This document shows, piece after piece, positions 1-64,000 of a DNA stretch of 64,000 nucleotides (the first letter of the stretch is position 1; each line of letters opens with the position of its first letter). The translations under genes and the position numbers were made by a program. The stretch comes from Onthophagus taurus (taxonomy: Eukaryota > Arthropoda > Insecta > Coleoptera > Scarabaeidae). The notes under the pieces are model-generated. The model searched no databases, had not been told where the DNA came from, and saw only the letters and a list, made by a program, of their open reading frames with translations. Location of the stretch: assembly GCF_036711975.1 (NCBI RefSeq), contig NC_091972.1, positions 18,109,001-18,173,000 on the forward strand, read 5' to 3'.

Positions 1-268
<268 letters not shown>

Positions 269-419
269 TGAATAAATTTAAATGTTTTAAAATTAAATCA
301 TTTTATTTCTTGTTTTTTACTTAATTTCAGATTCCTTACTAATTTTTAAGACTTAAAGAAAAAGAAAATAAAATAAGGTGACAGTTTTTAGACACTTTTT
401 TTAGAAAAATTAAATGCTT

Positions 420-920
420 AAGTGGTTAAGCATATCTAGTCTGCTGTAGTCAATCTCTGGTGTTTTGCAAAATGCATGTAGTCCCCTGAAAACAGTATTA
501 AGTCTTCTTCATTCAAAATATATTCATCTGCCAGAAGTATCCAGTCCTCAGTACACTATATTAAGTCTTCTACAAGCAGTATACAGTTGTGCTTCACTGA
601 TACATAGTTTCCATGAATCTTCAGGTAGCATGTAACCTTCTGCAATCTTCTTCATCTGCAATCAGCATTCAGTCTTTTTCAAGCAGTATCTAGCAATACA
701 TGCTTTCCTGGAAGCGACATGAAGTCTCCATCTAGCTTAATTTAGCTTGCAGTCTTTCGTAAACTAGCTTTCATCTTCCGCAATCATCATTCTGTCTTAT
801 TCAAGCAGTCTAGTCTTTTAAAACCAGTTTCTTGTCTTTTGCAGAAGAGGTCGTTTGTAGCCGAGGCTCTGTTATCTACTTCAGTAAACACATATCAGCT
901 AATTTAACACAATATTGTAC
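420..920. repeat. degenerate CAGTCTTC-type minisatellite
   Basis: The words CAGT, AGTCTT, TTCAAGCAGT and CTTCTGCAAT recur every 20-40 bases throughout this stretch in many variants. It looks like a decayed tandem repeat. No open reading frame or splice pattern supports a gene. Confidence 0.55.
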
Positions 921-1940
921 ATTGTATTAAATTAAATACGATTCTAGATTCGAAAGTTTATAGTACTAGGTTTAGTGTTAGTTCTAGTGATTATTATTAT
1001 TATTATTGCTGCCGAACTGAGGGGAGCGGCCCTCTCGTCACTGCGAGCTGGTGTAAGAAATTTTTCTTAAGGACCGTCGACCGCGTGTATAATTATAGGG
1101 GAAACAGTCGTTCTTACTTTTGATCTAGTTTCTTTAATAATGGATATTTTAGTTTAATTCTTTTGGCAACTGATAGATAAAAGTACAAAAATTCTTCCTA
1201 CAGAGTCCGTTTTTTTTAATAAATCATTTCATTACCAAATATTTGCATCTCAATATAGACCTGTGATGACCTTTTTTTTTAATCGTCATCACAAACATTC
1301 AAAAGTCGTAATGCAAATTTAAATTCCGTGGGAGGATTAATATATCCATCGCCTATAAGTATAACCCAAAATTGACATTAATGTTTCAATAACAAATAAT
1401 TGAGATTTTAATAATAATACACCATCTTTTAAATAAAAAAAATCAGTATTTTTTTAATTTATTTACTTGTACCTCAAACACCATTTTTAAACTTGCTATT
1501 TACTTCCTCTTTCTGAAAAAGAGTGCTGTGAGTCGTCCAGATGTCCGCCACAAGTCCCATTATATTTGTGAGTGAAATGGTATTCTCAGTAAGGATGGTG
1601 TGAAAAAGGATATTGATACAGAGATCTTTTTTTATGTAAAAATTCATTCTTTTGAACAAATCAAGTTAAGAAATCCTGATGTGGAGAATACTACTTCAAG
1701 TACTTCATCAGTTTTAACATATATTGTAAGGGATGGCGTTTGTAAGGTATTATAACAAGTATTCATTTAATAATATACACCTAAAATACTTTTTCTCTTT
1801 CCTTTTCTAATTTTAATTTGTAAGGATAAAGTTTCCTTATTTGTTTTACAAATCACTAGGAGCTGGGGATACTTTTAATTAAAAATTGTTAAATATATAT
1901 TAACAAATAAGTTAAAATTAAAAAATTTATAAATACTTAT
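921..1940. other. AT-rich intergenic DNA with a small repeat fragment
   Basis: A piece of the CTAG-rich dispersed family (AGGTTTAGTGTTAGTTCTAG) lies at about 966-985, followed by a short ATT microsatellite (988-1006) and a GC-richer patch to about 1090. The rest is AT-rich. A 61-codon frame at 1474-1659 on the minus strand has no recognisable domain and was not called. Confidence 0.5.
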
Positions 1941-2771
1941 TTATCTGGACCCTAATAATCTTTGAATCGGCTTTAACATTGACCAAACAAATCCAGGTTC
2001 AACTGGAGGATGTACAATTGGATATGGTGTAGTTGGAGCTTTATAATAATCTGATGGAGCATGCATCACAAATTCCATGCAACTCATTTTACGTGGTACT
2101 TCTTCTTCTGGACCTACAACACCAAAAATGTTATTTATTATGAACTTTACAAGTATTTTTAGGACATTAAGGTTGTTACCAATTATGTAAGTAGCTGGAT
2201 CAAAACATTCATTTGTAGGAGGACTTTCTTGTGTTGGTAACAACCAAGTTATTGTAGCACTTTTCTCACAATACTGATCAGTTAAAAATCCTCTTAATTG
2301 AGCATAATAAACTTTATCATCTTCATCCATTAAAGATACAATATCACCCAATTGAAAGTATTGATCCTAAAATAGAATTAATCTTAAAATAATAAAAACC
2401 CATTTAAATCTTATATTTACTTTATAAAATATATGATCACTTGTAACTGGACTTGCAACAGCACTTGGAGCTTTCACAGGAACCTTTTTAAACAAAGCTC
2501 TTCGTCCTCGGCCTTTTGGAGCGACCGTTTTTGGTATTGCAAAAGGGTTTAATCTCGTTTTATACGATCTTGTTATTCTCATTCGTTTTTTCGAAGATTT
2601 TCCTTCGGTTTTATTAGTACTTTCATCGTTATTCTCATCTTCCGATTTATCTTCATCTTTTGCCTCATTTACGCAATCTAAACAAATCGCCCCCAAGTTT
2701 TCTGCGTTTGTCCATATCGAAGATTCGGTTGTTCCACATTTTAAACATTCCGGGTGATTTTTTAATGGCAT
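1941..2771 (-). CDS. GATAD1: GATA zinc finger domain-containing protein 1
   Basis: Three coding exons on the minus strand, 2421-2771, 2180-2366 and 1941-2113, join in frame to 236 residues. Both introns have GT-AG ends and are 54 and 66 bp long; the 66-bp one contains no stop and would be read through in frame if retained. The N-terminus has a GATA-type finger with Cys 9, 12, 30 and 33 (CX2C-X17-CX2C). A basic, acidic-rich linker and a GRGRR patch follow. The C-terminal half matches vertebrate GATAD1 at blocks such as YYAQLRGF, DQYCEKSA, TWL and YIIGPEE. From the family, the protein acts in the nucleus and is found in H3K4me3-associated, histone-deacetylase/demethylase-type chromatin complexes. 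It faces EcKL head to head across about 0.6 kb. Confidence 0.92.
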
Positions 2772-3396
2772 TTTTCAATAATAAATGTAGTTATAAATCA
2801 TTAAATCAAACTTAGGTTATATGAAAAATCTTAGGTTAAGTTGTTTCGGTTTTAAATTAAAAATGTCAATAAGAGATGGCGGTACTCCTATTTCAATTTA
2901 TCAATCATTATTTCATTTTTTTAGTTATAAATCAGTTTCTTTATGAATTAAATCTGGATTTCATGATATATTGTTGCGAAATATGTTATAGAAATTGATT
3001 ATTAAATTAAATTTTTTTTAATAACATTATCCTATTTTATTTACATTTGATCATAATAGATGGCGCAAATTTAACCGGCAAAATTTAAATACTTTCTGCG
3101 TTTTAAGATAATGATTAAAAATAACTGTTGATAATACTTAATTAAACCAAACAAAATGTGATTTAGTGGAAAATTTTTAAACCTAACAATTTAAATTACA
3201 TTGTTAAGATAATTTAATCTTTTATGTACCTTTTGAATCAAAATAAATATTAAACTTCCCAAACCCATTATAAAACTATTATATTAATCTTAACAATAAG
3301 TTGTTGAGGACTTATTTCTAGTTTAGTCTTCAAGGTTATTTCAATGTACTTTAAAAATTCATTGAGTCAGTGTTCGTGAAGTTGTAAGTTAAAAAA
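2772..3396. promoter_or_regulatory. shared 5' region between divergent GATAD1 and EcKL
   Basis: This 625-bp AT-rich spacer separates two genes transcribed away from each other, so it must hold both promoters and 5' UTRs. An arthropod initiator-like TCAGT lies at 3367-3371, about 26 bases before the EcKL start codon. No convincing TATA box is seen on either side. Assigning the initiator is inference. Confidence 0.45.
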
Positions 3397-6300
3397 ATGG
3401 AATTTATTGCGGATTTAAAAACAATAGCAATCAACGAAGGTATAAAAAATCCTGTAATTACAATAAATCAAACATCGAAAACCGGCGAAGGCTTTCTGGG
3501 AACATATTACATCGTTAACATTCATGGCACAGAAACAAGGTTGAGTTTATTTTTAAAACGCCCCCCTAAAAGTACTGATGAAGTTGTAAAAGAATCTATG
3601 AGGAAAATTCATTTAAACGAATATCTATTTTATGAAAACATTTATCCAGAATTTATTAAATTTGAATTTGTTAGAAACGAAGATAATTACTTTAAATCAG
3701 TTCCAAAATGTTACAAAATCATTTCGAATAAAAATAGAGAAGTTATGATCTTGGAAAATTTGAGAGCAAATGGTTTTCGGAGTTACAACAGAAGACAACC
3801 ATTAGATGACAATCATTTAGAATTAATTTTAGATGAATTGGCTCATTTTCACGCTGTTTCATTTGCGTTTAAAGACCAAAAACCCGATCGGTTTAAGGAA
3901 ATCGTCAAAAACGTTTCTTGGGCTGCTTCTGAAACTATTAAAGAAGATTATCTAGAAACCGTATGGTTCTTATCGAAGAATGTACTTGAAAAATTGGACT
4001 CAAACACTTTTTTTGGATATGAACTATTTAAATCGCACGTCGATTCAATAAAAGATTTCTTATCGTTCCTGGATAATTTTGATGGCCGTTTTAATGTTCT
4101 TAATCATGGTGATTTAACACTTAACAACATTTTATTTGGATATAACGTAAGGTTATTTTTAATATTTTGTAAAATTTGCTTTAAAATGTTTTTAATTCAT
4201 GATAAGATCTCACTTGGTTCTTGACATACGATTTCTTAAAAAGATCGTTGGACCTCAATCGAAACTTGATTAAATTTACTAAAAAGTGGTTTTTACTTCG
4301 ACTCGATATGTCAATTTAACCCCTCATAAGTAGATGGATTAAAAACATCATCAATTCGGAAGTTGCAGAAATAAAGAAATGATTGTATGCACATTAATTG
4401 TTAATTAAATTTGCTACAAAATGGTTCTTATTTCATGGTAATATCTCACTTCGTTCTTGAGATACGATTTTTTAAAAAGTTCGTTATCCAACTTAACCTC
4501 AATAACTATTCAGACTTGAACTAAAAAAATCGTAAGATTGACATTTATGAAATCGAAAGAATTATATTTGGTGTGTTGAAACTTGATTATATATACTAAA
4601 AAATGTTTTTTACCTCGATTCGATATCTCAATTAGTTTAGGAGATATAATTTTTTCAAAATTGATGTATATTAGCTAACCCCTCATAAGTAGATGTAGAC
4701 AGATGGATTAAAAACATCGTAAAGTCAGAAGTTGCAGTAATAAAGAAATGATTTTTTGCACATTAAATGTTAATTAAATTTGCTACAAAATGGTTCTTAT
4801 TTCATGGTAATATCTCACTTCGTTCTTGAGATACGATTTTTTAAAAAGTTCGTTTACCAACTTAACCTCAATAACTATTCAGAATTGAATTAAAAAAATC
4901 GTAAGATTGACATTTATGAAATCGAAAGAATTATATTTGGTGTGTTGAAACTTGATTATATATACTAAAAAATGGTTTTTAGCTCGACTCGATATCTCAA
5001 TTAGTTTAGGAGATATAATTTTTTCAAAATTGATGTATATTAGCTAACCCCTCATAAGTAGATGTAGACAGATAGATTAAAAACATCATAAAGTCGGAAG
5101 TTGCAGAAATAAAGATATGATTTTTTGCACATTAAATGTTAATTAAAGTTGCTACAAAATGGTTCTTATTTCATGGTAATATCTCACTTCGTTCTTGAGA
5201 TACGATTTTTTAAAAAGTTCGTTTATCAACTTAACCTCAATAACTATTCAGAATTGAATTAAAAAAATCGTAAGACTGACATTTATGAAATCGAAAGAAT
5301 TATATTTGGTGTGTTGAAACTTGATTATATTTACTAAAAAGTGGTTTTTACCCCGACTTGATATCTCAATTAGTTTAGGAGATATAACTTTTTCAAAATT
5401 GATGTGTATTAGCTAACCCCTCATAAGTAGATGTAGACAGATGGATTAAAAACATCATAAAGTCGGAAGTTGCAGAAATAAAGAAATGATTTTTTACACA
5501 TTAAATGTTAATTAAATTTGCTACAAAATGGTTCTTATTTCATGGTAATATCTCACTTCGTTCTTGAGATACGATTTTTTAAAAAGTTCGTTATCCAACT
5601 TAACCTCAATAACTATTCAGACTTGAATTAAAAAAATCGTAAGACTGACATTTATGAAATCGAAAGAATTATATTTGGTGTGTTGAAACTTGATTATATT
5701 TACTAAAAAATGGTTTTTACCTCGACTCGATATCTCAATTAGTTTAGGAGATATATTTTTTTCAAAATTGATGTGTATTAGCTAACCCCTCATAAGTAGA
5801 TGTAGAGAGATGGATTAAAAACATCATAAAGTCGGAAGTTGCAGAAATAAAGAAGTGATTTTTTACACATTAAATGTTAATTAAATTTGCTACAAAATGG
5901 TTCTTATTTCATGGTAATATCTCACTTCGTTCTTGAGATACGATTTTTTAAAAAGTTCGTTATCCAACTTAACCTCAATAACTATTCAGACTTGAACTAA
6001 AAAAATCGTAAGATTGACATTTATGAAATCGAAAGAATTATATTCGGTGTGTTGAAACTTGATTATATTTACTAAAAAATGGTTTTTACCTCGACTTGAT
6101 ATCTCAATTAGTTTAGGAGATATAATTTTTTCAAAATTGATGTATATTAGCTAACCCATCATAAGTAGATGCAGACAGATGGGTTAAAAACATCATAAAA
6201 TCGGAAGTAGCAGAAATAAAGAAATGATTGTATGCACATTAAATGTTAATTAAATTTGCTACAAAATGGTTCTTATTTCATGGTAATATCTCACTTCGTT

Positions 6301-7134
6301 CTTGAGATACGATTTTTTAAAAAGTTCGTTATCCAACTTAACCTCTATAACTATTCAGACTTGAATTAAAAAAATCGTAAGATTGACATTTATGAAATCG
6401 AAAGAATTATATTTGGTGTGTTGAAACTTGATTATTTTTACTAAAAAATGGTTTTTACCTCGACTCGATATCTCAATTAGTTTAGGAGATATAATTTTTT
6501 AAAGTTGGAGTTTATAAATTTTACTCCTTATAAATGGAAAAGTATTAAAAAAATCATAACTTCAAAATTTATAGGTATAAAAAGATGTTAATTTACACAT
6601 CAAATATTAATTAAATTTACTTTAAAATGGTTTTTATTTCATGATAATATCTTACCTCGTTTTTGAGATACAAAGTTAAATTGTTCTTAATTTTTTCAGG
6701 AAGACGATGACGACAACCCTGTAAGAGTTTCATTTCTTGATTGGCAATTAACAAAAGTAACTTCACCAGTAATCGATCTTTCTTATTTAATTTACGGAAC
6801 TTGTGAATTAAAACAAATGGAAAAAATCGATTATTTCTTGAATTTTTATTACAACAAACTCGGTTTTTACATCAACTTACTTGGTAGTGATTTAAGTATG
6901 TTGTACCCAAAAGACGATTTTGATGAGGAATGGAGGAAGTTTTCCAGATATGGACTAGCATTGTCTACGATAGTCATTAAATTAACATTTACTGATCCCG
7001 ATGATGTCCCATTAAATAACAGCGAGAAAAAAACAATGCTCGAAAGTTTATCTTACAAAATTAAAAACGAAAAAAAATATATCGAAAGAATTAAATGTGT
7101 TATTAATCATTTTATTGAAAAGAAATATTTATAA
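3397..7134 (+). CDS. ecdysteroid kinase-like (EcKL / CHK kinase-like) protein
   Basis: Two exons, 3397-4146 and 6700-7134, join in phase 0 at GT...AG and encode 394 residues, close to the usual length of about 400 for this family. The phosphotransferase loop HGDLTLNNILF starts at residue 237 (Asp239 the likely catalytic base). The metal-binding motif, normally DFQ, is DWQ here with Asp264, just after the splice junction. An ELAHFHA motif lies further upstream. EcKL proteins are insect small-molecule kinases acting on ecdysteroids and possibly on plant or xenobiotic compounds; the substrate cannot be told from sequence. The 2553-bp intron sits between the two catalytic motifs and is filled by a tandem repeat. 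An AATAAA follows at 7158-7163. The stop codon is 2 bp from that of the next, convergent gene. Confidence 0.9.
4165..6690. repeat. 369-bp tandem (satellite-like) array filling the EcKL intron
   Basis: The word GCTACAAAATGGTTCTTATT recurs at 4413, 4782, 5151, 5520, 5889 and 6258, exactly 369 bases apart, with copies differing by only a few bases. Shorter, diverged partial copies sit at both ends (about 4180 and 6619) and merge with the intron edges. Each unit is itself dimeric: the half starting GCTACAAAATGG and the half starting ACTAAAAAATGG are related, and both carry the ATATCTCA...GAGATA inverted word. No coding potential is seen. Confidence 0.93.
7111..7116 (-). terminator. poly(A) signal of the 7137-7501 gene
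   Basis: TTTATT on the + strand is AATAAA on the minus strand, 21 bases beyond the TGA of the minus-strand gene and inside the last coding exon of EcKL. It is called by position and consensus only. Confidence 0.5.
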
Positions 7135-7136
7135 AG

Positions 7137-7501
7137 TCAATATTCGCTATAATCGTTAATAAATGCATCTTCATTCCAAAGAGGTAGACGATGTGACGGA
7201 GGCTTATTACGAATGGGGAATCTAATTTGACGACCAATATGAGCAGTTCTACGATTTCCAAATGGTGTATATTCGTGCCAAAACGAGGGTGGCATTAAAA
7301 TTTCCTCGCTGCTTTTAGCTACCGTAATTTTTGATTTTTCATTAAATACTTCGCCGGTTTTCATCGACCATCCTTCCTTATTTGTTGCTGAAAATACAGT
7401 TGTTAGTGTAACGAAGAAAAAAATAAAAATCTAAAAGAAAAGAAATCAATTTATTTTACTAACTTTAAGAATTAATAAATTACCTTGAATTGAAACAACA
7501 T
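7137..7501 (-). CDS. small secreted protein, unrecognised
   Basis: Exons 7484-7501 and 7137-7430 flank a 53-bp GT-AG intron in phase 0 and encode 103 residues. The product starts MLFQFK, followed by a hydrophobic stretch IFIFFFVTLTTVFS ending in small residues, a good signal peptide. The start at 7499-7501 is preferred because it puts the hydrophobic core at the N-terminus; an in-frame ATG lies nine codons upstream (7526-7528). The mature part is polar and aromatic (SFWHEYTPFGNRR, GRQIRFP, LPLWNEDAF), with one dibasic site and no cysteines. I do not recognise the family; a prohormone or a small cuticular or defence protein are both possible. It shares the tiny-first-exon layout of the cluster that follows, but not its low-complexity tail. 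A TATAT-containing stretch at 7592-7600 and a TCAGT initiator at 7573-7577 (minus strand) could be its promoter. Confidence 0.68.
7158..7163 (+). terminator. poly(A) signal of EcKL
   Basis: AATAAA lies 24 bases after the EcKL stop codon and inside the coding exon of the convergent minus-strand gene. If it is used, the two mRNAs overlap tail to tail. Confidence 0.55.
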
Positions 7502-7862
7502 TCTTCTTTGCGATTGTATTATGTACATAACTTGTTAAATAAGTATAATTCGTCTTGCAGTTGCTCGAGTTCACTGATTAATAGAAAGTCAATATATGCA
7601 CTGTGATAACATGTTTTCTTTTTATATTTATGACGATTAATTTATGAGTTTAAATGAGATAATCGCAGTTTGTAAACAAAATTTGTGTAATTTTGAGAAA
7701 TGTATTGTAAAAATCGTGTTCGCTGACGTTTATAAAAACCAATTCGATTCAATTTAACCTAAATATTCTTAAAAAGTTGATAAAAAAAGCAATGTATCAT
7801 TTTTAAAATTTTTACTTTATTTAAGAAATTAAGAAATCGCAGGGTTTTTTTATAAGACGTTC
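7502..7862. other. intergenic DNA with the 7137-7501 promoter region
   Basis: AT-rich spacer between two minus-strand genes. It holds the likely promoter of the gene to its left and the 3' flank of the His-rich gene to its right. The stretch from about 7655 to 7862 is similar to 8945-9160 and 13627-13845, so it belongs to the duplicated 3' flanks of the peptide cluster. Confidence 0.5.
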
Positions 7863-8175
7863 TTATTTTCCCCATCCATGATGATGCGGGTGATGGTGAT
7901 GGTGGTGATGGTGATAATGACCATAATGTCCACCTCCATAATGACCATATCTAGATTCCGAAGTTTCTAAAGCGTCATCAATTTCAGCAGCGGGAAGAAC
8001 GAGTTCTGTATTAGGGATATTATCGATGCTAGCTGGCAAATTTTTTTCGTTTGCTGGATAAGACCAAACCATCACGAAGAATATACAAAATAAAATGATT
8101 ATCTGCAAAAAAGACACAAAAATAACTCTCATAAATAAAAATTAATTTCGTAAAAATCAAAAATATTACCTTCAT
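7863..8175 (-). CDS. secreted His/Gly-rich peptide, cluster member 1
   Basis: Exon 1 (8170-8175) encodes only Met-Lys; a 67-bp GT-AG intron follows; exon 2 (7863-8102) encodes the rest, 81 residues in all. Residues 2 to about 19 form a signal peptide ending MVWSYPANE. An acidic middle segment (NTELVLPAAEIDDALETSE) precedes a tail of GHYGGGHYGHY, eight histidines, PHHHGWGK. His-rich tails can bind metals, and His/Gly-rich antifungal peptides are known in beetles, so a defence role is possible but inferred. Signal peptide, acidic segment and promoter are shared with the genes at 9160 and 13845, which have quite different tails. A longer frame reading through the intron is not the real protein. 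Confidence 0.82.
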
Positions 8176-8245
8176 TTTAACAAATATTTCGTCTCTAAAG
8201 AATGGGTTAAGAAGAATGATTAAATATTCGTTGGTTTTATTGACG

Positions 8246-8253
8246 CTTATATA
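8246..8253 (-). promoter_or_regulatory. TATA box, cluster member 1
   Basis: TATATAAG on the minus strand, about 70 bases before the start codon. The surrounding bases (CTATATAAGCGTCAATAAA) are the same before the genes at 9160 and 13845, which supports a conserved core promoter. Confidence 0.65.
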
Positions 8254-9159
8254 GATGGTACCGCAGGAAGATCTTGTTTTTTATCTTTTTCTTAATTAGA
8301 ATAAAAACTTGTTATTTCGTAGAATTTGTTTTTGTTTGAGTATTTTTTTATGTGTGGTTAAAATGTTAATAAAAACAAAGATGTCATCGTTGGAGTGCTA
8401 CTTTACATAAAAAAATGCGGTTTGTATTAATCATGCACGATTCTAGGGTTTACTTTTCTTAATATAAATTTTTGCAAATGTTTTGTTATTCAAATCTTTA
8501 TATAATATAAGATTTATAGCAATTTCTGTAACATATTTTATGTAAAACTGTTCATCGCAAGATTTTCACCATCGAAAGTGCAATAGAGATGTAAAGAACA
8601 GGGATAAAGTGAATAAATAATCTAAATATAAATAATATAGTGGTAGAAGAACTGGAAAGAATAGAAAAATAACAGATGATAGAGATCAGTTATGCCATCT
8701 GCATTGAAAAAATGGCTCCAAAACACATTTAAGGAAAATACATCATACCATTCTACTTTAATTTCTGTCGCACACATAAATCCTAGAGTCTAGGATTCGT
8801 AGGACCTAAGAACCAATCAATTAATTCAAAAAGAAATCAAATACGAAAATCAGGTTTCAATATTTAACATCTATGACGTGTACAGAGATATTCCTGACAT
8901 ATACTAAAAAATACTAAACTTGAATATAGCTTAACCAAGACAAGTTTAAATGAGATAATCGCAGTTTGTAAACAAAATTTGTATAATTTCGAGAAATGTA
9001 TTGCAAACATCGCTTTCGCTGACGTTCCCAAAAACAAATTCGATTCAGTTTAACTTAAATATTCTTAAAAGTTGTAAAAAAGACAATGTATATATAATTT
9101 TTTAAATTTTTACTTTATTTAAGAAATAAAGAAATCGCAGGGTTTTTTATAAGATGTTC

Positions 9160-9429
9160 TTATTTTCCAAATCTCTGTGGTCGCTGTTCTTGCGGTTGGG
9201 GGGGCGGAGGTTGATAACGGCCTTCATAACCATCATATCTAGTTTCCGAAGTTTCTAAAGAGCCATCAACATCAATATCGATGCTAGCTGGTAAAATTTC
9301 TTCGTTTGCTGGATAAGACCAAACCATCACGAAGAATATACAAAATAAAATGATTATCTGCAAAAAAACACAAAAATAACTCTTATAAATAAACATCAAT
9401 TTCGTAAAAATCAAAAATATTACCTTCAT
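9160..9429 (-). CDS. secreted peptide with Pro/Gln tail ending QRFGK, member 2
   Basis: Exon 1 (9424-9429, Met-Lys) and exon 2 (9160-9357) flank a 66-bp intron and give 67 residues. The signal peptide is the same as in member 1 (MKIIILFCIFFVMVWS), followed by YPANEEILPASID. Compared with members 1 and 3 the acidic segment is shortened, missing the NTELVL part. The tail is RYDGYEGRY, then PPPPQPQEQRPQRFGK. The closing Gly-Lys resembles an amidation signal, which would give an RF-amide end, but no dibasic site precedes it and this remains speculation. Function unknown. Confidence 0.8.
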   Translation of the reverse strand: MKVIFLIFTKLMFIYKSYFCVFLQIIILFCIFFVMVWSYPANEEILPASIDIDVDGSLETSETRYDGYEGRYQPPPPQPQEQRPQRFGK

Positions 9430-9499
9430 TTTAACAAATATTTCGTCTTTAAAGAATGGTTTAAGAAGAATGACTGAATATTCGCTAGCTTTATTGACG

Positions 9500-9507
9500 C
9501 TTATATA
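9500..9507 (-). promoter_or_regulatory. TATA box, member 2
   Basis: TATATAAG on the minus strand, 71 bases before the start codon, in the same context as the boxes at 8246 and 14224. Confidence 0.65.
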
Positions 9508-10139
9508 GATGATACCGCAGGAAGATCTTGTTTTTGATGCTTTTTCTGAATTAGAATAAAAACTTGTTATTTCGCAGAATTTGTTTTTATTTAAGTATTT
9601 TACGTGATTAAAATGATAATAAAAAAGGCAGAAGTAAGATGTCATCGTTGGAGTGCTGCTTTACATTTAAAAAATGCAATTTGTATTAATTATGCACGAT
9701 TCTAGGGTTTGTTTTTCTTAATATAAAGTTATGCAAATAATTTGTTATTCAAATCTTTATATAATATAAGATTTATTGCAATTTTTATCAATTTCTCTAA
9801 CATATTTTAAAATGTAAAACAGAAGTGAAGATCAAGGATAAAACGAGGAAATAATTTAAATATCGTGGTTAAGAATAAATAATATAGTAGCAAAAGAACT
9901 GTAAAGAATAGAAAAATATTAGATGATAGTAAATTAGCTATGCCATCTGCATTAAAAAAATAGATCCAAAACAGATTTAAAGAAAACATATTATACCATT
10001 CTTCATAACTATTCTACTTTAATTTCTGCTTCACACATAAATCCTAGAAGAACCATAATATTCAACATCTATCACGTGTACAGAGATGTTTTAGACATAT
10101 ACTAAAAAATTTTGAAATTAAATAAAGGTTGACAGAAAC

Positions 10140-10920
10140 TGGAAAAAGTGGTAACAGGAGAGAGAAGCTGAAAAGAGATCTGCTACAACAAGAAATTAAA
10201 AAATTTGAAAAAAACATGTAATAGAAAATGGAGACTTAACAGAGACTAAAAAGTGATACTGCTAAATGGTAATATAAAAAAGAAACTGAAGGAAAAGCAA
10301 ACAGAGACTGGAAACAGACTGGTTATGGAAGAAAAAAGCTGAGCGTAATGTTGAGAGAGAAAAAAATGGTAGAGAAGAGATAATAAAGACCGGCAAGAAT
10401 TTGGTAATACAGGAAGATGACTGGTCAGAGACAGGATTGAGATAAAGTGGAAAAAACTGAGCAGAAAGTAGGGATTTAGAAGAAATACTAATATGTGGGT
10501 AGATAGAGAAGGGAGGTTGGACTCTTTCCAGCTGGTAATAGAAGAAAGATGCAGAACCGAGACTGAAAATACAGGAAGATGACTGGTAAGATTAGAAATT
10601 CACTTAACAGAGTATGAAAAGGATAAAAAGAAAGTGGCCAGAGAGAAGAGAGTCTGAACGGAGTCTGAAAACACAAAAGGCGGCCTAAACAGAAATTGGG
10701 AAAAGAAAGAAAAAATTAGATAGGAAAAAAGGAGACTGAAAACAGACTAGTAAAATGAGACTGGAAAAGAAAAAAAGCAGACTGGATATCAAACACACCT
10801 CAACACCTCGTGTTTCAGCAGAACCAAGAAATAGCTAAGAATAACGCTAGCGAAAGAAAAAAAACAGATACTGGAAAGAGAAAAAGGAGACTATGCAGAA
10901 AGGAGGGAAAATAGACAGAT
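10140..10920. repeat. purine-rich low-complexity tract
   Basis: Dozens of variants of GAAAGAGACTGG and AACAGAGACTGAAA follow one another on the + strand, with almost no pyrimidine runs. Related tracts lie at 12590-12951, 14880-15640, 16790-17370 and 17675-18240. Apparent Phe/Leu/Ser-rich frames on the minus strand are by-products of this composition. Confidence 0.75.
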
Positions 10921-10969
10921 ACTCTGCGTCTTCTTTCTTTCACCAGCTTCTCTTCATGTATTACTTATA

Positions 10970-12290
10970 CAGTGTGTCCGTAAAGTAACGGATATAGACG
11001 ATAAAATCATTATAAACAGCTTATGGAAAAATCCCTGAAACGGGTCTAAAGATTTAAATTTGTTGCAATTTTTTGGTATATATTTCAATTTTTTCCGCCA
11101 TTTTTGAACGAATTATGACATCATCGATATTTTTTTTAAATGGCAATCCTCCATTTTTATTACGAAATATCAAACAATATCTTTTTCTGAATCTAGTTCA
11201 CTCAATATTAATATTAGTTACATAAGAAATTTTTCGAGAAAAGTTACTTTAAAGATTAACTTCTTCAACTTCTTTGCTAACATGATAAAAATAGCAGTAG
11301 CCATAAGTAACTATGGTAACCAATTATTTTAAACAATTTCCTAAGTGTTTTTTCTAAGTTTTGAAAAATCAAAACATCCCCCTCCAGGTAAGGTTTCCTC
11401 ACAAAGTAGGAACTCAGGATAGTATCAAATACTATTTCGCTCCACACATAGATTTTTTGCGGGTATTGGGTGTGCGACTTTCTTGTCCAATGTGGATTTT
11501 GGGTAGCCCAATACCGACAATTTTGTCTATTTACTTGGCCACTCGATGTGTATGTCATCGGAAAAAATATATTTTTGACAAAGCCTTCGTCTTCGTAGCA
11601 AAATTGTTGTTCAAAAAGCTACTCACGACTCATTGATCGTGAATGAGGTTTACTTTATAGGAATAATATTTTGCAGTATTTAAAATTGTATGAACCGTTG
11701 ATTTTCTAATGTCCAAATTCGACCCAACACCCCTGACAATAACATAAGGAATTCCTTGCCCAGCCAAAACCACCTTTTGCTGAACCTTTCTTGAAACATT
11801 TGGTCGGGCAGACTTTGAGAAATATCGAAGATATCCATACTTTTTAAATTTAGTCACAGCTAGGCTTACCAACTGATGAGCTAAGCAGTTTTCAATCAGG
11901 AAATGTTGCATTAAGGAGGTGATTTAGTAACTAAATCATTTTTTGACACTTAGATAATTGTTTAAAATAGTCAATTAGTCAAGGCTAATGCTATTTTTAT
12001 CATGTCATCAAATTTGAAGTAGTTTAACTTTAAAGTAATTTCTCTGATGTAACCAATATTAATATTGACTGTACTAGATTCAGAAAAACATCGTCTTTCA
12101 TATTTCGTAATAAAGATGGGGGAATTCCATTTGAAAAGAATGTCGATGACGTCATAACTCGTTTAAAAATGGTTGAAAAAATTAAAATTTACACCAAAAG
12201 AATGCAAAAAAAATTTAAATCTTTAGACCCCTTTCAGACATTTTTCCACAAACCGTTTATAATGATTTTATTGCCTACATCCGCTACTTA
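10970..12290 (-). mobile_element. mariner-like element, internally deleted
   Basis: The left end starts CAGTGTGTCCGTAAAG after a TA at 10968-10969. The right end repeats the first ~280 bases inverted but lacks the outermost ~15 bases. Minus-strand fragments 11630-11911 and 11277-11560 resemble a mariner/IS630-type transposase: a helix-turn-helix part with STVHTIL and a segment with SSGQVNRQNCRYW. The two pieces are out of frame, a stop separates them, and the later catalytic region is missing, so it cannot act on its own. The matching position in the duplicate block (about 15664) lacks the insert, so it entered copy A after the duplication. Confidence 0.8.
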
Positions 12291-12590
12291 ATAATGAGAG
12301 TCACGAGAAAGGATTATTATAACTAAAGTTGAAAAAAATTGGAAATATCACTATTTTCAATTAATAGCAAATGCATTGTAAGCGAAGTTTATAACGTCTC
12401 GGTGGCAAGCAACCTCGGCTACTATCACTTTAACGGTGCAGATTATGGTAACAGGGTTGCTTACACTTTATAGTGATAGAACGTAGCGCCTCGGCCGCTA
12501 GCGACCTTGGCTAATATCTCTTTAATAGTTAACATTGTAGCGCCTCGGCCGCAAGCAACCTCGGCTAATATCTCTTTAATAGTTAAGTAA
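12291..12590. repeat. CTCGGC short tandem repeat
   Basis: About 53-base units built on GCGCCTCGGCCGCAAGC and CTCGGCTAATATCTCTTTAA occur at least twice here, with diverged copies before them. Similar pieces lie at 15733-15780 and 16596-16700. No gene is seen. Confidence 0.6.
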
Positions 12591-12951
12591 AGAAACTAAA
12601 CAGGATTTGGAAAAAGAAGAAAGAGCATTGATAATGAGAAAGGAAATTTGAAAGATTCTGCAAAGGAAAGACTAGGATTAGACGTATGTCTGGTTACTGG
12701 AAGTATGATGTCTAAAAAAAGACTAATTGTAGAAGAAGAAGAATGAACAGAACTTGAAAAGAGAAGAAAGAGCTAGGACGGAAAGAAAGGAGGCTGGAAA
12801 GAGACTAATAATGAAAGTAAGAAATTGGTCAGAGACTAGCAGAAAGTAAAGAGACTGATAACAGACTAGTAACAAAAAATGATGCCGAACAGGCACTGGA
12901 AATGGTAATGGAAAGATTAAAATTAGACATAGAAGAAAATGGCTGAAATTA
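12591..12951. repeat. purine-rich block duplicated at 17675-18030
   Basis: This block, from AACAGGATTTGG to AAATGGCTG, is nearly the same as 17680-18030, showing that the two ends of the peptide cluster have exchanged or copied intergenic DNA. Confidence 0.75.
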
Positions 12952-13844
12952 AAGATCTTGTTTTTTATCTTTTTCTTAATTAGAATAAAAACTTGTTATT
13001 TCGTAGAATATGTTTTTGTTTGAGTATTTTTTTATGTGTGGTTAAAATGTTAATAAAAACAAAGATGTCATCGTTGGAGTGCTACTTTACATAAAAAAAT
13101 GCGGTTTGTATTAATCATGCACGATTCTAGGGTTTACTTTTCTTAATATAAATTTTTGCAAATGTTTTGTTATTCAAATCTTTATATAATATAAGATTTA
13201 TAGCAATTTCTGTAACATATTTTATGTAAAACTGTTCATCGCAAGATTTCCACCATCGAAAGTGCAATAGAGAAGTAAAGAACAGGGATAAAGTGAATAA
13301 ATAATCTAAATATAAATAATATAGTGGTAGAAGAACTGGAAAGAATAGAAAAATAACAGATGATAGAGATCAGCTATGCCATCTGCATTGAAAAAACAGC
13401 TCCAAAACGCATTTAAGGAAAATACATCATACCATTCTACTTTAATTTCTGTCGCACACATAAATCCTAGAGTCTAGGATTCGTAGGAACTAAGAACCAA
13501 TCAATTAATTCAAAAAGAAATCAAATACGAAAATCAGGTTTCAATATTTAACATCTATGACGTGTACAGAGATATTCCTGACATATACTAAAAAATACTA
13601 AACTTGAATATAGCTTAACCAAGACAAGTTTAAATGAGATAATCGCAGTTTGTAAACAAAATTTGTATAATTTCGAGAAATGTATTGCAAACATCGCTTT
13701 CGCTGACGTTCCCAAAAACAAATTCGATTCAATTTAACTTAAATATTCTTAAAAGTTGTAAAAAAGACAATGTATATATAATTTTTTAAATTTTTACTTT
13801 ATTTAAGAAATAAAGAAATCGCAGGGTTTTTTTATAAGATGTTC

Positions 13845-14153
13845 TTATTTTCCAAATCTCTGTGGTTGCTGTCCTTGCGATTGGCGGGGCGGGACTCTAT
13901 AACGAACATATCTAGTTTCCGAAGTTTCTAAAGAGCCATCAACATCAATTTCATCAGCGAGAAGAACGAGTTCTGTATTAGCGATATTATCGATGCTAGC
14001 TGGCAAAATTTCTTCGTTTGCTGGATAAGACCAAACCATCACGAAGAATATACAAAATAAAATATTCTGTAATAAAATATTCTGTAAAAGAACACAAAAA
14101 TAACTCTTATAAATAAACACCAATATCGTAAAAATCAAAAATATTACCTTCAT
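13845..14153 (-). CDS. secreted peptide ending QRFGK, member 3
   Basis: Exon 1 is 14148-14153 (Met-Lys). Exon 2 ends at 13845 and has two in-frame acceptors 15 bp apart, exon start at 14081 or 14066, because the acceptor plus AATATTTTATTA is duplicated. The product is 80 or 75 residues. The signal peptide and YPANEEILPASID are shared with member 2. The acidic NTELVLLADE segment is kept, as in member 1. The tail is RYVRYRVPPRQSQGQQPQRFGK without the poly-Pro of member 2. Function unknown; secretion is well supported by the signal peptide. Confidence 0.78.
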   Translation of the reverse strand: MKVIFLIFTILVFIYKSYFCVLLQNILLQNILFCIFFVMVWSYPANEEILPASIDNIANTELVLLADEIDVDGSLETSETRYVRYRVPPRQSQGQQPQRFGK

Positions 14154-14223
14154 TTTAACAAATATTTCGTCTTTAAAGAATGGTTTAAGAAGAATGACTG
14201 AATATTCGCTGGCTTTATTGACG

Positions 14224-14231
14224 CTTATATA
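14224..14231 (-). promoter_or_regulatory. TATA box, member 3
   Basis: TATATAAG on the minus strand, 71 bases before the start codon, same context as members 1 and 2. Confidence 0.65.
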
Positions 14232-14879
14232 GATGATACCGCAGGAAGATCTTGTTTTTGATGCTTTTTTTGAATTAGAATAAAAACTTGTTATTTCGCA
14301 GAATTTGTTTTTGTTTAAGTATTTTATGTGATTAAAATGATAACAAAAAAGGCAGAAGTAAGATGTCATCGTTGGAGTGCTGCTTTACATTTAAAAAATG
14401 CAATTTGTATTAATTATGCACGATTCTATTGTTTGTTTTTCTTAATATAAAGTTATGCAAATATTTTGTTATTCAAATCTTTATATAATATAAGATTTAT
14501 TGCAATTTTTAGCAATTTCTCTAACATATTTTAAAATGTAAAACAGAAGTGAAGATCAAGGATAAAATGAGGAAATAATTTAAATATCGTGGTTAAGAAT
14601 AAATAATATAGTAGCAAAAGAACTGTAAAGAATAGAAAAATATTAAATGATAGTAAATTAGCTATGCCATCTGCATTAAAAAAATAGATCCAAAAGAGAT
14701 TTAAAGAAAACATATTATACCATTCTTCATAACTATTCTACTTTAATTTCTGCTCCACACATAAATCCTAGAAGAACCAATCACTTAATATTCTACATCT
14801 ATCACGTGCACAGAGATGTTTTTGACATATACTAAAAAATGCTGAAATTAAATAAAGGTTGACATAAACTGGAAAGAGT

Positions 14880-15640
14880 GGTAACAGGAGAGCGAATCTG
14901 AAAAGACATCTGCGACAACAAGAAATTAAAAAATTAAAAAAAAACTTGTAATAGAAAATGGAGACTTAACAGAGACTGAAAAGTGATACTGCTACTAGTA
15001 ATATAAGAAAGAAACTGAATAAAAAGCAAACAGAGACTGGAAACAGACTGGTTATGGAAGAAAAAAGCTGAGTGTATTGTTGAGAGAGAAAAAATGGTAG
15101 AGAAGAAAAGATAAAGACCGGCAAGAATTTGGTAATAGAAAAAGGTGACTGGAGAGACCGGATTAAGAAGAAACAGCGAGAAAAACTGAGCAGAAAGTAA
15201 GAGTTTAAAATAAAAACTAATATATGGAAGAGAAGATAAGTTGGTCTCTTTCCAGCTGGTAATAGAAGAAAGATGCAGAACCGAGACTGAAAACACAAGA
15301 AGATGACTGGTAAAATTAGAAATACACTAAACAAAGTATGAAGAAAGTGGCCAGAAAAAAGTGAGTATGCACAGAGTCTGAAAACACTAAACGGCGGCCG
15401 AAACAGAAACTGAGAAAAGAAAGAAAAAATTAGATAGGAAAAAAGGAGACTGAAAACAGACTAGTAATAGAAGAGATTAAAATGAGACTGGAAAAGAGAA
15501 AAGGCAGACTGGATATCAAATACTCACCGCCACACCTCGTGTTACAGCAGAACCAAGAAATAGCTAAAGTAGCGCTAGTGATGGAAAAAAATAGATAATG
15601 GAAAGAGGAAAAGGAGACTATCGTCTTTTTTCTTTCACCA
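14880..15640. repeat. purine-rich low-complexity tract, copy B
   Basis: Duplicate of the tract at 10140-10920. The two overlapping Ser/Phe/Leu frames on the minus strand (14934-15334) arise from the purine bias and are not called. Confidence 0.72.
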
Positions 15641-15719
15641 GCTTTCCTTCATGTCTTACTTATACAAAAGAAACTCAACAGGGAGTGGGAAAGAAGAAAA
15701 AATTATATTTTCAATTAAA

Positions 15720-16780
15720 ATTGGAAAAAATTGTGGCGCCTCGGCCAATATCACTTTAACGGTGTAGATTATAGCACCAGGCACCATGCAGGGAATACTT
15801 GAACTTGTCGCCTACCACTGAAATACAATCAATTAAAAAAGGAATTTCCATTCCTCATATGAAAGTTTCATGTGCCAGATCAAAATATGAGGCTAATATT
15901 AAATCAGTATTTTAAAATTACTGTTAAGTAAACTAAATGCAGCATTTGTAACGATTTTATCTGATGCATCAAATCATAATAAAACCAAATTGTATCTATC
16001 TACTTAAAAAATTCGCTACTTAGACCACAACACAACTTATAGATAGCTTCCTATAATACCAGGACTCTATAATAGGATCAAAAACTACTAGAAATGAAAG
16101 AAGATGTCCTAAACATAAAATTGCACATCGCGGATATGAACAAGGTGTAACGAAGAGGCGAAAGTCAATTAACGCTAAAGTCAGAACGATACGAGGATGT
16201 ATTGGAAGGAGGAGTAGGATTATATTTCATAAGAAACACGTATCAGATATAATAGTCATTAAAGCAATGAGCCCTGATTTTGACAAACTAAATTCCAAAT
16301 ACAATCTTCAATGGGTGACAATGGATATGAGGATAAAGCAACTTGTTTGCAATGATCTCTTTCTTTAATAAAACCCCAACATAATGGACATGGGCCAGTT
16401 CGAAAAAAGAAACAAAATTGACTTCTCTATCACGGATAAAAAAAATCATAAAAGATTTCTTGCTCCAAAATTTCCAATATATTGTTCGAAAATGATATAT
16501 TAAACGTTTCATTTATTTACGTTGTACATTTTTATTAAATTTTGTTGTCCCCCTTTTCATTGTAAAAAAATTGGTCACCTTATCATTGACGGTTTACGTT
16601 GTAGTGCCTGCGTAGATTATAGCACTTGAGTAAATATCTTTTTAACGAAATAGAACGCCACGATCTCTTTGTCTCGATTTTAAGCGACCTCAGCTACACC
16701 TCACTTTGTTTTTTTCCATTGTAGCCTGTGTTGCTTACTACGCTTTATCGAGATGCAATATAGGATTGTTAATAGCAGAA
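15720..16780. mobile_element. fragment of the hAT element seen at 20724-22574
   Basis: Read on the + strand, 15800-16320 corresponds to the minus strand of 21037-21970. It includes the hAT-type fragment with FHVSCARSKYEA-like coding and the LINE endonuclease piece ERYEDVLEGGVG at about 16175-16210, with several frameshifts. The end near 16700-16745 (TTTCCATTGTAGCCTGTG) recurs at 17620-17650 and 20970-21000. It is a dead copy. Confidence 0.62.
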
Positions 16781-16789
16781 AAATACTAA

Positions 16790-17370
16790 ACAGGATTTTG
16801 GAAAAAGTAGAAAGAGTATTGGTAATGAGGATGGAAATTTGAAGAATGCTGTAAAGGAAAGAATAGGATTAGACGTATGTCTAGTTACTGGACGTGTGAT
16901 AGCTACCAGAACCTGGAAAGAGAAGAAAGAGATCGGACAGAAAAAAGGGGTCAGTGTTGATTGTGTAATCCATTTTAACAGTATTATATTAAATGTAAAC
17001 GATGAAAATTATAATCAATTTATTTTTTGTACTAAACATAAATTGATTATAATTTTCATCGTTTACAGAAAAAAGGGGGACTGGAAAAAGACTAATAGTG
17101 AAAGAAAAAGACTGACCAGAGACTGGCAGAAAGTAACGAGACTGATAAGACACTAGTAATAGAAGAAAGAGACCGAATAGGGACTGAAAATAGAAGAAGA
17201 AGCCTTTACAATGAAGGAAGTAGTTGGAAAAAGACTGTAAAGGAAGAAATAGAACCAGATATAGAAGAATATGGCTGTAAAGAAACCGCTACTTAAAAAA
17301 GGAAAATGAATTGAGCCTGAAAAGGCAAGAAAGAGACTGGACGGAATGAAAGGAGACTGGAAATAAACGA
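16790..17370. repeat. purine-rich tract with a hairpin insertion
   Basis: AGAAAGAGACTGG-type sequence related to 12591-12951 and 17675-18240, interrupted by the insertion described next. Confidence 0.65.
16951..17064. mobile_element. 114-bp hairpin insertion with 14-bp direct repeats
   Basis: The insert is flanked by ACAGAAAAAAGGGG at 16937-16950 and 17065-17078. Inside, 16995-17022 and 17039-17066 are perfect 28-base inverted repeats around a 16-base loop. The related tract at 17860-17880 has a single uninterrupted copy of the flanking word. Short direct repeats suggest insertion of a small element or a repair event. Confidence 0.65.
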
Positions 17371-17373
17371 TAG

Positions 17374-17608
17374 CGTAACTTCATCTACATTCTTAAATCT
17401 TTTATTATTTCATTACATATAAAATAAAAATTGTGAAAAATTATAAGAAAAACTGTAATTTTATCACCATCTCCATACCACGTGTCAAGACCATCCCCAT
17501 CCATGATAACCTCATCCACGATGACCCCATCCGCTGTATGGCTGTATCTTCGTCTAACCAATCCACCCCATCCTCCCCATACCAAAGCAGATTCTGCAGT
17601 TTCCAACT
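17374..17608 (-). pseudogene. broken copy of the Gly/Trp-rich peptide gene
   Basis: The coding part from LETAESALVWGGWGG through the 3' flank is nearly the same as 18240-18480. The signal-peptide exon and the first half of exon 2 are absent, the junction with unrelated sequence is at about 17608, and a frameshift after GG turns the Gly/Trp repeat into a different frame. It cannot make the secreted peptide. Confidence 0.8.
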
Positions 17609-17674
17609 TTTCACTTTGGTGGTTTCCATTGTAGCCTGTGTTGCTTACTATTTATTGCCATCTTTGCTAATAGA

Positions 17675-18240
17675 AGAAAGAGACTAAACACGATTTGGAA
17701 AAAGCGAAAGAGCATTGGTAATGAGAAAGGAAATTTGAAAGATTCTGCAAAGGAAAGACTATGACTAGACGTATGTCTGGTAACTGGACATATGATGTCT
17801 AAAAAGAGACTAATTGTAGAAGAAGAAGAATGAACAGAACTTGAAAAAGAAGAAAGAGATCGGACGGAAAAAAAAGGGGGCTGGAAAGAGACTAATAATG
17901 AAAGTAAGAAACTGGTCAGAGACTAGCAGAAAGTAAAGAGATTGATAAGAGACTAGTAAAAAAAAATGATGCCGAACAGGCAGAAATGGTAATGGAAAGA
18001 TTAAAATTAGACATAGAAGAAAATGGCTGGAACTAAACAGAGTCTGAATAGAAAGAAGGAGGTTGCAGAAATAGAGATTTAAAGGAAAGAAAGAGATTAA
18101 AAGGAGAAGAAAGAAGCTGGTTAGAAAGGAGAAAGTCCAAAGGAAAGCTGTAAAGAGACTGCTACTAGAAAATGGAGAATGAATAGATCTTGAAAAGGAA
18201 AGAAAGGAGACTGGAACGAGACTGGTAATAAAAGATAGAG
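17675..18240. repeat. purine-rich low-complexity tract
   Basis: Near-copy of 12591-12951 in its first 350 bases; the rest is more GAGACTGG-type sequence. No gene is seen. Confidence 0.7.
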
Positions 18241-18329
18241 CATCTTCATCTACATTCTTAAATCTTTTATTATTTCATTACGTATAAAACAAAAAATGTG
18301 AAAAAATTATAAGAAAAGGTGTAATTTTA

Positions 18330-18680
18330 TCACCATCTCCATACTACGTGTCGAGGATATCCCCATCCATGATAACCCCATCCACGATGACCCCATCCAC
18401 CATGTCCCCATCCACCGTATCTTCGTCTATACCCACCCCACCCCAATCCTCCCCATAACAAAGCAGATTCCGCAGTATCCAATTTTTCCTCATCATCAGA
18501 ATCGTTCGTTTGTTTTATTTGAACATTTTCAGAACTATTTGGATGTTTATCGAAGCGAGTTTCATCCCGTTGAAATGACCAAGTTATAGAGGTCAACGCC
18601 AAAATTACTATGGATAATAATAGCACCTAAAAAAAAATTATTAAATATTGGTGAAAAATATGGTTTATTATTACCTTCAT
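18330..18680 (-). CDS. secreted Gly/Trp-rich peptide
   Basis: Exon 1 (18675-18680) encodes Met-Lys and exon 2 (18330-18626) the rest; the 48-bp intron has GT-AG ends and the product is 100 residues. The signal peptide is VLLLSIVILALTSITWS. A polar, acidic segment of about 40 residues (SDDEEKLDTAESALLWG) precedes a tail of GYRRRYGGWGHGGWGHRGWGY units ending HVVWRW. Gly/Trp/Arg/His-rich tails of this kind occur in insect cuticular, silk-like and antimicrobial peptides; which applies here cannot be decided. It shares the TAES/TAET spacer with the gene at 19272 and the promoter context with that gene and the one at 25153. Confidence 0.82.
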
Positions 18681-18741
18681 GTTCTTTTGAATATTAACGT
18701 TGATTGAAGAAGAATAATAGTGGAAAATGAATAAGTTCGAT

Positions 18742-18749
18742 TATTTATA
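18742..18749 (-). promoter_or_regulatory. TATA box of the Gly/Trp gene
   Basis: TATAAATA on the minus strand within TTTACTATAAATA, 62 bases before the start codon. The same 13-base string precedes the genes at 19272 and 25153. Confidence 0.72.
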
Positions 18750-18780
18750 GTAAACTTGAAGTAGTATTAGTTAATAAAAA

Positions 18781-19249
18781 TAAATTATTTCCTAGAACTA
18801 TTTTCTTGTTGTAAGTACGTCATTGGTGTTAAAATCATAATGGAATTTACGAGAAAATGACACATACTATAATATAAGGAAATACCGGGAGATTTCTTTA
18901 AATGAGTTATACTTTGTTTACTGAATCGGGTTTGATTTAAAATAGATGTTTTGGTGTTAATTTTATTAAAATGAATTTGAGTTATAATCAACTAATTTAA
19001 CTGCACAAAGTTAAATTAGATGTGATTTAATTTATAAGAATCATCGTGTATATATTCAGTAAAGTTATGCTAAAATTTATAGGATTTTTATTACCCAATA
19101 ATTAAACCGTTTTACAACCACAATATTTCTTGTAACACACCTAAAGTATCAAGATGATTTGAATGGGATATAAATAAATAATAAAAAATATGTTTTTCTT
19201 TCTATTAATGTATTTAACAACTCTAAATTAGTTAATATTTAATTATTTA
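18781..19249. other. intergenic AT-rich DNA
   Basis: Spacer between two Gly/Trp genes. A 68-codon frame at 18785-18991 has no recognisable feature. Nothing else is seen. Confidence 0.5.
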
Positions 19250-19271
19250 TTGATTGATGGAGGAATTATTT

Positions 19272-19620
19272 TCACCAGCCATATCGATTCCATCCACCGC
19301 GGTGACCCCATCCGCCATATCCCCGTCCATATCCACCCCATCCACCATATCCTCTTCTGTAACCACCCCATCCTCCCCATCCACCCCATCCAAATTTACC
19401 AAATCCAGCTGTTTCTGCCGTTTCTAATTGGTCCCCAGCTAAGTCAATCGATTTTGATTCCGAATTTTCAAGATTTTCTGATAGAATTTTATGATTTGGA
19501 AATGAACAAACAACCGAAATCAATATTAACACCATGATGGATAACAAAAATAACTAAAAAATTAAAAAAGAAAGATTATAAGATAAACATAACTTGACCA
19601 AACAGATTTTTTACCTTCAT
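19272..19620 (-). CDS. secreted Gly/Trp-rich peptide, second copy
   Basis: Exon 1 (19615-19620) encodes Met-Lys and exon 2 (19272-19553) gives a total of 95 residues; the intron is 61 bp. The signal peptide is LFLLSIMVLILISVVCS. A polar spacer (LENSESKSIDLAGDQLETAETAG) leads into FGWGGWGGWGGYRRGYGG, then WGGYGRGYGGWGHRGGWNRYGW. It is paralogous to 18330-18680 but clearly diverged. It is probably secreted; the role (cuticle or immunity) is unknown. Confidence 0.82.
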
Positions 19621-19702
19621 TTTTTATTCCCAACAAGAAAACTGAGTTGTTGCCAAAGTCGTAAAATTGAACAATTGTTACTAAAAACGAAACGGATTTC
19701 AA

Positions 19703-19710
19703 TATTTATA
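19703..19710 (-). promoter_or_regulatory. TATA box of the second Gly/Trp gene
   Basis: TATAAATA within TTTACTATAAATA on the minus strand, 83 bases before the start codon. Confidence 0.72.
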
Positions 19711-20723
19711 GTAAACCAGAAGTGGTAAAGTCGGTTTATTCTACTTTTGTCTTTGTTTCTTTTTTACTTGTTAATTTATTTCCGATTTAGCATAATTGCT
19801 ACCTTAAAGACTAATTTTTTTCTACGAAACGCATTATAACAGAATTCCTAATCTTTTTATGAATAAAAATCACATCGTCTTTTATTATAACTTTTATTAT
19901 TTAATTATTTTATACTTCTTCACGTAAATAGATTTATATCTATTTCTTTTTATAGATCGTAAAAATGATATCTAGAAAAGTTACACATCAATTTCAAGAA
20001 GAAATCTTTATGATTTCGTTGTTTATTTTATTTAATAAAAAACATCAAATAAGATTGCATATTATTTAAATCATTAAATACTTTTTTATTGCAAGATAAA
20101 CAAATATCCTTGAATATCCTCTCAATGACTCGGGTCATAACAAATAATTATTAAATTTGACGCAAATTGTTTACCTTTTTATGACATGATATTGACCTAA
20201 TCCACAAATCATTCAATTTAACCTTGATTGGTTTTGTTATTCTTTTTTATTTTTAATTTAAATTTCATAAAAAATGGGTTTGGTTGTTTACAAAATTTCT
20301 TTTTTGTTATTTGAGATTTGAACTTGGAAAATTCCGCGATGTTTAATTTTTAGAAGTGTTTATCAAGATTTCAAAAAATTATTTAATATTATTTTAATGA
20401 CTTTTTAAAAAATTCCTGATTGTATTATAGATTTTAAAGTAATTTAGAGTTTGTGGGAAAATCAATTAAAAAGAATTCCGCAAACTTCGATTGCTCTCTT
20501 AATTTAAACATTTTCACCGCATTCGGATAACCCGTTGAAGTCTTCCTACAGAAATGGGGCTCCTTTTCATTAAGAGTATTTTTTTTTACTAAATGAAGTT
20601 ATATTGAAAAGTTTTTGATATTATTACAAAAAATTTTAACCCATCTTGGCGCTATACATTTTCTGGTTGAAATTTTTTGATGACTCTAACAGAAGAGACT
20701 AATAATAGGTCAAAATAGACAAC
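19711..20723. other. AT-rich intergenic DNA
   Basis: No gene, RNA or transposon is recognised between the Gly/Trp gene promoter and the hAT terminal repeat. Confidence 0.5.
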
Positions 20724-21036
20724 TAGTGGTGGAACGGATATCCGGCAACTATCCGGTATCCGGCCTATCCGGCTATTTTTTAAAATCCGGATAGCGGATA
20801 GTTACCAAATATCCGGTCAAAGCCTGTCTCTTTTTAGCCATCATACGTCTAGTCTTTCCTTTGATGAATCTTTTATATTTCCTTTCTCATTAAGAACGCT
20901 CTTTCTTTTTTTTCCAAGTCCTGTTTAATTTCTTTCTTTTATTATCAATTCTATATTGTATACCGATAAAGAGTAGTAAGCAACATAGGCTACAATGGAA
21001 ACCAACAAAGTGAAAAGTTGGAAACTGTAATCTACT

Positions 21037-21402
21037 TTAATCGCCCATTAAATTTTCTGATTGATCTTGTTTTGTCCCCAGTTTGGAATTAAAGTCATTT
21101 GTCAAATGTGTAGTTAGCACACTGTCCTTGCAGGGCCATATCAATATCATCATAGAATTGGTCAAGTTCTTCTTCTGAACGTGATGTAGGAGCGTATAAC
21201 CTTGTGTCCCTATAACCTTGAGATTGCATTTGGAATTTAGTTTGTCAAAATCAGGGCTGATTGCTTTAATGACTAATATATCTGATACGTGTTTCTTATG
21301 AAATATAAATCCTACTCTTCCTTCCAATACATCCTCGTATTGATAAATTGAAATAGGTGTCCTGACTTTCAGAAGAGATCCGCGATGTACCTCTTCTTTC
21401 AT
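21037..21402 (-). pseudogene. LINE endonuclease fragment
   Basis: Blocks such as GRVGFIFHKKH, ILVIKAISPD, CNLKVI and (after a frame change) FNSKLGTKQDQSENLMG match the APE-type endonuclease of RTE-like LINEs, often annotated as craniofacial development protein 2-like. It is frameshifted in the middle and lacks both ends. It lies inside the hAT element. Confidence 0.7.
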
Positions 21403-21791
21403 TTCTAGTAATTTTTGATCCCATAGTAGAGTTCTAGTATTATAGGAAGCTATCTATAAGTTGTGTTGTGGTCTAAATAACAAATTTTTTCTTCCTCCAG
21501 ATCTAATAAGACTATCCTTTGTAGATCCTTTGTAGATTTGCCCATTTCCTTTATTTTCAAAATTCGCCATTTGTGGGGTATTTGGCCGTATTGTTCCACA
21601 TTGGTCATGCAGGTTGGAAGAAGGTAAGGGATATTGAAAAGGAAATTGCAGATTTCGATAGGAAAGCTAAGGATTTATCAAAGTAATAGATGAGTATCTA
21701 CCCGCTACCTTAGCATTAGATAGATAAAATTTGTTTTTATTATGATTTGATGCATCAGATAAAACCGTTACAAATGCTGCATTTAGTTTAC

Positions 21792-22070
21792 TTAACAGTA
21801 ATTTTTAAATACTGATTTAATAATAGCCTCACATTTTGTTCTGACACATGAAACTTGAGCATTGAAGTTTTTCAATAATTTAGTTGTACAATCCATACAC
21901 AAAAACTTTGATTGTGAATTGTAGTAGAAAATGCAAATGTTCCCTGCATTGTAGTTAATTGTTTTTATCTTTAGAATAATTAGAAGTTTCAAAAAAATTG
22001 TTACTTTGCTATTGGAAGCTGATGCATCTAATGATTGCTTATGTGTGTTGGTGTTCACGTGATTCGTTAT
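21792..22070 (-). pseudogene. hAT transposase N-terminal remnant
   Basis: The frame includes CMDCTTKLLKNF and CVRTKCEAIIKSVF, recognisable from the region after the BED-type finger in hAT transposases. The finger itself is suggested by an HVNTNTHKQSL-like end. The dimerisation and catalytic parts are missing. Confidence 0.6.
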
Positions 22071-22639
22071 AACTGGTCTGGCACCAACTGCAATACAAAA
22101 TTCTTCTCTGCAAATATTGCAGAAAACAATGGTGTATTTAATTGATTACGGTGGTTTTCCGAATAGTAACGTCACATGAAAAAATAACACAATATGAGTA
22201 TGAAAAAGTGTTAATAAAAGTGTCCTCTTTCCAATGAACCAACCCGTTTTGAAAAATAACTTAGTTTTTGAGAAAACAATATTTGAAGTTTTGATAAAAT
22301 TTTCGATGTTGCAATCCTTGTGGAAATATCGCCAATTATTAATTAAAGTATCCTCGTTTTAGAGTTGTCAAAAAAGTTCATTTTGTATCTTGGATCCAAA
22401 TAAGTTGACATATCTTATCAACTTTCTTATTAATTTTGATTCAAATATAGCAATAATGTGGCAATAGGGTATCACTTCAGAAATGCACCAGAAATTATAA
22501 CCATAATATCCGGATAGATATGCCGAATATCCGGTATCCGGCTTTTCGCATAATCACTATCCGTTCCATCACTAATGTGTACTATATGTTGGACGGTGGG
22601 CATTCGGGTTGCTCTTATTTTTTGTATTATTCTAGAGGT

Positions 22640-23565
22640 TCCTGGTTAAACGAGGCTTTGATTTAAGGCTGGTAGAAAACTTCGATTCTTTGGCCGTTTT
22701 TCCACCAGAGAATGCTTGCGGAGATCAAACCGTTGAAGATTCTGGAGAGGAGGATGCAACAAACCTAAATAATTTGCCTGGACCACAACTTTAAGCTCCA
22801 GTTGAAATAAATTTCTTCAGACGACGAAATTCCTCTTTCAGTCTTGAGAGTAAAGAAAGCAAGAGTAGAAAAAATACGAAAAATGGAAAAGTTATAAATG
22901 GACGGATAACGACGTGGAGCCTAATAACATAATTTTTAATGGCCAAGTTGATGAAAATGACAGCCATATAAGCTCTTTGGAGCTATTTTCACTTTTCTTT
23001 GATGTGAAATAGTGGATCTAATAGTAATCGAAAGTAATCGTAATAAAAGCATTCATAGATGTACTACTACTCAGTGGATACATGCAAGCACCAAGAAGGA
23101 GTATGAAAGAGACAGTCAAAATGTGTTGGTGTCTGAAGCAATAAGTCGAAATAATTTTGAATATTATGTCCCATTTTCATCTTGCAGATACTACTAAAAT
23201 AGAAGCAAGAGAGAAATTCGCAAAGATTAGGCCTTTATTCCAACATCTACATAAAAATTTTTTAGAAAGTAGTATTTGCGAGGAGATGAATTGCGTTGCT
23301 GAACTCATGATACTAAAAAGAATTGCCACCACACTGCTATTACAGAATAAAAAATAGAAGCATTCCTCAAGAGGACATACGTCACGCAATGAAGGTATAT
23401 ATATTCGATTTGATCACAAGGACCACTACATCATACCTCAAGATAAGCAAACTAGATGCATTCATTGTCATCAGAAGACCATCACTAGATGATTGAAGTG
23501 TGAAAAGGGCCTACACGTGAAGTGCTTCCTTTCGTATCATACACAAACTAACAATTAGGTTTGTT
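22640..23565 (+). pseudogene. piggyBac transposase remnant
   Basis: Pieces in several frames follow piggyBac order: EPNNIIFNG (about 22915-22945), an acidic LFFDVEI and VIESNRNKSI segment (to 23060), MSHFHLADTTKIEAREK and KIRPLFQHLHKNFL (23160-23270), then RFDHKDHYIIP, RCIHCH and GLHVKCFLSYH (23405-23545), the C-terminal cysteine-rich domain. The DDD core between them is largely deleted. Many stops are present, so it is inactive. Confidence 0.75.
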
Positions 23566-23689
23566 ACTCCTTAAATGACCAGCGTACTATATATAGTACG
23601 GCTTGAACTTTGTATTTTTCAAAATAAATTCAACATCTACTCATAAACAACCACCAAATTTGTATGGGCATATTTGAGTTCAACTTGTA

Positions 23690-23960
23690 GTAAATACAGA
23701 TTCATAAATGTTTGTCATACTTATCGCAGCATTTTAGATGCAAATGCATATTGCATTTTTTACAAATAAATGGACTATGCACATGGCATATTTTACAACG
23801 ACGTCTCATTTTGATATTTGACTGAATATGATTTTTCTGTTTTGCACTTGGAAATGATAAATGTGACGTTCGTGATGAAGTAGGTGCAGAATCGGCATAA
23901 TCCATTGACAAATCTTCAGCCAACAGAAGATCTCTGCAATAGCACTTCTAAATATTAACT
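23690..23960 (-). pseudogene. second piggyBac C-terminal fragment
   Basis: On the minus strand, MRRRCKICHVHSPFICKKC and MHLHLKCCDKYDKHL form the cysteine-rich C-terminal domain of a piggyBac transposase, preceded by a linker with PSAKQKNH. It faces the previous remnant tail to tail and belongs to a different, more AT-rich copy. Confidence 0.65.
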
Positions 23961-24234
23961 GATCCATTACTGGAGCCTTTTCATAGTTTTAAATTAGTAT
24001 ATGTTATTTCCATGCGTTGTCACGAAGATATATTTTTTTGCTTTTCATATCATCATAATATATCTTCTATCAGTTTCAAATGGTAAAACAGAAGAAAAGT
24101 TAGATAGTACAGTTACATTGACATTATCTTTTGGCAAAGACTAGAGGGCAAAGAAAAGAAGAGAAAAAAAACGTAAAACTCATTCTAACGAAAATTTATA
24201 AGCTCTATTTATTATTGAAAATAAGAACAAAAAT

Positions 24235-24335
24235 GATGATTTCTTGGTAAAATGTAAGATTTGTAGTGGACGATCTTCTATAGCAAAACATATTGAAACA
24301 ATGAAACACAAATCACATCTAAATGCAAAAGGTTG
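24235..24335 (+). pseudogene. zinc-finger remnant, transposon-derived
   Basis: The frame VKCKICSG...IAKHIETMKHKSHL has a CX2C...HX4-5H pattern like the BED or related fingers of DNA-transposon proteins. Stops lie close on both sides and no further domain is seen. Confidence 0.4.
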
Positions 24336-24640
24336 ATATCCAAATTATGGAAATGTTTTAAAGCTGGGGAATTTGAATCAAATTGTAAAAACTTAATTAT
24401 GGAAGGAACTTTGCTATACTAACAAAATAATAAAAAAGTTTGTTGATACTGAATGTTCTTGTAAAAAAACTAAATTTTGCTAAATTTAAAGCGTATTGCA
24501 AAGAAATGTTATTCTAAGAATGAAATCATAAAGAAATTACATCGAATTAAATCAAACAAGACATTTGTTTAAAAATGTGCCCAATCAATCCTTATAAACA
24601 TTTATTATTAATATTATAACTGAGATATGATACTATATAA

Positions 24641-24843
24641 CAGTGGTGTCCATAACGTCGATCGCGAAGCCATTTTGAGTCGATCGCCAACAAAATTTGA
24701 ATCTGAAATATCTATATCTGGACCTCAGAGCCAAAAAAAGGAAGGTTAGTTTTAAAATATAAAAAAAGATTTTAAACCCTTCGGTCGATTTAAGACATTT
24801 ATATAAAAAGTCGATCTTGATCAAACATTAGTGGACACCACTG
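24641..24843. mobile_element. 203-bp hAT-type MITE with intact target duplication
   Basis: The ends are CAGTGGTGTCCA and its exact inverse, flanked by the same 8 bases, CTATATAA, at 24633-24640 and 24844-24851. An 8-bp duplication and CAGTG ends are typical of hAT elements. It has no coding capacity. Confidence 0.9.
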
Positions 24844-25055
24844 CTATATAATAATTGTAAACAAAATAAATTTCAATAACACTTTTCAATGTAACTTTTA
24901 ATTTCAATATCAACGGTAGTTGAACACCTAAACCTTTGATCGTCGATGATTTACTGTTGTTTGTCTATCACCATACGACAAGTTTTTCTTTATAAAAATT
25001 CCGTTTTTCAAATTACACCTTAATTTAATTTAACATGTAGAAGGGCACGTTTTAC

Positions 25056-25063
25056 TATAAATA
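25056..25063 (+). promoter_or_regulatory. TATA box of the Gly/Tyr gene
   Basis: TATAAATA within TTTACTATAAATA, 90 bases before the start codon. The 13-base string is the same as upstream of the two minus-strand Gly/Trp genes. An initiator-like TCAGT follows at 25101-25105. Confidence 0.75.
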
Positions 25064-25152
25064 CAAAACAAAACTCCATACGAAATCATAACAACTTGTA
25101 TCAGTATCAAACTACTCTTGACAAATATACAAATAATAACAAAATATTCATC

Positions 25153-25527
25153 ATGTTAAAGGTAAAAAATATAAAATATTATAAAAAAAAAATCTTTATC
25201 ATCAATTATTTTTAGATTTTCCTTTGCACCACCTTATTTTTTGCCATTGCTTGGTCATATCCAGCTGAGCAAATATCTAAAAGAGATGATTATGGTGGAT
25301 TGGGAGGATTAGGCGGATTAGGAGGATATTATGGTGGTTTAGGAGGAGGATATTATGGAGAATTTTTAGGAGGAAGTTACTTGGGTTATGGAGGTTATGG
25401 GGGATATGGTGGATATGGTGGATTAGGAGGATTAGGTGGATATGGAACTGGAATGGGAGGAGGTGGTTATGGAAGAAGAAGTCCTAATTATGGTGGAAAT
25501 CGCAGAACTGGTGGATATTGGTGGTAA
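25153..25527 (+). CDS. secreted Gly/Tyr-rich peptide
   Basis: Exon 1 (25153-25161) encodes Met-Leu-Lys; after a 54-bp GT-AG intron, exon 2 (25216-25527) completes 106 residues. The signal peptide is IFLCTTLFFAIAWSYPAEQ, resembling the MVWSYPANE junction of members 1-3, so this gene links the two sub-groups. After KRDD the rest is Gly/Tyr/Leu repeats (GGLGGLGG, YGGYGGYGGYGG) and a basic end RRSPNYGGNRRTGGYWW. The KR after the signal peptide could be a processing site. Similar Gly-rich proteins are found in insect cuticle, silk and immune responses. An AATAAA overlaps the region just after the stop. Confidence 0.85.
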
Positions 25528-26413
25528 ATAAATAAAAATGTTTATCAACTTTTTTGTTGGGGAATTCAATACACTTTATATATGCTATTAAAAATACTGC
25601 CTATTAACAGACATTTTATTAAACTAATAAAAACTTTTAAATTATAAAAAAATTTTAATTTTTTTTGAACAACACTACTCAATAACCTTCAATTAAATAA
25701 ATTGCTGCTGTTATTTATTACAATATAACGTAACAAATTTAAATACAAACGATTACATTTAATTGAGTATAATTACTACTACCACGTCCATAAATTTGTT
25801 TATATAAGTTTAAACATTGTTATATTTATTATAGGCAACCCAAATGACATCAATTATTAAAAGAAACTATAAAAATTTATTTTTTAATATTAATTAATGT
25901 GTGCCTAAACAACAACAATTAACACACATAATCAATAAAAACATTAATTTATTCTAAATTCTTACTATTTTCATTTCAACAATTAATGTTTAAAAAACCT
26001 AATTCTTAAATATAAAATCATCCAAATGTTTTAATTCTCTTACAGTGATTAAAATGTAATTAAAACGTCGATTGTAGTAATAAACTTATTTTCTGAGAAT
26101 TATTAAAATAAATTTAACTATGCAACTTAATTTCGCTATGAATGTTCAAAAAATCTAATCATTAAACGTCAACGTCAAAAATCAACACGGTTTTTTTGTA
26201 CAACTGTCAAAACAAGCAAAACTTAACCAACACACAAATAGACCATAAAAAATTGCGCTCAAAGCATGTGTTTTTCGACGTGTCAGCGTTCGTTCGATTT
26301 CCTTTCGTAAAGGATCCGAAAAAGAACGCCGATTCCTTGTCGAAGGTCGTCGCCGGAAAATTTTATTAACCTTCGTCGAGTCATAAAGAAAAATAGTAAG
26401 GTAAGTATTCGTC
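25528..26413. other. SCAPER upstream region
   Basis: AT-rich to about 26160, then a GC-richer 250 bases likely to hold the SCAPER promoter and 5' UTR. A strong donor-like AAGGTAAGT sits at 26398-26406, just before the start codon; an in-frame TAA at 26402-26404 sets the first Met. Confidence 0.5.
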
Positions 26414-29400
26414 ATGGAAGAAGTGAAGCTTTTAGTCCAAGAGGAAGGTCGAGAGGCAAGGAACCTTTTAGCCTTTAACATTACCGTAGGTGATAATTTG
26501 AGAAATGGTAAGATTTATTTTTTTGAGTTTGACAGATGGTTTTTGATGGGTTGTTTTTGTTTCTAATTAAGGTAAAGTTTCTCGAAAACCACCTTGTTTT
26601 CCAAGAATAAGTGAGGGGAGGAGATCTGGAAAGGCTACCTCGAGGACTTTGTTGGGAAGAACTGGAGCTAGGATTCGATCGGCTTCCACCGGGAGGGATA
26701 AAAAATCGGAGTTGAGAGCAAGATATTGGGCCTTGTTATTTGAAAATCTTCAAAGATCTGTAAGATTAAATCTAAATTCTTTTTTAAAAAAATAATGACA
26801 ATTAAGAAAAATATCTTGTCACTTTGACATTTAATTTGTCAAAAAAATTTTTTTATTTAGTGCTTTAACAATTCAAAGCTTTTATTTATTATTGATAAGT
26901 AACGTTAATATGAACTATTTTGATATAACATAAGTTATTTTTGTTAATTTTTGATTTATTTGTTATGAGCTGTCATTTAAGGAACTAATAATTAATACCA
27001 ACTTAAACAAAATGAATTAAATTTAATTTAATCTGAGTAATTTTTAATGATTTCTTTTTTTAATTTTAGGTTGTTGAAATTTAAAAACTATTTTGATATA
27101 ACATAAGTTATTTTTGTTAATTTTTGATTTATTTGTTATGAGCTGTCACTTAAGGAACTAATAATTAATACCAACCTAAACAAAATGAATTAAATTTAAT
27201 TTAATCTGAGTAATTTTTAATGATTTCTTTTTTTAATTTTAGGTTGTTGAAATTTATAAACTATTTTGATATAACATAAGTTATTTTTGTTAATTTTTGA
27301 TTTGTTTGTTATGAGCTGTCATTTAAGGAACTAATAATTAATACCAACTTAAACAAAATTAACTATGTTTAATTTAATCTGAGTAATTTTTAATGATTTC
27401 TTTTTAATTTCAGGTTGTTGAAATTTATAACACAGTGGAAACCCATGAAAGTTTAACTGAATGTCAAGAAGTAATTTTAGTTCTTGAAAATTATTTAAGA
27501 GACTTTAATGGATTAGCTGAATGGTTTAGATTAAAATGGGAGTATGAAAATACACCACTTCCTCAACGTCCAACATCTTTAGCTTGGGATATTTGCAAAA
27601 CTAATTTGACTAAAACATCAAAATCAGGGAAATCAACTCCAGTTGGATCTGGAAGAGCCAGTCCAAATGTTACTGGGAAAATAAGTCCTAAACCGGCATC
27701 CTTGAAAAATCAAATTCAAGCAGGAAAAGAAAATACAGAAAATTTAGATAATTCAACTGTAAACAGTAAAGAAATTAAAAATATTTTAAATGAATCAGTT
27801 GTTTTAGAAAATGAAATTGAAAAAGATTCATCAAACATAACCTCAACTACATCAGAAATAAAATCTGAGGAAATAAAAGTGGTTGTAATTGATGAAGTAA
27901 AACATGTTGATTCTCCAAGTGAAGATCAAAGAACTTATGACATATTTCGGAAGGTTGGGGTACAAAGTGCTGAAAAAGGAACAAGTACAGAGGATGATTT
28001 CCCTAAATTACCCCCAACAAAACGTTTTAATGTCGTTAAAGTGAGTCAAGAATGTCAAACAGAGGAGGAAAGAAAGGTTTCACCCACAAAATCAAAATTG
28101 GATACAAAATTAGAATCGAAATCGATTAAATCAACGCCAATAACTCCAAGACCAGCTTATTCCACCGCTTTAAGTCGAAGTGTTTCTGTTAAGGCTGTTA
28201 AAGTGGCTAAAACAGAAACAATTTCAAAGTCGTCATCGACCCCAATTGTCCAACAACAGAGAATTAATAAACCAAAAGCACTTTCATCGCGTACTTTACC
28301 TCATAATAACGTTGAAAATCCTCAATTATCAAGAAGTAAAACTATTGGAGATATTAAGCAAAGTGTTAATAAACCAGGATCAAGGCCAATGTTTAGATTG
28401 AGTACACGGCCGGATCCGATTGTTGCTAAAAATGCAATAAATAATATAAAATTACCAGAAAAAAAAAGTGTGCGAAGTTCAAATTTGGTTAAAAATAATC
28501 AGTCTACTTCGGCGTTATCTTCAAAAGTGAATAAAACGAATGATTTTGGAAGCTCAGTTGAAACTTTAGTAAATCAAAATATAAAAGATGTTAATTTAAC
28601 TGAAACTAGCAATAGTATAACAAGTTCTGTAGAAACTTTAAGTAACGAAAATAATAAAAAAGAAAATTTAACAACTGATGGTTGGCTAACAGTTCGAAGA
28701 TCAAGATTCAGAAATAATAATAATGGAAAAGGTGGTAATCGAAAATCTGATACTGTTTTATCTTGGGCAACAAGATTTCATCAGATTACCGCCACAGCGA
28801 GTCTGCCAGCTTTAGCTTTATTACCAGAAAATAATAATATAGAAAACATAACTTCAAAAATCTCGTCACCAAGAGAAAAAAATCAAGAAAAAGAAGAAAT
28901 TTCAAAAGAAACTGTTAAAAAGCGACCTCAAATGCTTCGATCCCATACAACTTTAAGCAAAGTAACAATTCCCAAAAATGATTTAACACCCAGAAAAATG
29001 CCCGAAAAAAGCAAAACAAATTTAAATTTAAAAAAATCGACGGAGCGCGAAAAGTTTGAAAATAAACGTAAAAAAAGTATGGAATTAGTCGATTCTGAAA
29101 CCGACGATGAAACCAAAATGAAAGAAAAAGATTCCGATTTCGATTTAGTTTGCGAAGAAGAGCATCGCAAGAAAGCCAAACAATTAACCGAAGAAGAAGA
29201 GCGTTTAAACAAAGAAATCGAAAAATTACAAGGATTAGAAATTGAGGTTGATACAGAAACCGATGGAACCGAAACCGAAACAGATTGCGAATTACAAGAG
29301 TCATCCCAAATTAATGCGTCAATCGACGACGATGATATATCTTTGGAAACTCGATATGAGCCAATGCTAGCAGAAATGTCTTGGGGTGAAAGAGTTGATA

Positions 29401-32400
29401 TTTTAGAAACGTTAAAAGCTTTAGTTGCAAGACATCCCGGAAGAGCGCTCGAATTACACCAAAAATTATCAAATCCATCTCGAAAAATTTCATTATCAGA
29501 AACAATAAGAAGATATCAAGCAAAGCAAATGAAGGCACAACAACGAAGGCAAGATCTCCAACAAGAAAAAGCCAATAAACTTCAAACTTTATTAGCTAGA
29601 GTTCAAGATGTAAAAGCTGCAAAATTACAATTAATCGAGGAAAAACGCAAAAGAATGGAAATCCGATTACAACGCGCCGCACAAAACAGAAATCGCCATC
29701 TTAAAGGAATCGTTAGAAAGGCTCATAACGAAGAGGAAAAATTAAAAGAAATCGCTTTTATCAACGAATTAGAAGCGCAAAATAAACGACACGACTTTAT
29801 GGTTTCTTGGCGTGAACAACGCGGGAGGATTCAAGTAATTCACGAAGATCGGAAAAAAAGAAAAGTTGAGAAAGCACTCAAAGAAGCCGCAGTCGAAGAA
29901 CGGAGGAAAGCTTTAGAAAAGGAAAGATTAGAAAAATTAGATAGGATGCAATCCGAAAGGAAACAAAGGGATGAAAGAATTGGGCAACAACAACAACAAA
30001 GAGAACGAGAACGACAGGAATTAGCGCGAGAAAAAGCTAGGGATCGCGAAGAACGACTCTCCGCATTACATGCCCAACAACTAGCTTCAACCCAAGAACT
30101 TCAAAAACGAATTGTTCAAAAACAAGAAGAATCTGCGAGAAGGCACGAAGAAAATATGGAACAAATTCGACAAAGAGCATTGGAATTATCAATTCATCGA
30201 TGTTACACTGAAGATAATCAAGCCCCTAATATCACTCCTTATACAACGCCTAAAATATGTACAACTTGTAACGTTTTTATTAAATCCGAAGTTTATTTGA
30301 TGAGTCATCTTCGCGGGCGATTACATCAAGAATTAATTAAACAAAACAACCAAAACATTTTAACCGAACAAGAATTAGAAGAATACAATCTTAAAAATAT
30401 AGTTGATGCTCCCGTCGATAAAGAAGATCCCAAAGAAACAGCTGCGAAAGAACGGGGGAAAACCCATCGAAAACGATGTAAGAAAATCCGGCAAAGAATG
30501 GCTTTAAAAGGGGCTGAATTCGAAACGGCTTATAAAAAGAAAGATATTGATTGTGCCAATAAAAAAAATTATAATCGTAATATAAACACAATATCCAGTA
30601 TTACCAATCAAGCCCCTCAAGGTTGGTCGGCAGCGACATCTAGTCAATTAGATCGAATTTTGAATGAATTATCTCGATTATTAACGAAAGGTGGAAATGA
30701 TGATCTCTTAGTATTCCAAAATGTGAATGGATTCGGTGTTTTGGGCAAATTATTTCAGTTGAGTCAAGATGCTCATTCCCCGATTGCAATAAAGTAAGTG
30801 AAAAATACAAAAATGTTACGGTTTGTTTAAGGACTTTATTGGTTTCAGAAGTTTAGTGATTGCGTGCAATTTATGGCAGCTGGCCTGTAAAAATAGCGAT
30901 GCGGGGGTTAAAAATTCAGAATATGTTGTGTTGTCCAATCGATTAACTCCTGCTTTGGATCTTTTACATACAAAGCTTAAGGTAAGTTTCTTTTTGATTT
31001 TAATAACTGTGTTTTGTTTATTAAATTTTTAAATATAACATCCAAAAAATGTTTTTTTGGTATAATAGGTTATAATTTTGTTCATATAGATATAAATGGT
31101 GGTTGGTGAATGTGATATAGTGCACCTAAACTATTTGAAAACACTTTACAAATATTATTTGTGTATATGTGATCTGTTTTAAACATACAGTCTGTTTTCC
31201 TAAGACACTTATTGTAACTGTAGGTACTGAAACATGCTAAGTTTGAAGGTTTTGGTTTAATTTGAAGGTTTAAGTCGATTTTTGTTCTTTCAACATACTT
31301 TTAACCTAAAAAAATAATACACCTCAAAGTTTGTCACGTGACATTTTTCAGGCTGCTATATTTTCACTGATTTTAACAGTATTTCAATGGGTATGTTCGG
31401 CAGGTATCAACAGTTGAATTAAATCAGTCAGCTAGTTGTAGGAGCTTTAACACAGCGGAACGAAATCGGCTGAACAAGCAATTGAGAATTAGCGATTTAG
31501 CATAACCTAAAAGTATGGCCAACAATAATATTTTTGAAAATTTTGTGCTATTACAAGAGATAGTGGATGATGCGTTTCTGCATTAATAATATTCATTTTT
31601 ATACAGTTTTGTCAGTTTTCAAAATTAAAGGAGAGAAACAAAAAATGTTAATCCTAACCTAGAATTTCACAACTACTGACAAACTAAGCGCCCATTACTT
31701 ATGCTGAGATATTTACTAAACTGGTTCGTAACAGCGCTTACTTAGCGTATCGTTCAGCCGCCACTGCTAATATAGAAACTCAACAGTTGACACCGGCTGA
31801 ACGTGCCCATTGTGTCGTGACAAACAGTTTGTTACGTATTAATTGGGTTGTGCAGTGTTAGTTTGTGATTCACCAAATATGGCTCAATATTTACCCTGAC
31901 AAGGTAAGTATTTTTTTGAAAGCTTTGTAAACAAAGTTACTTTTATAAAAGATCCTTTAAATAATATATGTATGAGCAGTTATCCTATTTTGTTTTGGAT
32001 TATGCACTGAAAGTCTGAGTAGAATTTTATCGCGGGTAAACCAGTGCTTAGATGGCATACAAGGTGATGGATTCGCTCTCATATTCTTTAACATAGCGCT
32101 AGAGAAAGTCATTAATGAGTTGCAAATTGACCAGAATGGTACCATTAGTATTAAAGAGAGGCGATTAATAGCATACGCAGATGACATCATCATAATGGGA
32201 AGATCCAAACAAGGAATGAAGATAAAATCCAAAGTTATGGGATTGAAGACAGCACAAAGGCTAGTACGAAATTTTAGCAGTATTTGAATGGAAGGAAATC
32301 TCAGTATTAAGGAAAGTCTTGATCCAATAAACGAAGGCGACGGTTGGAGAATTCGATATAGCCACGAAGTAGGGAAGATATACAAGGACCTGGATATTGT

Positions 32401-35400
32401 GAGATTTGTAAATATATGAAGACTTCAGTGGGTGGGACAGGTGTAACGAATGGATGAAAGAAGGGTTCATAAAAGAGTAATGATAGGTCAACTGGCCACA
32501 AACGACCAAGGGGAAGACCTCGAACGCGATGGCAAGATAACATAAACAGGGATGCTTTGGAGTTAATTTGAAATTGAAGGCGAGAAAGCTCATACAGAAT
32601 ACCGCCAACAAAAGCAAAAGTATTATAATCGCCGAATATGTCGCCGTTCTCTAGCGTTTTTTTTTTTCAAAGCAAAAGGTAAAAAAGTAGCTAAGATCAA
32701 AGAGCATTAAGATCATTCAGAACTTGGACTATGTGGCGAGTACTATGTGTTTACTATGAGTTTTTGGAAAGTACTAAAACGGGATTAGAAAAGTTAGCGC
32801 TGGTTAGATAATATTTTTATTGGAATATAAAGTAGATATGTTCTGAATATAGAACCTTACTCTTTCCATGAAATTTCCGATGATGTTGCTGCAGACCTGC
32901 GGCTTAAAGTCACGGTTGGGTTGGGTTAGGTTGGATTTAGTATTGCAACGATCTCTTGATAATTATTAAGGATTGAAACAGGAAACTTAATTTACCCAAT
33001 AGATTTCTTTTGTGTACATTGTGAGGCCTTATTTTTTTACTTACTTCGTTACTGTGACTAGCGGGCAATTTACACTTCTTACAAAAAGCTGTTCAATGAC
33101 CTTCTTTTCATCCATTTAACTCTAGAAAGATAATTATATTGTGATGTACGAAAAAGATAGTCATGCGTAAAATTGATCCGTGAGCTTTACCTAACTTTAA
33201 TCTCAAGTTTTAGAATAAACCAATCTTTATTATAAAGGATGTTTATTACACCTGTGGCAAAAATTCAAGAGGTTATTCTTTGGGCTATTCTAAGAATATT
33301 TTGTAATTTAATGATTTTTGGAAATCCACTTTTTTTCAAAGATAGCAAAATAAAATTTTTGATATTTTTAAAGTTACTAATGTAGCCGAAATAAAAGTAT
33401 TTTTTAACAACATTCCGATTACTAAGTCTGTTGAAAACAAATACAGTTCATTCATTATTAATATTTTGTTATTTTAATTGAATACATCTCTCGATTGACG
33501 ACTGTTGAATTTGCCGAGACTGAGTGACGTTTGCTTATATATATATTTTTTTAGTATTACTTTATTAACTATTATTAATGAAGTCCTCTATGATGAATCG
33601 CTATACGAACGCCGAGATGACTGACATGCATTTTATTTATGGGCTGGTTGATGGTAATTCATTGAAAGCTGCATTGACCGATTTCGCCACCGTAATATTC
33701 CTGATTGAAAAATCTTCTAAATTATTCATCAACGTCTTCATGAAACAGGCTCATTGAAACGTAGTGGAGGATCAGGCAGGTCAATAACAGTCAGAACGGT
33801 AGAACTAGAAGAGAATGTGTTGAACATAATAGAGGAAGAACCAGGCATTTCTACTCGAATAATTGCAAATACTTTAAATGTAAGTAATGGGACTGTTTGG
33901 AAAATTCTTAAAAATTATTTGTTGTACCCACCATTTACAGTGCGTTCAACCACTTGTACCTGCTGATTTTCGTTCATGTTTAGCATTCTGTCAATGGATC
34001 TTGGACAAATTGGTTCAAATCCATCAACTACTCAGTTTGATTCTTTTTACTGATGAAGCGAATTTTTCAAGAAATGCATGCAATAAGGAATTACAATAAT
34101 CATGTGTGGACTGATGATAATCCATATGAACTAAGTGAAGAACGCTTTCAACATCAGTTCTCGTTGAAGGTTCGAATTGTGGGTAATTGGCTAGTTGGAC
34201 CAGTATTTCTACCAAGAAGATTTACTGGCGAGTGTATTGCAACTGTTTTGAACAAACGTTACATCAGTTTCTAGAGGATGCACCATTGGAATTAAGAAAT
34301 TAAATGTGGTTTATGCACGATGGTGCGTTAGCGCTTTCTAGTAAGGTTGCTCGTGAATTTTTGACAGTAAGATATGGTGTTCGCTGGATTGGTCGAGGTC
34401 GAACTGACTTGTGGCCTGCCCGATCCCCGGACTTAAACCCCCTGGATTTGTTTCTATGGGGCAATCGTAAATCTTTAGTTTATAGTAAACTCCTGGACAA
34501 AATTAACGCACCTCTTTATCTTGTACGTTATCTTGCATGAATATAAAATTAGGACCCAAAATAGTAGCAAATGGCATTACGTGTTAAAGTACGATGTTTT
34601 CCAGGTAATAATCCGCATTCATAGAACTCGCACGTATAGGGACCAACGCACTACACGCTGTGCGAGCGTCGAAGCAAATGGCTCCCAAAAACATTACAGA
34701 GCCGCCACCAAACGGCACCCTTGGAGCAATGTTACAACTTGCAAATCTCTCTCCTTGTCTTCGCCATACACGCTCATGTCCATCAGGAGATTTTAAGCTA
34801 ACCCTCGTTTCGTCAGAGAATAAAATCTTTTTCCAATCATTAACAGACCAATGTTGGTGATTTCGGGCAAAACGCAATCTTTGAACTTTGTGCTCTCTAG
34901 TAAATAATGGTTTATTTGCTGGTATCCTGTTCTTTAATTCGGCTTGAGCGGATACTCGCAGAAAACGATCATCCCTTTGATTGGTACATCGTTTTCGTCC
35001 TTGCCCTGATCTTCGAATGTGAGATCCAGTTTCCATAAACCGTCTAATCATACAACTTATGCTGGAATGATTCCTTCCTAACACATTGGCAACATAACGC
35101 ATCGAGTACCCCTCATCCAGTAGAGTTGATGCTCGTACTGCCTCTTCCACCGAGAAATTTCTTTGGTGATTCATTTTTTGCACTGGTAGATGAAAATTGA
35201 CTAAACCGTAACTTAAAAAAAACAGTGTTTTAATCAAAAGCGGTTTTAACTACGGTTTATAACCTTAAAAACAAGGTATTCTTTGACAATATTTGTTTTA
35301 AATGTCAAAGAAGATCCATAGCTTACTAGCAGTAAAGCTAGTAAATTACAACTTATCATTAATTAAAAAATGCTGGAAAACTGTAAGTGGTGCGTTAATT

Positions 35401-38400
35401 TTGTCCAGGAGTTTACTTCAGTAGAAAATGTGGAAGACTTGCGAAATCGTATCTTCTGCTTCACTGCTTCAATAAGAAACGATCGTGGTGTTTTCGAAAG
35501 GGTTCGGCGGTCAATGAGGAGAAGCTTGGATGCTTGTATCTTAGCTGGAGGTGGTCATTTTCAACAGTTATTGTAAATTAGGAAGCTTATATTTGTAATT
35601 TTTAGTAATAAAATGTTGAAATCTTTGTTTATGCTGTATCTTCGAAGTAAATCGTGTTTTCAAAAATTATCAACGTATAAAAAATATTCTTAGAATAGTC
35701 CAAAGAATAACCATAACTCATTGAATTTTCATGTTTAATAAACACTCTGTATATTTATATAAAAATGAAAAAATAAATGCGTCAATTTTACGCAGACTAT
35801 CTTTCTAGGGTTAAATTCCTACAGTTTTTTTTGTAGCTATACCATCAATCAAAGACTTCAAAATAGGAAGCTGAAGGAAGTCATTCGTGTGAAAATCGTC
35901 GAGATTTCTCTGGTAAAAATGCGAGAAAATTTGAGTATAGGTCATTTCCAGTTAATTTAATTTTATATGAATATGGGGATTATTTAATTTTTTAATTTCC
36001 CTTGAGTGTACCAACTCATAATAACTTTTAATCATACATCCAAATGTACATTCTCTTCGTTTTATGGGGTGCTTTATGAGTATTTAAAATATATTTTTAG
36101 GGTCTAATTTATTTCTTTAAATTGCACAAAAAAGTTTTCTTTCTTTACACACGTTCAGCTCGTAATAGTAACCAGATCAACCACCCGATGGCAGAGCGAG
36201 CACCGTTCAACCAAGTGTGCTACTCAACGCGCTCCTCGGTATTGTTCGTTATTCCCCCTTTATGTGTGGGTGGACCGTGACCGGTGAGAATGTAGGGGGA
36301 TCCCTTCACGATATTACTCCTTATGTTAGAGCTCCATAAGGAAATTTGAACGAAGGAAGGTTGTGGTTTACCGTGTAAGGGGATGAGCGACGAAGGGCGC
36401 CCCCTTCCCTTTGAAACTAACGGGGGGAATGCATTAGCGCCGAGCTTTTAGTACCGTCGAGTGCAAAATGTGTTGCCTATAAAATGTACGTTATGAATTT
36501 TTATGTCGCGGGGACGAAGAACGCCCCTTTTGTCCGGCCCCCACATCATCGGTTAATGCGATTTTACTTTCATGGTGTAAGGGAAAATCGTAAGATCTAA
36601 AAATGTTTGTAACAACATTAATTTTTGTAAAATAATAATCCTATTTTTGTATTCAAACGTCCTATTAATTGTTAAATTAAATTGTTAAATCCTATTAATT
36701 GTTAATATTACAAATACAAATGTGTTTAATAATCCTATTTTGTATAAAATATATATTACAAAAAAATTAAAGCTTTTTATTGTTGGTTAAACCCCGTTTT
36801 TTTTTCATCCAATTTTTTGCAATTTCACATAAAATCCTTATTATAGGTAGATATTTTTTTGTCGACGTTTTTTTATTCCCATTGTCCGAAAATAACACAT
36901 GTAAAAAAAGAGGCCTCCATTACATTAACGCCGGACCGGTTGTTTGTTTATCCGTTATTAATGCGTGGCGTTTTCCATTCGACGTTTAAGCTAAACAAAC
37001 GCGATGATCAAACGCAAACAAAACGAGGGACCCATCTCGCGAAATTGGTCTGTGTCTGGGAAAGCTCAAAGCGAGCCAGCCGAACTGCGACGAACGGAGT
37101 CAATCGCCTACGCAAACATCAAACGTCCGTCAATTCCAGTTGCAGGGTAGAGAGCGGAGATAGGGGGCAAAGTTTCAATCCATTCGATGATTCCTCGTCA
37201 TCGTTTATGAGTGTGACTTTAACATTATCGTTCCCAACATACATGTATGAAAGGGTGATGGCGCCCTAGATGACGTTTCCTTTTTTCCATAAATTGGACC
37301 TATTTAGAGTGTTTAGTTGCGTTACATTAAACGCGAAATATAAAGAAATCTTTTAAGGGTGGCTTTATTGGAATGATTTTGAGTGGAAGGATATAAAATG
37401 TTGCGGGAATCCCAACCTGATTAATATAACAACATAAAATTAAAATTTTATAAATTTATATATCAGTATTTTCATTTACAAATAATAAGGTCGATGTTTC
37501 AATTACGAAAATTGAATTAAAATTTCAATAGCGCACAGTAAATTTTAATTTCGCCTCTTGTTACCCTTCCCCACAGTTGTTATAAACATCACCCAAATTG
37601 ATTACCCAATTTCCAATTAGGTTGTTCAATTTATCGCAACACATTTTTTTGGGCGCAAAAATCGGTTCATAAAATTTTGTTGGAAAGCGGAGAGAAATTC
37701 TTATTTTTTACAAAGACAAGAATAATAGAATTTGATAACCATCCTAAAAATAATATAAAAGATAAACCGCGATGACAGATTGAAAGAGGTGGATGAGGAG
37801 GAGGAGGATCGAGTTCTGGGGAACCTTCGAGCTGAAAGTGCGGCGCAGCACGAGAAAATGGGCGCACGGTCCATTAGAGCGAATCTTTAATAATGCGCGC
37901 TGGTGGCAGTAATCTGGAAGTCGATAAGCGGGGCCGGCAGCGGGATTCTCGGAATCTCTCAAGAATAAAAGGGCATAAACATCAATCAAAGACGTGGCCG
38001 TCGTTGGCCTACACACACGTGATAAGCGAGAGGTAGATTCCAATTGGGGGCGGGATGAAAGAATCTTTTTCGTCTACCAACCACGTTACAGCCATTCCCA
38101 CATTCTTATAACATATTTGTGTTTTAATAAAGTAAAACGTCCATGTAACGGATTAATGTGACTCCGTTATAGCCAAAAGTATGAAAATTTTTTTACTTTA
38201 AACTGTTTAAATGAATAATTTTAACATACACAAATTCGAACAGCTATTATTTAACCTTTGCGTTCTTGTTAACAATACAAAAAGAGCAGAAAACTGAACT
38301 ACCTGCATCCTCCGCTTGGATTCAGATGACAAACATGAACTATAGACTACACTACAATAATTGAAATTTGATAAAACTAGATTATCACACAGTAAACGCC

Positions 38401-41400
38401 TGAGCCCAACGGACAAAACTTTACGGCATGAATACAAACGTTTCATAGCACCATAAGCTGGACCAAACAGAACGCCAACATGATTACCAAAGTTCAATTT
38501 ATCATCACACTATTGACCCAACCCCGAGACTCTTAGCTATATTACAAAAATGTATTGGCCTATCCATAACAGTAACATTGACTCGAGCACTATCAACAAA
38601 CCAACCACTCCCCTTTGTAAATATAATACCTTGAGTCTTGTCAGGTTTAATTTGGAAACTATGATTAGTAATTTCCGTGCACAAAGCAACCAATTCGTCA
38701 GTAATAATACGGCATGCCGAAGGGAGATAATTTGGTTTAAAACTGTGATATAATTGCGTATCATCCGCATAAAGATAGTAAAAACAATGCTTTAATTTAG
38801 AAATAAGTTGCAAGTGTAAATAGCAAATAAGACTGGTCCAAGAATAGACCCTGTGGAACACCTGATGAGCAAAATACACGACTAGATTTCACTGAATTCA
38901 AGTATATCAAAGGCATTGGTGAAATCAAAGCTCTTAACACATCATCAGTCAAATCTAGAAGCGCAGTGGTACAACTAAACTATTTTCTAAAACTATACTG
39001 TTTAGGTGGTAGTATACAATGCGCTTCTAAATAAGACTGAAGCTAGAAACAAGCTTCTCCAATAACTTCGATAACACTGGCAGCTTTGTCATAGGCATTA
39101 GATCCTTATATGTATTAACTGGAACTACTTTGGGAATGGGAGTAACATAACCGTACTTCCAGGAGTTTGGGAATACTAATTGAGTAAGACAAAAATTGTA
39201 CTGATGGCCAAGTATATCAAGAATACGGGGACAACACAAACGTAACATCTGTGGATCTCATATTTAATAAAATGCCCTGAATGTGATCAGTAGATACTTC
39301 ATGAAAAGCCATTGTTGGTGAGTCAGAACGCATTCTCTTACCATTACACTTTCTCATTATACTTAATGGACGAAATTGAAGTCCTACAAATAATTTAAGT
39401 AACACAACGGCAACGGGTGAAGATGAAATACCTACGAGCGTGCTAAATCATTCTGCGAGTTACTTGGTTGCAAACCACTAATGCATTTAATAAACACATC
39501 CTTCACTGACGGCCGTTTTTCGGATGAGTTGAAAAAGACAGTAATAATCCTAATCTATAAAAAAGGAGACAAGTCCTGCTATGATAACTATCGTCCAATA
39601 GCACTCATATTCAATCTTGCAAAAATTTATGAGAAGCTTGTACACAACAGAATTATAAATTATTTAAACAAATATATTACATGAGTAACATGAGATTCAA
39701 AATGGTTTTCGGAAGGCTTGCGATGTTTCAACTGTTGAAAATATTATCTTGGGATTAAATGGAAAACAGGCCACAACAGCATTGTTCATGAATCTTACAA
39801 AACCCTTTGATAGTGTACATCATTCAATCCTTTTGATCAAGTTGAAGAGACTTGGTTTTAGAGGTGTTAGCTTGTCATGGATGAAATCTTGTCTATCAGG
39901 GAGGTTACAATGTGTAGTTGCCCACAATGAACAGGGAATAGAAATAAGATCAGCTTGGAGGGAAGTCAAGCTGGAAGTACCTCAGGGTTCCATATTTTGT
40001 CCTCTATTGCTCCTCCTGTACGCGAATGACTTACCACGTATAACGAACAACATTACGATAATGTTTGCGGATGACACAACGATCGTGGCGAGGTGTAGCA
40101 CTGATTATGAAATTGAAAATTGTTAATTATCACTTATGCTCTGACCAGATCAAGGCGAGGTATCGGGATACTGAGATAGCCAGTGTTGAAGAGATTTCGT
40201 TTCTGGGTTGGAAAATGGATCCTGCACTGTCTTGGACTAATCATATTGATTTCCTTGCTGGCAAGATCAGTCATTTCTCATATGCCATTCGGATTATTTC
40301 CTCATCAGCTGACATTGAGGCAGCATTAAATGCCTATTATGCATATGTTCATTCGTTGCTAAGACATGGAGTTGTCTTTTAGGGCCGTGGTGTTGGTATA
40401 GATAGAATCTTCATACTACAGAAGAGGTGTGTAAGAGCAATCTTTGGTCTAAAAAATACTGATAGCTGTAGAAGTTACTTTAAAGACTATAAAATACTTG
40501 TATGCAATTCATATTCTGGAATGTGCCGTATTGGTTAATAAGAATTATTTTGAATTTTTCAAAAAAATATGAAACATCACATCCTCGAGACACACGCGCG
40601 AGGGAGAACTGCTATCTGGTGCCACCAAAAACGCATCTTACTAAGATTCAGAAGACGGCTCTGTACCAGAGTATCAAGATATACAATCACATTTCGGAGG
40701 GTACAAGGATCCTGCCAGTTCCAAGATTCCGGAGAAGACAGAGCTATTGTCACGGAAAATCCGATGTATACCATTGACATGTTTTGCAATTTAATGTTTG
40801 AATTCAATTTGTATTGAATTGACGCACTCTACACTTTTTTGGTAAAATGGAGGAATAAAGTATTATTATTGTAATACTCCAAACGATCAACGTCGGGAGA
40901 AACCAAGGTATCCTTTATAGAGTTACTGAAAAATGCGTTAATATTATCGGGATCTGATAAATGTGGAGGCATGCTAACAATGGAAGATTTCAAAACATTA
41001 AACTTTTTAAGATTTCTTCACATATCTCTAGAATTAGCAACAACTAAGTTTTTTTTCAAAGAAAGACTTTTTCTCCTTATGAATGGCACCTGTAACGTAA
41101 TTGCGAAGCGATTTGTAATACTGAAAAGTTCCTTGATTTCAGTTTCTATTATATTTATTAAAAGCATCATTCCTTAATTTCATCATTTGTTTGATGAAAA
41201 TCAAATAAAGTTAGCAATACATCGGTAAAACAGTTGAGCTTGTCGTTAATATCTTCAAAATCATAAACAGCCTCTGAGTTCATTAAATCGAGATCTCTGA
41301 CAAATTTATTCATATCAGTAGCAAGCAAATCATGGAAGCTAATAAGTTTGGCCTCAGGTTTAGCACTTGTAGGAATTAACAATTGACATAGACTAACAAA

Positions 41401-44400
41401 TGATCTGAGACCATAATATCCTCAGTATCACAAATAAGAAAGAGGTAACTTTTTAGATATAATAATAATGTCAATTAGGGTCTCAGAGCAATCAACAATC
41501 CGAGTCGGTTGGTCAATAATATGCCATAAATTAAAAGCATCCAAAGTAGAGATCAAGGCATCAACAGAAGATCAAGTGGCCAAAAGGTTAATATTAATAT
41601 CGCCCAAGATATTAGATAAGGGTTTAGCAGTACGTCTCTTAAGACGGCTAAACCCGAACGTTTCTAGTTCTAGGTCTAGTATTAATTATACTCTTAATTC
41701 AATAAAAATATACAACAATCTAGCGCTGAATAACAATTAAAACTACAACTAACCCTAGAACTAGAAATATTTGGGTTTAGCCGTACGTCTGAAGACGTTA
41801 GTTCTAGTTTTAGTTCAATAAAAATATGTAACAACCTAGCGTTATCTAGTGCTCCTTAGTGTTATCTTGCAACATTCGGCTTTAGTCGTTCGTCTCTTAA
41901 GACGGCTAAACCCGAATATTTCTAGTTCTACGACTTGTGTTAGTTCTAGTGACAGTGCTAGGTTATAGGTTATATATTTTTTGAACTAAAACCGTTCGTC
42001 TCTTAACAAGTTAACTGCCATGTGAAGCTCGTATGCCTCACACAACTAAACCCGAATATCTGCTAGAGCTATCTCAATACATAGGTTGATAATCATAGTC
42101 TAGTGCACTAAAATCCGTTTTAACCCAATGAAAAGTTATTGTGTTTCAGAATACAAAGGTACGTTTCTGCAACATTTTCTTCTCGCGCATTTCAATAAAA
42201 CAACAAAAGTAAATTGAAATATTTATTTTAGTTTCATGACACAAAATGAAAAGTAATCCATTGCTTTAGAACAATGTAAGAAAGTGAAAAGAGATATAAT
42301 TCACTGTTTTAGAACATAGTCATGGTTTTCACAAAAGCATATTACACTGCACGCATGTTTTTCGTACTGGCAACATGTCTATCTAGAGTGAGGTGTTTTT
42401 CTTTTTTTAAATTCGGCAGCTCTTTCTCTATCTGCCGCTATTTTGCTATTTTCTGCAACTTGCTCCCTAAAGTCAGTGATTGATAAATTTTTAGCCGTTA
42501 CAGCTTTGAACATTAAAAATGCGTTTACAATAGCTGATCCTAGAAGCAGTTCAACTAGGTTTTTCTGTGCCACTGTACCCACTTCTTCAAATTATGCGAA
42601 TAGGCTTTTATTTGATCGGATAAGTCAATAAAAGCTTTGGATTTATTATATTTCACGACATCATCTGGCTTATCTACTTTAGAACTTCGTCCAGACTTGA
42701 CTGTAATCATACGGCCAACATGCTTTGTAGAAAGGACTATAACGTCGCGTTTGTTGTGCCACTTTGTAACTGCAATTCCTGTATTGGTCTCCATAGAAAC
42801 ACTTTTACCTTTTTTTAGACGTTTTTGTATGACTTCCTTGGTGTTTTTCCGATTCTTTCTCAAAGTGCCAACTAGATGAGTGTTTCTTTCTAGCAACTTT
42901 TGCGCTAGATCCACACTCGTACAGTAATTGTCAACATAGACGGTTCTACTGCAATCCAGAAGTGACACAAGTTCATGACAACATCAGTGGAGAATGGGAA
43001 AGTCAAATGTGTAGCCATCTTCCGTGCACAGTTTGAATCCGAATTTATGCCTCTTGTTTTTTTTATGTATTAGTCAGCCACGAAATGGTACTAAACTTTC
43101 ATCGATGCATATCTGTTCTTTAGGAATGCAATAGCCTTTGAAATTAGTTGTCACCGATTCAATAACTGGCCTAAGTTTATACAGTCTATCAGAAACATCT
43201 GCATTTTCTGCATCGGTTTCGTGACATGACATTACTAACTTTATGTGAATATATTGTTTTGTTTATCAATAACTGGATACGAAATAAACTCATCCGAAGC
43301 TGCAACAATTTCATTTCCTGATAGTTAGAGTCATTCCATTTGTTTATCTTAGAAGGGCGACGATTTTCAGCGATTTTCTGAGAAGCATTATGATTAGTTT
43401 CGTTAACCATGAGTTCCATAAGATCATCCATGAACAAATTTAAAAATCAACCGAGATTGTTCAACAATACTGTCAAATACCTAATAATTCAAAAGAAGGT
43501 AATTCCTTCAAATACCTTCCAATCACGTTAAACCATAGCAGAAGAACTGCATTTGTAGTTAAAGTTTCGTTTTCCTCGTCTGAAGAATCATCTATTCGAG
43601 AATGATTTACAACATCTGTAGAATCTTCGATGTGTATCTTTCTAGAACTTGACGAAGTTGAAGGAACAGCAGGAGAAACAACTCTTGTGACCTGCTGAGT
43701 TTTCTTCTTTCTCTAGATTAGTTTTACATTATCTGAAGATGATGGACTCCCAGCTTTACTCAGCACATACTGTTCGTCTTCAGATGAGCCTATAAACTTT
43801 TCATTCTCTTCGTCTGATAAGAGTTTATCCAAAAGACGCTATAAGGTTGTCTCTTCTTTTTGGTATTCAACCATATTACTAAAACAATCAAATATTAAAA
43901 TTTTTGTTAGAAACTTTTACATATACAGGCTATTGGCACTATTCTCTATTTTCAGCAGACTCACTTACCAAACAGTGAAAACTAAATGAGGTTAGGTCAG
44001 AAATATGTGAAGCACGCAAACAACCCTCCGAGTTTATTAATGTACAAGGAATAGAGCAACTTAGGGAATAACCCGAGTTGGACTCTATCTATGAGTGCTA
44101 ATATTTATATTTAAATGTACTGATATATTAATATAACCGTTATATCGAGGTTTTACTGTATTAATCTATTTAAATCGTTATTTATGTAACGAGTATTTAT
44201 GGTTTTCTTATTTGAGGTATGTTTTAAGAGTTAAAACTAAATAAGAAATATTTCAACTTGAGAACTGCAATCAAAAAACCAAATTCTAAATCAACTTCTT
44301 TTTTTCTAGGGAATTGAGGAAAATCAAGATATCCCACCATCAGATCCATTATGCACAGCTTTAATGCAACTTCTAGCAACAGTATTGCGAAACGTTCCAA

Positions 44401-44437
44401 AAGAATCAAATGGAAATCGAATACAAGACGTCGTTAG
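26414..44437 (+). CDS. SCAPER: S phase cyclin A-associated protein in the ER (SCAPER), 5' part
   Basis: Coding exons 26414-26507, 26572-26759, 27414-30793, 30849-30981 and 44310-44437 all have GT-AG junctions and compatible phases. They give about 1307 residues, and the gene continues beyond. The N-terminus has [26 protein letters not shown] and [10 protein letters not shown]...RPTSLAWDI, matching the conserved SCAPER N-terminal domain. A Ser/Thr/Lys-rich disordered stretch follows, then a long Glu/Arg/Gln coiled coil (about 785-1018). A C2H2 finger ([11 protein letters not shown]...SHLRGRLH) begins near residue 1042. From the family, SCAPER binds cyclin A/Cdk2, sits at the endoplasmic reticulum and affects cell-cycle timing and cilia. 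Exon 3 is very large (3.4 kb). Introns 4 (13.3 kb) and 5 (>19.5 kb) are full of transposons. Later exons were not found. Confidence 0.93.
26913..27431. repeat. 173-bp triplication carrying the exon-3 splice acceptor
   Basis: Three near-identical units begin AACTATTTTGATATAACA at 26913, 27086 and 27259. The first two end in TTTTAG followed by GTTGTTGAAATTTA (27070 and 27243). The real exon 3 starts with the same word at 27414. Each unit therefore copies the branch region, polypyrimidine tract, acceptor and the first bases of the exon. Confidence 0.92.
31380..31810. mobile_element. inverted-repeat element in SCAPER intron 4
   Basis: GTTCGGCAGGTATCAACAGTTG (about 31396) returns inverted at about 31785-31805 with a few changes, and TCAGCTAG/GAACG pieces inside also match inverted. 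It looks like a non-autonomous fold-back element; exact ends and target duplication were not resolved. Confidence 0.45.
31960..32650 (+). pseudogene. RTE-type LINE reverse transcriptase, 3' fragment
   Basis: The + strand reads [15 protein letters not shown] and [14 protein letters not shown], the palm motif of LINE reverse transcriptase. After frameshifts a C-terminal [12 protein letters not shown]...GQLATN segment like those that end RTE-related ORFs follows. It is broken by several frame changes. Confidence 0.75.
32651..33232. other. SCAPER intron 4 DNA without recognised features
   Basis: AT-rich, with a GGTTGGGTTAGGTTGG stretch near 32916-32936. No domain or repeat ends were recognised. 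Confidence 0.45.
33233..35750 (+). mobile_element. mariner-like element, interrupted by a Tc1-like insertion
   Basis: The ends are inverted repeats of about 75 bases sharing GGTTATTCTTTGG and CTATTCTAAGAATATTTT, next to TA on both sides. The + strand encodes a decayed transposase in pieces: helix-turn-helix (33754-33945), [11 protein letters not shown] (34038-34070), [16 protein letters not shown] (34180-34230), HDGALA and [17 protein letters not shown] (34311-34460), then, after the nested insert, [11 protein letters not shown] and [19 protein letters not shown] (35425-35576). Removing the insert and one TA restores the frame across the site. Frameshifts elsewhere make it inactive. Confidence 0.85.
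34488..35413 (-). mobile_element. Tc1-like element nested in the mariner copy
   Basis: Terminal inverted repeats AACTCCTGGACAAAATTAAC lie at both ends, with TA duplicated at 34486-34487 and 35414-35415. The minus-strand frame 34584-35237 (217 residues) starts with a helix-turn-helix region ([27 protein letters not shown]) and continues [29 protein letters not shown] (first catalytic Asp) and [11 protein letters not shown]. The later catalytic part is missing, so it is a deletion derivative with one long open frame, hence fairly young. Confidence 0.88.
35751..38206. other. SCAPER intron 4 with GC-richer islands
   Basis: Mostly AT-rich, but 36140-36560, 36900-37270 and 37790-38060 are clearly GC-richer and contain many CpGs. 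Short frames there (for example 36859-37269) show no domain and no splice pattern. The islands may be regulatory DNA or remnants of a low-copy element; neither is shown. Confidence 0.4.
38207..39410 (-). pseudogene. jockey-like LINE, reverse transcriptase part
   Basis: From 39250 down to 38207 the minus strand encodes, in broken frames, [19 protein letters not shown] and [12 protein letters not shown] (finger region), [13 protein letters not shown] (palm, catalytic YADD) and a C-terminal [18 protein letters not shown] segment. Its 5' part lies on the other side of the next element. It carries many frame changes and is inactive. Confidence 0.78.
39420..40870 (+). pseudogene. second jockey-like LINE inserted in opposite orientation
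   Basis: On the + strand: [20 protein letters not shown] and [20 protein letters not shown] (39534-39655), [16 protein letters not shown] and [20 protein letters not shown] (39788-40035), [11 protein letters not shown] (40062-40094) and a C-terminal region to about 40790. The 3' end runs into TATTATTATTG at about 40860, typical of a target-primed insertion tail. The endonuclease part is missing and there are two or three frame changes. Confidence 0.8.
40880..41600 (-). pseudogene. 5' continuation of the minus-strand LINE
   Basis: Read on the minus strand this stretch resembles the region between the endonuclease and reverse transcriptase of the LINE at 38207-39410 (for example [15 protein letters not shown]-like and [14 protein letters not shown]). 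It is assigned by position and composition as much as by sequence. Confidence 0.5.
41625..42080. repeat. CTAGTTCTAG fold-back repeat, cluster 1
   Basis: Units of the form GGCTAAACCCGAA, TTTCTAGTTCTAGGTCTAG, TGTTAGTTCTAG and CAATAAAAATATACAACAA alternate with their own reverse complements around a TCTTAAGACGGC palindrome. The same family is at 960-1005, 45835-46015, 46990-47725 and 63340-63665. Confidence 0.85.
42379..43875 (-). pseudogene. piggyBac transposase, degraded
   Basis: On the minus strand, in order: an acidic, Ser-rich N-terminus; [17 protein letters not shown] and [11 protein letters not shown] (43437-43190); then [18 protein letters not shown] (second catalytic Asp region), [33 protein letters not shown] (third Asp) and [20 protein letters not shown] with [10 protein letters not shown] (to 42379). 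Four or more frame breaks and stops are present. TTAA ends could not be fixed. It sits in SCAPER intron 4 in antisense orientation. Confidence 0.85.
44025..44163 (-). mobile_element. terminal fragment of a pogo-like element
   Basis: Its end, ACAGTAAAACCTCGATATAA on the minus strand, and the inner block GAGTCCAACTCGGGTTATTC match 63045-63175 in inverted orientation. CAGT...ACCTCGATA ends are common in pogo/Tigger-type elements. Confidence 0.5.
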
Positions 44438-45834
44438 GTGAGTAATCTTCCAAACCCTTTACTTCCGCTATATAGATACTGACAAAATCGTCTAATTTCG
44501 CGTGATAAATTGACATTGATCGATTTCTTTTGATTAGTCGCGAAAATCAGCGGCGTCCACCCCGTCGCCGGGGCCGTCACAATTAATAATGATAAATATT
44601 ATTATTTCCAATGAATTAATAATTAAATAAGAGCCGCCGGCCCCTAACAGTAAAGCATCCCTGTTATTAGGGGGTCGAGCGCGACGCCCTTCCTGATCGA
44701 ATCAATTATTCATGTGAGCTGTCTGTAGTAGTAATACAGGGTTGGACTTTTTTCATATTCATCCCTCCGTGTATAAATTTTTTTCGTAAATTTCTAAAAA
44801 ATGAAATAAATTAATAAAAAAAAAAACATTAAATATGAAAAAGAAAAAAAATTTTAAGTTAGATATATAATTTTTAAAACTTTCTGATAATTTTAGCGGT
44901 TCTATTTCTTTTTTTCATTGTTCCTCTTCTGATAGATATCAATAATGCGATATCTATCCGCGATAAACCTGTCAAAGTGTCATCGGACACGATGCCACAT
45001 GTCGCGCTCTCTTCAACTTGGCCGTATGTCGACCGCGAAATGGGCAACGCACGGTGGAAACGCGTCTCAGTATGTGCACATGTGCTGCGATGGCGGTGGT
45101 AGGTGCCAGTGGTAGGGCCCTCATCGGAGGGGTCGTCAGTTGGGACCGAGCCCTTGTCGATCCTCACTGACATCTGCAAACAATGATAATCCCTCGATTA
45201 TTTTACTTTGATAGCCCACAGCGCAGCGTGATGTTTCAATCAGCGAGTAGTTTATAATTCATTAAAAAAACGTTCTTTTTTTTTGTAATTTTTTACATTC
45301 CTCAATTTGCAAATCAATTTATTAACATTTAAAGTCGGCAAAGTTATTGATGTTGTTGAAACGGTGATTTTAATCTTTAGAATATCCTGAAACTGTATCA
45401 AATAGTTTTACATTAGCAACAGGTTTTGAGACAATTTCAATTTAAGAGATTTAATGAAAGAGAGATTGCTGGAAAATTTTTTGGTGTCTACATCTACGAC
45501 AACTACATTCTTCACATTAATGCAAATACAAATAATTATTAAAATCATGATAAATTGGAGGTACAAAATCTGAAAGAACAATTAATTTTTTTTCTTCCGT
45601 TCTACTATTGACTAAAAATTTGTGGCTAATCTCACTTATCACTTAATCACGATGCGACACAATGTATTCTCACAATATAGAAAGTTTAATATAAAATTAT
45701 TTCTATTTCGGCCACAACACTGATCAGAGTAGATGATCAGCTTCGTAGTTTTGACGAAATGTTTTATGTAGTAAAACGCGAGATGTAACTGATTCATCTC
45801 ATACAGACATAGTTAGCTAATCAGTTCCTAAACT
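44438..45834. other. start of SCAPER intron 5
   Basis: A GC-richer island with many CpGs at 44520-44740 and another at 44930-45240 lie in otherwise AT-rich intron. A 101-codon minus-strand frame at 44874-45179 has no recognisable domain and was not called. Confidence 0.4.
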
Positions 45835-46015
45835 GTGCCGTCTTGAGTGACGCACGGTTAAACCCGAATGTCTCTAATTCTAGATCTAATATTAGTTCTA
45901 GGTTTGGTTTTAGTTATTATTCAGCGTTAGATTGTTGTATATTTGTATCAAACTAAAACTAGAAATAACACTAGATCTAGAACTAGAAACATTCGGGTTT
46001 AGTGAGTACTTTAGA
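45835..46015. repeat. CTAGTTCTAG fold-back repeat, cluster 2
   Basis: One complete inverted pair of the family described at 41625-42080, joined through a TTATTCAGCGTTAGATTGTT centre. Confidence 0.8.
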
Positions 46016-46019
46016 GTTG

Positions 46020-46620
46020 AGTAGTTTAACACAATTAACTGGGAATCAGAACTTGGTAATCGTGATATCAATAACGCTGTTCAAATTGTTTATAACCACG
46101 CTAATGCGTGAATTTGTCGCTTGAAAACTCAAAGCGACCAACGTTTTCTTACTCGGTTTTCACATAATACCATTAAAGTAATTTGAGAGAAAAGGAAGGC
46201 GCAATGTAAATGGAAACATTTTGGTAACTGACTTGACTACCTCACTTTTTCCATTTTAAAGAATCGTGCAAAGTATCTAATTCATCATAATTACATGGAA
46301 TATGTTAGAAGAGCTGAAAGCAATGTCCAATGGCTTTTACTAAGTCTAATTAGCGTACGAATGTCATTCCTTCTACGATATCATGGAGTAGAACTGTTGT
46401 CGGTCACGGTATCGGGGTATGCTTATTGTTCGCAGATTTCTTGTCTTCTGATTTTAGACTTAAAAGCAAAGAATAGACTTGCTTCAACCACTTTTTCAAA
46501 CAGTTTCCCAAATTCTGGCAAAATAAATATGGGGCGGTAATTAGATATAATACCTCGTCCAATGTTTGTTCGGTTTTGGAGAGTTTTCATTTTTATAGTG
46601 TCTGTAAATTTTGATACATT
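46020..46620. pseudogene. rearranged jockey-like LINE fragments
   Basis: The + strand 46040-46320 reads RDINNAVQIVYNHANA, KCKWKHFGN-like and YLTFSILKNRAKYLIHHNYM, a linker typical between endonuclease and reverse transcriptase. The minus strand 46560-46440 reads ISNYRPIFILPEFGKLFEKV, the start of a reverse transcriptase. The two halves are therefore inverted relative to each other. Confidence 0.6.
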
Positions 46621-46793
46621 ATAACTTATATTTTTTAAAATGTTTAATTGTGTATTTCGTGTAACCTTTTTATAAAAACTTTCATTTGACTATAAGTTAA
46701 AATTCTAATTAGGAATTGTTTATTATTTTTTGTTTTTGTATCGGATAACTTATTGAAGGAATGTTTGTAATTGTGATTTCTTGGTCATGCAGA

Positions 46794-46839
46794 TTCGGCT
46801 GATGATGACCTAATAGATTAGGTTGAAACCAGTACCGAG
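46794..46839 (+). ncRNA. hammerhead-ribozyme-like motif
   Basis: CTGATGA (46799-46805) and GAAA (46825-46828) flank a helix II of 46808-46813 with 46818-46823 (6 perfect pairs, loop TAGA). Helix I pairs 46794-46798 with 46835-46839. A minimal helix III is A46828-T46833 and C46829-G46832. The expected cleavage would follow A46834. Short-helix-III hammerheads of this shape are known from Penelope-like retroelements. Against it, an extra T46806 and a G46807-T46824 wobble sit at the base of helix II. Candidate by eye only. Confidence 0.45.
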
Positions 46840-46989
46840 GAATTTAATAAATATAGCAAGAAAGATGTTTTAATGAACATCGTATTGTTTTATTAAAATT
46901 ATGTAATTAACTTGTGAACAATTGGTTGTTCGTGATACAGTATTATTCGGTTCAACCTGTTTCTGTACCGACCTGAGAAAAATAAAAAA

Positions 46990-47725
46990 AAAACACTAGA
47001 CCACTACAACTAGAAACATTCGGGTTTAGCCATCTTAAGAGACGTATGGCTAAACCCGAATGTTTCTAGTTTCAGGTCTAGTGTTAGTTCTAGTGCTAGT
47101 GTTAGTTCTAGTTTTTATTGTTATTCAGCGCCAGGTTGTATATTTTTATCGATCTAAAACTAGAACTAACATTAGCTTTAGAACTAGAAACATTTCGCCA
47201 TCTAGCACTGTCACTAGAACTAAAGCCTTCTTAAGCGACGTATGGCTAAACCCGAATATTTCTAGTTCTAGGTCTAGTGTTAGTTCTAATGATAGTGTTA
47301 GTTCTAGTTTTAGTTGTTAATCAGCGCTAGATTGTTGTATATTTTCATTGAACTAAAACTAGAGCTAACGCTAACTCTAGTACTAGAATCATTCGCCTTT
47401 AGCCGTCTTAAGAGACGCACGGCTAAACCCGAATGTTTCTAGTTCTAAAGTTAATTGTAGTGACAGTGCAAGGTAACACTAAGCAGCACCGGATAACGCT
47501 AAGTTGTTGTATATTTTTCTTGGACTAGAACTAACACAAGACCTAGAACTAGAAAGTTTCGGGTTCAGCCGTCTTGAGAATGATAATGCTAGTGTTAGTT
47601 TTAGTTTTATTTGTTATTCAGCGCCAAGTTGTATATTTTTATTGAACTAAAACTAGAACTAACACTAAACCTAGAATTAGAAAGTTTAGAACATTTCTAC
47701 TTCTAGGTCTAGTGTTAGTTCTGAC
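46990..47725. repeat. CTAGTTCTAG fold-back repeat, cluster 3
   Basis: The largest cluster: at least three inverted pairs in a row, with palindromic centres such as CCATCTTAAGAGACGTATGG, separated by GTTATTCAGCGCCAGGTTGT linkers. Read in one frame the unit gives [14 protein letters not shown]-like peptides, but stops interrupt every unit. Confidence 0.85.
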
Positions 47726-47837
47726 CAGTAATTACAATGTGTTAATTAATTAACGCAGTGTATTTACTATCGAATATCAGGTTTGGTTAGGTTACCAAAT
47801 ATCCAAACTTATGCCATTTTGTTCCTTCTTGTTTATA

Positions 47838-49758
47838 CAGGGTGTTTCATTTAAAATGACATATGCTTATATCTCGAAAACCAAAACTTGAATCGAAAAA
47901 AGTTTCTTCTTTTGGTGAAAAGGTGAAAAAGGGGGGGGGGGCACAGGGTACACATGAGCAGATTTTTTTTCAGGGTTGCCTAAAGGCCCTTCTGACGTCA
48001 CTTTCATTTTTTCAAATCGCACATATACTTTTTTCTTTCAACGTCTTGAACAACTTGACAAAGTAAGTATTTTTTGCTTAAAAATTTTGTTAAATTCTGC
48101 GTTATGAAGACATCTATAAAAAGAAAAATAAAACAACGTTTTTCAAAATTTAATTAAAAAAAATTAATTAAAAAAGCGATTTAATTAATCGTAAAATAGT
48201 ACAAAATTCTTCTTCATTTTTGAAATCACCTTAGAACATTGATTAAAATTTATAAAGTTACCTTTATACATCGATTAAATACTCAAAATGATGACCATTC
48301 ACTTCTAAGCATTTGTGAATTCTCATTGAAAACATTCTCTGCACATTGCCAAGCATTTCTTCAGTTATTGATTCGCAAGCTGCTCTGATACGGTTTTTCA
48401 TATCGTTTGGTGTTGTTGGAACCTGGTTGTAAACTTTCTCTTTGAGGTAACCCCAAAGAAAGAAATCGGGAGAAGTTAAGTCGGGTGATCTAGCTGGCCA
48501 ATTCACCGGCCCATTACGTCCTATCCGTTTTTCAAGAAATATTTTGTCTTAAAGTTCTCTTGCGGCTAGAGCATAATGAGATGAACTCCATCATGCTGAT
48601 ACCATAGCGCAAGTTTTCGCTCCAGAATAAGGTCTTTCAACAAAACCGGTAAATCGTTCAACAAAAAATTTCGATACTTTCTGCCATTCAAATTGCCATC
48701 AATAAAAAAAGGTCCAATTATTTTATTGCCAACAATGCTGCACCAGACATTACCTGACCAAGGTTTTTGATGACCAACTTGTCTTAGCCAACGAGGATTT
48801 TCATGTGACCAGTTATGAGCATGTTATGACGATTTACTTGGCCGTGATTGGTGAAAGAGGATTCGTCGGAAAATAGTACATTGAAGAAAAAATTGTCATT
48901 CAATCTTAATTTTTCCATAGCCTAAGTACAAAATTGCACACTATTTTCGAAATCATCGCCATGTAATTGTTGGTGTAGAGAGACATGATACGTATGAGAC
49001 ATGATATGTTAACGAAATGCCTGAATCTTTTGACAATTGACGGCAATTTACATGAGGATTAACATCTACAGCTGCTAAAACAGCTATTTGATTCTGTTCA
49101 TTCGTAACCTATCTTGCACGTGTTCGTTTTTTTTCCTCCAACTATTCGATATAAAGCTTTAGGACAAGGCGCTCTTTCTCCACAACATTTTCAAACATAA
49201 ATGCGATGGGCCTCAGCGAAATTTTCACGACTTTCACCGTAAGCTAACACCATCTGAATTTTCTGTGGAGTAGAGAAGTGCTCCATTTTTGCTTTGATCA
49301 CAATGATTTTTTCGCTTGAAATTTTTATCCCACGTGCAAGTTAGCGCACATCTAAACAATGTTTAGAACAGGATTTACTCGATTTTAAAAATATTAAAAA
49401 AATTTTTTAATCAATTTTCTAAGACGATTTCCAAAGGTAAGAAGAATTTTAATGTTATTTTACGATTAATTAAATCGTTTTTTTATTAATTAATTTTTTT
49501 TAATTACATTTTCAATTATGTTATTTTATTTTTGTTTTTGTTGATATCTTCATAACGGCGAGTTTAAGAAAAAAAATTTTTAAGCAAAAAGTAATCAGTT
49601 TGTCAAGTTGTTTAAGACTTTGAAAGAAAAAAGTATATGTGCCACTTGAAAAAATAAAAATGACGTCAGAAGGACCTTTAGGCAACCCTGAAAAAAATTC
49701 TGTTAATGTGTACAATGTGTTTTTGAGATATGCATGTCATTTTAAATGAAACACCCGG
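47838..49758 (-). mobile_element. mariner-like element, long terminal repeats, inactive
   Basis: The ends are CAGGGTGTTTCATTTAAAAT and CCGGGTGTTTCATTTAAAAT (inverted), with TA at 47836-47837 and 49759-49760. Inverted similarity continues inward for about 300 bases. The minus strand carries transposase pieces from about 49290 to 48264, ending with [40 protein letters not shown] and the usual C-terminus (CLEVNGHHFEYLIDV). Frameshifts lie upstream of 48506. Confidence 0.85.
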
Positions 49759-49760
49759 TA

Positions 49761-51689
49761 TATTTACATTTTTAGAGATCACTCTTCCTGGTTTCAATGA
49801 AATTGAAGATTTGTTGAAGTTTCCTTGATTAATATTAAATAATACAGATAATAATTGAAAATTAAGGTTTTCACGAAAGTAGTTTTTGGATTAGTATCTT
49901 GCGAATACAAATCAAGGATTAAATCACTTTTTGTTAAAAATGTAGCTTTTGGGGAAGTTTAATTCATGAAGCTTCATTTGGTTTTAACAAAGTTCTTATG
50001 GTTGACTTAACTGTTCAATAAAAAGATCAGTTTTGGTGTGGTTTCATCATGTACAGAAATATTTAATGATAGTTCTTATCAAATTATTGTAGTTATTTAA
50101 CCGATATTATATATCGTTCTTGCAATATTGCAATATCGTAGCGCAAATTGTGGATGTTAAATAACGAATTATTATAATTGGATAATTTTTTTAACTTTTG
50201 CTATTTCTTTGTTATTATTCTTAAAAGATTATCAATATACGAATTAAAACTGGGGTTGAACTTTTTCTTTTTCACTGTATATAGAGAGCTCTAAAGGAGG
50301 AGAGTGTTTGAGGTGATGTTGAAATTGCGCTCAACGTCGAAAAAGTTTTTCGCCGAAGAGCAAATTTAATTACCGTCGGCGGCACGGCGGGCGGTACCCG
50401 GAAAAAAGTCGCCGTCCAATGTAAATTAATTACGCGCTAGCGGCGCGCGGTTCCTTTCTCTTCTTCTTCTACTTCTTCGACGTCAGTCGACTTTCGTTTT
50501 AGGGTTGAATAATAAAAAGAAATAAAATAAAAAATGGGAAAGAAGTAAAAGAGAAAACGGAACCGAGCCCGTACAAAAGGGTGACCAAATTAAATTTGAA
50601 TGCGAGAAATAATGTCAAGGGGACTTTTCAAAGAACTTTTTTTCGTCATTTTTATCATTTTTTTGTTTAATAAATTTTTAGGAGCCTTATCTTGGCTAAT
50701 TAATCTTTCTATTTTTAATTAAGAATTTTTTATTATTTAAAGAACAAAATGGAATTTAGAAATAATTCCAAAATTAAAATAAAATAGCATCATTTTTATA
50801 GCGTCGTAACATATGTCGAATCTGCATGCACCCGGATTGTGCAGAGTTTATAAAATCAGGATGGGGCACCCCTCTTAATGGCTCTATTAAAGAGAAGTAC
50901 CGTTCGTTTCGTTTCGCATACATTATTCGCTTCGTCCGTCTAAATCGTTTAAATCAGAGTTTTAAATAAAGTTGTCCTCGTTGATTATGACGCGCCCTCC
51001 GTAAACTGCACGGGGTTAGTATATGTTAACATATGGGTTAGTTTAAATCCATTTGATTTGGTTTTAAATAGACTGCATATAAAATTAGAGACTTGATTTA
51101 TTTTATTAACGTTAATAAAATTGTATTTATATTTTTTTTACTAAGTGAGCTTTAAGATAACCAAGACATTATTGACACTTTTATGGTTGTTTTTAGTGGT
51201 TTCAGTCGTTTAACAAGAATGGTAGTAACTTATCTTAATATACAGACACATAACTAGTTAAAGAAACTTTATCAACATTCAAACGGTAACATAGCAAATA
51301 GAACAACTATTACAACCAACTATTAGGTTACGTACATGGTCGTTTAATTGCAATTTGCGATCAGTATCACTCCATCACGTTCCCGTCGTCGTCACGTGTC
51401 GTCTTATCGACGGGATCCACGTCGCATCGTACTTGTCCGTGGTAAGGATGCGTGTAGGACACGTTTGTCGGGGGCGATCGTCGCTGTTCCGCAATGTTCT
51501 GTACAGCGTCAGGACAACAATTTGTGTAAACAGAACAACGACCTAGTTGCCAATGTTTGTGTCCACAAGAAAAGATTTAAAACAGGTAGATGGTAACAAA
51601 TTAAACAATTTCAACGAAAAGTTGAGGATCCATCAAATATTTACAGTTAATCTGTTATTCTAGGACTATATGGGGATCCTTCTTCCAAA
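49761..51689. other. SCAPER intron 5, no recognised gene
   Basis: AT-rich with GC-richer islands at 50290-50500, 50860-51010 and 51340-51600. The first contains TAATTAC, GCGCTAGCGGCGCGC and a CTTCTTCT run. An Arg-rich frame at 51348-51596 has no domain. Nothing more can be supported. Confidence 0.4.
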
Positions 51690-52050
51690 TCATACATAAA
51701 GTGTTTTTGATAAATGATGTAAAGGAGCTAAAATGTTTGAGATGTTTGGTAAAAATCTGTGATAAAAACTTATCATTCCTAAGAATCGCTGTAATTGTTT
51801 TAGTGTGGTTGGTTTTGGAAATTCAGTTATGGCATTAACCTTAGATTGCGAAGGGTGAATGCCTTCAGCAGAAATTTGATGACTTAGGAAATTTAAATCT
51901 GTAACTCCAAAAATACATTTTGTTGGTTGTATATTGATATTACAAGAGCTTAACTTCTCAAACAACTGTTGTAAATGAAGATAAATACTTCTTCTATTGC
52001 GGATACTTTGTTTCGGCATTATTTCAGCTGATTTGATACTCCTAGCACTA
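51690..52050 (-). pseudogene. gypsy-type reverse transcriptase fragment
   Basis: The minus strand reads LHLQQLFEKLSSCNINIQPT, KCIFGVTDLNFLSHQIS, GIHPSQSKVNAI and LKQLQRFLGMISFYHRFLPN, the thumb-to-RNase H connection of a gypsy pol. Only this piece is present, and it points away from the integrase piece that follows. Confidence 0.82.
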
Positions 52051-52051
52051 T

Positions 52052-52646
52052 AACCCATGATCAGGGACGACAATTCGAATCAAAACTCTTTTCAAAATTT
52101 CACACCCTTCTAGGAACACGTCAAATTCATACATCCACCTTCCATCCCCAAAGCAACGGAATTTTAGAAAGGTTTCACCGTTCTTTAAAAACAGCCATGA
52201 GGTGGAACAATGATCTTCCCTTGGTTCTCCTAGGCCTCTGATCATCTCTTAAGAAAGACCTAGGTTGTTCATCTGCCGAACTTGTATACAGTCAACCACA
52301 TAGGCTTCCAGGAGAATTTTTTGTTAATATTCAACACCCTTTAGAATCTGATCCATTGCTATCTAGTTTACGAGAAACATTCTCTTGTTTGAAACCAGTA
52401 AACACAGTTTTTCATTCTAACCAAAAACCATTTATTCATAAAGATTTATTCATTTCAAAATTTGTTTTTGTCAAAATTAATGGGATTCAACACTCTTTAA
52501 CACCAAGATATGAAGGCCCATTTAAAGTGATAAAAACATTTCCGAAATATTTTGTAATTTTCAAAAATAACAAGGAAGTAGCTGTTAACATCAACAACAT
52601 TAAGGCCCACTTTTACCACCTCTTGATAAATTTAACCGATAGATAA
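52052..52646 (+). pseudogene. gypsy-type integrase C-terminal part
   Basis: The + strand reads DQGRQFESKLF (52060-52092, integrase core), THTSTFHPQSNGILERFHRS-like, then after a stop at about 52240 SSAELVY, RLPGEFFV, and a C-terminal chromatin-binding-type segment (TPRYEGPFKVIKTFPKYFVI) to the stop at 52644-52646. It is inverted relative to the reverse transcriptase fragment, so the element has been rearranged. Confidence 0.8.
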
Positions 52647-52738
52647 ATTGGCGCTCTTAGCCAATGAGAGCGCTTAAAACCGCTGTAACCATGGTAATTA
52701 TCTATCGGTTAAATTTATCAAGAGGTGGTAAAAGTGGG
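52606..52738. repeat. 41-bp perfect inverted repeat at the end of the integrase
   Basis: 52606-52646 and 52698-52738 are exact reverse complements. The loop between them holds a smaller hairpin (GCGCTCT with AGAGCGC). The left arm includes the integrase stop codon, so part of the gene end has been copied inverted. Confidence 0.85.
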
Positions 52739-52744
52739 CTTAAA

Positions 52745-53529
52745 CCAGCATTTCTTTTAAAAGAAAATTCAACATGTCACCACAGCGAGGTAATCAATTC
52801 TCATAATATAAAAATTCAAAAAAAAAGTTACTTTCAATTTTTAAATATGAATTTTTTTTTTCTTTAACCCACCATATTCCTCTTTTTATTAATCTTTATA
52901 GGAGGGGAAGTGGCTGTAGCATGCTGTGCACACGACATGTACAAACAAAACCACGTTTCCATATAAAATTATTATTTATAAAATCATTATCAATCAAATC
53001 ACATCAAATTATATAATCAATCGTTGGTTCATATGATTAGTCCTTCAAATTATAATCATTCATTTAATGTGTACCGTTCATTTTATCATTTATTAAAATA
53101 TATTATATTATTATATTGTGGACATATATATACCTCCACACATATCCATTGTTAAAGATTATACTAGCCAAAAAAATTGCAAGTTTATTTGTTATTGGTT
53201 TAGAATGTAAATGTTTCGGAGCGAAATTGCAAATTAATGAGTTTAGTGTGTCGGCAAATTCGGCTTTACGCCACTTACACCAACTCACTCAGCGTTCTGT
53301 AGCCTTCTGGATAGTTTTGAAGTTTGCGATGTCAGCGCAAGTTTGTACAAGTCTGAATGTTGCGCAGAAATACCTTGAGAACATGGGACATCCCAATGGG
53401 AAGCGTTCGGTTTCTTGGGTAGAGTGACAAATGTCGATTTCAACTAGTCCACTTTTATCTTACCAACATTGTGTATGGAGTCGAACACTGCGGTGATGAG
53501 TTTCAAAACAGTAGACGTCTCTCTCAAGT
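52745..53529. other. AT-rich intron DNA
   Basis: No recognisable coding sequence or transposon ends. A 103-codon frame at 53116-53427 shows no domain. Confidence 0.4.
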
Positions 53530-53960
53530 CTGACGAAAAGCAATGAATCGTTAAAAGATTCTCGAATCATTTAGAATAATTAATGAATTTTCTACAAGTT
53601 TAGCAAAGCGTAGATAACTTTGGACAAATTTATTTACTTATGGACAGTTTTGGAGAAGATTAGATAATGTTAGCCACGTTTTGATCAATATAGCCATTTT
53701 TTACAAGCTTAGACTTAAGTCATTTTCTACAAATTTTGGTCATTTTCGCCAATTTTGTAAAGTATCTAAACTTTACTTGATCATTTTAGACAATTTTAGA
53801 CCTTGGGATCAGACAGCTGGACATGTAATGACGTCAAAATCGCGAGAGATTAAAATTATCTTAGCCAAAATTGTCTGAATTGTTTATGTCTAAAATTATC
53901 TAAATTCGGAAAAACTTCACAAAATTGTCTAAAATTATCTAAACTTGTTCCAAAATTGTT
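53530..53960. repeat. decayed TTTTAGACAA minisatellite, left part
   Basis: Variants of TTTTAGACAATTTTGG, and of its reverse complement TCTAAAATTATC, recur every 10-25 bases. The same pattern resumes at 55160 after the element in between. Confidence 0.65.
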
Positions 53961-53964
53961 TAAA

Positions 53965-55155
53965 AGCGCAAAATTTCAAGTACAAACACTTGCCATTTTT
54001 CTTTTCATAAAAAATATTATTGCCCGTTTTTCTGCAAAAAAAAGTTATTTAAAAAATCCATACTTTATGTATGCTATTTGTATTTACTCTTTATTTCCTC
54101 TTAACTTTGTTAGAAGATGTGCCACTCAATATCTACTAACTACAAAATGTTGTTTCAACAAGATAGTTGCCCTTATGTCTTGCAAAAGGATTCGAAACAG
54201 TCCTTTTGCAAAGGAATTAATTTATTTATTATTAATTTTATTGCATTCTGTTCTTAAAACTCAAGCAAACGCTCAAATTGTTTGCCGTCGGCACTAAATA
54301 CAAGCTCTGCATCGTCGCAGAAAAGATCTTTTTACTAGTTGTGCATATCTCTTTGCATTTACTTCTTCTGCGGCTGTATAAATATTGTGGCGCAATTCGG
54401 CAAGATTTTCAATCGGGTTTTAATAACTGTTTCTTTTATACAATCCTAATAAAAAAATCAAGGGGATTTAGGCCCAGAGAATGAGGAGGCCACGTAATCG
54501 AACCAATCTATCTTTCGGGATATTCTGCATTCAATCCCGTACAGGACCAGCATAATGAGCTGGGCAACCATCTTGTTGAAACCACATTTCTCTATAAGAT
54601 ATTAAGTGGCACATCTTCTAATAAAGTTTTTAAATAATTTTGGAGCAAATACAAATAACATACGAATGTATGAATTTCTTAAATAACGCTTTTTTTGCAG
54701 AAAAACAGGCAATAATTTTTTTTAGTAAATGAAAAATTGTAAGTGTTTTGTCATTTTGGAATCTTGACTAAACAGGCTATTTTTTAAAATAACTTGCCAA
54801 GGGTGTTGTACTACTCCTTTTTTTTTTAGAAATCGTATGTCAAACTTATAGCCATAAATTCTTTCAACCTTAACTCAATCAAACTAATATTTTTTTTTGC
54901 AAAACTAACGATTTTTGTTGTTTGATTTGTCACTTCTATAGTAGCATGGCTCATAAGGAATACATTATTAAAAAAATCACTATTAAATTGCGAACATTTC
55001 TGACCGTAGTACTTAAAGATATGGTGTACTGGAACGATTTTTAACTTTTTGTCTAAGAGACATGGATTTTTTTTCTTATTTTTACCAGAACAGGTTTAGG
55101 TTGGCCTCTCGCCGGGTGCCCGCTTGACGTTGAATTTCGGGACAGCCTGTATATC
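53965..55155 (-). mobile_element. mariner-like fragment with inverted duplication
   Basis: The minus strand 54600-54480 encodes MWFQQDGCPAHY and, out of frame, GLNPLDFFI, both mariner transposase landmarks. The segment 53970-54185 is a diverged inverted copy of 54560-54750, including the QQDSCP-like codons, which makes a long fold-back. The right end GGGACAGCCTGTATA (about 55140) resembles a mariner terminus; the left end was not fixed. It splits the minisatellite. Confidence 0.6.
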
Positions 55156-55159
55156 CAAA

Positions 55160-55700
55160 TTTTTGTGAAGTTGTCTTAAATTATTCAAAGTTGCCTACAC
55201 TAATCAAAACTTGTCTAAAATTATCAAGATATGTCTAAAATTATCTAAAATTATCAAACAATGTTAGAATTTCAATTTAGGTGTTAAAATTGAAGTCTCA
55301 TGTTATGATTCTCAATTCAGATTGGGGAATTTAATTCTAAATATAGAATTATAAATATACGCTTTTAGACAAGTTTAGAAAATTTTACACATTTTTATCA
55401 TTTTAGATCATTTTAAACAAATTTTGATTATTTTAGACAATTTTGATCAAGTTTAGCCAACTTTGGAAATTTAGATTGTTTTGGAGCAGTCAGTAGAATC
55501 TATCTCTTAGATTCTACTGTCCTTGGTTTTGGACAAATTTTCTGTTTAAGTTAGTAATAATTTTTATTATGTTAGACAATTCTTTAAAAGTTTACTCAAC
55601 ATTAAATGGTTTTGGACAAATTAAAAAGTTAAACAATTTTAAACTCATTTTGAATAATTTTGATAATTTTTAGACAATTTTGTACAAGTTTTGCGCTTTT
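55160..55700. repeat. decayed TTTTAGACAA minisatellite, right part
   Basis: Continuation of 53530-53960: TCTAAAATTATC words first, then TTTTAGACAATTTTGATC and TTTAGACAA words. Confidence 0.65.
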
Positions 55701-56238
55701 GCAGCAACATTTTAAATTTCAATACACTGTTATGCTGAGTTTTCGAATATCTATTTCAAGAATGGTTTTAAACCATCCGTTGCTTTTGAAAGAGCACTGC
55801 ACTACATGATTCACGGTTCTATTGACGAATGAGAGAAACATGTAGCAGCGAGTCGATTGATATGATTTAACATGTGAGTCATTCGATGCAGGTCTCGGAG
55901 TCGACAATACAGTAACTTAAGAAAGAATACCACATAACATGATTCACATTAACTATTGACGAATGAAGGCAACACATTTACATCCGCATCGGCTATCAGT
56001 TTCAATCTTTCAGCATGTATCCTGGACCGGTCCTACAGCTTTGTTGTTTATCTGTACCTTTATAGCTCGTCTGACCTCATCCTTTGTGATGACAGTGCTC
56101 CTTACGACCATCACCTTGAGGTGGTCGCTCGGGCCATGCGTCATTGAAGAGAGTTACAACATACATTTTCCATCGTTGTAGCTTTTCTTCAACGCCTACT
56201 AATATTTTGTTGTTTCCGTCCCTCAAAACACCCCGATG

Positions 56239-56805
56239 TTATTTGTGTTTTGTGTTTGGGAGTTCCTTGATTTTCTTGTGCAGATTAAACAAGTCGTGCT
56301 TGTTCTGCAGCATCTCTATCTCGTTACATTTCTTTATCATTCTGCCATAAACTGGAAGATTTAGTCTGTCATTCACTGCTGTTTCTTGGGAGTATGTGCA
56401 ATCCAATATCGATATCTTGCGTGTCAGCATTCTTTATGGTATTGTAATTATGACCATTGTAATGGTCGACTGCTTGTAAACGGGTTTTGAGATTTTCAGT
56501 TCTACTGAAGTGGCGAAGCTATAAATCTATCATGACTGGGTTGTGGTCGGTATTGATATCAGCGCCTGTGTGTATTTCGCTGTTATTATATACTCCATTA
56601 GATGGCTTTTGATAAGAACAAAATCTATTTGATTTCTGACTATATGATCATTTCTGTTGGCTGAAGATTTCCATCTAGATAGTCGTCGGAAGTGCTGTTT
56701 GAGGAAAGTGTTTGTGGCAGATAAATTATAGTCTGTGCAGAAGTTCACCAGGAGGTTTCCTTTCTCGTTGCGTGTTCTGAGACACTTCATTTTGTTCCGC
56801 CACAA
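56239..56805 (-). pseudogene. LINE endonuclease-type fragment
   Basis: The minus strand reads NEKGNLLVNFCTDYNLSATN, FRRLSRWKS and NQIDFVLI (endonuclease C-terminal part of an RTE-like LINE), then after a break LPVYGRMIKKCNEIEMLQNK. Stops separate the pieces. Confidence 0.65.
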
Positions 56806-56809
56806 TTGT

Positions 56810-58250
56810 TATTTCTCCTATTTTGGTCAACTTCAGTACCTTCCATTTTCCAAAATCCAAGTACTCGACTACTTCTATTATCTTGTCAGAAGTACCTAAC
56901 TGTTCGACTAACCAAGATGGTTTGCATATCTCTTGGTCACAAAATTACTTATACAACAGCTGTGATTCATGAAATGTGAAATTATAGAACATTCAGTACA
57001 ATCAGTTATCTGGAAATGCTTGAAATAGGAAACAAATCAAACATATCTTAATCTATAATTACAATGAAACTTTTACGTTTTTAATTTCATAATGTAATTA
57101 TATCGCCCTGTATTAGCTATTCTTCTTTACTTATTATGCTGATGTAGACACGTTTTAAACATGGTTGAGCACCATATTCGAATATTAACCCAATCTAAAT
57201 TCCATATTTCATCCTGGGTAAACAATCAGTATAGAAGGGGGCTAGTACCCGGTTTCATATGTATGAAGTTTAGATTCTGCTGAAATGCGGTATAAGAGAA
57301 GAGCCGAGAGAGGAGGAATTTACCAGGGGAGGAACCACGGCCGCAAACACAGCGCACCGAAGAAGGATCCTGCGTGTTTGCGTTCCGGATTCGTAATTGT
57401 ATTTGAGCACACGAAAGAAATTTCTTTTTTATGCTCTCTCCCGCCTTACAGAGCCACCGTCTCGAATACGTTATATTTAACGACATCAAATAATTTTTTA
57501 TTTATAATTTATACGTTTTCTTTAAACCCAATTTTGACGTTACTCACTCTCAATTTCGCTTCGGTCACGATCGAATCATCCCGCTAATCTTACGTACAAA
57601 CTTTTAATAGGGAAAATCTTAACGCGGATCAACCCCTTAATTGAATTTCGTTTAAGAAAAGAAAAGACAACGTTTCGTGTGCCATCGTGTTTTCTCTTGT
57701 CGAGGTTAAACAAACAATCCGTAACGAAACTATTCCCGCGGGATAAATACCGTAGCCGCTGTAGACTTTCTAGCACGTGACCGTTTCTCTCTCTCTCCCC
57801 CTTTTCAAGTTCAAAATTGAGTTTCCTTGTAGTTCACGTATGGTACGTTTTGTGTATCGTGTCGTACGGTGATGCGTTGACCCATGAGGGCAGATGTTGT
57901 GTTCTGCCTCTTTTGAGGGCGAGATATGATCCCAATGAGAGGGCTATGTACTGTCATTTTTTGTCACGGTTCGTTTCAAACAGGGTTATAAAATCTTTTA
58001 TTTCAAAATAAATAATATAAATAATTTTTTTTTCTCTTAAATTTTATTGCAAGATAATCTTAAATTAAGGTATGCTTAATTTGTAATGTCCTTAATGTTT
58101 TGTCATCATTAACTATAATGACAAAATACTGTAGTTTTCCACTGACTCTAATCAACACTATGTTAAGCCAACTCAAAAGGTTTAACTCTTTTGAGTATTC
58201 TCACTAGCTGTGAATTGTTCAGAAGTACAATATTCATATGGTTCATATGA
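56810..58250. other. SCAPER intron 5, GC-richer island without recognised gene
   Basis: 57220-57480 and 57640-57990 are GC-richer than their surroundings and show no domain in any frame. The rest is AT-rich. Confidence 0.4.
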
Positions 58251-58629
58251 TGGAAGAGATGTTACAATAGCGTAGAACTTAGTTGATATTAGTGAGGTTA
58301 GAATGACCTTACGGTGCTGTAGTAACAATTTTATTAATACAATCTATTCCCTCTTTCGGATGGTGGTGTATACCTAATCCGATTTACTTTGGATAAAATG
58401 TTGGAAATTTGCCAAACAAGAGATTTAGCTGAAAAAAATGTTGAAGGGGATTGTGTTCTTGAGCGAATTAGTTGTTTTAGCACTTTTAGTGATGTTTATT
58501 TTTGGCTTAATAGTAATGCCCGTCCTCTCTTTAACTTCTTACATCTTGCATAAATTTATGGGAATTGCGACAAGTGGTGGTGGTTAAAAAAGGAAAACTT
58601 GATAATAACATTTATATAACAAAATAATG

Positions 58630-58915
58630 TCACAGGGCCCATTTTGGGATTGAGCCTGAGAGATCGGATCTATAACAAAGAAGTGAGAAGAAGAATGAGC
58701 GTAGAGGACATCGTTGTGCGCATCGCAAAGCTAAAATAGAGATAGATCAGACATGTGGCTAGGTTGACAGAAAATTCTGGATTGGCGCCCTAGGCCGCAA
58801 AGACAACTTCAGAAGAGAAACAACAAATTGGATTGCAACAGTCCAGAACAAAGAGAATTGGAAGTGTCTTGAGGAGACCTATGTTCGGTAGTGGACAGAG
58901 AAGGGTTGATGATGG
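58630..58915 (+). pseudogene. LINE 3' terminal fragment
   Basis: The + strand reads LGLSLRDRIYNKEVRRRMSV and EDIVVRIAKLK, followed in other frames by RHVARLTEN and a tail ending in TTGATGATGGTGAA. This is the conserved end of RTE-like ORFs and their short simple-repeat 3' tail. Confidence 0.72.
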
Positions 58916-58919
58916 TGAA

Positions 58920-61400
58920 TCACTTCCGCTACTTTCTAGAATTCGGAACATAAGGTACTCTGAATGCTTTTTTAGGCAGATTTTGTAGTATTTCCCCAGT
59001 TATCTTATCAAATCCTGGTATCTTTTTTGGGTAAAAGTAGTCTTTAATGTCTTTGGCTACCTTTCTCGGGTAAGTAGGTTGCATATCTCTTCGTCATTCT
59101 GAATGAAGTTTTCCTTCATTACTTCGTGTTCCTTTTCTTCATTAACCTGATAAGTTTTTTCGAGGTGATTTTTACAGGTAAGTTTTTTATTGACTTATCC
59201 ATTTTTCATATTCAATTCTTAGTGGAAGGATCTGCCCAATAGATCTTTCAATTTCTTTATTGCTTTCCAAAAGGAGTATAGTCTGTCGCTGGTAAATTCA
59301 TTTAGTGCTTTAGTCCTTAGTTTTCTTTTTTCAGATATTATTGTTGTCTAATTTCGTTTGGACAGGTATTGCTTGCAACTCTTCTTCTGAGTATGGGAGG
59401 CTATTCCCAAGCTGTCTGTTGTATGTTTTTGGCAAACACTTCCACATATTCATCAAGCTGTTGGTTATTTTTTAATGGAACTGTAAGATTAAATTTTTCT
59501 TCAAGGCTCGAGGCGAAGCTTTCTCAGTCCATATACATATGTATTACATGCTAAAAAAATTGCAACACCTCGCTAAAGATGAGTTACCAAGCTGTAATCT
59601 TAACAAAACAACTGGATGCATGCAGAAAGTTGGTGATAAAAACATCATATCGATACACAAAGAATTATAAGTTTTTATATGTTTTTTTTTTTGCTGTGAA
59701 GCAGACAATCGTAAATGCCATTTGGTGAGTGAACTTTGTTTCTTCGGGTGTTAATAATGCCTATAATTTGTAGAAGACCGCGGTTTAACCAATTGTTTGA
59801 CTTTGAAAAGAGCGAATTGTTGGCCTGCACAAGACAGGTATTTTTACTGAAATTGGTCAAAGATGGAGTCGAAACCTTTCAACAGTACTTCGAGCATGGA
59901 CTGAGTGGTCTGAAGAACAAAATCAAGATCATCGTCCTGAAGCGACTAACAAACGTGAAGACCGTCGCCTTAGACAAATGAATCTTAGAGACAGATTTGG
60001 TTCTTTACTTGTAATTGTTGTTGACTGGATGAGAGATCTGAGGCAGATAGTATCGCGGAGAACAGAAAAATTTCATCTTTTAATCTTCACTCATACCGAC
60101 CTTTACAATGTCTTCCTTTCACACAACTTCACAAAAGAGCCAGACTTCTATGGTGCCCAGAAAAACAACGTTGGATCGATGAATGGGATCACATAATGTT
60201 TAGCGACGAATCCCAGTTCGGTTTGGTACAAAATGATCGATGGGTAATGGTAAGAAGATTCCGTGGCGAGCGGCGCAGTTTAGATTTTGCCCTTCGAGGT
60301 CACAGCGGCCAAACACCTGGTAAGTGGTGCTACATCGTTGGGTATACTCACCTCTAGTTGTCATTCCTGGCAGTTTAAATGCACACCGATACCCAGGCTA
60401 AACGAACGCCCGACATCATGTTCCTGCAGAATGACGCCCAACTTCATATCGCCCACATCTGTCAGAACTTCCTACACGAGGAAGGAGTAGCAATTCTCCC
60501 TTGGCCTGCTCGCTCTCCGGATTTAAACCCGATTGAGCATGTATGGTCGGTATATAAGGCGTTTACCACAAGCAGCAAACACCTTGCAGGAACTTCGTCA
60601 TCATTTACAGCAAGCTTGGGATGAGATTCCATAAGATACCATGATCATGCATAGTTAGACAATGCATAAACAATCGTGAAGATGTAACATTTTATTGTAT
60701 AAGTTGTTGGTATTTTTTTTTTCTTCAATTGTTATGATTCACTACTGAAATAAATACAAATTACTTGTAAAAATTTCAGCTTTTTGGCTCAGCTTTTTCG
60801 AGGTGTTGCAATTTTTTGGCACGTAGTATATTATTTATTGACTAACGCAGGGTTAGTTGGTTTCCATATAACCTTTTGTCTGAGAGTTAGATTAATTGCA
60901 AACTGATTTGAGTCTATATCCCACTTCTCTTTTACTTGTCTATAGTCTATGAGTACCTTTTTGTAGCTGCGTACAGTTCTTTGTGTTTTGCCACCTCCAA
61001 TGTCATATCTATCGCCTTATTTCTTAAAAAAATCGAGATATTGGACTTTTTTCAATAAGTACCTTTTTCTTCTTACATCTTCTGGTGTATTCCCTAGTTC
61101 TTCGTAATGTGAGATATTTTCTTTGACTATTATTGCTCTGCCTCCTCTGGCAGGGTTATCTGGATGAGCTTTATGATAAACTTTGTAGCCTTTGAACTTA
61201 ATGTAGGATTCCTTTGCGCATTGAGTTTCGTTTATATTATTATTGTTTCTATATCAAGGATTTGTAGTTCGGGTTGGTGTTTAAGCAATCCGTTCGCAAT
61301 CCTGTTCATAATTAGCAACTCATTAACCATTTCTAGATTTAGGAATACCTCCTAGCTTGCTATACTTTAGCTTATTCATCTTTCATCAAGGCTTTTAATT
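58920..61400 (-). pseudogene. jockey-like LINE split by a Tc1 element
   Basis: On the minus strand, 61400-60850 encodes endonuclease pieces (IETIIINETQCAKESYIKFK, GYKVYHKAHPDNPARGGRAI, IVKENISHYEE). 59546-58940 encodes the linker (EEELQAIPVQTKLDN) and the start of the reverse transcriptase (KKIPGFDKITGEILQNLPKK). The Tc1 element at 59547-60823 lies between. Stops and frame changes are frequent. Confidence 0.75.
59547..60823 (+). mobile_element. Tc1-like element, inactive
   Basis: The ends are CATGCTAAAAAAATTGCAAC and CGTGCCAAAAAATTGCAACA (inverted), with TA at 59545-59546 and 60824-60825. The + strand carries a full-length but frameshifted transposase: RPRFNQLFDFEKSELLACTR (59778), EWDHIMFSDESQFGLVQNDR (first Asp, about 60178), FLQNDAQLHIA (second Asp, 60419) and [15 protein letters not shown] (with the third acidic residue, 60501-60545). 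Confidence 0.88.
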
Positions 61401-63039
61401 AAACTTGCTCGCGCGTTTAATTTGTTTAGAATTCACTTTGTGAAGTGCTTTCTTTTACGTTGTCCATCTGTATTTTAATATTTTACTGTATGTTAAGTTT
61501 GGTTTTTTGCGTTGTTCTATATTCTGAATTCTCTGTAATTCTTTTGATATACTACATCCACGATAATTGGCTTAGCCATACTGAACACATTGTAATTTAT
61601 AGTTTGTTGACTCCTTACAATTTTTTGTATCATATTCCCGAAGGCATTTGAGTGCTGTTTTTACACTGGGAATCACAGTATTAAAAAATGGTGAAATCTG
61701 AAACCATCTTTCGATGTAATTGAGCGGACGAAACTGGAACTAAGAGTATAAAAAGTACGGATTTGGGTCCGCCCCCTAAAACTCCACCAAAACTCTTCTC
61801 GCTCCCCTAGGCGGGTTTAAAAACGACTGGCTGCAACAGTTCGCAAAGTTCACTTTAAAATTCCACCCTCAAACGAGATGTGGCGACCCCGCTTCCCCTT
61901 TTTTCTGAGGAGCAGGCGCTAATACACGTAATGCGTCCGGGTTCATTTATATCAACGCACCCCTTTTTTGAATAAAAAGAATATAAAATATATTTATAAC
62001 ACATACGAGGTTTTTTAATATGTCACTTTTTATTTAGTGAAACACTAAATAGAATGTAGTACATAAACCCGGAGATCCATCAACTCCTTTTAGCTTTTAA
62101 ACTCAATGTGTTAACAACTAATAAACAAACCGACGTTCAAAGTTTGCGGCCTCGGGTTTATGATGGTTTGTTTATAAGTTGGTAGTAAAAACAAAAATGA
62201 TTCCGCCGCCTGGTGATTGACTCTGTAAATAAACAATTGGCCCGCTACCGAAAACGGGATTAATGTGAAGTTTCATAAAGCAGTAGAGGCGTCAAGATAC
62301 GATGACATGAAACGTAAACCGTTCGTTCGTTCGCCCACGCGTATTCAAGTGGCGCCACCACTCAATCGAAATTGTATTTTAGATTGTTTGCTGTGCCCTC
62401 GTCCTATTTTATATTAGCAGTAGCTAAATTTGCATGCAAACGTAAAGAATATATGTATAACTCTGAGAGTGAAAGGACTGCAACCTATTTTATCGACGTC
62501 GTCGTGGAAAAACGCACACATGTCATGTACCAGACGTCTCTTAGGACCCCCTACCCCCACCAAAAATGGGGGTAACTCCCCTTCTATAAACACGCCAAAG
62601 CTTCGGACGCACTGACGCGGTCCAGATTTCTGTCGAAAGCCAGCATCAGACTCTATTCTTATCCCGAAGCTTTTCACTCTCTATATGTATCACGGCGCAA
62701 GGTTCTACACACGTCAAATTGTGAATAGAGGCAGCGGGGGCGAAAGGTGAAATAAAAAGAAAAAGAAAATAAGAAATGAAATGGGAGGAAATGCGCTCTA
62801 TTTACAATAGGGGTGGGGTAATGCACTTGTTATTTCATGACGTCGTCTGCATCAATGATGATGATGGTGGATGGCAGTTTCTCCCGTGTTTATCCAGATG
62901 GGCGATGCGTGAATTAATTGATATTAAAATCACCCACCCTCTATGGTCTTAAAGGGGAGTGGTAAGGTGATTGAAAATCGTTGGTATTAAATCGGCTTAA
63001 ATGCTTTACTTCAACAGAATTGAAATGTTATTACTTTGC
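61401..63039. other. SCAPER intron 5, mixed AT-rich and GC-richer DNA
   Basis: 61760-61960 and 62080-62960 are GC-richer, with CpGs and an ATGATGATGGTGGATGG stretch near 62853-62872. No frame shows a known domain, and no SCAPER-like exon was recognised. Confidence 0.4.
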
Positions 63040-63330
63040 ATTACAGTAAAACTTCGATACAACGGACCTTGTTAGAACGGATTTCAGATATAATGAACAA
63101 AATATTTAATGCATCATGATAGAATCCAACTCAGGTTATTCCTTATGTTGCTCTACTCTATGTCCATATACAGTGAATTTTATTTAAGATGCAATATACA
63201 AAAATATATTTCCATAGAAACCAGGGTGTACCTATTTACTTTGTCTCACATAAAATGCAACTTCTCAATATAATTTGACATTATAGTAAAACCTCGATAT
63301 AACGGGGAACAATACGGGGAACGCACTGTC
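63040..63330 (+). mobile_element. pogo-like terminal sequences
   Basis: ACAGTAAAACTTCGATACAA at 63045 and TAGTAAAACCTCGATATAAC at 63285 are two similar direct ends. The first is followed by the GAATCCAACTCAGGTTATTC block shared with 44025-44163. It appears to be two partial copies. Confidence 0.5.
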
Positions 63331-63339
63331 CGTTATAGC

Positions 63340-63665
63340 TCAATAAAAATGTACAACAATTTAGCACTGAATAATAAATAAAAGTAGGCTAACACTAACA
63401 CTAGACCTAGAATTAGAAACATTTTGTTTTGCCGTAGGTATCTTAAGACGGCTAAATCTAAATGTTTCTATATTTAGATCTGATGTTAGTTCTACAGTGG
63501 TAGTGGTACTGACAGTGGTAATAGCGTAAGTAGCGCTAGTTAGCGTAAGATATCACTATGTTACATATTTTGATTACACTAAAACTAGAATTAACACTAT
63601 CACTAGAACTAACACAAGATGTGCGGCTAAATCCGAATTTTTCTAGTTCTCGGAGTAGTTTTGTG
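63340..63665. repeat. CTAGTTCTAG fold-back repeat, cluster 4
   Basis: CAATAAAAATGTACAACAAT, AACACTAACACTAGACCTAG and GGCTAAATCTAAATGTTTCT mark inverted units of the family at 41625, more diverged here. Confidence 0.75.
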
Positions 63666-63939
63666 TCACTACCAGAACTATTCCCGCTTGATGTCTCTTC
63701 CTGTGGATCCATAGTTGCAACAGTTTGTAATAATTCCTTTAGTTCAGAATATCTAACCGTAATGTACAACAATGACATAACAAGAAGCACACAACTATTA
63801 TGTCGCTTCTGCCCTGATAGAAGTTTTTTTATAATACCTGTTTATAGCAAGAGTGCATCCGATGTGACAGGCAGTTGTAACTGGATAAAAGATAAATGAC
63901 ATATTATAATCAAAAAAATTAACTACAAAACAAATACCA

Positions 63940-64000
63940 TTCAATATCAATATATGCAATATATTATGGTTTTGGGTGACTTTAATGTTCCATCATATGC
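63940..64000 (+). pseudogene. start of a LINE endonuclease
   Basis: The last bases read IMVLGDFNVPSYA in one frame; GDFN is the catalytic motif of APE-type endonucleases in LINEs. The element continues beyond the window, so its state is unknown. Confidence 0.6.

Follow-up and report, generated by a model that had tools for sequence, protein, structure and literature searches.

A cluster of small genes for putative short secreted peptides in Onthophagus taurus, with an antimicrobial-type role as a tentative reading and cuticle peptides as a close rival

Positions 7863-25527 of the window analysed here (one continuous stretch of 64,000 nucleotides from Onthophagus taurus) contain six intact two-exon gene models (A, B, C, E, F and G) and one broken copy (D), the remnant of a seventh, and the splicing pattern read from these models predicts a set of short secreted peptides. 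By analogy with the nlp-29 cluster of nematodes, we tentatively read them as a locally diversifying family of antimicrobial type. Cuticle peptides are a close rival to this reading.

The six models share the design that was originally predicted, namely an exon 1 encoding only Met-Lys or Met-Leu-Lys, followed by a putative phase-0 GT-AG intron of 48-67 bp. Exon 1 is ATGAAG in the minus-strand genes A, B, C, E and F and ATGTTAAAG in the plus-strand gene G. Gene A (7863..8175; exon 1 8175-8170, MK; intron 67 bp; exon 2 8102-7863) encodes 81 amino acids with a His-rich tail ending in HGWGK. Both gene B (9160..9429; exon 1 9429-9424; intron 66 bp; exon 2 9357-9160; 67 amino acids) and its recent duplicate, gene C (13845..14153; exon 1 14153-14148; intron 66 bp; exon 2 14081-13845; 80 amino acids), have tails ending in PQRFGK. 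Genes E (18330..18680; exon 1 18680-18675; intron 48 bp; exon 2 18626-18330; 100 amino acids) and F (19272..19620; exon 1 19620-19615; intron 61 bp; exon 2 19553-19272; 95 amino acids) carry Gly/Trp/Arg tails, and gene G (25153..25527; exon 1 25153-25161, MLK; intron 25162-25215, 54 bp; exon 2 25216-25527; 106 amino acids) carries a Gly/Tyr/Leu tail. The broken copy D (17344..17612, minus strand) retains only the 3' half of an E-like gene and the flank on that side. It is 85% identical to E across 280 columns of the alignment, with 11 gap positions, lacks exon 1, the intron and the signal part, and has lost its frame; the search with E as query showed internal stops. As anticipated, exon 2 of all six models supplies a signal peptide, assigned by hydropathy only, and a low-complexity tail (His-rich, QRFGK, Gly/Trp or Gly/Tyr). 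The signal peptide of each precursor would begin within the two- or three-codon first exon. Front halves are alike within sub-groups, while tails differ, being glycine-, histidine- or tryptophan-rich, an arrangement known from both antimicrobial and cuticle peptides.

A strict scan of the window for this design (ATG plus zero to two codons, a short GT-YAG intron and a hydrophobic core at a hydropathy cut of 2.4), devised like its looser version after the genes were already known, returned A, B, C, E and F and no other match. With 0 matches in 10 windows simulated with a first-order Markov model, chance open reading frames were rejected as the source of the models. Gene G was missed by the strict scan, its hydropathy in the looser scan being 2.34. 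Across 264 kb the looser scan gave 15 matches: besides the six genes it found a gene next to them at 7501 and eight further matches. Five simulations gave 7, 1, 2, 3 and 3.

The sub-groups had initially been linked across both strands by a YPANE/YPAEQ junction. This junction joins A-C and G, but E reads WSFQ and F reads CSFP, and it was dropped as the sole link. Better links are the motif L[DE]T[AS][EN][ST] and a 13-base core promoter. The motif occurs in six of the 910 open reading frames of the 264 kb, and every one is a cluster member, D included. The 13-base promoter, TTTACTATAAATA, has three copies in the 264 kb and none in 10 simulations; these lie upstream of E (18742..18754, minus strand), F (19703..19715, minus strand) and G (25051..25063, plus strand). 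Another core promoter, CTATATAAGCG, also has three copies in the 264 kb, which lie upstream of A (8244..8254, minus strand), B (first base 9508) and C (first base 14232).

Whole-genome protein searches with A, C, E, F and G (B was not in the query set) retrieved cluster members and two weak matches, and nothing else. One, on contig C6, matched C with an expectation value of 1.2 and 39% identity over 31 residues. The other (C7:5061467-5061901) is a distant relative that lies 13 Mb from the cluster and was matched weakly, at expectation values of 1.2 (E as query) and 0.02. This locus resembles the cluster genes in its signal part, acidic spacer (net charge -14), LDTANT followed by GFGYGGWGGYR, and basic Gly/Tyr tail. 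It differs in a spacer about twice as long, and no first exon of four codons or fewer was found within 1.3 kb upstream. Because the sub-groups A-C, D-F and G did not retrieve one another with these five queries, the case for a single family comes from the shared motif and promoters. Of the dedicated family originally proposed, the clustered, locally duplicated genes for short secreted low-complexity peptides are supported, while unity across the sub-groups draws on motif and promoter rather than on sequence searches. Separately, the exact pattern of one myosuppressin decapeptide had one match in the genome search, against at least three myosuppressin genes given for O. taurus in PMC6585902, and the TCAGG telomere pattern had no matches.

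Five of the six precursors (A, B, C, E and F) run from the signal through an acidic spacer to a basic or His-rich tail. With borders set by eye, the net charge is -5 to -10 for the spacer and +2 to +6 for the tail, and the spacer is closed by L[DE]T[AS]E[ST] in all five. Gene G lacks an acidic spacer and has a Lys-Arg site after a short spacer. Downstream of the signal part, all six proteins are free of Cys. The tail of A has 24% Gly and 14 His in 29 residues, and the other five are not His-rich. Tails of E, F and G contain 34-50% Gly with GGY runs, and A, which has no such run, is intermediate in Gly between these and B and C. Tails rich in Gly and Tyr are just as characteristic of cuticle proteins, an observation that speaks against an antimicrobial reading. 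In the antimicrobial reading, the peptides may be secreted at a barrier tissue, be it epidermis, gut or gland, the acidic spacer would hold the tail quiet until its removal, and the tails would bind microbial surfaces. The Gly-Lys at the end of A, B and C would permit amidation of their C-termini. The cluster would then represent a young, locally duplicated family of O. taurus and an antimicrobial, probably antifungal, effector set that diversifies by duplication and tail change.

Alternatively, the products could be small glycine-rich cuticular or structural proteins, a possible reading in which the tails would be built into cuticle or into an egg or gland coat and His and Tyr would serve cross-linking or metal binding. 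First exons of two or three codons may be usual in cuticular genes. To our knowledge, neither an acidic spacer with a basic tail nor Pro/Gln or His tails ending in FGK or WGK belong to the usual cuticle layout, which counts against a cuticular role, as do the low Gly contents of the B and C tails (12% and 9%). The tails of A-C are Gly-rich in part at most. E, F and G share with the honeybee cuticular genes described in PMC3766229 a relatively small first exon, a predicted signal peptide, high Gly with GGY/GGYGG runs and a Cys-free mature part. In that study, first exons are called relatively small in 14 of 24 genes, and the small first exon was dropped as a novelty in itself. The upstream DNA also agrees with a cuticular role, immune sites not being enriched in the six 600-bp upstream regions: NF-kB-type sites numbered 1 against ~1.6 expected (strict) and 8 against ~16 (loose), and GATA sites 9 against ~13. 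None of the six regions contained an ecdysone-response, grainyhead or FTZ-F1 motif, for which near-zero numbers were expected. Domain searches are less favourable to cuticle proteins. No Pfam family exceeded its cut-off for any of the six proteins, coleoptericin and other antimicrobial peptide models included, and no cuticle family was listed; F reached the top score, 25.8 bits with the glycine-rich protein family GRP, whose cut-off is 30. NCBIfam, whose models are bacterial and archaeal, gave no useful match for A, B, E, F and G, nor did a PDB sequence search with F.

The history of the tails can be followed in a duplicated segment (8268..10941) that carries B and whose other copy, from ~12952 to ~15650, carries C. 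Near the two genes the copies are ~99% identical, and identity drops to ~91% in the repetitive stretch at the far end (10051-10941). Within the coding sequence of A-C, divergence is greatest in the tails. Between B and C, mismatches amount to 10/69 in the tail, where the near flanks have 22/1539 (Fisher p = 3e-7). Between A and B they amount to 30/81 in the tail, compared with 101/769 for the upstream DNA, the intron and the 3' DNA (p = 4e-7). The B/C tail is not above the far end of the duplication (79/837, p = 0.20), and silent tail sites change as often as amino-acid-changing ones, pS and pN being about equal. Both findings agree as well with slippage, or with low-complexity DNA being replaced, as with selection, and clean positive selection on the tails is not supported. 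Cone-snail and frog-skin peptides offer a comparison for cassette-like tail turnover. An unlikely extension is a host-defence locus in which the chassis (signal, acidic spacer, LETAE-type hinge, core promoter and 3' end) is kept and the mature tail is exchanged wholesale, with His-rich, Pro/Gln-Arg with an amidated RF end, Gly/Trp-Arg and Gly/Tyr tails tuned to dung microbes. Clustered, secreted, fast-diverging genes with few genomic relatives are also the usual profile of reproductive or exocrine gland proteins, and the cluster has this profile. Secretions of an accessory, brood-ball or defensive gland, with tails diverging under sexual or ecological conflict, are nevertheless quite improbable, no sequence feature indicating gland or sex.

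The ends of A, B and C raise a further alternative. All three terminate in Gly-Lys, which would permit C-terminal amidation, and G has its Lys-Arg site, so that amidated neuropeptide-like precursors (giving ...HGW-amide or ...PQRF-amide in A-C) could be considered. This seems very unlikely. The A-C translations have no dibasic site that would free a peptide, none between spacer and tail included, and a Gly-Lys end is absent from E, F and G. In addition, the divergence of the tails is the opposite of the RFLamide precursor, where the peptide is the better conserved part according to PMC7179676.

For the antimicrobial reading, the closest parallel by layout, not by sequence homology, is the Caenorhabditis elegans nlp-29 cluster (NLP/CNC), for which PMC2453101 gives six Gly/Tyr-rich antimicrobial peptide genes in ~12 kb with adaptive diversification. 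The beetle cluster shares six small secreted genes, here in 17.7 kb, local duplication and diversification. It differs in its acidic spacer with a LETAE-type motif, in its His or Pro/Gln tails and in the silent tail changes described above, whereas adaptive change was inferred for the nematode. Histidine content enters a second comparison, with the secreted beetle peptides holotricin 3 and tenecin 3. These are listed among beetle Gly-rich antimicrobial peptides in PMC4874388; by composition, not sequence, only A fits a Gly/His-rich Cys-free peptide, and the tails of its neighbours differ in kind. Among the accessible portions of papers on beetle antifungal, cuticle, amidated, nlp-29-type and dung-beetle antimicrobial peptides, no description of the cluster was found, and a text search found no paper with the six tail and spacer strings. 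The words holotricin, glycine and coleoptericin are absent from the main text, as available, of a Copris transcriptome (PMC9979532).

Taken together, an antimicrobial-type family is favoured by the acidic spacer and basic tail of five of six precursors, the lack of Cys, the common motif, the ~99% duplication, the divergence of tails relative to near flanks and the nematode and beetle analogues. It is weakened by the far-end divergence, the similar rates of silent and replacement change, the lack of NF-kB and GATA enrichment, the missing dibasic site in A-C, the absent spacer of G and the mutual failure of sub-groups to find one another.

Should the tails prove antimicrobial, this dung-feeding beetle would have a compact peptide locus that expanded recently, with tails open to direct synthesis and assay. 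If they are cuticular, the cluster would be one more small lineage-restricted cuticle gene family. B and C, with their ~99% identical near surroundings, are a clean pair for asking whether selection, slippage or conversion shapes the tails.

All six intact genes of the cluster follow the single design with near-empty first exons that the original prediction described. A (8175-7863), B (9429-9160), C (14153-13845), E (18680-18330) and F (19620-19272) lie on the minus strand and open with ATGAAG, while G (25153-25527, plus strand) opens with ATGTTAAAG; the predicted introns (67, 66, 66, 48, 61 and 54 bp, respectively) are GT-AG and phase 0 in all six models. The broken copy D (17344-17612, minus strand) corresponds to the 3' half of a gene like E, with 85% identity to E over 280 alignment columns; it lacks the first exon and signal part, has a frame broken by gaps and contains stops. 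In gene C, a near-duplicated AATATTTTATT block where exon 2 begins (14060-14085, minus strand) produces two candidate in-frame splice acceptors (MK|NILLQ|NILFC).

As the mechanical scans for this design were devised with the genes already in view, they give no unbiased probability and show only the absence of equally strong neighbours: a strict scan of the window picked out A, B, C, E and F alone, missing G at its setting, and returned no candidate in 10 first-order Markov simulations, while a looser scan of 264 contiguous kb gave 15 candidates (the six genes, the neighbour at 7501 and eight more), compared with 7, 1, 2, 3 and 3 in five simulations. This neighbour (7137-7501, minus strand) adjoins A and is a small secreted-protein gene of similar build, with exon 1 encoding MLFQFK (7501-7484), a 53-bp phase-0 intron and exon 2 from 7430. 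Its 103-aa product has a basic, peptide-hormone-like middle, SFWHEYTPFGNRRTAHIGRQIRFPIRNKPP; the genome search returned only the self-match, and Pfam gave no match at E up to 0.01.

The original prediction also placed the sub-groups in one family, a claim that holds to different degrees. A, B and C are clearly duplicates of one another, and E, F and D group together (E/F identity 49%, D joining E by its 85% identity), but whole-genome protein searches with A, C, E, F and G left A-C, D-F and G unconnected. A-C and D-F are instead bridged by a motif preceding the tail (LETSES, LETSET, LETSET, LDTAES and LETAET); among 910 stop-to-stop ORFs (at least 60 aa, 264 kb), the pattern L[DE]T[AS][EN][ST], spotted first and counted afterwards, is found in six, namely those of A to F. 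These similarities suggest, with fair confidence, that A-F form one family. Gene G has no such motif. It shares the core promoter TTTACTATAAATA with E and F, and this 13-mer, likewise noticed before it was counted, has three copies in the 264 kb, at E, F and G, and none in 10 simulations. Genome-wide, GTTTACTATAAATA has 16 copies (two of them at E and F) versus 13 for the reversed control, so that the sequence in itself is nothing special. A-C have a core promoter box of their own, CTATATAAGCG, and have WSYPA in common with G where the signal peptide is probably cleaved. G thus likely belongs to the same family, on a weaker case than that for A-F.

Alignment indicates that the tails outpace the adjoining DNA in change, in the manner of low-complexity DNA. 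B and C lie within a duplicated segment with copies about 4.7 kb apart, in which mismatches were counted in 81-bp steps. Their tails differ at 10 of 69 bases plus a 12-base gap, versus 9 of 891 in the 3' flank (8269-9159) and 13 of 648 on the near 5' side (9403-10050) (Fisher p = 3e-7, omitting the far duplication end, the remainder of exon 2 and the bulk of the intron). The latter two (9241-9402) hold 8 mismatches in 162 bases and gaps of 39 and 12 bases. The far end (10051-10941; 79 of 837), purine-repeat-rich by eye, does not differ from the tail (p = 0.20), and near and far flanks combined give p = 9e-4. Between A and B, 30 of 81 tail positions differ, compared with 101 of 769 across the upstream, intronic and 3' DNA. 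Within the tails, silent changes are roughly as frequent as replacement changes (B/C 0.167 and 0.167; A/B 0.417 and 0.425; A/C 0.553 and 0.450), on few sites and a partly arbitrary alignment. Slippage, conversion or replacement therefore explains these counts as well as selection does.

A 369-bp-period repeat (4332-6476; six tandem copies, 93-96% identical to the first) is flanked by ecdysteroid kinase-like coding pieces (3388-4224 and 6691-7134) and thus probably lies inside an intron of that gene. Through three tandem copies of a 173-bp unit (26913-27431), a large SCAPER exon has its splice acceptor and opening bases (AG|GTTGTTGAAATTTA) three times over, and the last copy continues into the long open frame. 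Inverted duplicates (15863-16307 and 21221-21856; 90-97% complementary) flank the E/F group, and a perfect 30-base inverted repeat with a 14-base loop (16994-17067) looks like a tiny palindromic insertion. An element (10983-12289) that is bounded by inverted arms, 82 and 169 nt long, and whose internal open frames resemble transposase pieces may be a mariner-type relic. Further transposase pieces (34584-35249 and 42555-42983, both minus strand) match HTH_38 and DDE_Tnp_1_7 in Pfam, and dispersed repeats centred on GGCTAAACCCGAATGTTTCTAGTTCTAG occur in direct and inverted copies at 41600-47700 and 63400-63620. Elsewhere in the genome, 11 contig-end stretches were inspected, of which five carried TTGGG repeats and three of the other six start with N runs; the literature gives database reports of TTGGG from two scarabaeoids besides Onthophagus taurus, confirmation in a fourth species (PMC8233369) and an occurrence outside beetles, in a lacewing. 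A myosuppressin pattern had a single match in the genome, a poor fit with O. taurus, for which PMC6585902 gives at least three such genes.

Searches of the genome (290,825,966 bases, 33 contigs; the window is C7:18109001-18173000) with A (E up to 0.001) and C, F, E and G (E up to 10) returned cluster members and two weak matches. One, C7:5061467-5061901 (E = 1.2 with query E; 0.02 in the reverse search), is a weak distant relative of cluster-type layout with LDTANT preceding GFGYGGWGGYR; the other, on C6, matched query C (E = 1.2). As the search scores only the best candidates, other Gly-rich relatives may have been overlooked. Pfam gave no family at its cut-off for the cluster proteins. Lineage-restricted families encoding small secreted peptides of low complexity are already known. 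Open-access text searches found no description of this cluster, which, as far as these reach, is a new set, although automatic annotation of its genes may well exist in the public assembly.

With borders drawn by eye, the segment after the signal part has a net charge of -7, -7, -10, -6 and -5 in A, B, C, E and F, versus +2, +2, +6, +6 and +6 in the tails, that of A containing 14 His; in G, a 9-residue spacer with a Lys-Arg end precedes a nearly neutral tail (+1). Processing into neuropeptides is unlikely, since A-C contain no dibasic site and no other part of the coding sequence diverges as much as the tails. A role in the cuticle is nearly as likely as an antimicrobial one: comparatively short first exons, runs of GGY and an absence of Cys are reported for cuticular genes (PMC3766229), and an immune promoter signature sought in the upstream regions of the cluster genes was not found. 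Most likely, however, the precursors resemble antimicrobial peptides above all, because they are secreted, clustered and recently duplicated and pair an acidic spacer with basic tails of the Gly/Trp/Arg, His or Pro/Gln/Arg type. The closest described analogue found would be the nlp-29 cluster of C. elegans, reported in PMC2453101 as six antimicrobial peptide genes of Gly/Tyr-rich families within about 12 kb that underwent adaptive diversification.
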